From Muricea muricata (taxonomy: Eukaryota > Cnidaria > Anthozoa > Malacalcyonacea > Plexauridae): a DNA stretch of 64,000 nt. This document shows, piece after piece, positions 1 to 64,000 of this stretch (its first letter is position 1; each line of letters begins with the position of its first letter). A program made the translations under genes and the position numbers. The notes under the pieces were generated by a model that worked only from the letters and a program-made list of their open reading frames with translations, searched no databases and was not told the origin of the DNA. The stretch covers positions 45,899,213 to 45,963,212 of the forward strand of contig OY979716.1 in the NCBI GenBank assembly GCA_963855995.1, written 5' to 3'.

Positions 1-1190
1 GGTGGTGGCAAAGTGGCATTTAAAATTAGGGAATGATGCAATAATATTATGGCACAAACAACAATGGGACTTCCCCTCAGGGAAAAGCCGGGTAATAGAC
101 ACAGTTTTGATGTTAGTATCAACTTCACTCCTATGCATTTTGGATCTATGGACACCAAGATGGCCTTGGGATGAGGCAATGAAACTACAGTCACAACACT
201 GTACAAACAAAGACTGCGACATATTGAGACAAGTCAACACAAGCATGCAAATAATTAATATACGACAATACAGCGACAGTACGTAATACGGGGATTCCCC
301 ATAATCAGAGAATATATTCCAAGGACAATTGACCATTAAGACAATAAAATAAATATAATTCAAAAACCATAAAAGTCATCGACACCAAACTTGGTAATCT
401 TAAAGATATACATAATGGCCAAGTCTGAGCAAAATTCCAAATAAATAGGACGAACGGATCCAGAATGACTGGACACAATACTGACACGACCACGATGTGA
501 ACAACATATACTATATATTACACTACAAATCCAAAATCACTATTTCACACGAATAACAGTACGAAACGGGACAAAAAATATATCAAAACGTTCCAAATAC
601 AGGTTCGAATCCAGGTCCAACAAGAACAAACGACGAATACTTGTAAATAAAGTAAAAATCCAATAAACGATATCCAATTATATATGCAAAAATTCAAATT
701 AATACCAACGGTCAAAATATACGGGACGAAATAACACCAAAACGGGACGACAATGCGACTCAAAACTTTAACAGGACAGAACAACCATAAAACACAGTTC
801 GCAGGCCAAATTTGAAGTAAGGACACCAAGTCAAACCAGAGAAATAAGTATATCCAATATCAAGTGTGCTGAATAATAAATTAAGCCACACAATCCCCAA
901 AAAACCGCAATAAAACGTTCCAACAAGTATAAAGTTGATCCAAATAATATGCAATAAATGCACGTATCCTTTACAAATAGATATAGAAACAAAAGACAGA
1001 GAAAGACAGATCAAAAACAAGTAAAATACGCAACGACCTTTTTACGGAGCACCGTACTCGCTTTGGTGTGCGTGCATGTGGTGCTTTCGTGAGTTGAGTT
1101 TGCATCAGAGTTGCTCGCGCAGCACGCGAACGGACTGTTTCGATCACGCAGGTCACATCATGCATATGGCGTGTGCGCCGTCTACGGCTT
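1..1190. other. AT-rich sequence left of LINE copy A, no recognised gene
   Basis: This stretch lies beyond the point (about 1195) where LINE copy A stops resembling copy B. A 94-codon open frame at 2-286 (+) has no family I recognise and starts at the window edge, so it may be part of something larger. From 300 to 1030 there is low-complexity A-rich sequence in which short phrases such as cgggacga and ccaaaacg recur imperfectly. I see no convincing exon. Confidence 0.4.
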
Positions 1191-1194
1191 AAGT

Positions 1195-2288
1195 CCCATT
1201 GGCAACGAGCGCGCACCTGTGCCCCTCGTGCCTCATGCAGAGCGATGCCTCGCAATTCTTGCTGGACTTCGCATAATTTGCCAAATGCAGTTCGATCCCC
1301 CTGGTCGAACGATCTTTTTAATTGGTTCATTTGGCGCATGAGAGAGGTTTTCCTGCTGCGTTGGTCGGCAGCTTTTGAACGAGAATAGGAACGAGTAACC
1401 TCTCTCAAATAAAATTTACCCTGGTCCCACCAGTCCATAAGGGAGGAAAAATTTTCGTGATCTTCTAGGGACTGCCAATGGGACCAGAAAGAGCTCACCA
1501 GGCTGACGTACTCGAGATCTTTAAGAAGGGAAGTATTGAATTTCCACACTCCTGGGCCTGAGTCTATCTTTGGTAATGGATGGAATTTGACCAAAAGATA
1601 CTGATGGTCTGTGAGGAATGACGGATGGTATTTGCATTCCTCAATCGAGCCATAGCTGTTGGAGCCCACACCATGTCTATTCGCGACGCACAATCACCCG
1701 ATCTGTGCGTCCACGAATATGCTATGCGTCCTGGATGTAGATGATGCCATAGCGCGTAAGTTTGCGTGTAGGACATGAGCGACTCCAATGCAGCAACACT
1801 CTCACGGCTATGCGCAAAGCGATTAGGATCGTGAGAGGATCTCTCATTCTATCCACTTCAGGATGAAGAACAGAGTTAAAATCACCCCCAATAAAAACGG
1901 GGCGCGATTAATCAATTAAGTCTGTCAGTGATGTAAAATAGTGATTTCACTCCGGGTTGGTATTCGGAGCGTATAACAATACAAAACTTAATGGATTCTC
2001 CCCAAAGTCAACAAAAAGCTGAATAAAGCAGCCATGATCGTCTTTAATGATCCTGGAGATCTTCCAGGTATCTCTTACTAATATGGCGATGCCTGCACTC
2101 TTGCATGTAAATGAAGAGGCGACACGATAGCCGCTGTTGGCGAACCACTTCCTGGCAGATTCGTGTGAAGGCGTGTGCGTCTCTTGAAGACACACGACAT
2201 CAGCCTTCATGCACTTTAACCAGTCTACCAGTGCGGTTCGCTCAGTGTGGTCGTTAAGACCGTTGATGTTGACTGAAATCAAATTCAT
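1195..2288 (-). pseudogene. LINE copy A, ORF2 5' part (AP endonuclease and linker), broken
   Basis: Read on the minus strand from the Met at 2288 (MNLISVNINGLND) this matches the first third of intact ORF2 of copy B. It covers the apurinic-like endonuclease with its QETH motif, the SxxLTDHQYL motif and the linker towards the reverse transcriptase. The frame breaks near 1945 after LYAPNTNPE, and again near 1620-1690. The endonuclease loses the GGDFN block to a stop and frameshift. Similarity ends abruptly near 1195, just after the residues GAQVRARCQW, so the RT domain and the 3' half are missing. The copy was either rearranged there or truncated by another insertion. It cannot encode a working ORF2 protein. 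Family assignment (Tx1/L1-like group, CCHC ORF1 plus EN-RT ORF2) follows from comparison with copy B. Confidence 0.85.
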
Positions 2289-2289
2289 C

Positions 2290-4829
2290 GTTTGATTCCA
2301 GTGATGGGGTTAGAAACTCTGGAGAGAGTGGGAGCTCTGGACTGGACAACTCTGTGAGGAGTGCCCGGTTAATCTCATCGATGGTGCTGGACTCATTTGT
2401 TGACCCTATATCTTAGACAGGTGTGCCAGCCACCAATCGATCGAACAGCCCCTGCGAAGAAGCAGGGGAAGGTAAAAAATCAGTCGACGAGGCAACCGAG
2501 CCTGGCGGTGACTCTGGCTCGTCAACTGAAGGTAGAAGACCGGTGCATTTATAACCGTAGGAGAGGAAATCGGCGAAATCTCCCCCCCCCCATCAGTGTG
2601 AATGGACACACTACCAGGTCGAATATGAGTGAGGGATCTGGGCTCGTTTCACTTGGTCCCACGATCCCTATCTTGACTCCTATGAGGGGAGGGGTACCTC
2701 GTAGGTCAGGCGTGACCTCTGAGGCCCAAGACTTCCCCTTCTTCTCTTATTTCAATGAGGATTTCTTCCTCCTCTTGCATTAGTGCCTGTGTGGGCGTTG
2801 CTATGGGGTCAGGCGTGACCTCTGGCTTTGGTCGTGCAACATCCAATGTTGTCACGACCGGCGCTTCTACTGGGATTGCCAGTGTCCCATCCAATGGGAC
2901 TAATGGCAAACCCTCAGCTTGTTGTTGCTCTTGCTGTTCTGAAAGTGCTACATCTAATGTAGCACTTGGCGCCTCTAATGCAGGCAGCGTTTGCTCGAAG
3001 GAAGAAATTGGCATTGTATGCCAATACTCGATTGCTAGGGGGTCGATGACAGATGACCCCGAAAGGCAAAAATCAAGTTCCTCGTCTGAGGAGTCGAGAC
3101 GGCGTCTCTTGTTGTTTTGCAACACAGCGAGTGGGATATCGTCCCTATCGATCTCTGCCTGTGTTGCAGTGACCTCTCTACCCCCCGTCGGCCTTGAGCA
3201 CGGCGATGTTGTGAGCGTGGAGCTCGAGCAAGAGGTAGTTGTTGATGTTGTTGTTGTTGTTGTTACTGCCTTAGAACAGCCACTTCGAGGCCTACCAACC
3301 TGTAGCGTTGTAATTTTGCGCACAGCAGTGCGCACTGGGCCAGATTTCGCAGCAACATGTTGCTTCGCCGCGATGATACTGGCCACGAAATCTGCCTCTG
3401 TTACGTCCTCTGACTCGCTATGGGATGTTAATGGCATATTAAATGTCGATCTAAGTTCTTTTAACTGGCGAGTCAGAGGTGTGAGAGTCGAGTGAGGCTG
3501 ATCTCTCAATGGACTGTCAGCCTCACTAGTTTTCTGGATGGCTTTTGCTACACCATCCAGTTTGATCTTCGGATCAGCGTGATCCGAAGATCTCTCCTCA
3601 TCCATTGACTGGATGGATGATGAGTCCCTAATTTCCCCCGGCTCTAATTCATCATCTGATGGGGCTGGTACGTTAAACATCTCGCGCAAAGATGCGAGAT
3701 GTTGAGCCGGAGGCGATGTTGATATTTTTTGTATCGAAGTCTCCTGTGAAGGCTGAGTATCCATCAACTCGGCCATTGCTTTAGGGGATCGAGCGACCTC
3801 GTCTTTTGAGTTTACGTCATCAGTTAAACTCGATTTCCCCCCTGACAATGACTGGCCTTTGGCACGGCCAGCCTTCCATTTTGTTGAGGGAGATTTAGCA
3901 GGAGCCTGTTCTGTCTCCGAAGATTTTAACCTGGTCTCCTGCTTTTTATTTAATTTTATTCTTAAGTCTGTCTCCCCCAACGGAGACTTCGTTTTATTTT
4001 GTTTTGTCTGGACGGTGCGCCCTGGGCCGTCCAGTTTAATTTTGAGGTTGTCGTGACCTAAGGCTGGCTTGTTGTTATTTTCCTTGTTTGTGCTCTTAGA
4101 TGTAATTGATTGAGCTTTGTCTTTCCCTGTCACTTTAGGGAGATTTGGCTGTTGTTGTTGTTGATTTTGTTTCCTCCCTTGTCATGATTTTGGGCAGTCC
4201 TTGCTCGCATGCCCCACCTCTTGGCATACGAAGCATTGCGCGGGCTGCCCACGATAATTAAAAGTGACAGGAAATCCCCCGATATTAATTGCGGGTGGGA
4301 TAGCCTTGGTCACGACCATTGAGACCCTACGCGTGCCTGATCGCACGGATGGAAATCCCTTAATTGTTAAGTGCTGGACGGCTATAACCCGTCCATAGGG
4401 TGCCAATGCTTGTATTAAAAATTTGTCCTGCATTGGAAAAGGAGCTTTCTCGACGAAAACAGACTTGACCTCTTCGTATGCAGGCAATAATGTAAGTTGC
4501 ACGCCTCTGAATGCAATGCTGTTGATTTCGGCGGCGTGCCGGTCCGATGATCTTTTAAATTGAATATTATATTTTATGGGAGACAAGGCCTGCACAACAA
4601 TGACCTTGCGCTCCCCAACGGCATTTATTAGTTCTTTACGCAGCTGCAGAATTTTGCTGTTTTTGACTAAACGTGAAGGAATATGAACCACCGAAGTGGT
4701 TTGATTCTAACGCTGGAAATCCGCAGCTGTAAATTTGATATTCGTGCCAGCATTCATGTTTGTTTTGCTAGCATTTGCATATGTGTTGTTATTATGCTGA
4801 TTTTTATTTTAATTTAGGCTCGTAGCCAT
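2290..4829 (-). pseudogene. LINE copy A, ORF1 (gag-like, CCHC zinc knuckle), broken
   Basis: The minus strand from the Met at 4829 (MATSLN) encodes the nucleic-acid-binding ORF1 protein of the LINE. A conserved N-terminal domain is followed by a CCHC zinc knuckle (CFVCQEVGHASKDC) and a long Ser/Thr/Lys/Gln-rich disordered tail. Compared with copy B there is a stop a few codons after the start, a Trp codon turned to a stop near 4708, and a TGA at 4182 directly after the knuckle. The tail is then open for 475 codons (4133-2706), longer without interruption than in copy B. A (GTT)n run near 3237-3266 encodes a Thr-rich stretch. The reading frame shifts again near 2706 before reaching the ORF2 start. 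Interpreted as a decayed copy, older than or independent of B. Confidence 0.85.
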
Positions 4830-5630
4830 GAAGATTTTGACGAGATAATACTATAATATATACAATAAAGACCGTAGAGTCGCACGCGAAAGCTCTATTT
4901 GAAATAGAGTCTTTTAACAAACAAGAAATGACTCTAGGTCTTCGCAACACACAAATTGTCGTCTAAAACCTACCTACTATTAAAGGACGCTTACGCTGGC
5001 ACGTACTCCAAGCGCAAGCCCTGATCTTAATAGTGTCCTTTAATAGAATATAGCAAGGATCGATGCTAATGACCCTTACTATGACCACGAAGAGTACTTC
5101 AATTGTATGAAGCACTCCAAAGACGCGCTCAAAACCCGAAGTTAAAAGATAAGAAGTCCAAGAACCCTGACAATGAAGCGTCAAAGATGCCTGAAAAGAT
5201 CACCTAGTGCCCTTTGAATCCCCTGATTCGACAGGCCCAACCACGGAACCTAAAATGTGTTACTATTTACACTATGGTGCCAGATATGCAGGGAGGTGCC
5301 CGGTTAAGCGGCGACATTGGAAGACAAGGTAGGCTAGCCCCACCACCAATCTCCGAAGAGACCAGCAAAGACAAGAAGGGGATTTGCTGGCAGTCGGACA
5401 AACTGAGGCTAACCCCCAGCCGAACTGCCCAGCGGAAGAAACTAAAAGAGATGTAAGCAGTCTGGCGTGTCCGCACCAAGCACTATGGGGGTACGGCTAG
5501 TTGATTCCTTATGCTCGAGTTAGGACTCTCCAATAATCCAGCATCGAATCCTGAAGCACAAGGTCGAAGGCACTGAACGTGAGTCAAGTGACTCGCGTCA
5601 TGTAAGTTTTTATTGCAAGTCCTGCTCCCG
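4830..5630 (-). other. LINE copy A, 5' untranslated region
   Basis: This stretch aligns by eye with 12416-13215 upstream of ORF1 in copy B. Shared phrases include cctacctactatta, gacgcttacgctggcac and gaagagtacttcaat, and both end near a cgcgtca..aagt motif. It has no open frame of its own conserved between the two copies, which fits a 5' UTR with internal promoter function. The promoter role is inferred from LINE biology and not seen directly. Confidence 0.7.
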
Positions 5631-6059
5631 ACACCAATAGGGTCGTGCAATGGTCGCAGGGTGAAATGCAACTTGGAAGGCCCCCGTTTGCAAAACCGCA
5701 CTTTTCTGTGAAGAAAAGCCCGCTACAGGTACCGCACCTCCCAAAGCGCGAAACTAGTATGTCGTTAAGCGCGCTAGCTAAATCTCCCAAGGGAGAACAA
5801 AAAATACAACCTGCTGGGCGTACCATACAGGAAGAAAAAACTGCTGGGTGAACCATATTGTATGAGGTGCCTACTGGGCTAACCATGCAGACGAAAAACT
5901 TAACCCAAACGCGTCAGGTAAGTTTGTATTTTAAAGATGGCCATTCCGTCCCTGCTGAGGGAACGTGCAATGGAAGGCCATATTTCAGGGTGTGCACCCG
6001 CACGCAAACGACTGGGGAGTCGAGCCCCAACCCTGACTAAATATGTGCACTGGCTATTT
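5631..6059. other. Spacer between LINE copies A and B, possible extended 5' UTR of copy A
   Basis: The cgcgtca(t/g)gtaagttt motif near the A-copy UTR end (about 5595) recurs near 5909. Both are followed some tens of bases later by cgtgcaatgg, so this may be a degenerate second 5' UTR monomer. Short overlapping frames (5645-5851, 5858-6040) have no recognisable product. No gene is called. Confidence 0.35.
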
Positions 6060-6364
6060 AGTTTCCTTTCGGCGACGCGGCACTGGCAACATATTTAGCG
6101 CTAACATTTAAGACAAAAGGACATATTGACGAACAATCCTAACACATATATCAAAGAAATGGACATATTGACAATCCTAACATATAGATAAACGAACGGA
6201 CATATTGACAATCCTAAACATAAAGGACAAGAGAGACATATTGACGAACATGTACGGGAACCCTTACCAATTAACAATTAATTAGAATAATCTAACTAAT
6301 AATAAAAAGAATGGACGATGCGACACGCTAAGGTCGCATCGGGAATTAATTAAAAGGACGACAC
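6060..6364 (-). repeat. LINE copy B 3' UTR with short tandem repeats
   Basis: Between about 6115 and 6255 the phrase ggacatattgac recurs four times, mostly followed by caatcctaa(c/a)cata, with spacing of roughly 35-45 bp. Between 6290 and 6350 lie AT-rich sequence and a small inverted pair (gatgcgaca..gtcgcatc). Tandem repeats in LINE 3' UTRs are common and may be the segment the RT recognises. That role is inferred. Confidence 0.6.
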
Positions 6365-9300
6365 TTAGAAGGAGAATACAAGTTCCTCACCCTCCAAGTG
6401 CCCCAAAGAACCACGGGCAAGCCACTCTCGCTCAAACGCGCGAATTTGAGCAGCGCTCTTGCACCGTTTAAATAATAAAAGTAAAATGAATTTTAATTTT
6501 GCTATGACTTTATTTAGACATTCGCTAATTATCGGCGTCTTCTGACGAAATCGGAAGTCACAACGAGCAACCCAGATGGTGTGTTTGACAACCAACAGCA
6601 TGTAAATAATGATTGTTGGAATTGCTCGACGTCGTGCTTCCGAAAACCCAAACAATAACTCCTCGACGGTAAACCGACCTGCGGTGGGATTGATGGTATT
6701 TAAGTTGAAGTATACCCATGCAACCAGGATGCGAGCCAGCTCGCATTCGAAGAACAGATGCTCGAGAGTCTCGTCGTCAGCACGACAGAAACAGAGACTC
6801 TCAATGTGGCGCATGCCAAAGCTATGCGCGAGACGAGCACCTGTGTATAGCACGCCGTGTGCTATCTGCCAGTTGAGATCGATAACTTTACGGTCAAGAT
6901 CGCAAATGTGCAACTGACTCCAGGTTTGAGACCAGTGCAACTGACCGTAAATTGGCAGATATTTCTGGATGCAGTGAGGCGCTTTGCTGTTACGAGCCTG
7001 TAAAAGGGCATACACATTCCGTGAGGAGATTTGATCTAACAAGAGAGGAACATCAGAAGACGCATTTAAACTGAGTACATCGCCATTTGCTACGCCGCCA
7101 CCCAAGGTCCGCCATACCTTATGGATGGTTTGGTAGAAAGCAGGAAGTTGTTTCATCTGCTGGCGATAGTACTCAGATAATAACGCATTGCGTGGCTGCA
7201 TGTCAAAGGCCGACATGTAAAAGTGCGTGAAAAAGGCTTTCCATTTGCCCTCAGAAGGGGCAAAGAAGCGCTTCAGCCACTGCAATGCGAACGAGTCAGC
7301 CTTATCTTTGAAATTAATAACCCCAAAACCCCCTTGGGCTTTGGGAAGGCTGACCGTTTTACGTGCCACAAGATCTCTTTTGCCCGACCAAAAGAACTTC
7401 CAGACCGCCGTATTAATGCGTTTTCCCGCCCAAAATGGCACCGGGAAAACGTGGCATAAATGCCAAACCTGGGACAATGCCAGGCTGTTGATGACGACTG
7501 TCTTTCCTTGGAAAGACAGTTGACGGCCTGCCCAAGCAGAAAGTCGCGATTCCAAGTTACTAACTGCCGGTTCCCATGTTGGCATACTGTAATCGCCAAC
7601 GCTGAAGGTCGCTCCGAGCAGGGGTAGTTGTTTCACCCACTGCAACCCATAAGGGGTATCTTGGCGATCCTTCCACGAACCGGCCCACATTCCTTTCGAC
7701 TTTCCGCGATTTAGCCGAGCACCTGAGGCACGTTCGAATTTATTGTAGACGTTGAACGTCTCCTCTATGGACTGATCGTTGGTCACGGCTACGGTCGTGT
7801 CGTCAGCGTAGCCGGAGCATTTGCATGGGTCCATCGAGTGCGGGATGGTAACGCTGGTGATTCTTGGTGACTTACGAATACACTCGGCGAGCACCTCGAT
7901 GGAGAGCACATACAAGAGAGGAGACAAAGGACATCCCTGTCGAACACCCCGCGAGGGGCGAAAGAAAGAAGATGTCCAGCCGTTGATGACGACGGCAGAT
8001 TCAACGTCCGTGTAGAATAATTTGACCCAGTTCATAAAATCTGGGCCAAAGTTAAACGTTTCGAGTACTCGATGCAGGAAACCCCAATCAACTCGATCGA
8101 ATGCCTTCTCTTGATCTAAAGAGAGAAGGGCCAGGGGGAGGTTTTCCCGTTCGACGTACTCGAGGAGATCTCTGATGGTAAATAGATTCTCGCTAATGGA
8201 CCTGCCACGTACGCCACACGTTTGGTCAGGTCCAATAATGCTTCCCATGACACCGAGAAGTCGCCCAGATATAGCCCTGGTGGCGATCTTGTAATCCACA
8301 TTCAAGAGACTAATCGGACGCCAATTCTTGGTGTCCAGTTTATCGTTCTTCTTGTAAAAAACGATAATCAAACCCCGGCGCTGTGAGGTGGAGAGTTGGC
8401 CGGCCTCAAACGCAGCGTTGAGAACCCGGACCAGATCGGCGCCAAGGGTTTGCCACAATGTTTGATAGAATTCCATTGGGAAGCCGTCCGAACCTGGGGT
8501 TTTACCCTTAGGCATACCCTTGAGAGCTTCAAAACACTCGTCAAGGGTAAGATTGCCTTCGCAGCCAGCTCTCTCGGCCGTACTCAGACGACGATGGAGT
8601 TGAGAGAGCATTTCGTCTTGCGCAACAGGATCGCAATCCTGTGCCGTAAACAGGTTCGAATAATACGAGCGCCACACACCCAGGATCTCGAATGGGTCGT
8701 GACGGACGAGTCCAGTTTCTGGATCGCGTATAGAGTGCATCGTCTGTTGGGCTTTATGGTGTGTTTCTAAATTCAAGAAGAAGGAAGACGAAGTCTCTCC
8801 TTCTTCGGCCCATTGGCAACGAGCGCGCACCTGTGCCCCTCGTGCCTCGTGCAGAGCGATGCCTCGCAATTTCTGCTGGACTTCGCATAATTTGCCAAAT
8901 GCAGTTCGATCCCCCCGGTCGAACGATCTTTTTAACTGATGCATTTGGCGTGTGAGAGAGGTTTTCTTGCTGCGTTGGTCGGCAGCTTTCGAACGAGAAT
9001 ACGAACGTGTAACCTCTCTCAAATAAAATTTACCCTGGTCCCACCAGTCCATAAGCGAGGCAAAATCCTCGTGATGTTCGAGGGACTGCCAATGGGACCA
9101 GAACGAGCTCACCAGGCTGACGTACTCGGGATCTTTCAGGAGGGATGTGTTGAATGTCCACACTCCTGGGCCCGAGTCTATCTTTGGCAAAAGATGGAAT
9201 TTCACCAAAAGATACTGATGGTCCGTGAGGAATGACGGATGGTATTCGCATTCCTCGATCGAGTCAGCCATAACCGTTGGAGCCCACACCATGTCGATTC

Positions 9301-9910
9301 GCGACGCACGATCACCCGATCCGTGCGTCCACGAATACGCTATGCGTCCTGGATGTAATTGACGCCATAGCGCGTAAGTTTGTGTATAAGACATGAGTGA
9401 CTCCAAAGCAGCAACACTCTCACGCTTGTGCTCAAAGCGATTAGGTGCGTGAGAAGGATCTCTCATTCGATCCACTTCTGGATGGAGAACGGAGTTAAAG
9501 TCGCCCCCAATAAGGACGGGGCGCGATAGATCAATTAAGTCTGTTAGCGATGTAAAATAGCGATTACGCTCCGGGTTCGTATTCGGAGCGTATAAAGAGA
9601 CAAAACTTAATTGATTCTCCTCAAAGTCTATAAAGACTTGTATAAAGCGGCCATGTTCATCTTTGATAATCCTAGAGATCTTATAGGTATCTTTCACTAG
9701 TATGGCGACGCCTGCACTCTTTGATGTAAATGAAGAGGAGGCGACGCGATAGCCGCTGTTGGCGAACCACTTCCTGGCCGATTCGTGCGAAGGGGTGTGC
9801 GTCTCTTGTAGACACACGACATCAGCCTTCATGCACTTTAGCCAGTCGACCAGGGCGGTTCGCTTAGTGTGGTCATTAAGACCGTTGATGTTGACTGAAA
9901 TCAAATTCAT
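6365..9910 (-). CDS. LINE ORF2 protein: AP-like endonuclease and reverse transcriptase (intact)
   Basis: One uninterrupted frame of 1181 codons. Residues 1-235 are an exonuclease-endonuclease-phosphatase fold: MNLISVNING start, QETH at 35-38, GGDFN at 135-139, TDHQYL at 229-234 carrying the catalytic Asp-His. Residues about 480-760 are the reverse transcriptase: WRPISLLN at 530-537, LSLDQEKAFDRVD at 596-608 with the first catalytic Asp, GVRQGCPLSPLL at 655-666, and YADD at 701-704. A Cys-rich zf-RVT-like motif follows at 1040-1056 (CFCRADDETLEHLFFEC). The protein nicks target DNA and primes cDNA synthesis from the nick. The Met at 9910 is used because the conserved endonuclease N-terminus starts there in copy A as well. 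All catalytic residues I can check are present. Resemblance is to the Tx1/L1 group; exact clade is not settled. Confidence 0.95.
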   Translation of the reverse strand: MNLISVNINGLNDHTKRTALVDWLKCMKADVVCLQETHTPSHESARKWFANSGYRVASSSFTSKSAGVAILVKDTYKISRIIKDEHGRFIQVFIDFEENQLSFVSLYAPNTNPERNRYFTSLTDLIDLSRPVLIGGDFNSVLHPEVDRMRDPSHAPNRFEHKRESVAALESLMSYTQTYALWRQLHPGRIAYSWTHGSGDRASRIDMVWAPTVMADSIEECEYHPSFLTDHQYLLVKFHLLPKIDSGPGVWTFNTSLLKDPEYVSLVSSFWSHWQSLEHHEDFASLMDWWDQGKFYLREVTRSYSRSKAADQRSKKTSLTRQMHQLKRSFDRGDRTAFGKLCEVQQKLRGIALHEARGAQVRARCQWAEEGETSSSFFLNLETHHKAQQTMHSIRDPETGLVRHDPFEILGVWRSYYSNLFTAQDCDPVAQDEMLSQLHRRLSTAERAGCEGNLTLDECFEALKGMPKGKTPGSDGFPMEFYQTLWQTLGADLVRVLNAAFEAGQLSTSQRRGLIIVFYKKNDKLDTKNWRPISLLNVDYKIATRAISGRLLGVMGSIIGPDQTCGVRGRSISENLFTIRDLLEYVERENLPLALLSLDQEKAFDRVDWGFLHRVLETFNFGPDFMNWVKLFYTDVESAVVINGWTSSFFRPSRGVRQGCPLSPLLYVLSIEVLAECIRKSPRITSVTIPHSMDPCKCSGYADDTTVAVTNDQSIEETFNVYNKFERASGARLNRGKSKGMWAGSWKDRQDTPYGLQWVKQLPLLGATFSVGDYSMPTWEPAVSNLESRLSAWAGRQLSFQGKTVVINSLALSQVWHLCHVFPVPFWAGKRINTAVWKFFWSGKRDLVARKTVSLPKAQGGFGVINFKDKADSFALQWLKRFFAPSEGKWKAFFTHFYMSAFDMQPRNALLSEYYRQQMKQLPAFYQTIHKVWRTLGGGVANGDVLSLNASSDVPLLLDQISSRNVYALLQARNSKAPHCIQKYLPIYGQLHWSQTWSQLHICDLDRKVIDLNWQIAHGVLYTGARLAHSFGMRHIESLCFCRADDETLEHLFFECELARILVAWVYFNLNTINPTAGRFTVEELLFGFSEARRRAIPTIIIYMLLVVKHTIWVARCDFRFRQKTPIISECLNKVIAKLKFILLLLFKRCKSAAQIRAFEREWLARGSLGHLEGEELVFSF

Positions 9911-12415
9911 CGTTTGATTCCAGCGTTAAGGGGAGAAACTCCGGTGAGAGAGGGAGCTCGGGACTGGACAACTCCGTAAGGAGTGCCCGGTTAATTTCGT
10001 GGATGGTGGTGGGCTCGTGCGCAGATTCGATGGCGTCAACAGGTGCGCCACACACCAATCGATCGAACAACCCCTGCGACGAAGCAGGGGAAGGCAAAAA
10101 ATCAGTTGACGAAGCAACCGAGCCTGGCGGCGACTCGTCCCCGTCAACTGAAGGTCTATAAAAGACCGGCGTATTGATTTGCGCAGGAGAGGAGATCGGC
10201 GTCACCTCCCCCCCTGGCGGCGATAGTGGGACCACTAACGGGTCGTAAATCAACGAGGGATCTGGGCCGGTTTCACCGGGCTCCAAGATCCCTATCTCAA
10301 CTCCAATTAGGGGAGGGGTACCTCGCGGGTCAGACGTGACCTCCGAGGCCCAAGATACCTCCCCTTCCTCTCTAACTTGGATGAGGATTTCTTCCTCCTC
10401 TTGCATTAACGCCCCGAAGGGCGTTGCCATGGGGTCGAGCGTGACCTCTGGCTCTGGTCGTGCAACATCTAATGTTGTCACGACCGGCGCAGTTGCTGGG
10501 ATTGCCAGTGTCCCATCCAATGGGACTAATGACATATCCTCAGCTGATTGTTGTTCTTGTTGTTGATAGTTGATTTCGTCCGAAGGAAGAAATTTGCCAA
10601 TACTCGATAGCAAGGGGGTCGATAACCGATGACCCCGAAAGACAATAGTCGAGTTCCTCATCTGGAGGAGTTGTGGAGTTGAGCCGGCGTCGCTTATTCT
10701 TACGCAACACGGCGAGGGGAATATCATCTCTGTCTATTTCTGCCTGTGTTGCAGTGACCTTAGCTCTACCCCCCGTCGGCCCTGTCCACGTCGATGTTGT
10801 GATCGTGGAGCTCGAGATCGAGAGGTTGATGTTGTTACTGTGGCTGGTGTTATTGCCTGAGAAGGGCCACTTCGACGCCTACGCACCCGTAGTGTGGTTA
10901 TCGTGCGCATGGCGGTGCGCACTTGGCCAGATTTCGCAGCAGCCTGTTGTTCGGCCTCGATGATGCTGGCCGCGAAATCTGCCTCCGTAATTCCCTCTGA
11001 CTCGCTGGCCGATGTTGCTGGCATGTTGAATTGCGATCTTAACTGTTTCAATTGCTGAGTCAGAGGCGGTGAAGTCGAGTGAGACTGAACTCTCAATGGA
11101 CTGTCAGCCTCACTCTTTAACTGGATGGATTTGGTGGCCCCATCCAGTTTGTCTTCGGATCAGCGTGATCCGAAGATCTCTCATCATCCATTGACTGGAC
11201 GGATGATGAGTCTTTGATTTCTCCCGGCTCTAATTCGTCGTCCGATGGTGGTGGAACGTTAAACATCCTGCGTAAAGTTGCAAGATGTTGAGCCGGGGGC
11301 GATGTTGTTAGTACAGAAGTCTCCTGTGAAGGCTGAGTATCCATCGACTCAGCCACGGCTTTGGGGGATCGAGCGACCTCGTCTTTAGAATTTACGTCAT
11401 CAGTAGCACTCGATTGACCCTTTGACAATGACTGGCCTTTGGCACGGCCAGCCTTCGATTTGGTTGGGAGAGATTTTGAAGCAGGAGCCTGTTCTGTCTC
11501 CGAAGATTTTAACATGGTCTCCTGCTTTTTATTTAATTTATTACGTAAATCTGTCTCCCCCAACGGAGACTTCTTTTTATTTTGTGTTGTCTGGACCGTG
11601 CGCTTGGCACCGTCCAGTTTTATTTTGAGGTCGTCGTGACCTAAGGCAGGCTTATTGTTGTTAATGGCCTTTTTAATGCTCTGTTTGGTGTTATTTTGAG
11701 CTGTGTTTTTTCCCGTCGCTTTGGGGAGGTTTTGTTGTTGTTGTTGTTGACTTAATCTCCTCCCCTGTCTTGATTTTGGGCAGTCCTTGCTCGCATGTCC
11801 CACCTCTTGACATACGTAGCATTGCGTGGGCTGCCCACGGTAATTAAACGCGACGGGAAATCCCCCAATGTTGATAATGCGTGGGATGGCCTTGGTCACG
11901 ACCATTGACACCCTGCGCGTGCCTGATCGCACGGATGGGAATTCTTTGATTGTTAAGTGTTGGACGCCAATAACGCGTCCGTAGGGTGCCAATGCTTCGT
12001 ATAGATATTTGTCCTGCACGTGAAGAGGAGCCCCCCCAACGAAGACCGACCCGACCCCCCCGTATGCAGGCAACGGCGCCAAGTGCACGCCTCTAAAACT
12101 AATGCCGTTGATCTCGGCGGCGTGCCGGTCCGATGAATGTTTGTATTGAATATGGTATTTAATGGGAGACAAGGCCTGCACGGCAGAAACCTTGCGCTCC
12201 CCAACGGCATTGATAAGTTTCTTTCTAAGCTGCGGAATCTTACTGTTTTTAATGAGACGCGATGGAATATGGACCACCGAAGTGGTTTGATTCCAACGCT
12301 GGAAATCCGCAGCTGTAAATTTGGTGTTAGTGCCAGCATTAATGTTGGTTTTGCTGGCATTTGCATATGTGTTGTTGTTATGCAGATTATGGTTTGTATT
12401 CAGGCTCGTAGCCAT
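9876..12415 (-). pseudogene. LINE copy B, ORF1 (CCHC gag-like), frameshifted
   Basis: The start Met at 12415 (MATSLNTNHN) opens a frame that runs to 11117. It holds the conserved N-terminal domain (SVVHIPSRLIKNSKI), the CCHC zinc knuckle (CYVCQEVGHASKDC), a Q-run and a charged disordered region. At about 11145 a base present in copy A (ttgatcttcgg) is missing here (ttgtcttcgg), which shifts the frame. The tail continues in a second frame (to about 10734) and then a third (10727-9876), all matching copy A, so at least two frameshifts are present. The last segment ends 35 nt inside ORF2. ORF1 normally coats element RNA; this version would be truncated before its C-terminal 40 percent. Polymorphism or sequencing error in a homopolymer-poor site seems unlikely but cannot be excluded. 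Confidence 0.85.
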
Positions 12416-13215
12416 GGTGATTTTAAACGAATTACAATAATCAAATATATACAAGAAAGACCGTAGAGTCGCACACGAAGGCTCTATTGCAAATAGAGTG
12501 CTTCAAAACACAGAAATGACTCTAGGTCTTCACTAGAACACAATTGTCGCCTAAAACCTACCTACTATTAAGGGACGCTTACGCTGGCACGTACTCCAAA
12601 CGCAAGACCTGATCTAAAATAATGTCCCTTAATAGAATACAGCAAGGATCGAAACGATGACCCTTACTGCGACTACGAAGAGTACTTCAATCGTATGAAG
12701 CACTCCAAAGACGCGCTCAAAACCCGAAGTAAAAAGCAAGAAGTCCAAGAACCCCGACAATGAAGCGTCAAAGATGCCTGAAAAAGATCACCCGGTGGCC
12801 TTTGAGTCTCCTCGACTCGACGGGCCCAACCACGGAAGAACTATAAACCACTACCTAGAACGTGTCCACAATACTCTATGGTGTAGTAATTATGTATGGA
12901 AGTGCCCAGTTAAGCCGGACACCGGAAGACAAGGTAGGCTAACCCTACCGCCGATCTCCGAAGAGACCGACAAAGAAAAGAAGGGGAGTTGCTGGCAGCC
13001 GTACCAACTGAGGCTAACCCTCAGCCCGACTGTCCCCAGCGGAAGCAAACTACGAGGAGTGTAAGAATGGATATGTCCGCACCAAGCACCTAGGGGGCAC
13101 GGCTAGTTGATTCCCTATACCCGGAGTTAGGGCGACCACTGCCCAGCATCGACTATCCTCAGGTATAAGGATGAAGGCACTAACGCAGGTCAAGTGACTC
13201 GCGTCAGGCAAGTAT
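12416..13215 (-). promoter_or_regulatory. LINE copy B 5' UTR (putative internal promoter region)
   Basis: About 800 nt upstream of ORF1, matched along its length by copy A 4830-5630, with no shared open frame. It ends near 13215, where the sequence changes to that of the truncated 3' end of copy C. The promoter label rests on what is known for LINEs of this type and not on a recognised core promoter motif. Confidence 0.5.
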
Positions 13216-13329
13216 GAGTTTCAATAGTGCAGGCACTCATGTTTTATTCAGCCAACAAGAATGGAAACAAACGTGGTTGTTGTGCAGCACTCTAATTTGC
13301 ATGGTTGCCCTTGCCTTGCCAGATTCGGT

Positions 13330-15540
13330 ATGTTTATACTTGGTGGTGTAATCACCAACGCTGAAGGTCGCACCGAGCAGTGGTAGTTGTTTGACCCACT
13401 GTAGCCCATAAGGGGTATCGGTACGATCCTTCCAGGAACCAGACCACATAGCCTTCGACTTGCCTCTATTTAGTTTAGCGCCAGAGGCCCTCTCGTATGT
13501 AGAATAAACTGAGAAGGTCTCTATTGATTGCTCCGTAGTGACGGCCACGGTGGTGTTGTCTGCGTAGCCGGAGCACTTGTACCCCTCCACCGAGTGGGGG
13601 ATGGTCACGCCCTGAATTTGCGGAGATGCATGAATGCACTCCGCAAGCACTTCGATGGAGAGGACATACAATAGAGGAGATAGAGGGCACCCCTGGCGCA
13701 CGCACACCCCTAGTGGGGTTAAAAAACGAAGACATCCAGCCATTTATGATAACGGCCGACTGGATGTCCGTATAAAATAAACGGACCCAGTTGCGAAACT
13801 GGGGCCCAACGTTAAAAGTCTCGAGTATGCGGAGCAGGAATCCCAAATCAACCCGATCGAAAGCCTTCTCCTGATCTAATGAGAGAAGGGCGAGGGGAAT
13901 GTCTTCCCGCTCCACATACTCTAACAGGTCTCGCACTCCAGCGAGATTCTCACTGATAGTCTGGCCACGCACACCGCACGTCTGGTCCGGACCAACTATA
14001 GTAGCCATGACACCAAGAAGGCGCCCCGAAATAGCTCTGGTAGCGATCTTATAGTCTACATTGAGGAGGCTAATGGGGCGCCAATTCTTGGTGTCGAGAG
14101 GGTCATTCTTCTTGTACAGAACGATAATCAGTCCTCGGCGCTGGAAAGCTGGCCGGCCTTAAAAGCTCCATTGAGGACACGGACCAGATCAGCACCGAGG
14201 GACTGCCAAAATACTCTATAAAACCCCATAGGGAGACCGTCTGACCCGGGTGTCTTACCGTGTGGCATGCCCAAAAGGACGGCCCAACATTCATCAACGG
14301 CAAGACACCCCTCACAACCAGCCCACTCAGCCTGACTTAAGCGACGTGTCAGCTGAGAGAGCATGGTGTCTTGAGCGATGGGAGCATACACCTGTGCGGT
14401 AAATAGGTTGTTGTAATACGACCGCCACACCCCTAAGATCTCAAATGGGTCGTGGCGGACCAGTCCAGTTGCAGAGTCGCGTATCGAGTACATCGTCTGC
14501 CGGGCATGATGTTTGGACTCCAGGTTCAGAAAGTAGGAGGAAGAAGTTTCTCCCTCCTCTGCCCATTGACAGCGGGCACGAACCTGGGCCCCTTTGGCCT
14601 TGTACAGAGCGATGTCCCTCAACTCCTGCTGGACTGCGCACAGGTGTGTGAAGGCCGTTCGATCTCCCTGCTCAAACACCTCTTTTAGTGCGTGCATTTG
14701 TTTAGTGAGAGAGGCCTTCCTGCTGCATTTGTAGGCAGCTTTGGCACGCTCATAGGTGCGGGAGACCTCTCTCACATAAAATTTGCCCTGGTCCCACCAG
14801 TACATCAGGGATGGAAAATCTGCGTGATTTTCCATGGACTGCCAGTGGGACCAGAACGAGGTTTTTAAATTGATGTACTCGGGGTCCTGGAGGAGCAAAG
14901 CATTCAGCTTCCACACCCCTGGCCCCGAGTTAAAATGTGGTGTCAATGAGAATTCCACCAACAGGTATTGGTGGTCGCTAAGGAAGGATGGGGGATACTC
15001 GCATTTTTTGATGTTATTACTTAATGCTGTTGTGCCCACACCATGTCGATCCGCGACGCCTGGGTACCGTCCCAATGCGTCCATGAGTACACCGTGCGCC
15101 CTGGGTGTAATTGGCACCACAGCGGGTAGGTTTGGGTGAACGACATGAGGGACTCCAATGCAGGAATGCTTTCCCGTTGCTGAGCAGCAGGCCCAGCAAC
15201 GTAAGTGGGATCTTGCATCCTATCCTTAGCTGGGTCTAAGACAGAGTTAAAATCACCGGCCACAAAGGTTGGCCGGGATAGATCAATTAAGCCTGTTAAC
15301 TGGGCGAAAAAATTATTACGCGCCGGGTTGCGATTTGGCGCATACAACGAAGCAAAACTAGCCTGGCCTTCCCCGAAGCACACAACGGCCTGAACGTAAC
15401 GGCCATCTTGATCCTTGATGATCTTCGTGATCTTGTATGAATCTTTGACAAGGATGGCGACGCCTGCACTCTTTGATGTTAAAGAAGAGGAGCCGACGCG
15501 ATAGCCGCTGTTGGCGAACCACTTTCTGGCAGGCAAGTTA
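13330..15540 (-). pseudogene. LINE copy C, ORF2 fragment with YADN in place of YADD
   Basis: A minus-strand copy begins at 15536 inside the endonuclease (ARKWFANSGYRVGSSS) and runs to about 13335 (LLGATFSVGDYT), so both ends of ORF2 are missing. The frame shifts near 15050, 14150 and 13700. The linker (AEEGETSSSYFLNLE) and RT blocks (LSLDQEKAFDRVD, RQGCPLSPLL) are readable. At the catalytic box the codons give YADN, so the second catalytic Asp is lost. At protein level it differs from copy B at many positions (for example HSVEGYKCSG against HSMDPCKCSG), so it belongs to a distinct subfamily or an older insertion. The left breakpoint near 13335 is followed by unrelated sequence and then the copy B 5' UTR. 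Confidence 0.85.
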
Positions 15541-15544
15541 AAGA

Positions 15545-15890
15545 TTTTTCGTATCAGGGGCCTGGGGACGCAGTGTTACCTTGGCAACAAAATTAAAAAT
15601 GGTTTTTGATGCATCTTGTCATGTAGTATCTATGTGCAAAATCTTGTTGAGTTTGACTGAATAATAATTGAGTTATGCTCGTTTATGTATTATTAAACCT
15701 ACTTACCCAACTAGTGACCTCACAACTTTTGCTGAATCAGCGGTTTATATTTTGCACATTTTTGCGAATCTTCGAAACTAAAGAAGATATTCTATTACAG
15801 TAAACGGCCAAATAGCTTATTTTTTCATGCTCTTTCGCATGAAACAATAAAAATTTTTATTGCCAATGCCCTTTAAAATCAAATTTTTTG
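15545..15890 (+). repeat. Dispersed repeat, second copy at 34086-34420
   Basis: About 340 bp are shared in the same orientation with 34086-34420, with scattered differences. Markers include ggggac near the left side, gttaccttggcaacaaaatta, cctacttacccaactagtga, and an end in aataaaaatttttattgcca. At the second site this sequence is the right arm of a fold-back element (33529-34813), so this copy is a solo arm. It abuts the truncated 5' end of LINE copy C. No open frame. Confidence 0.8.
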
Positions 15891-15934
15891 TTGAATATTC
15901 CATGTTTGATCTCTGAATCTACTAAAACAATTAC

Positions 15935-16023
15935 ATTACGAGCTCGAGATTTCTATGCGGTGATAGTTTATTCGGGCTTCGCCCTCATCAACTATCACCG
16001 CATAGAAATCTCTAGCTCGTAAT
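15935..16023. repeat. Long hairpin, 34-bp stem with one mismatch
   Basis: The arm 15935-15968 is the reverse complement of 15990-16023 except at one base (ctcgag against ctagag). The 21-nt loop contains gggcttcgccc, itself able to form a 4-bp GC stem. The arms start attacgagct and read through tctatgcggtgatag. A second hairpin with a GC-rich loop lies at 40924-40986. The arms could be the remains of a very short fold-back element or a cruciform-forming site; no coding potential. Confidence 0.9.
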
Positions 16024-17834
16024 TTAATTGTTAATTATACACCCCATCTCGGTCATGTAACAGATATTTTTGGTGAACTTTTTCATCACACATTGAGCAT
16101 AAATTTTTTGCTCAACATATAATTCCTACAGTTACTGACATTTTCATTTTTCAGGCAACTGGAATAGATTTTGATTTTGGCTTCAGCACAAGATAAAACA
16201 GTTTCAAAAATGCTTTGACAGCATGATTCCCAATTACTTGATAAATTATCCACCCTGGTTTTCCATGCATCTTTATTTTGCTGCTTCTTGATTTTTCCAT
16301 GCCTTCAACTAACTTTTCACATTCTTCAATTAATAGTGATAAACTATCATCGAAAAACAAGGAAAAACCATTTAGGCATTTACCATAGTAATTTAATATA
16401 ATTTTGTACAGTACTGTAATTTAATGCTTTTATGTATACTGTATATAGTCTATACTATACTACACACACTAGGATAAGAATGCCTTAGTTTACTTTAACA
16501 ATATAAGGATTATTAATCGAACTGTATATCAGTCAGTTATCAGATTGAATGAATATTATGCTGTTCATGGACTCATTATTGATCTTGTTACCTGCCAGTG
16601 ACTGGACATTTTTATTATTTGTGTCATCTAGATTATTAAAGATATTGTCATCTGTATTTGAAGGTATATCTACAGAAAAATGCATTTTGTTGGACAAGAA
16701 GTGTTTTACTCAATATATGATTAATTTAAGCGGTCGGGACAAATGTACAATATGTGTTTAACTACCGAAACATGGCCTCTAATAGTGTTCAATGATTTTT
16801 CTACTGATATTGCTTCGCGTTTGACAGGTGCCATTTGCATTTTAGAAGTACGAAGTTCTTACATCATACAGTTTTTTACCTAATACAAACTGAGGTTTAC
16901 TTTGTCCTACAGTACATGTTCTAGTCTAGTACGCCATAGCTGTATAGCTAGTCACACAGGCACTGCCAAATGGCCATATAATTGGTTGTTTATAAGGTAT
17001 TTGACATGTGTTGTGAGTGCTGAAGTAGCCTTACCATAACATGTTTCTAAGCGTTTCCTATTTCCAGTTTCATTACGTTGTCTTTTCCCATTTTGATGGC
17101 GTCACCGAGTACGTGTTTTAGAAATTAGTCTGCCACAATCATCGACAAATTTTATGACACTCTTTCTTTTTCCTAGTTTTTGGCTAGCAAAAGTCTTCCC
17201 CCCTTTGAATTATGACTGCAATCTTAGCCGCAAGATGCTCCTCGGATGTTTCCTGTGTTCTGAATCGAACAGTCCTTCTACTAGTGAATTTCTTTGAATT
17301 CTTTCACGGTTGATCCACCATATTGGTTTGCAGATTTGTTGCGCAGTATAGGGATCTAAGTTACCTAGGTACTAGTCATAGTAAAGAACGCATATATGAT
17401 GCCATTCATCATATACGCACGATTGCCTCTATGTTATATATCATCAGATAACGAGAGACCATGTTGGTAAATTATAATGTTTGTAGAAAAGTGAAAGGTG
17501 AAGAAGCTAGTATGGAAAAATTCTTGTGACGTTGTTACATGTCAGAGTCATTGCTAGTATTAGTAAAATGCTCCTTGCTGCACGTATTTGTGATAAATGT
17601 ATTGGAATACAGACGACTACATTTTCATGTAAGCAATATGTTGATAATTATTTTATTTCAGTGTTGTTATACTGTTCACATTTTTAAAAACATACAGCAA
17701 CAGTTTTGCTTTAGTAATTCTATTTTTCTGGAAACCTAGCAATTACATATTTGTCATGACTGATCATTATTATTTGCACTATGATCTGGGCTATTGCACA
17801 TGACTTGTAGGATTACCACAAAAATGTGAGTGTG
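16024..17834. other. AT-rich intergenic stretch
   Basis: No open frame here resembles a known family. The 69-codon minus frame at 16151-16360 (MFFDDSLSLLIEECEKL) is the only one with protein-like composition and may be a decayed exon. A small imperfect palindrome (gcatatatgatg..catcatatacgc) sits near 17390-17417. Nothing else is supported. Confidence 0.5.
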
Positions 17835-19660
17835 AACATCCCTAGGCATTTAGAGCAAAAGCCCTAGGCATTTAGAGCATTTTTTGAGGAGGTACTCACA
17901 ATGTGGCCTCCAACTTAAGGTATCATCAACATCAACTCCAAGGAGTCTTGCACATGAATATTGTTTTATAGATTTGTTATTCATATTTAGGTTGAGAGGT
18001 TGAGCAGCTTTTATCTTTTCCGACTACCAATTAGTATACTTTTGGTCTTCTCAGTGTTAAGGACTAAACGATTTTTCGAAGCCCATATCTCAACATTGAA
18101 TAGATCATTCTGCAGGTTAACTGATACGATACTAGCCGTTTCGGCAGCTTCAAAAGGAGTACTATCATCAGCATACAAAGTAATATCAGCTGTCTTTAAG
18201 GCAATTGGTAAATCATTTATAAACAAGCTAAAAAGCAGTGGGCCAAGACAGCTACCTTGGGGTACTCCACACTCCATCTCTATTAGATTGGAATAAGAAC
18301 CATTAATGTAGACAGCAGAAGTTCTACCAGATAAATATGAACATATCCAACCAACAGCTCTGTCCGAGAAATTGTAACATTTAAGTTTCGCAAGTAATAA
18401 GTTACGATCAACTAGGTCAAACGCCGCACTAAAGTCCAACATGACTGCTCCAGTAAGCAAACCTTGTTCCATGTTTTCAAGGCATTGATCAGTTAAATGT
18501 ATCAATGTCGTTTCAGTACTATGATTGTCTCTATAAGCATGTTGATTAATTACTAATATTTTATGTTCTGAAAGGTAGTGAGACATTTGTTGGTAAGCAA
18601 ATTTTTCCTGTAGTTTACTTAAAACATTTAGTAAACTAATAGGGCGACTATTGATATCTTCAAAAGCTTTCTTTTTATCTTTAGGAATTGGATGCAATTT
18701 CGCGTTTTTCCACTGATCAGGAAAGATCGAACTGTCATAAGAGCAATTAATAATGTGTGTAACAGGTTCTGCTATAATCTCAGCAGCTGTTTTGAGTAGA
18801 AAATTGTCAATATTATCCACTCCTGTAACTTTGCTGTCAGGAAGATTCTCACGACAACTTTGTACCTCTAATATACTGAGAGGTTTAAATTCAAAATGAC
18901 AGTTCTTATCAGCCATTATGGTGTTAATTAATCCTGTCGTATATTCCATGTCAATCGAATCAGACATCTCATTTCTGAAATTCTTAATCTTTTCATCGAC
19001 AAATTTAGCAAAATGATTGGCGATACCAATTGGTTTAGAAAGAGCTCTACCATTACTTCCAACAGCGATTGGACTCAGATGATGTGAACGTCCAATTAAG
19101 TTATTAATTGTATTCCACATGGATTTCGCATCATTCTTACTGTCATTAATTGCATTTTGAAAATAACTTCTCTTATGCTCTCTATTAATCTTCACTACAT
19201 AATTTCTTAACTTGCAATAGACTGCCCAATCTGATGGATAACCAGAAGTTTTCGCTTCCAATTTAGCCATATCCCTCATTTCCATTAAATCACGCAAATA
19301 ATCAGTAAGCCAGGGTGTGGGTTTTGTTTTGACCGTATACTTTCTCTCAGTGGAGCATGAATGTCGGCAGTCTCTTTAAATAGACTCATAAAAATATCCT
19401 AAGCCTCATTGGGATCATCAACTGACCCAACCATCCAAAATGGGGCAAACTTTAAATCATTGATGAAATTCTCAGGAGAAAAATGTTTATAACTACGCTT
19501 ATACACAATTTTAGGTGGCCCTCGAGGAAACTTAGTTTTAGTAGACAATACAGTAAGATCATCATTCATCAAATTGTTTGCATTTAAACTAAAATACTTG
19601 CTGTATGTAATTTTAGCCTGTACATTAATTACCAGGAAGCATACATGCTTCATAATTTCA
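17835..19660 (-). pseudogene. CR1/L2-type LINE reverse transcriptase fragment
   Basis: The minus strand holds the linker and RT of a non-LTR retrotransposon of a type different from copies A-C. Its main frame 19297-18011 contains SRPISLLNVLSKL, HSTETTLIHL, MLDFSAAFDLVD (motif A), CGVPQGSCLGPLLFSLFIND and LYADDST (motif C with both Asp). Upstream, 19653-19399 is the preceding linker (KRSYKHFSPENFINDL) in another frame, joined through a stop and a shift near 19310-19400. Downstream, 18010-17835 continues in a third frame (CARLLGVDVDDTLSWRPHCEYLLKKCSKCLGLLL), the usual post-RT region. The endonuclease is missing, so the copy is 5'-truncated near 19660, as is typical for such elements. The RT active site is intact but the gene as a whole is broken. 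Confidence 0.9.
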
Positions 19661-19724
19661 AAAGTTAAAGGTTTGAAATTTTAATTATCTATAATTTTCT
19701 ATGCTAACCTGCTAACCTTTTATT

Positions 19725-20578
19725 GTTTTAGAACCGTGCACATTCTGGTGAACCAGTATACCCTGATGCAGAAGTCACAAAAACTGAGAGACTTCTTTTA
19801 TTAATGTGCTTTGTGTTGAGACATAAACTCACTGATGTGGCATTAGGAGATTTGTGATTGTTGCTCAACACCTTTTTTCCAAATACTGTTCCAGCTACAA
19901 AACATCTCTTTTATAAATGGTTCAAGCTTGAACATTCAGAAGTATGTGTATACATTTTAAGCTGTTGACACAAATTGATAACTAGTTTTTTAGATACCTG
20001 GTGGTAAACCTTCTTTTCCCTTTCTTCTTAAACCTCCTTAAATCTTCTAAGGTGTTACTGTACATAATTGATTAAAATTTGAAAGAAACAGTCCCCTGCA
20101 CTTGAATGTAGCTATCTCTCTTGTTATGAACGAAAATATATGCAGATCATACTTGATAGCATATTTAAGCTAGCTAGCAAGCTAGCTAAGCTCATTTTCT
20201 TGTTACCTTTTTTCAGTTCATATTTCTCTCTGGTCTACAAATACTAAGCTTTCCTAGAAACATATTGCACATACTGTACATACCATGTATACGTAATGTT
20301 TAGATAGATTTGAGCTGTTTTTTATCATGCATTGATGTTGCTGAACATTATTTAATTCTTTACAATTCTAGAAGCACTTCTACTGCTCCAAATGTACTTC
20401 TTACTTGGGTAAGGATACACCTGCAATAATTACCTGCGAGTCATGTGACAGTCCATTTGATGAAGGTGACAGTTTGAAAAATGAACATTATTTCATTTAC
20501 ATTCCTCTCCAGCAACAGATTACTATACTACTATCAAATACTAAGCTTTATTTACACTTTGGAGGACCATTTGAAAAA
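19725..20578 (+). pseudogene. N-terminal piece of a TNP2-type (CACTA-like) transposase
   Basis: Two blocks are readable. The first (about 19730-19945) reads VYPDAEVTKTERLLLLMCFVLRHKLTDVALGDL, then a stop, then VPATKHLFYKWF. The second (about 20370-20578) reads KHFYCSKCTSYLG, a CxxC pair, CESCDSPF with a second pair, and NEHYFIYIPLQQQI. In position and sequence these match the N-terminal region of the minus-strand gene at 55976-58477 (for example LLALQQKHNF and NILKLFQVTLPSGNKCPSSNYKL, then its CQKC block). The gap between the blocks may be an intron. The catalytic middle is missing; after 20555 the sequence switches to a hAT transposase. Assignment to TNP2/CACTA-like elements is by remembered resemblance. 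Confidence 0.65.
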
Positions 20579-22060
20579 TTGTAGTAAAAATAAGAGCTAT
20601 ATTTCTAAGACTAGCCAGAATAAAATTGTTAAATGTTGTGGTCAGGTGATCAGTAAACAGATCATTCAAGATATTAAGGCTAGTAAATTTTATTCTATTA
20701 TTGCAGATGAGGCTGCAGACTCCTCTCATAATGAGCAAATGTCTCTAGTGCTACGTTTTGTAGACATTAACGTGAATATTCCGGAAGAATTTATTGCTTT
20801 TCTTCAGTGTAGGTGGGGGTTGTCTGGTGAACAACTTGCCAAGTTAATTGTGGATGCTCTTAACGAGCTGACTTTATCTATTGACGATTGTCGAGAGCAA
20901 GGTTATGACGGTGCAGGTGCTGTGGCAGGACATATCAATGGTTTGTCAGCTAATATTTTACGACTTAACGAGAAAGCCCTCTGTACGCACTGTTATACTC
21001 ATCGACTTAATTTAGCTGTATGTGATTCCTTGACTGTTGTTGAGGTCAATATCATGTTGAAACAGGTTAAGGATGTCTCAAATTTTATTATGTCCCAGAC
21101 ACGCAAAATTCCTTTTGAGAATAATGTCCACAATTATTCTGAAAGCGAATCTCAGAAGAGGCATCTGGTAGATGTTTGTCGGATCAGATCGGTTGAGTGA
21201 ATTGCGGGTTTAGATACATTCATTGAGCTTTTTGTCCCTTTATTTAACACTCTTAAGGAGATGAAAGATAATTTGGAAGGCAGGTATAGACCACCCCTTG
21301 TCACTGACGCCACTAGCTTTTTTGAAAATGTAACAAAGTTTGGGTTTATTGCAGCTTTGGTCATTTCTCACAACATTCTTGATCGACTTCTCCTAGTAAC
21401 TTTATTACTACAGGGAAAGAGTATTGATATTATGGATGGTATTCATTTAATTAACACTGTGAAAAATTATTTTACTAACTTTAGAAATTCCATTGATTAG
21501 GAAGACAAACAACTAAATCTAAGCCTCCATATAAGTCAATTTCAGAATATTATAAGCGTACCATAAGAATTCCTTTAGTAGACCATATTAATTCAGCTTT
21601 GCAGCACAGAGTGGCACTGACAGTGTTAACGTTTATAAAGGACTAAGCGTTGTACCGACAAAAATGATGTCTTTGAAAGGAAAAGGGCAAGACTGGCGGG
21701 ATGATTTTAAAGTGGTTACTAATTTTTCACTGTGGACGTCACTGTGGACGACTTATTGGGAGACGTACTAAGGACTTCTTCCTGACAACATTGCCATGAC
21801 TTTAAAAGCTATCAATTTTGATGGTTTTGAAAATATTAAAGTTATTCTCCATATTTTAGCAACACTTCCCATCACTTCTTGTGAGTGTGAAAGAACCATT
21901 TCGGCATTGAGGACACTTAAAAATTACCAGCGTAGTACAATGGTGGAACAGCGGCTAAACGGTCTAGCCTTGGTGCAAATTCATCAGGAGATTATCCCAG
22001 ATATTGAAAAAATTGATAAATTTACAGTTGGATATACTAGGTTGAAAGTTACGTAACTTT
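20555..22060 (+). pseudogene. hAT-family transposase (DUF4371/P52rIPK-like), decayed
   Basis: The frame from about 20555 to 21200 reads SYISKTSQNKIVKCCG, then ASKFYSIIADEAADSSHNEQMSLVLRFVD (DUF4371-type block with the expected D-E-A), GYDGAGAVAGHINGLSANI and CTHCYTHRLNLAVCDS (the conserved C-x2-H region). A stop interrupts at 21198. A second segment (21261-21500) and a third (21796-22056) follow, the last carrying the hAT C-terminal dimerisation block (LPITSCECERTISALRTLKNY). Such proteins cut and paste hAT elements. The multiple stops and a gap near 21500-21790 rule out function. It lies between the N- and C-terminal pieces of a TNP2-type transposase, suggesting insertion or recombination into that gene. 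Confidence 0.8.
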
Positions 22061-22950
22061 TTCTCGCTTTTATTTGACATTCTGACTGGTATCCTAGTTA
22101 ATAGCAATGATGTAGCCTTGCTTGGTCATATCATATTGCATTAGCATTATCTCATAATATACTTTTAGAAAGTTGAAACAACGGTCAGTGTAAAAGCCGG
22201 TGCACTCTTATACATTATGCAGAAGCAAGTGAACGTTTGTGAACTTTTATTTTAATACAATTTAAAACTTATTGCGAGTGATTTTGTGATTTGTTTGGCG
22301 AACAAAAAGGCAGGCAATCCCCAACACTGAATTTAATTGTTAGGCATTGAACCTACATGCTGATTATCTATCTATATCGCTATATAACGTGTGCGATTAA
22401 AAAATTTTTAAAACGCCAATTACCTTATCAATTTATTTCTCGATAAAATAATTGGATGCTTGCTTGCATTGTATTTATTAATTAGGGCTTAGGTTTATAG
22501 GTTAGGTGGGCCCCGGGAGTGGAGGGTAAAGGGTTGGAATTGACTGGGATTGGTGTGAGAAGAGAGCGGTTTCACATCTATAAAATGTTCCATATAGTCC
22601 CCATGTCCAACCAAACTCCCTTTCGCTCCACAGCAAAAGTGTGAAGGCGAGTGCTGGTGCCTTAAAACCAGTTGCTTAGGCCCTTACTTTGAAAGAGGGC
22701 TGTCCATGTTGGAAACACAAGATACCCTTATGGTATGTGTTACCTATGCATGCTGACAAGCCCTGACATTGGGCGAAAGTCTTTTATCGCATCTAACACT
22801 TTTCCACAAAACAGAACAAAAATTTTTCGCTTGACGTTACGCCCCTATTAGCTTCCACTATTGATAGAAAAAATTTTTTTGACTAACATGTGAAAAATCC
22901 TAGATCCACCCCTGGGGTATTCTTCCTCACAATTGTCTACATCACTTCTT
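22061..22950. other. Intergenic stretch, no gene seen
   Basis: AT-rich sequence with a less AT-rich patch near 22500-22800 (ggtgggccccgggagtgg, cttaaaaccagttgcttagg) that looks like a fragment of an unidentified repeat. No open frame of note. Confidence 0.5.
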
Positions 22951-22954
22951 TCTC

Positions 22955-23521
22955 TTTGTCTATAGCATTTACACACTTTTAGGAGACTCCATATCCAATA
23001 GTGCTATAGATGTTTCTGAAGTTTGCCTAACAAAGTTTGTCATTCAAATGGAGCACTTGTATAGTCTTACAAACTGCAAGTATAATGTTCATTGTTAAAC
23101 TCATCTGGCACATTGTGTCAGAGATTGTGATCCACTGTGGGCTACTTCCACTTTCACCTTCGAAGCACACAATCATGTGCTTATAAGTATGTTTCATGGG
23201 ACACAATATGTTCCGCAGCAAATAGCAGAGGCATTTTTGGCTAGAGGTTGTGTTGATTCCTGTGCCTCTGTGAAAGAAGTGCTGTCTAAGCTGACGGATG
23301 ACACGAAGCTTAAATATCAGGATGGTTTAACACCATTAGGTTCAGAAAAACCAGTTACTTTGAGTGCACATTGGACAATTGCACTGGAACGTCTCTTAGA
23401 TGTAACTGTGAATAAGCAAGTTGGAGTTACTCATCAGAGGTTCATTCTACAACCACCAGTTATATTCAAGAGTGAGTTACACCAGATCCAAACAGCATAC
23501 AAATCACAGTGTGTCTCTTAA
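22955..23521 (+). pseudogene. C-terminal piece of a TNP2-type transposase
   Basis: The frame reads DCDPLWATSTFTFEAHNHMLISMFHGTQYVPQQIAEAFLARG from about 23130, matching the conserved block LHSTFVFESMLANLKRLFHGTRGIPDQIIKKL of the gene at 55976-58477. The preceding sequence (22990-23130) contains the more weakly preserved part before this block. It ends in a stop at 23521. With 19725-20578 it would make the two ends of one transposase whose middle has been replaced by the hAT sequence. It is non-functional. Confidence 0.7.
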
Positions 23522-25093
23522 TCATCCGATCTTCAAACACGGGGTGATTTTCAGTCTTCTGCATATCAAGCCAACTTGCAATTGTACCCAAAATATCTCA
23601 CAGTATTGTCAATGCTCAATGCACAGTGTGGTGATTGTGAAACCTTTGCAAGCTAGTGAGAGGGTGCTATTCAGGGATGCAGACTTTAAGTTGAAGATAC
23701 AGATTCTGTCATTGCAATATTTCCTTCTCAAATTAAAAGAAAGTGTATTTGTCTAGAGTTAGGTGACAAAACATACTTTTGTCCTTTGAAATTTCGAATT
23801 TATGGTGACTAGCTGCTGTATATACAAAGGTAGTTATGGTAAAGTACATGTAGGTATAGTCTTTGGGAAGGTGAAGAAAGCATTCTTGTTTGGGAAATTT
23901 GCCTTTGTCATCCTATCACTCTCTATCATTCTCTGTCATCATACAATATCACACAAAATGTTTTATACTTATGCTGTAAATATAGTATGACATACTTGTA
24001 AATATCTTTATGTTTGCCTTTAATACATTGTAAATTAGATAACAAGGATATATGTAAATACTGTATATAGTTTGGTCCTGGGCATTGACTTGAAACTGCA
24101 TCCGGTTGTGGAGTCTCGACGTGGGCGAATGAGGTTACCCTTAGTCACAACTACCTCCAGGTCACCCTTAGGCAAGGTGTAGCACCTGTAAGCCTCTCAA
24201 GCTAGTAGAGTTACACAGATGTTAATATTGTGAAAGAAATCTTCACAACAAAGTGAAATTTATTAAAATTTATTCAGCGTGAAAAGAATTATGTATGGTC
24301 TGTTTTGAAATTAGGCAAAATTCATGTTAAAATAAATTTGTTTTGAAGATCACATTCTATAGGATATAAAAAAATTTGTGAGAAATATTCTATAGGATAT
24401 GTTATTGAATGATTCATACGAATATGCAATAGGATATTCTATAGCATCTGTATATTCTATGAAATATAGCCATGGGATATTCTATAGAATGAAAAGTGCT
24501 GTAGAATATTCAATAGGATTTAGAATATTCTATGGCATATTCTATAGAACATTTTCATAAGGGCTGTTTGTACAGGACAGGTTGTATGCAGTTTTTATTT
24601 TCCTATTTGGAGTGTAATCTTGGCATATTTACAAGAAGTTAGTAACTATCCAACAGAGAAACTGGTGATTCTTCAAGAGAGCATTACATGTAATGAAGAA
24701 AAGTTTCAAAGAATAAAGATGCAAGATAATAACTTTTGCAAGTTATTAGAATAAAGGGCTGTATCTAATGCATTGACTGCTAACTTTATTGCGTGAATAC
24801 TTGTTAGATTCAATCTGGTCCATTTCTTCTTTGTAAATGAATAATTAATTGTATATATCTGCATTATTATCTTCACAATTTAGGTAAAAATGTTTCAGCA
24901 ACTTCTTGAATGCCAATTTCCTAAATTGTGTTAAATTGTACCAGTTATTGTACAGTATTATGCATGCCAACCCAGGCCAAAACTAATTTTAGGATTACTA
25001 GACTAGTGCAAACATCCAGCACTGCATTTTGAAATGAGATGACAGAGCATAAAACCAGCATCATGTAGAGAACCAAGTTAATTAGTAACCAAA
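23522..25093. other. Intergenic stretch with an AT-rich palindromic array
   Basis: No gene is seen. Apart from the array at 24345-24555, a patch at 24085-24215 (gtggagtctcgacgtgggcg, aggtcacccttaggcaagg) is less AT-rich and may be a fragment of a dispersed repeat. It does not fold as a tRNA by eye. Confidence 0.5.
24345..24555. repeat. Degenerate array of the palindromic motif ATATTCTATAGGATAT
   Basis: About nine imperfect copies of attctatagga/tattctatag occur in 210 bp, spaced roughly 20-35 bp. The unit is close to its own reverse complement, so the array could fold on either strand. A related design with GGATCC at its core is found at 55150-55740. Confidence 0.7.
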
Positions 25094-27375
25094 AACGCGT
25101 GTAGGTTTTTTTCTGGACTGTCAAAAAAAGGTGGACTCTCAAATTTCAGTGTTTTATCTGTGCAATGCCTATGGTTAGTTGTGGCTATCAAAATGATGGT
25201 AGTAAACAACGCCAATTTAATATAGGCATAAACACCCATGTTAGCATCTGCAAACAGTAATTCTATAAAATGTATACAGGCAAGTGAAACAAATTTGAGC
25301 TAGTTTTATGATATTAGAAACAATGAGAATAATAAAACATTCAAATTGTAAACTATACTGCCTGTCGACGCCACAGCCCTCTGATATTCTATCAACAGAG
25401 CTAAAAAGTTCTAAATTTCTACTTGCAAGCTGCGGCACGATCTGATTGTCTTCCAGTCATAAATGCGCGCCAAATGTGCAAAATAGCAGTATATTAATGC
25501 AAAATGCTCATTACTGTTGAAAATGGGTGCATTTGTTGTGTTAATATAAAAGCCACAGTGAGAGCATTAAATATATGACTACCTTTAGCAAACTTAAGCA
25601 TGATATTATTTTAGTCAAATAATGTATAGTTATATATATACAGACATAAGCTATTCTCGAATCTCGAGAAAAAAGCTATTTCGAACCTATGGCTTTTTGA
25701 ATCAATATTAAAGTTCTATGGCTATATGAACATGAAATTAATAGGCATAAACGAGTGCCTTTTAATTAGCAGCGGCATACTGCATGCAGGCAAGTGAAAC
25801 TAATTTAAGCTGTAATATTATAATATTAGACACAATAAGAATCATAGAACTTTCAAATTTTAAAGTATACTTGTCTTCATAAATGCACGCAAAATGTGCA
25901 AAATGGCAGTAAATGAATGCAAAATGCTCATTATATGGTTGAAGATGTGCGTATTTGTTGTATTAATATAAAAGCCACAATATATATAAGCATAAAATAT
26001 CGTCAAACGTGATTTTTAAATATATATGACTAGCTTTAGCCAACTTAAGCATGATTTTATTTTGGTCAAATAATATAGGCTATAGTTATATACCAAAATA
26101 AGTTATTCTCAAATCCCGAGAAAATAAGCTATTTCTAACCTTCAAATTCTAAAGTATACTGCCTGTCGACACCACGGCTCTCTGATATTCTATCAACAGA
26201 GCTAAAAAGTTCAAAATTTTGACTTGCAAGCTGGGGCACGCGCGTACGCGGCGATTGTCTATAAGGCTTCCTATGCACGCAAAATGTGTGAAAGAGCGGT
26301 AAAATGCTTAGTATAGTTGAAGATGTGCGCATTTGCTGTATTAATATAAAAGCCACAATGAGAGCACGTCAAAGCTACATTTACGATATGAATATGTATA
26401 TATATTTAGCCAATTTGAAATTAAGCATGTAATGTGTATATAATTGTAAACTGCGTGGTCGAAGCTGAAGGAGCGCTTGATTAAGGCAAGATTCTGATGA
26501 AATGAATAAATTTGAGCGATGAACTTTCTCTAAGTTTTGTCTACACGGTATTCTGCCAATCAGCTATGTTTTGTCATATATAAGTGTATATATAAGTGTA
26601 CATCTATATTGCATAGCCTTCATTTTAAAATGAAAATGGCAACGAAATGCACCATTAATTTATCAGCAATTTCGACGCACTCGAGGACAGGCTTGCGTCT
26701 CACGAAACAAACTGGGGAACACATATCGTGTTTAATTCATTCAGATATCCGTACTTATGTAGTATAACATACCTATCACATTGTAACGTCTTATTCCAGT
26801 TGATGCAGTATATATTTTCAGTAATTCCACAATCTTCGATAGTGTGATTGCCATATTGAACATGCATGGTATATCTTCCCGCCTTTGAGTGCGCATCAGA
26901 AATACTGTAGTTTGGAGACACAATCATACTAAAACCACGTAGAAAATCAGTCAACCACTTATAAAACCTTCGTTGTTTGAATAGCTACCCTGAATTGAGA
27001 CATTCTTTCGCAAAACTTCTGTAACATGTTGAATATGTTGAATGTATAATAATAACTGCAATTATATTCCGTTACTGGTTGCATTGAACATGTCATTATG
27101 TCAACTGTCATAGCAGGAAACTTATGTTAATCAGCCATCATAATCTAATTATCTTTGTCGTGAATGCAAAATGTGCAATACAACCGTGTATGATGCTATG
27201 TGGGTCGTGTGATGGCTCAACATTTTTTATCACTGTGCGTACAAAATGCACTGAGCTTTACGTAAAAATTTTTAACTATTATAGAATATAAAAGACAAAA
27301 CAATTGCAACTAGTGAGATAGAAATAATTTTCAAGATTACAACGTTAACGAATTTTCAGCGACCTTCTGTTGCAG
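25094..27375 (+). repeat. Left inverted arm of the large element, with internal subrepeats
   Basis: It contains three imperfect tandem units of about 400-450 bp (around 25340-25660, 25790-26060 and 26140-26400). They share blocks such as ctgcctgtcgac, atattctatcaacagagct, cttgcaagctg and tgcaaaatgctca. The inner part (26400-27375) is unique and inverted at 36240-37240. Short frames inside (for example 26135-26356) repeat in every unit and their mirror copies and are not taken as genes. Confidence 0.8.
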
Positions 27376-29239
27376 AATGTACTGCCTAAATAACTATGAT
27401 GAAGTAGAGAAACACCGTGTTGATTTTAAAAAGAATAAGGCAAAAAAAGAACAAAGGTGAAAAAATTGCTGACATCAGCACTATATATGCATGCTATAGT
27501 CTAGACCACAGTTAAAGTGTTATGGTAATTAGTCTATGTTATTATATTATTTACATCAAATGTATATGTATAAAGTATAATGTATATGATATATTTTCTA
27601 TATAGCCAATTAGGATCTATTTTTTGTTGGTAATTTAGGTGTATCACATGTTCATTTGAAACAGTATTTTGACCGTAAAAAGACAAATCATATGTGCTTA
27701 ACCTATGCCAAACAGTAATTTAACCAAACACTGGTTACTTTAAAGCTGTCATGAAATATGACTGCCCAAGCAGTTAGGGTAGGAAAGATTTCATTAATTC
27801 AATCAAGAAAAATCATGAAGTGACTCGCGACAACATCGTTCTGTGATATGGAAAAATGAAAATATGCTCTTGATGAGTTGGTCTTTATCAGACCAAATGC
27901 CCCTCGCTCGTGTGTATGCGATCACTTCCGATTTAATTTCTTGTAGGAAATTGTATCTCGAACAACACGCTAGACTCGAAGTAAAGTGATTTTTAAATAT
28001 ATGTCTTTCAAGATGATTTCCTTGTTCGTTAAACAGTAAAACAATTCAGTATCATTGAAAATGCAGCTAATTTAATAAAGGTTGTCCTTGCAAAAGCGTG
28101 AAAGGTAAACTATGAGCACACAAGGGATGACGGATTATTGCTTATTTTCACCTCTGAACACGGAATTATTTATTTGGAACAGCATCGAGGGCATACAGAA
28201 AAATTACTTAAAAATTTACTTGCTTTCAAAAGACAACCATAATTGAACAAGACACATGCTAAGGCGTTCACTCGGCTTGCCAGCTTCTACTCAGTCAGGG
28301 GACGTAAAAGCTAGGTCTTCACTAGTCGCCTAAGGCTGGACTATGTCATTACACGGTGCAAAGATCCGTGATAAATTGAGTTAAAGAGTAAAGTAAAAAG
28401 TTTCACAAGCCACACGGTTACTGTTTCGTATGCCGCAAAACATTGTCTAGTGTGTAATTCAAGACTGGAGCTCCTCTTGCTTCTAAAACTTCGCAACTAA
28501 ACTGATTGCTCCAAATTTGTCGTTGCAATTTGTAACACATTTCCTGTTGGTTGTTTAGCATTAAAACCGTCTTGTCGCTTTTTTTACTATATCGGCAATA
28601 AAAAGTTAGTTCGTACCGATGTTTTTTAGTAAATAGGAATTTGTTAACGTGCATAACAACGGAAACATCACGAGTTTATCGCCGCCTACGCTGACATCTC
28701 ACTTTCGCGGTCTATATTCGCGACAAATGCCAACAATGTCACAAAATTTGCCGTTTCAACTATTGCGAGTGAGAGTTATTGCACGAAAAAACTTGTTATT
28801 ATTTTAATATTTTAGCATACATGCTAAACTGCATGTTTTGTTGAGAAATTCTATTAAAAAATTTTAAACAGGGAAAAATACAGAAACAGTAAATAGCTGT
28901 ATGCTATGTAAGCACTTGTTATCAACGTTTAATGAGGTTTCATAATAACTAAAAGTGCACCTTGCACTTTATGATCAAGAAGTTAGGCGACCTGGACTTT
29001 GTAAACACAGGCTCACGCGATAAAGGTGAATTCAAATAAATACTTTAAAATCGCCCCCATGTTTCACAGGATTCACGGGACAGATTTGTGGTTTTTGTGG
29101 TAAGCCAACGTGAAAATTTGGATGTCGCATTTGGAGCCAAACACTCAGAGGCCAGCATTCAATCATGTGACGGAAGTCCGATATAGCCTTCGATTTCACT
29201 GTTCGAATCCGACAGCCATAAGTTTGTTTATCAAATATA

Positions 29240-29722
29240 GAGACCTTTAGTTTGGCGTTTACGGCAAACGGCAAACCTCAAGCGTGTTCATTATTATAAA
29301 AACGAAATCATGAACCATGAAGTGCTCAAACTAAACGATGTATTCAATAAATCGAAAATACTGATCTATGATGTACTTGTATGACCACCGAAAGGTATCA
29401 CTGACGGAAAACAGTTTAGGGCCTCAATCGCTTGACGTTCGAGTTGACGTTTCACGTTTGTAGTGAGCTGCTATGAGCATGTCTAGCAGTTCAATTGTAG
29501 AATTCAAACATGAAACGCCACAATTCAAACGTGAATCCATGTAAGCAGGAAAATAATTGACGTCAGTCAGCAAGTGTCTGTGATCGAACGATCTATCTAT
29601 GTGTAGTGTATTTATTCTTATTAATAGTTCATATAGGCAAAACACCTCACGGTCACTAGTTTTATTTCTATCTCAAAGGACGTGTCTCAGGTTTGCCGTA
29701 AAAGGCAAACTAAAGGTCTCTA
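29240..29722. mobile_element. MITE-like element, about 38-bp terminal inverted repeats
   Basis: The left end agagacctttagtttgg..tttacggcaaac (29240-29277) is the reverse complement of the right end at about 29685-29722, with few mismatches. Inside, near 29435-29530, a second imperfect inverted pair (gacgtttcacgtttg and caaacgtgaatcc) is found. There is no coding potential, so it would depend on a transposase from elsewhere. The next element starts immediately to its right. Confidence 0.75.
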
Positions 29723-29723
29723 A

Positions 29724-30299
29724 TAAGACAAAACAGACTCCGAATATCATCATCTTGTAAACTCAAGATTTGAGTTATTTAAATGAACAAGACACAAAAT
29801 ACTGCCTACTGGTGATATTTCGATTTTATTGCAAAGTCATTGTCAAACCAAACTGAATATTTACAAGCTATGCTAGGACCTTATAAGGTGAGATACGGGA
29901 AAGATGACCTCAACCTGACAAACCTTTCAGTAACTATGTATTTATAGCAAAAAACACTAAAATACTGCAATCACTACAACACACAAACTCCAATATCTTA
30001 CTCTTTTTGGAAGCGCTTCATATAAAGTTTAAAAGACTAGCACTTAATAGTGGTCTTAAAGCCTCGAAGGAACTGATGCTTTTTCTGTAATTCTTACGCT
30101 TAACAATCGCTTCTGTAAATAATTTCGCATTTCATGTCATACGCCTATGCTATCTTTCCTGTATCATAGCTTGTAAATATTCAGTTTGGTTTGACAATGA
30201 CTTTGCAATAAAGTCGAAATAGCACCAGTATTTTGTGTCTTTAAATAACTCAAATCTTGCGTTTACAAGATGATGATATTCAGAGTCTGTTTCGTCTTA
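29724..30299. mobile_element. Fold-back MITE, about 165-bp arms
   Basis: The arms at 29724-29885 and 30150-30299 are about 90 percent identical in inverted orientation. Shared blocks include aatatcatcatcttgtaaac, tttgagttatttaa and the cattgtcaaaccaaactgaa stretch. A short unique loop region lies between. No open frame. Outer flanks suggest a TA-type target, but this is not certain. Confidence 0.85.
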
Positions 30300-31029
30300 T
30301 ATTATATTTGATAAAATTGTCTGCAGGAAAAGAATATGTTTGTTTGATGGTGTGGATTATTAATACGCAATGCAAATAATATTTACCAGGATATCTCAGC
30401 CGGAAAAGTACATATATTTTTCAAAATAACACCAAAAACATCGTTGCCTTTTTTCTACATTTTAAGCTAAGTTACATACGAAAATACTACAAACTAAAAT
30501 ATAGCGCGTTATTTTTGTTTACGTTCGAAATATTAATTACTACAAATTATTTTGACCTTTCGCTGCAAAAATCTATGCCATCCTTTATTGTATCTTTCCC
30601 AAAATACCACGGAATGAATCGCTATTGTTTTCCAAGATATTTGCCGCTTTTGAGCGAAAAAATTCAGTATTGAAACACTACAGCGACTTGCAGCATGCCA
30701 GTGTATACATGAACATAGTACAAATGTCGTATTTGATTTGAGTCAATTTTAGCCCGCACGTATCACATTTCACCTGTCAAATATCTCAGACATATAGGTC
30801 AACGAATAGGTAATGTTACAGAAATGCAAGCCTTTTAAGTTGAAATGTGCAACTGACTGTTATGACGGTTTACGATTGTTTTCCGTTTGTTTAGCTCCAA
30901 AATTACAAATTCGTTAAAATGCAACCAATAATTAACAATAAACATTTTTATAATAAAATATTTGCAATAATATAAACGTCAATAATAAACCTTTTGAATA
31001 TTTGCCTGCACCGCTGACGCCATTTCAGT

Positions 31030-32330
31030 TACAAACCAATCAAGGCCATTTCAGAATTATCAATAACCAATGGCTTGCTTACGTCACATGTCGTCGCCCT
31101 ACAATGCCTATTTTGGCGAAAATTTTTCATTTGTTTATTATATAAAATAAGTGAATAACATTTTGCCATTGTCTGTTCGTTTATAGATACATGTGGTAAG
31201 GACATCAGTGACCCAGTCGCCCACGCGGTTCGTGAGCCACTTTTTTGTTCTTACCACATTATGACGTCATATCATTTATGTATAACTGAAAAGGCAATGG
31301 TAAAATGCTATCTATTTGTAAAGCTGTTGTCAATAAATAGAAAATTTTGCTTGTATGCGTTGAATGGTACTTGGGTGCAGTTAATAGTTTTTAGGCTTTA
31401 GGGGATTAGACTCTATATGGCATAACAATGTGAATGCATATATACATTGTGAAATAATAGTTTATCACTGTATATTTCTCCAAGAGCTAATCTGGAATGG
31501 AAATAATAGGGATTCATTCACATTTTGGTGGTATTCGACCTTTAAGCCCTTAACAAGTGACTGTGATCACTTGATATTAAATATATAAAATGTGATTTTT
31601 TGCACCTGATTGGCAGTTCAATTAGTATTCGGATGGAAAAATTAACCCATTAATTTACAATTGTTGAAAATATTAAAATGACCGATTGCTGTTTTGCTGT
31701 GAAGTATTAGCTTGCGTAGTGTATTATTAACAATTAAGAATTTATTTTATAGGGCTATAAATCACCTATATCTATTACAAATTGACTGTCTTACACCTAA
31801 CTAGAAACCGATCAGTAATTATACAGCTGTACAATTATAATGGTACTTAACAGTGGTTTACTTTTTATGTTGGGTATCATTAGACACACATTTTATTTCT
31901 GTCCTGGGTGTGACATACTGAATATCTATGGTTGAATAGACAACGGCAACATGTGATATATTAAACAAAAAGATAAAATTCTGCCCAATCCCTGAGCAAG
32001 GAAAATGCTCTAGGAACGAGGTTACGTTGTCTGTTCAGTTATAGATACACGGTATGACGTCATAATGTAGCAGGAACAAAAAAGTGACCTACAATTCATC
32101 TAGGCGAGTGCGTCACTGATGTTCTTACAACGGGAAAATGTTATCTGATTGTTTTGTGTAAAAAAGTGGAAAATTTTGCCAAAATAAGCTTTGTAGTGTG
32201 CTAATTGACGTGATCATGATCTATACAAAACAAAGCCAACTATTGGCTGCTGGTAATTCTGAAATGGTTAGATCCATTAGATCACGGTTCTTGACCAATG
32301 CAAAGCCAGAGTGAACTATGATTATTATAG
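31030..32330. mobile_element. Fold-back element with about 280-bp arms
   Basis: Left arm at about 31040-31310 and right arm at about 32020-32330 are inverted relatives. Shared blocks include tttcagaatta, gacatcagtgac, ccacttttttgttc, attatgacgtcata and tataactgaa. The left side also holds a nested local inverted pair (31150-31210 with 31250-31320). No open frame. Confidence 0.7.
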
Positions 32331-33528
32331 CAAAAACGTATTCTCTGCAATTACAAGATTATTAATAAACTATATACACATGAATAGTTATCAAACACTG
32401 ACACATCGTTGTAAATGTCTGCTGCCCTCGTTTTAACATAGAACGCACTGAATCGTGGTAGTTTAATTCTCCTTGAAACAAATCATAAAATAGTTCTAGT
32501 GCAGCTTAACTGATTATTGTTTTTGTAACAAGTCTTCATTATGGAGTTAAATCATACTGAAATTTAAACTTAGCTAAAGCCAGTTATGTCGTAAAAGTTT
32601 CTGATGAGGTACACGTCCATGGTTTAATTTTCGGCCTTTGCATTTCCTGTTTAAAATTTAATGCGACTACGGCCTATGTAGATGAATCTAGGTAATATGT
32701 ATGGTATAAAGAATCTAGGTAATATGTATGGCAGTAAAAAAATTTAGAAGAAGATTCTCAAATTGTGATATTAGATATGCATTCACTTTGGTTATCTATG
32801 ACGGTAAAAGCATTTGTTAAGTTTAATGTGATCTATACCCTGATTGTGATGTAATTTTATTTGTTTTTGTTTTAATAAAATAAGATGGCGGAGAACTCAG
32901 AACAAAATATCAGAGAAACTATATCCATATAGTCAGGCATTTTTTGCAAAGCATCACTCATGAAACTTAGAAAAAGTGCTAGACGTGCATTCAGAGCCAT
33001 ATTTAACACTTATTAAACTGAAAGCTAACCATTCCACCCTACAGACGATTGCACGATATAGCAATTCTAACGTTTAAAATGAAACATGACATAAGTCCAC
33101 TTTATGTCTAACAAATTTTTGAGTAAGTTGACGAAGGATATGGCTTACGTTATGCAGACTTCCATAGACCCTGTATTATTCTGTAAGTATTATCGTGGAA
33201 AAATCGAAGCAGATCCGGCCTATGCTCGGAATAGGGCCAAGACTGCAAGAATCCATACATAAAGTAGTTTAGTAAAGAATGGAATATTTTGCAACACTTC
33301 AATTGATAATTGCAAGGTCAACCTGTTATAAAATCTTCCATGCTCGACATCCCACATTGCTAGTGTTTAGACAGTACTAGTAAACGGTCGGATAGGAGAG
33401 GAATTAAAAGAGTTCCTAAAAGAACCAAAAGAATCAAACAAAACTCAGGTATGTAGAGTTTAAAAGTAACCTAGCTGCTGTATGCTAAATACATAAAAGG
33501 ATGTTTTAATCAGGAAGCTGGAAGAAGA

Positions 33529-34813
33529 AAACCCACCTAATCGGGCAACAATTCCATTTTGGGTTTATATTTTGCCTGTAGACGTAAAAATGTATTTCCG
33601 TATGTTGGTAGCCTTTAAATTACTTGTAAGCTCCAGGCAACATGCATGTTTTTCTTCATTTTTGTATAAAACTCTAGCTTCCAGAGCAAAAATGAATGGA
33701 ATTTCATGTTCGTTTATTGAAAAATAGCTTGCATCATTAGAAAGTTGAAAGAAATACATAAAAGATATTATTAAAGGACATTGGCAATAAAAGTTTTTAT
33801 TGTTTCATGTGAAAGAGCATGAAATTAAAATACTCAAATTCAATAGACTTTTGTACACAGATACTACATTGCAAGATACATTCAAAAACATTTCTAACGT
33901 CGTTGCTACGGTGACATTGTCGTCCCCAGGCTCCACACAGAATTTTTATAAAATAGCTGTGTACTGAAACTGGTTATAACAACATGATATCAGAAGTTTG
34001 TCTGCTATACATATGCATGCCTAAAGTTCAATGGGAAGATCATTGTTCGAAAAAAAAAGTCCATGTGGATAAATACAAGTTATAGAAATTTCATAACAGG
34101 GGCTTGGGGACGGCATTGTTACCTTGGCAACAAAATTAGGAATGTTTTTTGATGCGTCTTGTCATGTAGTATCCGTGTGCAAAATTTTGTTGAGTTTGAA
34201 TGAATAATAACTGAGCTATGCTCGTTTATGTATTTATTACACCTACTTACCCAACTAGTGACCTCACAATTTTTGCTGAATCAGCAGTTTATATTTTGCA
34301 CATTTTTGCTAATAACTTCGGAACTAAAAGGGTAGTCTTTTACAGTAAACGGCCAATTAGCTTATTTTTTCATGCTCTTTTGCATAAAACAATAAAAATT
34401 TTTATTGCCAATGCTCTTTTTTCATTTTTCAGTCAGTTACAGAGCGATTTGTCCATTAAGATCTCATAAAAGGTAAAGCGACGCCAACTTTCCTGAGAAC
34501 TAGTCCATTAGAAAATGTGTTTTCAACATCTCACATATAACTTCACAGAAATTCAAGAAACCATGGTAACCTTTATCATGTCTTATGTGGGCTTTTTTAT
34601 GAAATTTTTGACGAAAAAATTTTTTTCAATAAACGAACATGCAATTTTACTAATTCTGGCTATATAAGAGTTTCATAGAAATGATCGGAAGAAAAACGTG
34701 TTTCCTTTGACCCATAAGTAATTTGAAGGCTAGTAGCATAAAAAATACGCTTACCAGATCGAAAGGTACCATATAAAGCCAAAATAGAATTGTTTCCCGA
34801 TAGGGTGAGGTTT
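33529..34813. mobile_element. Fold-back element, arms of 0.45-0.7 kb
   Basis: Left arm 33529-33990 and right arm 34085-34813 are inverted relatives over most of their length: cacctaatcgggcaacaatt against its counterpart at the right end, ttcaataaacgaacatg, taatttgaaggct/tagcctttaaatta, and ataaaaattttta near the centre. The right inner arm is the same repeat as 15545-15890. The element has no open frame. Confidence 0.75.
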
Positions 34814-35199
34814 CAGTTATTTTTGTTCTCCAGCTGCCGGACAGAGTATCAAACTGCATAAGCTGCAATTGAGGAAACTGTAAACGGTGTCATGAACTCC
34901 GCCAAAAGAACAACTTATTATTTTAGTTACAATCAATTATGTCTTTCTCACTAGATAAAGGTTAGAGGTGGAAGAGGAAAATAAAATGTGCCGTCAAACA
35001 GACAAAAGAGGAAGTCAAAAAAGGATCAAGCCACTGATCGACATAAATGTGCACGGACAGTACAGACGTGAGACAATACGATGTTAGCCTGTCAAAATGC
35101 ATAAAAATGCGTGTCTGTAACTTTTGAGATTAAGGTTTTAGAAACCCAGCATATGCCTTTTGCCTGGTTAAAAATTAATACTTGTACTTTTAGTACGGC

Positions 35200-35470
35200 A
35201 GATAGAGGCCGATATACTTACCATATAGAGGGACAATTTCATTTTGATTTTATCTTGTCCCTTTAAGGTTAGTAAGAATATTTCGGAATGTTGGCCGCGT
35301 TGAAATTTCTTGTGGGCTCTTGCCAACACGTTTTTATCCGATGTTACTATAAAACTGTATTACTGTCAAAAAGGGTGATATTTCAAGTTCAATTTTAGAA
35401 AAAATAACTTGCATAACAGAAAGCTCGTAAAAAAACTAAATATAAGACATTTAAATCGCATCCTAATTTT
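35200..35470. repeat. Partial copy of the outer arm of the 33529-34813 element
   Basis: Blocks tttcggaatgttgg, cttgccaacacg..tttt and aataacttgcataa..agaaag match the left outer arm (33585-33775) in the same orientation, at lower identity. It is a solo, diverged arm fragment. Confidence 0.55.
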
Positions 35471-36239
35471 TTTCATTTCTTAGTGAGTTATTAGCCTTTG
35501 AAAGCATATTTTTACACGAGTGCCCAGGTTTTTGGCACGATTTTAGCATATTTTCGTATTTTGAAGGATCAATAACTTCAAACCGCTTCAAAAATCGAGG
35601 TGGCCATTTAAACATGCCGTTTTTGGTACCCCCATTTGCCGGTCCATTTTTGCCAGAACTTGAATATCTTATGATACATCATGCATTTTACCGCTTTTGC
35701 GCGTTCTTTAGCTATAATCCTCTGGCACGGAAATTGTTTATAGCAAAATTTTAGTAAAAAAATACCATTTGTAACAACCAAAGCCTATAAAATATGCTTA
35801 TAAATGTTCTGAACATGCGTATATTCATGATGTAAAAAAGTTGCTTGATATTTGTAAGATTTGTAGAATAATTTGTCAAACTCTGTGGCATCTGTGTACC
35901 AATTAAATTTTCTATCGTTGCACTCACACACAGCCATCGGGTTATTGTTGGATTCTGTGGCGGTACATGCGCAAAGCGTCGAATAACAATCTGCATGCAC
36001 TCATGAGATGCACGCGTTTTCTTAATTCGCTTACTTGCAAAACAGTCTTAATTAAATATTATTTCAGGGAGACTACTCCAGAATAACTGATTACTATATT
36101 ACTGTTATTTAATACTCTTGAAAATAGATTGACAAAGTGTACACAAGATGAAAATTTTTGAATTTTTAAACAATACACGCTCCAGGTATATAAAAAATTT
36201 TATGACAACGTTTCAACTACATTGTACGATCTTTCTTTC

Positions 36240-37272
36240 GATGACTGAAGGTCACTGAAATTAACATTGTAATCTTGAAAATTATTTCTATCTCACTAGC
36301 TAGTTGCAATTGTTTTGTCTATTATATTTTATGTCTAATAGCTAAAAATTTCTACGTAAATCTCAGTGCATTTTGTACTCACAGTGATAAAAAATGTTGA
36401 GCCGTGACACGACCTTCGTATCTACATAATTATATATGTCATTGTCCTACCACATTGTACATTTAGCATCATACACGGTTATATTGCACATTTTGCATTC
36501 ACGACAAAGATAATTACATGATAGCATGATTAACATAAGTTTCCTGCTGTGACAATTGGCATAATGACATGTTCAATGCAACCTGTAACCGAATATAATT
36601 GCAGTTATTATTATACATTCAACACATCAACATGTTACAGAAGTTTTGCGAAAGAATGTCTCAATTCAGGGTAGCTATTCAAACAACCGAGATTTTATAA
36701 GTGGTTGACTGATTTTCTACGTGGTTTTTGTATGATTGTGTCTCCAAACTACAGTATTTCAGATGTGCGCTTAAAGGCAGGAAGATATACCATGCGTGTT
36801 CAATATGGCAATCGAAGATTGTGAAATTACTGAAAATATATACTGCATCAACTGGAATAAGATGTCACAATGTGATAGGTATGTTATACAACATAATAGG
36901 GATATCTGAATGAATTAAGCAGGATATGTGTTCCCCAGTTTGTTTCATGAGATGCTAGTCTGTCAACGAGTGCGTCGAAATTGCTGATAAATGAATGGCG
37001 CATTTCGTTGCCATTTTCATTTTAAAATTTACGCAATGTAGACAAACACTTATATATGACGAAACATGGCTGGCTGGCAGAATACCATACAGTTTGCAGG
37101 CTTGCATGCATTGTCCGTGTAGACAAAACTTAGAGAAAGTTCATCGCTTAAATTCAAGCGCTCCTTCGACCACGCAGTTTACAATTATGTGCACATCACA
37201 TGCTTAATTTTAAATTGGCTGAATACATATATAGATATTCATATAGTAATTGTAGCTTTGATATGCTCTCAT
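36240..37272 (-). repeat. Right inverted arm of the large element, inner part
   Basis: This is the reverse complement of about 26350-27375 with modest divergence, for example the cattgtaatcttgaaaatta block near 36268. It ends at gctctcattgtggtt, where the LINE begins, and the arm resumes at 44673 (aatacagcaaatgcgcac). A few bases of the arm are lost at the LINE junction. Confidence 0.8.
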
Positions 37273-39639
37273 TGTGGTTATTGGTTATTGTTATTGTCTG
37301 GTAAATTCGACATGTTGATTATATCTGAGACGAAAATAGACGAGACCTTCCCTGACAGCCATTTTCATATTGACGGGTTTCGCATGTGTCGTGTGGACAG
37401 AAAATTAGGTGGTGGTGGATTGATGGCATTCGTAAGAAGTGATATTTGTTTTTCTGTTATCAAACAATTTAAAAATATTTCGGCTGATGAATTGTCAACT
37501 TTTCGAACTGAGTCATTAATATTGAAGGTGAAAGTAAAGCAGACTTGGATTGCTGTAGTTGGGATATACAGACCACCTTGTATTCCAAAATATAAATGGA
37601 AATATGAATTAAGTATTTTATTTGAAGCCATAACTGAGATTACAAATGATGTTTATATCCTTGGGGACTTTAATTGTGATTTGATACACCCCAACAAACC
37701 TCCAATGGATGGTCGTGATTTGAATGATTTATTAGATATTTACAACCTAGCTAACTTAATTAATTCTCCGACAAGAATTGATAAAACGTCAGAAACATTG
37801 TTGGATATTATTCTTACAAATAACAAGGCTAAGGTGCTTACATCGGGTGTGATTGATGTACAAATCAGTGACCACAGTTTGGTTTATACAATTTTACGAA
37901 GTTCTGCCCCTCGCTCTCGTTCCAGGCAAATAGTTACAAGAGCCCATAAAACCTTTAAGCGTGACGAGTTTCTGAATGACTTGCAAAGTATACCGTTTAG
38001 TGTGATGGATATCTTTGATGACGTTAATGACAAACTTTTTGTCTTTGAATCATTGTATATGGATGTAGTTAAGGAACACGCTCCGCTTAAACGTGTGCAT
38101 CTTAGGGGTAATCAAGTCCCATTTATGACAAAACAATGGAGGCAAGAGACACGTTATAGAAATAGACTTTGGAAAAAGTATCTAAAGGAGCGAACTGATG
38201 AGAATTATTGTACATATAAAGCTCAAAGGAATGTATGTACAACATTAAGAAGAAAGGCAATCAAGGACTTCTTTAGAAAGAAAAATGAAGAGAATAGTCC
38301 AAGAGAATTCTGGAATGTTTATAGACCATTTTTGCATTCGAAAAGCAAGCAGGCAAATGACATTTTCATTAAAAAAAATGATGTTGTTATTAATCAGAAA
38401 AAAGACATTGCAGAAATTTTTAATAATTATTTTGTGAACATTGCCGATGACTTGGTAGATAAAAGTCTACAACATGATTATGCTTTAGATTTCAACGATC
38501 ATCCAAGTGTGCAATCAGTTATTAATACTACAAAAGAAGGAGTGATTACATTAAATTTCTCGTTGAAATGTATAAATGAATTGGAAATATGCCACATATT
38601 AGCAAATATAAACACAAGAAAGTCTTGTGGTCACGACTTTCTTCATCCCAGAATCGTTAAGGAATCTGCCGCCGTTATTGCTCAACCCCTAGCTTGCATA
38701 TTTAATGAATCTATTAAGCAGTGTAAATATCCAACAGTGTGGAAAATGGGACAGGTTACGCCGTCATTTAAGAAGGGCAATGAACTTGATAAAACCAACT
38801 ATCGCCCTTTAACTGTCCTTCCTGTTTTGAATAATGTATTCAAAAGAACCATTGCATCGCAGATGGAAGAGTTTTATAATGAAATATTATCTGATTATAC
38901 ATCTGCCTATAGAAAGCAATTTAGTTGTGAGACTGCGTTACTTGGGCTTGTAGAAGACTGGAAAAGTAGTCGGGATAAGAAAGAACTTGTCGCAGTTGTA
39001 TCGATTGATCTCTCGAAAGCGTTTGATACCATCCCACATGATCTCCTACTAGCCAAACTCAAAGCTTATGGTATGACGAAGGAATGCTGCAGTTTTTTTC
39101 AATCTTATCTGAGGAATAGAATGCAGCGTGTTAAAATTGGTGACACATTTTCTGAATGGACAATGGTTAAACGAGGAGTCCCGCAAGGCAGCGTTTTGGG
39201 GCCAATGCTTTATAACATTTTCTCAAGTGATCTATTTCACTGTATACCTTCTGGTAAGCTTCATTCGTATGCTGATGATTGCCAAATACACGATTCACAT
39301 ATGGAACCTAGTGAACTGGATAAGCTAATTCAAAATTATGTTACAAGTGTTAATCAATGGTTCAGGATAAATGGCATGATAAGTAACCCAAGTAAACATC
39401 AAGCAATGGCTCTGGGAAATAAATTACACCACAGATTTTCTTTCCCAACAAAGAACTCTTTGGAATTATTTGGTATGACAATTGATCAAGATCTGAACTT
39501 TGATAAACACATTATTAACATTTGTAAGAAAGTTAATGACCAATTTAATGTAATGAAGAGATTTAGCAACCTTGTATCAAAACATACAATGTTGTTATTT
39601 TATAAAAATTTTATAGTACCACGTTTTAATTACTGTGCT
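37273..39639 (+). pseudogene. LINE ORF2, endonuclease and RT, interrupted by a transposon
   Basis: The frame is open from the truncated 5' end. Endonuclease motifs: IISETKID, LGDFNCDL, ISDHSLVYT. RT motifs: YRPLTVLPVLNNVF, VSIDLSKAFDTIPHDLLL, GVPQGSVLGPMLYN and YADDCQIH, all with catalytic Asp residues. At 39639 the coding sequence (FIVPRFNYCA) stops at a transposon. Skipping the transposon and one copy of the 8-bp duplication, it resumes in the same frame at 44101 (DIWHFCGARNTKKLEDLNKHILRFIL). It reaches a stop near 44311, with further matching C-terminal sequence (GLHSFRYEAVKRWNSLPD) after it to about 44519. The LINE was thus nearly open when hit, so the transposon insertion is fairly recent. 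Confidence 0.9.
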
Positions 39640-39846
39640 ATGGTGGCCCAGCACTGCCATTTGATTTTTTGCATTATTTTTTAAATTTTTTGAATAAAAT
39701 CTCAATATTTTATTCATTTTTTAATTCTAAATATTATTAATTTAGAAATTGTTGCTTTGCATTTAATATGCATTATTTAAAAAAAAACCAAAAAATATCG
39801 CACCAGCGGCCCAGCGTTGCCAACACTATACCACATTGCATTGCGC
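39640..39846 (+). repeat. Left terminal inverted repeat of the integrase/alpha-kinase transposon
   Basis: It matches 43882-44092 in inverted orientation almost base for base, with slippage only in the A-tract near 39777-39792. Low divergence between the two TIRs fits recent activity. Subterminal repeat ggcccagcgttgcca lies near the inner end. Confidence 0.93.
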
Positions 39847-39974
39847 AAAAACACTTATTTGCAAGCTTACATGAAGTAATGTCAACATTTCTAAGAAGAT
39901 TGCTTTCGAAAAATCAAAATTATAAACTGCACATTTATAGTTGTACAATGAAATGTTTTATGTAACATCACAAA

Positions 39975-42119
39975 ATGCAGCGATATGTCGGTTGGGATGA
40001 AGACTTCCATTAACAAGAATCTCTCAAAAAGTATGTGAGTGTAGGTTATAAACAAACCGAGATTCTTAGTTTTGTCAGTAGAGATTTTCCTCAATACCCT
40101 TGGAGTTTACGTAGTGTAGATAGACGTCTCCGTCATTTTGGTATCTACTATACCGATCATAACGTTGATGTTGAGGACGTTCAACAAGCTGTTGCTAAGG
40201 AGTTAGATGGACCGGGCAAACTGTTGGGGTACCCTGCAATGCACAAAAAAGTTCGTCAGGTACATCACCTCAATGTTCCTCGAAAGCTTGTGAACGAAGT
40301 CATGTACGATCTTGATCCAGAAGGCCTTGAGGCACGCGCCCTTGCCACAAATAGACCGCGAGTTAGAGGTAATTTTACCACGAAAGGTGTTAACTGGGTG
40401 CACGCAATGGATGGACATGCGAAACTGATGGGATTTCAGAAAAACACTTTCCCTCTTGGTGTGTATGGCTGCATAGACACGGCAAGCGGAAAGTTGTTGT
40501 GGTTGAGAGTGTGGACCGGAAATTCTGATCCAAAGTTAATTGGTAGCTTCTACCTGGATTATCTCTATGAAAGTAGAATGATAGCTAGTAAGATAAGAAT
40601 TGATAAGGGTACAGAGACTGGAAAGATGGCAACATTACATGTGTTCCTCAGACGACACCATGGCGATATGGACCCTCTTGAGACTGTTATATATGGTCCA
40701 TCAACAGCAAATCAGGTGTCAATATACATATCTCTTAACATGTGTGGAAATAAGTTCAATTAATTTATTTTTGAGTCGGTTTTCTTTGATGTACCGCGGG
40801 TTGTATATAGGTTATTTACCTTGGATAAATAATTAGATCAAAGTTGCGGAAAAATCTCGACGAATCTCGACTTAAATTGTTCAAAGTCAAAAGACTGTTA
40901 GAAAACACCTCCTCAAAAGTCGGGATGTATGTCATATACAGCTCTCGGACGCTCCACGTCCTCGGGGACTGTATATGACATACATCTCTCCTTCTCAGTA
41001 TTTAACTCTAACATAGTGTTGAGGTGAAAGAGTGTTTTGTTTTATGATTCCTTTGATTTGCAAAATCATGACCAAGTAAAATAATATAATGTTGAAAACA
41101 AAAAATCTCATGCAATGGCACTTTGACCCTGTGGCAGAAATAACTTTACATTTCTATGGTGTGTTGCATCTTCATAATACATAGGCAAACTCTTTTCAAA
41201 CTTCTTAGATTGAGAGATGGTGGAGAGAACTTCACCAACACCTTGAAAAATACTTTAAGGAGCACTTGCTGTTTTTAAAAGACAGGCACCATTATGATCC
41301 TCATAGTGATATTGACAGGTTTGTTTCAAATTAGTTTCCATGATTAACAGAGATAAATTTTCATTTGGTTTTAAACCCCAGAATCCCTAATATAACCCTA
41401 AAGCCTTTTGGATTGTTAATCGATATTTGCTGCGAGAGTATGTTTTTATTCATGGATTTTGAGAGCATTTTACCTTCATGTAGCATTAAATTTACTTTTT
41501 AGTAAATCAACTTTTCTCTTTAAGATCTACACTGGCATATTTATTCATCCCTCTCATACAGAGAGAGGTAGACATTTTCAAAGATGTTGTGTGGAATGCA
41601 CACAGGATCCGATGTCAGAAAGAAACATATCTTCCAGATGGAGTGCCAGATCACATTTACTGTTTTCCTGAGGAATACCAACTTGAACAATGTGGTATAT
41701 ATCACACATTATTTATGCTGAACTTTTATGTTTCAAGTTATTTATTGTCTTTGCTAATAATGCAATTGTTATGAATTATATCCACTTTCAAACAAATATC
41801 CCTTGTTATTTCTCAAATATATTTAGTCATGTAATAGTCTTTTCTGCAAAATTTGGCACCTTCAGTTTTTTCTAAAAATATACTTTTCCTAGGTTTTGAA
41901 ATTACTAGTGCTCAGCTTGAAGAGGCAGCTATTGAATCTGGTGTTCTTGAGGGAACTGACGACTACATGGGTGAAGAATTTCGTGAAAAATGTGAAAATA
42001 TTTTGCCCAACCCTGACCAAGTGGCTGCTAAAGATTGTGCAACAACATTTATTTTCCTGAAAGAGAGATACATTACCCAACATCATGAATATGAAATGAA
42101 CATGTCTGAGACGTCTTAA
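39975..42119 (+). pseudogene. DDE integrase/transposase (rve, rva_4-like), four exons, one early in-frame stop
   Basis: Exons that join in phase: 39975-40715, 41209-41318, 41564-41694, 41893-42119 (introns gt..ag; 402 codons plus stop). The N-terminal part resembles a helix-turn-helix region (YKQTEILSFVSRDFP..WSLRSVDRRLRHFGIY). The integrase core has D146 (HAMDGHAKL), D210 (RIDKGTET) and, across the first splice, E249 (IERWWRELHQHL), a D-D-38-E arrangement. Following blocks (DVVWNAHRIR, PDGVPDHIYCFPEEY, C-terminal LEEAAIESG) match the same family as I remember it. The protein would cut and join element ends. Oddity: with the Met at 39975 there is a TAA at 40011-40013; the downstream frame is clean. 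Either a different 5' exon supplies the start or this copy is freshly inactivated. Confidence 0.8.
40924..40986. repeat. Perfect 18-bp-stem hairpin in integrase intron 1
   Basis: Arm gatgtatgtcatatacag (40924-40941) is the exact reverse complement of 40969-40986, with a 27-nt GC-rich loop that has a small inner ggac/gtcc stem. Design recalls the hairpin at 15935-16023. Its position in an intron means it would be transcribed with the integrase gene. Confidence 0.9.
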
Positions 42120-42338
42120 ATACCAGCTATGAGTTGTTACTGCATGAAGCCAAGACAGCAGGATAATCGTTTGCACAAGCAAATACAAACATTAAATAAG
42201 AAATCTACATCTCTTATATCCCTTTCAAACAAAACTTGTCAATGACAATTACAAACAATTTAAAGATGTAAATCAAAAACATTAATAATGTTAATAATGA
42301 ACATGGATGTACTATAGTTTGTTCAGTAGTGTTACACT

Positions 42339-43813
42339 CTAATGTAAAGTTTTCAGGCCAATACTTTTACAATACGCATTGCAAGAGTGGTTTTGGCAGA
42401 ACTTGCTGATAGCTTCAACAGATAAGTTTCCAATGCAAAACTGATACTCATCTTCCTCAGAAAGCAACTCAGAGGAAGCAATTTCTGGATCACACAATGA
42501 ATCTCCAGCACCTTGAATATCTAAAAGCATTAACTTGCAATCACTCTTTTCAAACGAAAAGTGCACGAGACATTCTGCCTTTTGACAATAGGTGGTTTTT
42601 TCACTTGAAATGGACCCATCATTGTTGACAAACTTTCTGAAATCACCTTTGATGAATTCTTCAATTGTGACATACTCACCTAACAAGTTAAAGATGGCAT
42701 AATTAATTAGGATCTGGTATAAGAAAGAGAAAAGCAACAAGGTACTTTGAATATTTTTTATTAATGGGGTAACTGAAGCTTTGATCTACTGATCATTAAC
42801 ATGTCACTTGCAGTAATAATGATCAAGGTTTGCCACATTTCACAGTGACAAAGTAATCACATCTCACCTGTTGCCTCAATCTTCCCCATAAAGATGCTGT
42901 TATATGAAAACAGTTTCACTGGTTCTGAATAGTCCAATTCATTGAATTTTGCCTGTAGTTGATTTGCAAAACTTTGTGCCAAAACATGGGTTTGTACAGT
43001 TTTCTTTGTATAACTTTCAATGGTTTGGTTGGTTTGCTCAATAGTTTCGAGGGTACTGGCTAGATATTTCTTGACCACCCATTCTTTCTTACCAAATTTC
43101 GGAGTTGGACTGGTTGCTTTATATGCTCGTCGAAATCCACCTTCCCCAAAATGAGTGTTTTCAATTAAAAACTCTGCTTTATCAGGTATTAGAGTCCATG
43201 TCAAGTTATCAACATGAAAAGTTGAAACATCAATGACAGACAAATCAGACGGTGCTTTGGCCACCCTTCCAAGATTCAACATTGTAGACAGAGACAAACT
43301 TTTTGGAAAGGTCTGGCTTCTTTTGACAGTAGATCTCTTGGGTGGACTTTCAGCAGACTTAGCATGCCTACTATAATTGTTGTCGCGCACGGATAAACTT
43401 ATTGACGAACTGACATCCTTTCTGGGACCAAGGGAACGCATGGACATGCCTACTTTGTCAACTTCGACCAGTCGTGGAATAAAGCGAACATAAATTAGCT
43501 TAAGATCGGGTATTTGATGCAGTGATGTACATGTAGGACCACGCTCGCCAGCAAGAATGTCTACTTCCATGGCTTTCCCAATGTGGCCTTCTCTTTGGAA
43601 GTGGATTAAACAGGCCTGTTTTATACCATCTATAGTAATATCCGAATTCTTGTATGGGATGAACTCTCGAGGTCCAATTCGAGAATACTTTTGTACCTTC
43701 TACAGATGAAGACAAGCGCTGGACTGTCAGTTCATCTGACTGTCAGTTCATCTGATTGTAACATCTCTTTTTGCTTTGATCTTTTCTTCGTAATTTTTCC
43801 ACAAGGCCGACAT
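42339..43813 (-). CDS. Alpha-kinase (MHCK/vwkA-like), transposon-borne, spliced
   Basis: Two exons are certain in phase: 43699-42868 (after a ctgtag acceptor) and 42679-42339 (after a gttag acceptor), giving 390 codons. A 5' coding start at 43813 (MSALWKNYEEKIKAKRD) is probable but its donor is unclear. The N-terminal part (REFIPYKNSDITIDGIKQACLIHF..DVLAGERGPTC..IPDLKLIYVRFI) resembles a domain I remember next to alpha-kinases in cnidarian proteins. The kinase domain follows: EGGFRRAYKA and WVVKKYL (nucleotide-binding lobe and Lys), then across the splice EYVTIEEFIKGDFRKF, ECLVHFSFE, LLDIQGAGDSLCDPEI (catalytic Asp and GxGD) and GNLSVEAISKFCQNHSCNAYC (zinc-binding His/Cys). These are the family's key motifs, so activity is plausible: Ser/Thr phosphorylation of unknown targets. 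It lies convergent to the integrase and wholly inside the TIRs. A short direct duplication (cagttcatctgactgt) sits upstream at 43728-43755. Confidence 0.82.
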
Positions 43814-43881
43814 GATGAATAATGCAACATGTATTTGAACTTCCACTTTAATTTCCATTAATCTATTTCCATTTTTGCACG

Positions 43882-44092
43882 ATGCAATGTGGTATAGTGT
43901 TGGCAACGCTGGGCCGCTGGTGCGATATTTTTTGTTGTTTTTTTTTTTTTTAAAATAATGCATATTAAATGCAAAGCAACAATTTCTAAATTAATAATAT
44001 TTAGAATTAAAAAATGAATAAAATATTGAGATTTTATTCAAAAAATTTAAAAAATAATGCAAAAAATCAAATGGCAGTGCTGGGCCACCATA
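43882..44092 (-). repeat. Right terminal inverted repeat of the integrase/alpha-kinase transposon
   Basis: Mirror of 39640-39846. The A-tract is a few bases longer here. Directly outside lies the second copy of actgtgct (44093-44100), followed by the rest of the interrupted LINE. Confidence 0.93.
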
Positions 44093-44672
44093 CTGTGCTG
44101 ATATCTGGCACTTTTGTGGTGCAAGAAATACAAAGAAATTGGAAGATCTAAATAAGCACATTTTACGTTTTATTTTAAATGAACACAATTTAAGTTATAG
44201 TGAACTGTTAGAAACAACTTCTCAAGTTTCACTGTATAATAAGCGATTGGCTAGTATGCTAGCAACGTGTTACAAATGTATACATTATGAAAGATATCCA
44301 AAGTACCTAAAATAAATATTAAATAGACGAAGTGGATAGTACTTATTACGTGGTACGGATATTATTGATTTACCAAAGGTTATGACCACAAAGTATGGAC
44401 TTCATTCTTTTCGATATGAAGCAGTTAAACGTTGGAACAGTCTCCCAGATAGCTGCAGGGTTCAAGATACTTTGCGAAAATTTATTAAGTCAATATCTGA
44501 CATAAACTTTGAAAATTAATTATATCAATTAAGGTGTACTTTACTTGACAATGTATGTAGCTATAGTTTTAGTGTGGTTTATGTGGTTAAGATATTCGAA
44601 GATATTAGCTTATATATAGCTATCAAAAATTCGAATTTAAATAAAGTTTATTGTATTGTATTGTATTGTAAT

Positions 44673-46271
44673 ACAGCAAATGCGCACATCTTCAACTATA
44701 CTAAGCATTTTACCGCTCTTTCGCACATTTTGCGTGCATAGGAAGCCTTATAGACAATCGCCGCGTACGCGCATGCCCCAGCTTGCAAGTCAAAATTTTG
44801 AACTTTTTAGCTCTGTTGATAGAATATCAGAGAGCCGTGGTGTCGACAGGCAGTATACTTTAGAATTTGAAGGTTAGAAATAGCTTATTTTCTCGGGATT
44901 TGAGAATAACTTATTTTGGTATATAACTATAGCCAATATTATTTGACCAAAATAAAATCATGCTTAAGTTGGCTAAAGCTAGTCATATATATTTAAAAAT
45001 CACATTCGACGATATTTTATGCTTATATTGTGGCTTTTATATTAATACAACAAATACGCACATCTTCAACCATAATGAGCATTTTGCATTCATTTACTGC
45101 CATTTTGCACATTTTGCGTGCATTTATGAAGACAATCACATCTTGCCGCAGCTTGCAAGTCGAAATTCAGAACTGTTTAACTCTGTTGATAGAACATCAG
45201 AGAGCCGTGGCGTCGACAGGCAGTATACTTTAAAATTTGAAGGTTCTATGATTCTCATTGCTTCTAATATTATAATATTATAGCTTAAATTAGTTTCACT
45301 TGCCTGCACACAGTATGCCGCTGCTAATTAAAAGGCGCTCGTTTATGCCTATTAATTTCATGTTCATATAGCCATAGAACTTTAATATTGATTCTAAAAG
45401 CCATAGGTTCGAAATAGCTATTTTCTTGAGGTTCGAGAATAGCTTATGTCTGTATATATATAACTATACATTATTTGACTAAAATAATATCATGCTTAAG
45501 TTGGCTAAAGGTAGTCATATATTTAATGCTCTCACTGTGGCTTTTATATTAGTGCAACAAATGTGCCCATTTTCAACGATAATGAGCATTTTGCATTAAT
45601 ATACTGCTATTTTGCACATTTTGCGTGCATTTATGACTGGAAGACAATCCGGATCGTGCCGCAGCTTGCAAGTCGAAATTTAGAGCTTTTTAGCTCTGTT
45701 AATAGATTATCAGAGGGCCGTTGCGTCGACAGGCAGTATAGTTTACAATTTGATTGTTTTATTTATTCTCATTGTCTCTAATATCATAAGACTAGCTCAA
45801 ATTCGTTTCACTTGCCTGTATACCTTTTACAGAATTACTGTATGCGGATGCAAACATGGGTGTTTATGCTTATATTAAATTGGTGTTGTTTACTACCATC
45901 ATTTTGATTGCCACAACTAACCATAACTAGCCATAGGTTCTAGATAGCTTTTCTGTCGGGGTTCGAGAATGGTTTATTTTGTTAAAACTATATACTATTT
46001 GATCGAAATAACATCTGGTTTATATTCCATTAAGCAGAGCATTTAAGCATTTCCTGCTTGTGATGATCATGCTGATAAACATTAATTAAATTGGCAAGTG
46101 ACCCAAAAATTTGTGCATTTTGCGTGCATTGTTACATGCTCTGAGCATTTTGCGCTTAAAATCATAGTGGACACACATCTGCGTGCATCATGGGCGACGT
46201 TGCCCAGATAAAACACTGAAATTTGAGAGTCCTCTTTTTTTTTACAGTCCAGAAAAAACCCGACACGCGTT
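44673..46271 (-). repeat. Right inverted arm of the large element, outer part
   Basis: This is the reverse complement of about 25094-26340, including the three diverged subunits and the tip (tttgagagtcc, acagtccagaaaaaa, cccgacacgcgtt). It carries about 270 bp (around 45920-46190) that are absent from the left arm, so the arms are no longer symmetrical. Confidence 0.8.
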
Positions 46272-46275
46272 CAAA

Positions 46276-46936
46276 ACAGAAATATATTGCTTTCAAATCT
46301 TGATCATTTCAGATTAATTAAGCATTACATTTAACATCAGGGTACATTCAATTGTCCACTAAATGCAAAGTACAATGCTAAAAACATATTGTAATTTTAT
46401 TTACAAATTGGAATTTAATTTTATTTATTTTTACAATTACAATGTAGGTGCAACAATAATACTACACCTCGTATACACCACTATAACCAAGTATAGATCT
46501 TGAACAAAATCATTTTTTATCATGTTCATATATACAGGATTTCTATAAGATTTGTATTTCCAAGTACAGTGAAGGTATCAATACCAAACTCAACAACACC
46601 ATGTAGTGCAGGTGTATCAAAAAAATTTTACTGTTGGGAAAACGTCCGATAAATTAATCAGCGCACAAAGTTTGCGAAAACCTTTGGTGGAAATAAGTAG
46701 TTTGACATCCTGTGGTTTATCTGACAGTAAAATCACTTGAAATAATAACCATTTTTATAGTGAAAATTCTGTTACCGAGAAGCACTTTTCAAAAAGCGTG
46801 CGTGCAAAAGTGAAACATTTAAAAAACAACTTGAATACATAAGGCAAAAGTGAAACATTTAAAAAACAATTTAAATACACAAGGTTAACAGCATGGTTTA
46901 CTTTTCCCTTATAGGGCTGCAAAAGTACGCACAAAT
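46276..46936. other. Intergenic stretch, no gene seen
   Basis: AT-rich sequence. A short direct duplication (caaaagtgaaacatttaaaaaacaa) of about 50-bp period lies at about 46803-46885. Nothing else recognisable. Confidence 0.5.
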
Positions 46937-46942
46937 TTGGCA

Positions 46943-47960
46943 ATGCACGAGTCCCCTCAGTCCCCTTCGCGTGCAAGAAGAGCAAGACGCAGTGCAGTTA
47001 CTGAGTGGGTAGAAGAGGAATTCACAGAGTCAGATGAAGAAATTGCACTTCTTTCAAGTGACAAAGAAGTTTTAGATACATTCAACGACTGTTTTTCTAA
47101 TCTTTCTGGATCCACAGAGTTTTCTCCCGTAAATTCTAGATTACGCATCCCTATGTCAGACACAACAAAAAGCACTAAGGAGAATGCATTGCAAACGATT
47201 CCAAAAGATTGCTGGAAGAAGTAGCCAAAAGCCAAATGCCGTTTGTCAGCAGTGAATTGGCTGCTCTGTTGACTGCTCATAGAGAAGCACCTACAAGAAA
47301 ACTAAAAAACAGACTCTTAGTTTAAATTGCTACAAATTTTCTTCAAAAAAACTTATTGGAATACATGAGCCTTATGAACATATATTGGTATGGCAAGTAA
47401 AGAAAGCACGTGCCTATTGCAAACAGTTTGGAGCAGGTATGCCTGTAGAAAAAGAAGTACACCACAGAGTTAGAATGAATACATCCAAGGTTGATCACTT
47501 TATCGAGTATGTTAATAGTCCATATTTTTATCAGGACATGTCTTTTGGGACAAGGAAACTAAAACTTCATAGTGGAGAATGTATTTCAAAGCTTAACATT
47601 GTTAGGACTGTCACAAGGTCGACAATGATCTCCCAATAAGCCTCTAAAAGAAAATCACTCCAAGGACTGGACAACACTGCTTCGGATGGAGCTTCCGCTT
47701 TTGACACTATTGAAGAAATTGTGCAGGAACGTGAGAAATCTGGCGTAAACAAAGATTGAGCTGAAAACTGTAAAAAGCAGCTTAGAAAGTCAAACTGTTA
47801 CTTAAAAACATATATTGCCCACTGTGGTGAGCCAACAAGCCAGTGTGGTGACCACTGCCAAAAATTTTCTTTGAGCAATCCAGATAATCCTGAATTTCAA
47901 GAGAAGAGTGACCATGTGTACGTGACGTGTGCAAATGTTTTGATAATATGTAAATGCTTC
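46943..47960 (+). pseudogene. Broken gene of an uncharacterised invertebrate repeat protein family
   Basis: Readable blocks in changing frames: a polar N-terminus (MHESPQSPSRARRARRS, 46943), KARAYCKQFGAGMPV..HHRVRMNTSKVDHFIEYVNSPYFYQDMSFGTRKLKLHSGE (47385-47590), SLQGLDNTASDGASAFDTIEEIVQE (about 47655) and CGEPTSQCGDHCQKFSLSNPDNPEFQE with Cys/His residues (about 47828-47900). I recall a multi-copy family of unknown function in cnidarian and other invertebrate genomes with the same order (LDHFL..ITSP..QDLPFG, then SLQGLD, then a Cys-rich block). The function is unknown, but copy number suggests a mobile element. Stops and shifts at 47224, 47325, 47640 and 47758 make it non-coding now. Confidence 0.55.
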
Positions 47961-47989
47961 ATTAAAGAAACAGTAAATTATCGATTGCC

Positions 47990-48962
47990 ATGGACATTTA
48001 TTTTGGTTCCTAAAATTCTTCTAGGTATACCAATGTCATCGCAAATAACTATTCAGGCGCTCAAGCAGGAAACACTACCTCAGTCGCCAAGAAAATACAA
48101 TGAAACACTCCACTGTGCAGTCCTAACTAAGAGTCCACTTAGGCCGACGAGGTTTGGCAAAATGTTTACAATGAGTCGGTGTGAAGATGATCCTACCAGC
48201 ACTATTCGAGCGATATGTTTCGAAGAAAACATGTTTGGTCAATTTAATACGAAAGAAAGCTATGATCTACAATCATTTAAATTGAAAAAAGGAATCAATG
48301 CAATCAATGATGTTGAACTTTAATTGATCATACCCCTAGCATCAAGAAATCAGCTGATCAATTTAACATTGAAACATGATCGTTCACCATTGCTGAGATT
48401 TTAAGAAATGAATCAGAAGGCTATCGGTTTATTGACATAACTGCAAAGGTTATTTGCATTAAAGATTCTTGTTTGGTCGGAAAACAGCCCAACATTGTGC
48501 AAAAAAGAGACATTGGCAGATCAGTCTGGCTTTATCACCATGGTCCTGTGGAGGGCATGTGATTTTTGCTTCAAAATTGATGATGTAATAAGCTTGGAAA
48601 ATGTAGTTACAACACAATTCAACAACCAGATGATGTTGACCACTGCTTTTGAATCAGTCATTAAAAAAGTTGATGTGGTTATAACAGTTCCAGCAACAAG
48701 AACATTGCCAACACACAAGCGTAGTTTGATTTTATTACAGGAAAGCAATATATTGGCAATCAAAGATTTGAACGCTGCCTACAGGTGCTTTAGTTGTAAA
48801 GGAGAAATAGAGTGCAAGTCAGCATGTAAAGGTAGTTCGGGGTCACGAGTAACATGTCCTACATGTTTAGCTGTGTTTTTGGCATCATCATCATCACTGT
48901 TAATGAGTGCATGGTACTTTTGGCACATAATCATAAGTGGTACTCAGCTAATTCAGTTGTAA
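47990..48962 (+). pseudogene. RPA-like OB-fold protein with zinc-binding C-terminal part, broken
   Basis: First segment (to 48323) reads RKYNETLHCAVLTKS..RPTRFGKMFTMSRCEDDPTSTIRAICFEENMFGQFN, an OB-fold-like strand pattern. The second (48495-48962) reads ADQSGFITMVLWRACDFCFKIDDVISLENVVTTQFNNQMMLTTAFESVI, then a zinc-ribbon-like CFSCKGEIECKSACKGSSGSRVTCPTC. The order OB domain, OB domain, Cys-rich ribbon is that of single-strand-DNA-binding RPA-like proteins carried by some eukaryotic mobile elements. Stops after 48323 and a shift near 48495 break it. It directly follows the decayed family gene at 46943-47960 on the same strand, so both may have belonged to one element; this is inferred. Confidence 0.6.
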
Positions 48963-49527
48963 GTATATGACTGTGCCCCCCCCCCCCCTTCTCCTTCCCC
49001 ATGATGCCATACCTGGGGCTTTTGACCATAAATGTGGGGTTTCAAACAGATTAAAAGAGTTTAATAGGGAAAATTTTATCCTTGATATTTATTTGGTTGA
49101 TTTAAATGAAACTGAAATTAATATAAGCATGAATGCAAGGTTTACAATTATAATATTTTTACAACTTTTTTTTTGCTATGTACAAAACATATCTCTGCTT
49201 GTGTCATTGTGCCCTAGCAACCATTTGGGTAAATAAATTCTAAAACCATCAATTGAATCTCCTCCTTCCAGATATGCTTGGTTTAAAATTCGAAGCCATG
49301 AGGCCAATCCTCCATTAGGATCTGACTAATATTAACTGGACTTGTAGTAAAACACGAGGATTGCATTACATGTGCACCACTAGACCTCACTTATTTTTAT
49401 TTGTTTACAAGTGGAGAGTCCAGTTTATCTTAACTTGTGTATTATGGCTTGAAAATAGAAAACAGTTTAAGTTACATACTGCATAAGAACCAAATATGAT
49501 TTAAAGCCTGACATAAATATTGAAATA
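48963..49527. other. Intergenic stretch
   Basis: A poly-C tract of 12 at about 48977 is followed by AT-rich sequence with no recognisable gene. It may be the 3' part of the preceding element, continued at 52330 beyond the hAT insertion. Confidence 0.45.
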
Positions 49528-49875
49528 TTACTAAATAGGCTGAGGCGGTTTTTCGGTATATCGAAAAATACTGGTTTTTTTGAAAAACCGGTTTTTCCGT
49601 TTTAAAAACAAAAATACCAAAAAAGACGAGAAACCGTAAAAAGCGAGATTTAAATGTCAGATTAGTTCGGTAAATATCGTATGACTGATAACTCATCACG
49701 CGCGTGGGCACGCTGCATGCATGATCCGTTTAATGAGAGCAACAGCCAATCAAGAATCTGTTAAGTGTGCATGTTATTCAAATTTACATATTTTGTTTAA
49801 AGCCTGTCAAAAGTCAATACACGCTCTCATTGTGAAAAATATTTTCATACTTTTCCTACGTTTAAATCTCCGGAA

Positions 49876-52063
49876 TGTCAGAAAGTAGCAGTTCAGTTTG
49901 GAAGTTTTTTAAGAAAGCCAATGATGATGGCTCCACTTGCCAAATATGTATGTGCACAGTGAAGAACAAAGGCGGTAATACATCAAACTTGGCAATGCAT
50001 TTGCGAAGAAATCATCCCATGCAGTATGCTACCTTGAACCCAAAGTGAAAAACCAATCCTCAAGCATTGAAAGAAACTGGTGAAACAGCAAGATTCCCTT
50101 CTTTGTCACAACAAACAATCAAAAGCGCATTCCATAAAACTACTCCATTTGAAAGCAGCAACCAGCGGTATCAAGACATAACCGACGCCATCACCCAGTT
50201 TCTTTGTAAAGATACTGTAGCCTTTAACGCTGTAAGCAGACCAGGTTTTCAGAACCTAATAAATGTGCTGGAGCCCGATACAAGATACCAGACAAAACCA
50301 CATTTTCCGAGAACAAAGTAATCAAACTTTATGACTCAACAAGGGAATTGGTTATGGAAGAACTAAGCAGCATAGGATTTTTTTCGTCGACTACGGACAT
50401 GTGGTCATCCCACAGCTTGCTACCTTATATGGGTTACACAATACACTGGATAGACAGTGACTGGAACTAAAGTCCAGGAATCTTGGAACCAGGTACGTCC
50501 CAGAAAACCACACCGCCGACAACCTTGCAGAAAGCATGAATGATATACTTTCGTACTGGAAGCTTGACGAAACCAAACAAGTCGCCATAACAACAGACAA
50601 TGGGGCTAATGTCAAGAAGGCCGGTAAGGACAACAGCTGGACTAACCTATCCTGTTTTGGTCACAACCTTCATTTGGCAATCACTAACACTCTGGCAAAC
50701 GAATCAAGAGTCAAGCGTTCATTAGGAACTTGCAAGAAAATCGTGGCTGCAAGTGGCACCAGCTGGAAAAGACGCGGAGACATGACGGCAGCTCAACTGC
50801 AGGAAGAATCCGGACAAAAAGTGAAGCAATTAGTATCGGTAAGTTTTTTTATTACAAAAGAGTAAAGCTCCTTTTACACGACTAAATTTTCTTTGACAAA
50901 TTTCATATGTCAAATGTTTTTTGACGATGTAAATTAGGATTTTTCGACAAATTTGTCACAAAATCCTAATTTACACGATCTAAACATTTAACACATGAAA
51001 TTTGTCCAAAAAAAATTCGTCATGTAAAAGGGGCTCAAAGACTGAATATAAAAATAGAGATCAGGAATATTTCTAGTTTTCTAATTTTAGTTTTTAGTAG
51101 TTTTTAATCATACTTTGCTGCTTTACCTTAACATGGTGATGTTGATTTTTAAAAGAATGTCCAACACGCTGGGGATCCACACAGCACATGATTAGTTGCA
51201 TTTTAAGAAATAAAAAGGCAATAATAAGAATTCTGGGAAATGACAAGAAGACATCTCATCTTGTACCAAGCTGGCAAGACTTGGAAATTGTAGAGTCCCT
51301 CAATGTTACGCTGGCTCCTCTCAAGGAATTCACCGACATATTATCTCAAAGTAAATATGTCACTATTAGTGCTGTGAAACCAATTTTGCATCGTTTATCA
51401 GTCGTTGAACTAGCCTGTAAAGAAGACAATCTTCCGCTGACACGTGAGCTCAAAGAAGAAATCCTCCTACGTTTGAAGGCTAGATATGATGAAAATCATC
51501 TTTCCTGTTTGTTAAATGTAGCAACGTTCCTTGACCCAAGGTACAAAGCAGATTTCATCGCCACGAGTGAAGACGAAGCCAACGATGCCGAGCCAGCACA
51601 ACTGGTTTTAATCAAAGAAGAACTTCTCTAACAGGCTGTTTTCCTTAACCTCGCCGAGCAAGAGCATCATGGTGCTTCACAATCTCATTCTGATACATCC
51701 CAAACGCCACCAGCACCAAAAAAAGCAAAACTTAGCCTTGGAGCTTTGACTAGCTTAAAAAAGCCCCCGCAAACAAAGCCAGCTGAGTCACCTCGCGATC
51801 GTTTGTCTAAAGAAATTCAACGATACCAGACGTACCCCGTAATTGATGGAGACGAAGATCCCCCAAATTGGTGGCAGAGAAGCGAAGTGGAATTTCCCAT
51901 GCTTTGTCAGCTTGCCCGAAAATATCTGTCGATCCAGGCAAGCAGCTCCCCATCCGAACAACTATTTAGTAAGGCAGGACTGATCAGTACTCCTTCTAGA
52001 GCACAATTAAAACCACAGGCATGCTCACGTTCCTGGCTGAAAACTTGTAATTGCATAATTTAG
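49876..52063 (+). pseudogene. hAT transposase (ZBED1/4-like), broken
   Basis: From the Met at 49876 a BED zinc finger is readable (STCQICMCTVKNKGGNTSNLAMHLRRNHP), ending in a stop at 50046. Then come QTIKSAFHKTTPFESSNQRYQDITDAITQFLCKD (50067 on), IGFFSSTTDMWSSHSLLPYMGYTIHWIDSDW, DNLAESMNDILSYWKLDETKQVAITTDNGANVKKA (catalytic-core Asp), LSCFGHNLHLAITNTL, CPTRWGSTQHMISCIL (about 51160), NVATFLDPRYKADFI and the hATC dimerisation block PNWWQRSEVEFPMLCQLARKYLSIQASSSPSEQLFSKAG. At least five stops or shifts separate them. A gtaagt at 50839 directly before the interruption (50839-51150) could be a splice donor, but the acceptor side is one base out of frame. Confidence 0.88.
50866..51035. mobile_element. 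170-bp MITE-like inverted repeat inside the hAT element
   Basis: Ends agctccttttacacga and tcatgtaaaaggggct are inverted matches, and inner parts (atttgacaaatttcat/atgaaatttgtc, aattaggattttt..aaatcctaattta) make almost the whole unit a palindrome. It sits in the gap of the hAT transposase coding sequence. Confidence 0.8.
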
Positions 52064-52329
52064 AATTTTATATCTGTACTTTTACACCGTTGACATTGTA
52101 AAATTTCGATTTTAGGCATCTACAATTCATAACCTAATAAAAACACGTGCAGATGTGCTACAGCACGTGCTACACTAATTTTTGTCTCTGTGTTATTGAT
52201 AGATAAAAAACTGGTTTTTCAGTTTTTTGGGTTTTTCTTGACGGTTTTCAGTGTTGGTATTTTTCAAGAACCGCCTCAGCCTATTACTAAAACATTTTTA
52301 CAGCGCAAGTTATTCTTTTCACCTTAGGT

Positions 52330-53195
52330 CACACATTATATGTTTCATTGGCAAACATCCAAAGTTCAGCCAGCAGAACAAGATCTGGTGAAGGTGTTGA
52401 ATTCCAGATACTCAGATTAAATCTAGACTACAAGGTCATTTAGCATGTTTGCATGACATCAGAAAGCATTCTTTCTGCTGAAAATTGTATTGATAAATAC
52501 ATGACAAGAAGTGAAGTCGTTGAAAACAAAAACCTAAAATCAGCTACAATGATGATTTAACTAAAGAAGAAGAAGAGGAATTGTTAAAAATGGATCTTGA
52601 TGTTGGAGATAAAAAATCAAAACTTGATTGACATTATTATAAATTTTTTTTTACACAGTTTAAGGGGCTATGGATTTGTTTAATTTACATTAAGTTCACT
52701 TACAAGGTTGTGTTTGAGAAAGGGGGACAAAATGACTGTGAAGTTGTTGACAACAAAAAACCCACAAATCAGCCACAGTGATCATTTAACTGACGATGAA
52801 GAGGAATTGTTACAATCAATTTCACAAAACGTTTTTCTGTTTGTTTCAAAGTTAGCATGTTCCCTTGCAAAGTTCAAAAGTTCATATCGAAATACACAAG
52901 CTAGTTTGTAAACAAAGCCTCTCATTGCTCCATCAATTAAAAAATCCAGTCAAATGATGTGTTTAAAAAGAGTCAATATGAACTTCACAATGGAACTTGG
53001 GAACTTTGAAACAAAATTTGGAATATTTGGGCAAAAGTTTTTGTGAAATCGAATGTAAATGGATCTTGATATTGGTAATGGAAAATTAAAAGTTGATTGA
53101 CATCATTATAAAAATTGTTAGTACATAGTTTAATGGGTTATGGATTTGTGTAATTTCTCTTAATAAAATTGTGTTTGGAAAGGGGAATAAAAATG
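52330..53195 (+). repeat. Degenerate three-fold repeat with short frame remnants
   Basis: The phrase ggatcttgat(g/a)ttgg..(a/g)a..aaattgattgacat(t/c)attata followed by atggatttgt and gtgtttg(a)gaaagggg occurs at about 52590-52735 and 53055-53190. The phrase aaaacaaaaa(a)cc..aaatcagc.aca.tgat.atttaact.a.gaagaggaattgtta occurs at about 52520-52580 and 52752-52815. So pieces of one about 230-bp unit are repeated in tandem and partly lost. One readable strand, DDLTKEEEEELLKMDLDVGDK, looks like the acidic end of a protein, perhaps of the RPA-like gene upstream. Uncertain. Confidence 0.5.
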
Positions 53196-55149
53196 CTGTG
53201 AATTTCTTTATTTATCGCATGATCCTAGCTCATCCAACACAGCTTTTTCTTTTGCCATTGCATGGTATGTATGTACACAGCAACTCCAAAGTTTTAACAA
53301 CTATTGCATCATACTTCTATAATTATATTATTTCTTATATTTTAATTTTTGATTTATTATATTTTTATTGTCCACAACACTTGTTTGCAAATTAATGTAT
53401 TACATAATTATTTTTATATGAACTGATATACTAGTGGTCAATGTACATACACCACACCTTAAAGTGCCTAACATTTAATGGAATTTTAGGTAAGCTTGGG
53501 TAAATTTTGTTTTTCAACATGAGAAATTTTTTGAATAATGTTGCTAAATTTATCAGCTGTATTAGAGTGAGAAGAGATAATACAGTAGTAAATTACAAAT
53601 ACCTACATTATACAGCAAATGTGCGCCAGTTAATATATGGGACTGAAATCAATGCTATTGTCTTTAATGATAACACCACACATGATCTTGATTTGTTAAG
53701 GTTTGAGGTGCTGTAGTGATATTTTACAGAATTTAGTGCTAATTCAGGCAATTTGGATAATGACTGATTGGGTATGTACCAGGTCTAGACAATATTTTGT
53801 TGACTGGCAGCATGGAAATTAATTGATGTATTACAAACACATAAATTTAGATACTGTATTATATAAACTTACTATTTTATTATTCTTTTGGGTTTAAACA
53901 AGATTTTGTTAATCATAAGTACTGGGAGTGAAAATTGGCAGTAACTCATTGAGACATTACATGTCTCTTATGGGAAAAGTTCAGTTGGAAAACCCCTTTA
54001 CGCTATTCCATGGGTGCAGTGCTGAATGCAAGATAAAGGTGGAATATTTCTCTTTAATTTTTTTGAAAGCCATGCTCAATTTCACCTACTCTTGGTCCAT
54101 AGGCATCATTTTATAGTTGGAATTGTACTTGCCGCACAAGCACAATGCTGCTGGTAACTTATTATTTCTACTATTTATAGCATTACAGTAGCTGTCATAC
54201 TTTTGGCATCATTTACTTTTCACACATGCATAACTTATGCATTATGGATATTTATGTCATTTTTCAATATACATGTAACATTAGGACTCATAGCTTGAAA
54301 GTTAACTTGGAATTCAAAGGTATAAAATGCATGAATTCACACAGTCACGTCACTGTGTGACACGTCACTGTGTCACAACTTTTCATAATTAAATGCCATA
54401 AGCTACAGAAGGTGCGAAAGTATGAGCCAGTCTAATTTTTGTGAAGAAACTAGATATAAGATTATGTGGAATTTTAAGTACCCAAACACGCACAATGGTC
54501 CTCAAATATGTACATTATGCTCTAAGATTGCTTCCAACATTTTTGCTTTTTGTTAACTTTTTTACCACATTTATTGGCAACGTACATTATTTAATTTAAG
54601 TCCTGTACATACATGAGCATGAAGGATAACTCAAGTTTAAACCAAGTTACTTTACAAATGGTTACCCTAAGTGATCAAGGGGTCTCAAAGGATGGGTTGT
54701 AGTGGCCAAATCATTATTGCATCCTCAAAATAAGCATAAGCTGTTATTATGGAAACAAGCATAAAATGTTAGAAGGAGACATGCTAAGAGATCGTGGTGT
54801 CCAATCGACCCTGACACAGAGTTGAGAAACATCTCTATCTGGACTATTTTTATTGTGGTTTTCAATTAAGTTATGGATATTTGTATGATAAAAAGCATTC
54901 TTAGAAAACAGATTATACAAAGGTGTGCTTTATCATCTGGGAGAAGGCTATGTGGAAGATGGTATGTATATAAACACTTTTCTGACCTGTGTAACTGTAT
55001 TTAAAGATGCAAAAACCAAGATAATTTAGTGCCCTCAGTATTTCTTCTTCAATATCTCATGACATTTGTCAAATTCCACATAGGAACATTTTAAAGAAAA
55101 AAATTAAATGGGTTGCCAGGACCCAAGACAAGCCATGGCATGTAATTGT
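53196..55149. other. Intergenic stretch, no gene seen
   Basis: AT-rich. A short perfect-looking palindrome cluster (cacgtcactgtgtgacacgtcactgtgtcac) lies around 54343-54377. No frame above 75 codons and no family resemblance. Confidence 0.5.
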
Positions 55150-55740
55150 TCCTTGTTAGACCCTGGTAGAAATCCTAAGCAGGATCCTACAGGATCCTAT
55201 AGGATCCTGTTAGGATCCTAAATTTACCAGGATCCTAACTAGGATCCTGATAGGATCCTGAATGTAACAAGATTTGAAATAAGATCCTGAACATATCCTG
55301 ACAAAATCAGGATCCTAATCAGGATTCTAACTAGAATCCTAAGAGCAACAGGATACATACAAGATCTTGAATAAATCCTGACCTAAGCAGGATCTTGACT
55401 AGGATCCTGCAAGATCAGGATGCTGAAAAAGTAGTGCTTAAATTATATGAAAATCCTAATTTATTAATATCGAGGTATGATATGATACTGATAATTATAA
55501 ATAATATTCCATAAAAACTGACGCGAAACTTGTAAAAGAAGCAACAGGATCTTGAGCAAGACCCTACAAGAAAAACCAGGATCCTGTAAATGAAATAACA
55601 GGATCTTGAGCAAGATCCTACCAGAAAAATCATGATCCTGTAAAAGAAACAACAGGATCTTGAGGAAGATCCTACGAGAAAAGCGACGATTCTGTAAATG
55701 AAGAAATACGATCTCGTGTAGGATCCTACCTTAATGTAGA
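55150..55740. repeat. Array of AGGATCCT palindromes, with a 57-60-bp tandem part
   Basis: From 55175 to 55265 the palindrome aggatcct(a/g) recurs about every 13-16 bp, seven times with an intact GGATCC. Degenerate forms (ggattct, gaatcct, agatcctg) follow to 55420. From 55540 to 55735 a unit of about 57-60 bp repeats about four times (acaggatcttgagcaagatc, then ccaggatcctgtaaatgaa). The minus-strand frame through this part (55415-55867) gives about 20-residue repeats (RILVFLVGSCSRSC) that follow simply from the DNA repeat. The core motif is self-complementary. Confidence 0.85.
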
Positions 55741-55975
55741 AATTAAATTTTAAATCAAAATAAAAGTTTATCTTTTTGTTGGCGAAAAGACTTACAGTAC
55801 AGAATGAACCAAAATATTCAAAATATGGGAATGTTTCTATGTGTAAAGTTAATTTCCAATAAGCCACTTATAATTACGTGCACTAAGCGGCTCAATCTTA
55901 GTCATGTTGGTAGCTTTTTAAAACTGTTGAAACATAACCATCCACATCTGGTTCTTCACTTTGAACAAAAACAAT

Positions 55976-58477
55976 TCAATGTTGGATACTCGAGCAATGG
56001 ATATATTTATATTCTTGTGTCTCTTGCACTGCAGTGAAATGGCAACCGAGATAGCGCGCTGACCAAAACTCTTTTAAAACTGGATCTTCAGGCTCGAGAA
56101 TATTTATCTCAGAAATGTTTAATTGGAGATTTTTAAACATCTTAACAACTGCAAATCCATCGTCGCCATTCTTTATGAAGTATTTAACTTTTCCAAAGTA
56201 CACTGACCCTTCCTCACTGAACTGCACCAAGAAACTGGCGGAATTTTTCTTGCGGGAATAACTACAGCTATGATGAACTTGATCATCTTTTATCATTCGT
56301 TGGGCAACTGTTATTCCTTCTACATCTACAGGAAAATTTTGGATTGGATGCTGATTTGGAGGGATTTTCTGCTGTAAAGGTAGAACGAACTTCATACCAT
56401 CATTAATTCTTATAGCATTCTTAGAATTTGACGGTTTTAAAAGCGTTTCAGCAAATTCTTTCACCGCGTTATTCTTTTGGACATTTTTAACGATGTGCCC
56501 TTTTGCGTGTTGTGCCAATGCCAACTTTTTAATAATTTGGTCAGGTATCCCCCTCGTACCGTGAAACAATCGTTTTAGATTAGCTAACATGGATTCGAAC
56601 ACGAATGTTGAATGTAGAATTAGTGGACCATGACCTCGTACCTGTTGAGGAAAATGAGTAAGGGAGTGAGAATTATATGTTGCTTCAGTGACATCAAAAA
56701 GACTTGGAAGAAGTCTTGTATAATTATGGAGCATGGCTTCGGCTACGTCAATGTCGTCTTCAGTTATAGTGTCTTCACATAGAAGTCTGATACCCGTCAC
56801 GAGCAGGCAGTGGTGGTGAAACAATTCCGTTGGCAGCAGTTGCTTCCGGATGGGCAGTCCAACGTGAAGGAACATTGTTTGTTTCTCATTCGCTTTCCAT
56901 TTCTGAAATTCCTCAACTTGTCTTAGCTTTCTCTTGAAGTCATGTGGAAGGGAGGTCGACATGAGTTTTTTACTAAGTGCCTCTTTAGTTGCTTCATCAC
57001 GAAGACTTACCCCACTAGGGCAACTCCCGTTAAACCATTTTGAGAGCCTTTTAGTGTACTCCCCTTCAAGAACTTGATGCATGTAGTCAAGCAATATCAT
57101 TTCAGGTATATCTAGGATATCGTGTACTGGTGAAGTGCCTTTAACGCCATATACCGCTTCCCCACTTTGTTCGGCCAGAAGAGCATGAAGTAGGAAATCA
57201 TTGTGATTCCTTCTGGATGGTATCTCAGGACAATATTCATACACCCTCTTATTTCCACGACCTGGTAATCTCCTCCCTGCATGTACTACAACCAAACTTG
57301 CCGTTATGGTCCCTTTGCAACTAAATCCGCTGCTTGCCCACAAACAGCAAGTTTAAATTTTGTTTCTTCACCGTCTACGTTTAACCTGAAACCATCCTTG
57401 AGTGTTTTTACCTGCTCAATAAACCTATTTTGGAACACTTTCATTTCCGGCTTCTTTCGCCCATACCATAGCCCAGAAAGTAAAATGTTCCTAAAGGAAT
57501 ACCTTAAATAAGGAGGCATTTCTGCGACAAAGCTTTGGATTGGCCACAAGGACCTATTTTTTGACTTCAGTGCTGGAGCTCCATCAGTATGCCAATACAA
57601 GGAAATACAAAAACTTCCATCTCTCTTTGCAGCTTCGCTTTCTCTCCTGTAGAGTTCACTGTCAAGAATGTCGTTATACGTACCAACACTGTGGACATAA
57701 TTATTGACGTAATTCTTCATGTGAGTAAAGTTCTCTAAATAAAAAACATCATTTAGGCAATAGAAATAAAAATTTGGCTTACAGAGTTCAGATATCAATA
57801 ATTAACTAATAATTACTTATAGTTAACATCATTGCACGACACAATCCTTAATAATTAATTTCAATTGGCTATTCGAGCGAAAATAATTGACAGTAACTTT
57901 TGTTTCACTCACCTGAAATAAACGTCTTTATCTCTTCAACCAGGTCAATTACGTAGAGTAGGCTGGAATTCTCTCCCATTCCATTATTTTCATGCTCAGA
58001 ACATTCGACGTTCGTGCACAAGCTTTCGTCCAGGATGTGCTGACATTTTTGGCAAGTGATGGTTTTCTTAAAAGAATACGAAAGTATACTTTGTTCAGTT
58101 TCCAGTTTGTAGTTTGAAGATGGGCATTTATTTCCTGAAGGAAGAGTCACTTGAAACAGTTTCAGAATATTGTTCGTAGCTGAAGATGAAAAGTTGTGCT
58201 TCTGTTGTAAAGCCAATAACATGCTACGAAATTCCTCACATGAGACTGGAGAACCATCATAAAGTGAAATTTCGGAATTCTGATCATCATCGCTTTCGAT
58301 GCTCTCATCATCATTTTCGCCATGGTCATCCTCATCTTCACTATCATCATCGCTATCATCATCGCTTTCATCATCACTGTCAACATCGCCATTGTGATCA
58401 TTCTCATTATCACTACTATTATAGTTACCTCCAACATTATTACCACTATCGTCACCAGACTCATCAGCATTATCCAC
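55976..58477 (-). pseudogene. TNP2-type (CACTA-like) transposase, spliced, with frameshifts
   Basis: Exon 1 (58477-57913) starts with an acidic Asp/Glu/Ser-rich stretch (residues 1-65), then LLALQQKHNFSSSATNNIL and a CQKC zinc-binding pair. A gtgagt..tttag intron (57912-57735) joins in phase to exon 2 (57734 on): NFTHMKNYVNNYVHSVGTYND, SLYWHTDGAPALKSKNRSLWPIQ (conserved D-G region), PEMKVFQNRFIEQVKTLKDG. Near 57330-57285 the frame changes twice in about 40 bp, through a conserved NGKFGCSTC block in the third frame. It then runs open to 55976 with HAGRRLPGRGNKRVYEY, ILLDYMHQVLEGEYTKRLSKWF and FVFESMLANLKRLFHGTRGIPDQI. Tnp2-family proteins move CACTA-like elements. Two one-base indels probably inactivate it, otherwise it is well preserved. 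No terminal repeats were identified for its element. Confidence 0.75.
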
Positions 58478-58630
58478 GTCACCATCAACACTGCCAACCT
58501 ACAATCCTCATTATCATCATCACCACAGTTAACATCATCACCATCATTCTCATTTTCATGATCATCACCACCGCTATCGTTAACATCACAAACGTTAGCT
58601 TCGTAATCACCGTCATCATCATGATAATTA
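58260..58630. repeat. CAT/TCA trinucleotide-rich low-complexity tract
   Basis: Interrupted (cat)n/(tca)n runs make up much of this stretch. On the minus strand its left part encodes the Asp/Glu-rich start of the transposase at 55976-58477; the right part (58500-58630) is upstream of it. Frames read through it on the plus strand (His/Ile-rich) are artefacts of the repeat. Confidence 0.85.
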
Positions 58631-58827
58631 TCCCGATCAACATGACCAAAGTACTAAAAATTGTTCCTTTTATACATGAAATGAAAATTAGAATATATAC
58701 TTTGTATATAAGATCATTGCTTTGAAGCAAATAAAATTTCATGCGCTAGCAAGCTGCTCGCAAGAAAGCTCTTCGTTTCTACAGTGTTTACTCTACAAGT
58801 TATAAGACGAACTACACAGGAGAAGCG

Positions 58828-61144
58828 ATGCCTCCTAAGCCTCGCAAATCTCTCGACTCGACGCGATTGCAAAACTCACTTCGTGCAAATATTCTAAACC
58901 TGGTACGTTCATTCTAGTAGACGTTCTTCAATTTGTTTTCTGGCCATTTTGTGCAGTAACGCTGATACATTTCCTATGTGCTTTAACGCTGATGAACTGT
59001 TGTACCTGTAGATTTCCAACCGTTTCCAAGCACTCGCATGTCGTGCTGTGTGGAAGGTCGACAGCGAAGATATAGAACTGGCGAGACATCAAATTGCGTC
59101 GAAACGTTTGCGCCTCGATGACATATTGTCTGCAACACAAGGCGTTCAATTTTACTTCTCTTGCGTTACGAGTGTGATGTGCAACGCGAAGAGCTCCCAA
59201 TCCGTTCCAGCCGAAGGTTCTGCATCGAAGGAAAGTTATCCTGCCATAGCTTTCTTTATTGTGTATAAGAAGTGCGATACGTGTAACGAGTCTACCTTGT
59301 TTTCGGCTTTACACAACGAAGACATGGAGCCAGAAATAACGGCCATTCGAGTGAGAGCACAATTGGCTTCGTACTCCAACAAGGAGATGGAAACCGCCGC
59401 ACGTCAACTCTTTAACGTAGTAAAGGATCACAACAACGGCACTATACAAGAAATGTTGGACGTTTCCAATGTGTACTGCTTTCGAAACGCCCAAGAGTCG
59501 TCGTCTGACAGTGATGAAGAGGAGCTTGATGATCTCCTTCATTCCCAATCCACGCGTTTCCCCCTCCTTCCTTGTTGTCTTTTTGTGGTTAACCTGCAGG
59601 AATTTGGCGATCAACTAACTTCAGCAATCGAAAATCTTCGTTCGGACGGGCTCGTAGTTGAAATGGGTGCAGGACATGGCGTTAATCTGGACAACTCCTG
59701 TTTCGCGTCCGACAGCGACTTGGCCACAACGATCCATCAAATCGATAAGGTGATGACCATCTGCCACCACGCCATATACCGTTCTGACGTGTACGCCAAG
59801 CCAGACGAAGCTTCCGTGACCTTCGTCAGAATGACAGACGTCGCCAGTTATTTGCACTGCCTACTGGGTAACGAGTCGCTTCGTGATAATATGCTTCGAC
59901 ATTTCGCGTCGATACAGAAATTCCTGAGTCATCCCGCGTGCGAAATAATACAACAAATAAAATTCGATCTGGATCTCATCGAGGTAGCAAATGGTTACTG
60001 TTTCTCCATAAAAACGCGAAGCTTCATTCCTTGCCCCATACCCTCGTCAAAGCTGGGCAAACTATCTCCAAGGGCGTTTGTACCATACGACCATACTACC
60101 CCGCCAAATCCCCAGTATTTCCGAGAAGCAATCCTCAACTCCTTCCCAGACGATGACGAGCGTGCAAAGTTTTTGAACAAATTTTACCAGTGCCTTTCCG
60201 CCTTTAACATGCCACACAAGGTGAAAAAGTTGGTCGTGGCAGGTCCAAAAGATTCCGGGAAGACTTCGTGGTCGAACATTTTCCATCGCATTATTCCATC
60301 TGCAGCCATCGCCTCGCTTACGAAAGAAAAACAGTTTTCCGCGGCGATGATAACAAACGACACGCAGCTTGTGATCGTTGATGAATGGTCGGCGAGCACT
60401 ATGGAATCAGACCTCGCAAAGAGCATTTTGCAAGGTGGATGGATGGTGACTGCTGTGAAACACGGAGTACCCCGTACTGTGTTGAACAACAGTCCCTACT
60501 ACATCACGACGAACCACGTGCCAGACTTCGGTGATGAGGACGAAAATGTTAGGAGACGCATCGACATATTCACGACCGAATCCCTACCTCGTCCCAGGCC
60601 AGGCATAAACCGTTGGTTGTACGATCATGCTATGGACTGCATTGCTTGGATCGCGGATGAAATAAATGGCAACCGAGACGTAATTTCTGACACCGAGTTA
60701 TGGTATGAGGGTAGCAATTCTGAACCGCTGACGATCGCCGCAAACGAGGGAGAATTATTGTTCGACAACGCCCAGTTAAGAGCCATTTCGGAAGCCGATC
60801 TTCGTCCCGAAAATGTAGATGAGCCAAATCCACCGGTGATCCACGATACTTTTGCCACGGAGTTTCAAGTGCGACACATGAGACGAAAGCGGAGAAAGGC
60901 ACGACAAACACCAGTCATCGAGAGCGACTCCTCAGACGCGGACATCGAAGTCCCTGCCAACATTTGTACTGCCGCGACATCTTCTCCATCCTCGTTGCAG
61001 CAACCGTTGCCGAACCTAGTAGACGACGAGCATCCAGTAGACCCGGAGGAATTGCTACCACAACCCCACAACCAGGGAGACGGCTGCAGTAATGACGACG
61101 TGGACGAACAGTTCCAAGATGCGCGCGATCAATGGAAATCATAG
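58828..61144 (+). CDS. Superfamily 3 helicase, virus- or transposon-like, two exons
   Basis: Start Met at 58828 (MPPKPRKSLDSTRLQ); exon 58828-58902, intron 58903-59011 (gtacgt..ctgtag, 109 nt), exon 59012-61144, in phase, 735 codons. Residues about 340-375 (DLIEVANGYCFSIKTRSFIPCP) recall the segment before the helicase in D5-like proteins. The SF3 core follows: Walker A GPKDSGKT (436-443), Walker B LVIVDEW (478-484), motif C YYITTNH (521-527), and an Arg cluster VRRRID (539 on). A basic stretch (RRKRRKAR) and an acidic, Pro/Ser-rich tail follow. SF3 helicases unwind DNA at replication origins of small DNA viruses (parvo-, papilloma-type) and related elements. Base composition is visibly richer in G and C than the neighbours, a sign of different origin. 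I cannot name the family; no HUH nuclease motif is evident. The frame ends at a TAG that may not be the original end. Confidence 0.8.
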
Positions 61145-61636
61145 GGCCAAACATTATCACCACCTTCGGAGTTTAACGTGCACACACCACCAAGTGGCTG
61201 GACACTAAATGACGAAAGTTACCTGGCGAGAGTGGCGTCGTTGATCAAATACGGGCTAATTAATTCGGTTTCAAAAGCCCACGTGCACTCATTCTTGGAA
61301 CGTTTGCGAAAGGCCGAGCTACAGAAAACACATGCTGACAAGCAATTCTTCACGACCGCCGACCCATGGATAGACGCGTGGATGCTTCTAACTGGCCGGA
61401 AAAGAGATGTATTCGACGTTAGCAGCTTTGTAAACAACCATCCCGACATATTACCCCACCTTCAGAGCCTTCGACCTGCCGCTAATATACTGGTTTTGAC
61501 CAGTCGCTGTCCCGTCGCCAGAGAATTGGAAAGACAAAGGAGGCAGACTGAAGGGGAGTCGAGCAATAGTCAGCAACGAGAAGAGGTTCCATCCCAGAGT
61601 TACTGGACGGTGGTAAAACGCTGGGTGCCTTGGTAG
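61145..61636 (+). CDS. In-frame continuation after TAG of the helicase gene
   Basis: Directly after the TAG at 61142-61144 the same frame stays open for 163 codons to a second stop at 61636. It has protein-like composition (GWTLNDESYLARVASLIKYGL, HSFLERLRKAELQK, DPWIDAWMLLTGRKRD) and ends SYWTVVKRWVPW. There is no ATG in the first 75 or so codons, so a separate gene is unlikely. More likely it is the C-terminal domain of the helicase protein, either cut off by a nonsense change or reached by stop-codon readthrough. Base composition is the same as in the helicase exon. Function of this domain is unknown to me. Confidence 0.6.
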   Translation, partial: GQTLSPPSEFNVHTPPSGWTLNDESYLARVASLIKYGLINSVSKAHVHSFLERLRKAELQKTHADKQFFTTADPWIDAWMLLTGRKRDVFDVSSFVNNHPDILPHLQSLRPAANILVLTSRCPVARELERQRRQTEGESSNSQQREEVPSQSYWTVVKRWVPW

Positions 61637-61750
61637 AACATAGCTGGCTGACCTGCTGTTAAAATTGTGTGACATTCGCGCCTGCCATTGTTCCTTGTAT
61701 GCATCAGGACCAAAATGATTAAGAACTATTAAGTGTGACCAAGGGTTGAT

Positions 61751-61968
61751 TTCCAGTTACGCGTTTTCCATACGCACGTGTGCGCACGCGAAGATTTAAA
61801 TTTTTCCAAATTTCACACGGGTTCCGACTACTTTCACAAATACAATTTAAATCACATAGAAAACTAAATTCTGCCCTTTTGTACTTCCAGTTGTTCGACA
61901 GGTAACATTTAAATGGGATTTACACTTAACCGTGCGTACACAGTCGTCTGGAAAACGTGTAACTGGAA
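61751..61968. mobile_element. 218-bp MITE-like inverted repeat
   Basis: Ends ttccagttac(g)cgttttcca and tggaaaacgtgtaactggaa are inverted matches over about 36-40 bp with a few mismatches, with AT-rich sequence (tttaaat on both sides) between. No open frame. It lies just 3' of the helicase gene, and could alternatively be a remnant of that gene's own element end. Confidence 0.65.
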
Positions 61969-62189
61969 TACAGCCTGAAGAAAGAGATTAAAAAAAACTA
62001 AAGTGTATATTAATTTTTCTGTTTGTCGTCCTTCTAAGTAACTTTGAAGTTTTTTAATCAGTCGTCGTTTCAACAAACGATTGGGGGAAAAATACCCCTT
62101 TGCAACATTTTTTCCAAGTGACATTAAAAATATATTAACAGTGAACAAGTTTAGTTGTGGAATATTTTGTGTTTTTTAAAACTTAAAAA

Positions 62190-63565
62190 CAATTAAGGCC
62201 AGGCTATAGCACCGATCAAGTAGCCCGTGGCTGAATTTTTTCTAAGTGCCCATTTCAATTAGTGTGTCGAGAAATGGACGGGCTACGGGCTACCCCATAC
62301 TATTCCTAATAAATATGACGGGCTACCCTCGGGCTACCGGCCATAATCACGGGCTACCAATGCTTGTAGCCCGTGGCTGGATTTTTTCTAAGTGTCGTTT
62401 CAACTATTGTAAGAACGAAGAAGTTTGGATGGAAAAAATTCTAAGTGTTCTCTGGCTGTTCGTTTAAGAAAAACTTTAAAAAAAATCAAGGACGGCCTAG
62501 CACCGATCAAGCAGCCCGTGGCTGAATTTTTTCTAAGTGCCCCTTTCAATTAGTGTGTCGAGAAATGGACGGGCTACGGGCTACCCCATACTATTCCTAA
62601 TAAATATGACGGGCCACCCTCGGGCTACCGGCCAAAATCACGGGCTACCAATGCTTGTAGCCCGTGGCTGGTTTTTTCTAAGTGTCGTTCAATATGCTGT
62701 AATAAAATTGAAAAAATTTACTTAACAATATTGTAAGTCTTTAAAGGCTAGTCATATATAGAATCATAAGACTTAGAATTTTTTCCATCCAAACTTCTTC
62801 GTTCTTACAATAGTTGAAACGACACTTAGAAAAAATCCAGCCACGGGCTACAAGCATTGGTAGCCCGTGATTATGGCCGGAAGCCCGAGGGTAGCCCGTC
62901 ATATTTATTAGGAATAGTATGGGGTAGCCCGTAGCCCGTCCATTTCTCGACACACTAATTGAAAGGGGCACTTAGAAAAAATTCAGCCACGGGCTGCTTG
63001 ATCGGTGCTAGGCCGTCCTTGATTTTTTTTAAAGTTTTTCTTAAACGAACAGCCAGAGAACACTTAGAATTTTTTCCATCCAAACTTCTTCGTTCTTACA
63101 ATAGTTGAAACGACACTTAGAAAAAATCCAGCCACGGGCTACAAGCACTGGTAGCCCGTGATTATGGCCGGTAGCCCGAGGGTAGCCCGTCATATTTATT
63201 AGGAATAGTATGGGGTAGCCCGTAGCCCGTCCATTTCTCGACACACTAATTGAAATGGGCACTTAGAAAAAATCCAGCCACGGGCTACTTGATCGGTGCT
63301 AGGCCGTCCTTGAATTTTCTTAAAGTTTTTCTTAAACGAACAGGCAGAGAAGACTTAGAATTTTTTCCATCCAAACTTCTTCGTTCTTGCTATAGTTGAA
63401 ACGACACATAGAAAAAATCCAGCCACGGGCTACAAGCATTGGTAGCCCGTGATTTTGGCCGGTAGCCCGAGGGTAGACCGTCATATTTATTAGGAATAGT
63501 GTGGAGTAGCCCGTAGCCTGTCCATTTCTCGACACACTAATTGAAATGGGCACTTAGAAAAAATG
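62190..63565. repeat. Head-to-head array of about 290-bp GGGCTA units
   Basis: Two units run forward (about 62190-62490 and 62490-62700) and three run in reverse (about 62770-63030, 63030-63320, 63320-63565), around a unique centre of about 70 bp. Units are roughly 93-97 percent alike by eye. Each holds cacgggctac, an 8-nt loop, then gtagcccgtg: a perfect 10-bp hairpin. Further gggctac copies on one strand of each unit add inner structure. The 73-codon frames found in every unit (MPISISVSRNGRATGYPILF) are conserved only because the DNA is. The whole array can fold as one large hairpin of more than 0.5 kb per arm. Confidence 0.9.
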
Positions 63566-63666
63566 GTATACACATTGTGCAAACTTGAAACTTTTTAATT
63601 AATTGCATGTATAGGTTCGTCTCTTCTAATTCTTACATTTTACAAACTTATGGTTACAGTTTACAA
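63566..63666. other. Short AT-rich spacer
   Basis: Unit similarity ends at 63565 and the minus-strand Myb-like gene ends at 63667. Nothing recognisable lies between. Confidence 0.5.
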
Positions 63667-64000
63667 TCACACTAAACTTAAAGCTTCAGCCCTTTTTCTT
63701 AAGGTATTTGGAACACGACATGCATTAAAATGAAATTCAGAATGGCGCAGTATCTTTGACCAACAAACCAAATTTTTTTATTCCTAATCTTATGCAATTG
63801 TCCTCTTCATGTGTAAACCGAATACCCTTACGTCGTGGCGTTATCTGGGAGGAAGATACGATTGGAGTGTCTTTCTGCACATCGTCTCCTGCAGCTGAGG
63901 ACTGCTCGAACGTGTCGTCTTGTTCGTCCAAGTTCTTACCCTCTACGACTAATTTTTCCATGCACTGGCGACCTCTCATAGCTATTTCTCGCGAACGTTT
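63667..64000 (-). pseudogene. C-terminal Myb/SANT-like domain gene, one frameshift, cut by the window edge
   Basis: On the minus strand the frame enters from beyond 64000 (KRSREIAMRGRQCMEK) and reads an acidic linker, then RRKGIRFTHEEDNCIRLGIKKFGL, the first helix of a Myb/SANT-like DNA-binding domain. One base out of frame, at about 63765, it continues WSKILRHSEFHFNACRVPNTLRKRAEALSLV and a stop at 63667. The spacing Trp..Leu and Arg-Lys-rich third helix fit telobox/Myb-type domains, and I remember similar domains in invertebrate repeat-borne proteins. The single-base shift (in gtttgttggtc) probably inactivates this copy, unless the domain is normally made through splicing. Only the end of the gene is in view. 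Confidence 0.65.

Follow-up and report, generated by a model that had tools for sequence, protein, structure and literature searches.

The stretch of Muricea muricata DNA analysed here (64 kb, hereafter the window) contains long inverted repeats that enclose both a DDE-type integrase gene and an alpha-kinase gene. To our knowledge, signalling enzymes are seldom encoded by cut-and-paste transposons of eukaryotes. Why a transposon of this kind would keep a kinase is the question that the locus poses.

The element (39639..44092, 4,454 bp, no strand assigned) begins with TATGG and ends with CCATA. Self-alignment and a genome repeat query place its terminal inverted repeats at 39639..39851 (+) and 43872..44092 (-), with lengths of ~213 bp on the left and ~221 bp on the right. 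Identity is 98% between the arms 39639-39793 and 43938-44092, and 95% between 39779-39851 and 43872-43944. A preliminary description had reported two near-identical repeats of 205 bp, and their near-identity is confirmed. The 20-nt repeat tip, allowing up to three mismatches, occurs at only two sites in the 64-kb window, both of them element ends (0.00 expected). That description had also read an exact 8-bp target-site duplication (actgtgct). An exact 8-bp match, ACTGTGCT, does lie at both flanks, but the duplication parsed as 8 bp fits 8/8 in the window and 7/8 in each of two other insertions (L009/L010 and L011, below), whereas parsed as 6 bp with T...A element ends it fits 6/6 in all three independent insertions. 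An 8-bp duplication is therefore rejected, and comparison with the two further insertions sets the duplication at 6 bp, CTGTGC, at 39633..39638 and 44093..44098 (strand likewise unassigned). The window shows the longer match because its target was A-CTGTGC-T, which imitates two extra bases.

The element breaks a LINE open frame (37123..39638, +) that resumes after 44098. As had been claimed, the LINE frame is restored outside the element: it continues in-frame past one CTGTGC, with the codon GCT read at 39637-39638 plus T and at 44097-44099 in open-frame coordinates. Nine other copies of the LINE were found, of which three (L014, L015 and L017) extend to the insertion site; L016 and L018 end short of it, and the other four matches begin further downstream. 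Each site-spanning copy carries one CTGTGC and no insert (3/3), and these empty sites establish a true transposition into the LINE. Elsewhere in the window, LINE-type frames lie on the - strand of positions 1-16000, where G+C content is 46-51% versus 33-39% across 16-56 kb. An open frame at 20478-21200 (+) contains DUF4371, which we take to be a domain of hAT-like transposases, and a 710-aa open frame at 59012-61144 (+) matches DUF5906 and, weakly, a papillomavirus helicase.

The integrase gene is read from the + strand in four exons with GT/AG junctions. Exon 1 (39975..40715) bears the D of DGH and the D of DKGTE, exon 2 (41209..41318) bears the E of IERWW, exon 3 spans 41525..41694, and exon 4 (41893..42119) includes the stop codon. 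Of 57 relatives, at least 90% retain each of these D, D and E positions, which we take from their motifs to be the DDE triad. The integrase core profile rva_4 (PF24764) scores 78.1 bits on the spliced model (cut-off 26; E 9.5e-22), compared with 20.7 and 18.5 bits on single exons. Since the spliced integrase and kinase models each outscore the sum of their own exons, the introns of both genes are supported, in agreement with the four-exon DDE integrase first described. The window copy carries a premature stop at codon 13 (40011-40013, in exon 1). Named relatives of the integrase are mostly cnidarian, with the addition of Ciona and Lingula. Intron 1 also contains an inverted repeat (40912-40998) with 30-nt arms of 83% identity and a 27-nt spacer.

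The alpha-kinase gene lies on the - strand, convergent with the integrase, and ~220 bp separate the two stop codons (open-frame ends 42119 and 42339). Exon 1 (42868..43813) holds the start region, a short, separate N-terminal domain, a linker and the first part of the kinase domain, the ATG being set by likeness to protein P0001; exon 2 (42339..42679) holds E, DIQGxG, DPEIA, the H/C/C site and the stop codon. The Alpha_kinase profile (PF02816) is covered in full by the spliced model (positions 1-185 of 185; 119.3 bits, cut-off 21.3), whereas single exons reach 94.8 and 17.4 bits, which bears out the earlier reading of a spliced kinase. The same reading held that the kinase looks usable. This is true of the kinase domain, which is open in the window and has the ATP Lys, the catalytic Asp/Gln and the zinc H/H/C/C all present (roles that we assign after ChaK1, presumably shared), but the N-terminal portion has lost the frame, the break lying upstream of ~43697. 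Fully usable genes in the window copy are thus rejected on account of the integrase stop and the kinase frame break; this copy is a decaying relic in which both genes are damaged. Among relatives of the kinase, the catalytic residues and the first zinc H are kept in 78-80 of 80 and the other zinc ligands in 72 of 75, and beyond the kinase and N-terminal domains no Pfam domain is common to more than 2 of the 80. Named relatives are again mostly cnidarian, plus Saccoglossus; the cnidarian genera named for either gene are Dendronephthya, Exaiptasia, Actinostola, Clytia, Porites, Acropora, Paramuricea and Oculina.

If the transposon carries the kinase, further repeat-bounded loci with both genes and different duplications are expected, as the preliminary description had predicted, and such loci were found. 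A 211-bp repeat query against the 453-Mb host genome returned eight repeats, all scored and all on one contig (C1, which also bears the window); the counts are lower bounds. The repeats form four pairs (the window, L009, L010 and L011), and each of the four pairs found encloses the two genes, convergent throughout. A kinase-less pair, which had been named as evidence against carriage, was absent from these four pairs on the one contig. L009 and L010 lie ~140 kb apart on contig C1 (~75.31 and 75.17 Mb) and have in common the duplication GTGGTG and their flanks, over ~350 bp on the upstream side and at least 2.5 kb on the downstream side. Identity is 97.7% across 6,275 alignment columns, the element among them, and 98.6% across another 1,104. 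The common duplication and flanks indicate one insertion that was later duplicated together with its flanks, and the independent insertions are therefore three rather than four: CTGTGC (window), GTGGTG (L009/L010) and CACGAG (L011).

The copies differ in their state of preservation. L009 lacks the codon-13 stop; its two kinase exons are open, as are exons 1, 3 and 4 of its integrase (integrase exon 2 falls under the size at which open frames were listed). L010 has an open kinase and an integrase broken in exon 1, while L011 is decayed and is gapped across about half of integrase intron 1, the intron that holds the inverted repeat at 40912-40998. The window, L009 and L010 diverge from one another by 1.2-2.1%, whereas L011 stands 6.3% from them where bases align and has many gaps. 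Among the close copies dN/dS lies closer to neutrality, at 0.60-1.18 for the kinase and 0.65-0.91 for the integrase, and the values for L011 are blurred because that copy has decayed. Three independent insertions, each with both genes and a different duplication, identify the kinase as a resident gene of one mobile unit and reject a single chance capture. When 116 kinase rows were compared with 115 integrase rows, only three kinase-integrase pairs came from contigs of equal length (one contig being 4.4 Mb), at most a hint that the pairing reaches further than this transposon.

With regard to superfamily, IS3EU elements are described as ending in TA..TA, with duplications that usually measure 6 bp and an integrase resembling that of IS3/IS481; the same account has them lacking an HHCC zinc motif ahead of the integrase core and does not separate them from GingerRoot (Kojima 2023, PMC10045372). 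Rust TET+ IS3EU families end in TAYGG..CCRTA, with TIRs of >30 bp and duplications of 6 bp, and TET+ IS3EU elements with an alpha-kinase are reported from rust fungi and Tuber (Kojima 2025, PMC12730594). In the section describing them, a TET/JBP gene is said to lie, in every TET+ IS3EU family, between oppositely oriented transposase and alpha-kinase genes (PMC12730594). In M. muricata, TATGG...CCATA termini are found in the window, L009, L010 and L011, 6-bp duplications in 3/3 independent insertions as well as single hexamers at the empty sites, inverted repeats of ~213/221 bp, and a kinase opposite the transposase in all four copies found. Filed by its ends, the length of its duplication, the type of its integrase and the orientation of its kinase, the element is probably of IS3EU type. 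The 6-bp duplications do not fit Ginger1 or Ginger2 (4 bp, or 4 to 5 bp), and the 8 bp of hAT and Merlin is matched exactly only in the window. Polinton/Maverick elements are large and carry their own DNA polymerase and capsid genes; this element is 4,454 bp. They likewise make 6-bp duplications (PMC10045372).

Taken together, the locus very probably represents an IS3EU-type transposon with two resident convergent genes, the kinase being its own second gene from a lineage that has been kept working. Judged by the ends, duplications and catalytic triad, the integrase would bind the long inverted repeats, excise the element and insert it at a target whose strands are cut 6 bp apart. The alpha-kinase would move with the element while its lineage is maintained as a functional enzyme, and its N-terminal domain may serve as a targeting part. 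Our leading guess, held tentatively, is that the element benefits from phosphorylation by the kinase, be it of the element's own integrase or of host factors for chromatin, repair or silencing; roles other than this or a passenger's together weigh about as much. A larger proposal can be entertained at a similar level, somewhat short of even chances: that the alpha-kinase belongs to the ancient core of IS3EU as a gene under selection, co-inherited with the integrase since before the animal-fungus split (or spread between the two), and acts as a transposon-encoded regulator via a ubiquitin-like targeting domain, and that part of the alpha-kinases annotated in cnidarians and expanded in rusts are transposon rather than host genes. 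The partnership of transposon and kinase is possibly old.

Fungal and animal IS3EU could instead each have gained a useful alpha-kinase, their common layout being convergent. TET/JBP genes are reported to move between unrelated transposon superfamilies, and the discussion of those genes leaves room for parallel captures at similar places (PMC12730594), yet the pairing of these two genes in opposite orientation recurs, as far as layout is compared, in fungi and in this animal, and we consider separate gains unlikely. Alternatively, a host alpha-kinase was captured by this transposon family and is carried without helping transposition. The near-neutral kinase ratios among close copies, the breakage of both genes in the window and the lack of any observed kinase function would agree with such a passenger. 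However, kinases of this family with their own N-terminal domain are widespread (196 proteins in one relative search, 166 in another) and keep their catalytic residues, and fungal TET+ IS3EU likewise carry an alpha-kinase opposite the transposase (PMC12730594); a recent host capture would not fit this combination, and the passenger account appears improbable. An assembly artefact, as the preliminary description had considered, or chance repeats around two unrelated genes can be practically dismissed, since nothing in favour was found; against it stand the clean duplications of all three insertions, the three empty sites and the two levels at which the copies diverge.

The preference for a resident kinase bears on gene annotation. 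Six relatives (P0255, P0265, P0313, P0314, P0070 and P0013, one of them from Saccoglossus) are labelled TRPM6, eEF2 kinase or alpha-protein kinase in databases. Cnidarian records named 'TRPM6-like', 'eEF2 kinase' or 'alpha-protein kinase' may be transposon genes. In the passage on this family, alpha-kinases are highly expanded in rusts and absent from Microbotryomycetes (PMC4469406). IS3EU elements may have caused the rust expansion. Cargo kinases in such elements had been thought not to be a described class; this is no longer tenable, as carriage of an alpha-kinase by a eukaryotic cut-and-paste element is already in print for fungal TET+ IS3EU (PMC12730594). Judged by titles and passages, no other report of alpha-kinase carriage by DNA transposons than Kojima 2025 was found among the matches listed from the open literature, and no animal case was found there, subscription journals and Repbase lying outside that scope. 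If animal and fungal elements have both kept the kinase, this would point to phosphorylation as part of transposition or of evading silencing.

Compared with TRPM7/ChaK1, MHCK A and eEF2K, the transposon kinase has the same kinase domain fold and catalytic and zinc residues, but differs in having the short separate N-terminal domain. The element agrees with IS3EU/GingerRoot in general in its TA..TA ends, 6-bp duplications and, probably, IS3/IS481-like integrase, whereas the word 'kinase' is absent from the main text of that account (PMC10045372) and a kinase is present here. With rust TET+ IS3EU it has in common the TAYGG..CCRTA ends, TIRs of >30 bp and 6-bp duplications, and with fungal TET+ IS3EU the opposite orientation of transposase and alpha-kinase, the comparison of the kinases being one of layout (PMC12730594). 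In contrast to the TET+ elements, no TET/JBP or other third gene lies in the ~220 bp between its stop codons, and the host is an animal instead of a fungus (PMC12730594). The element thus looks like an animal counterpart of the fungal kinase-bearing IS3EU.
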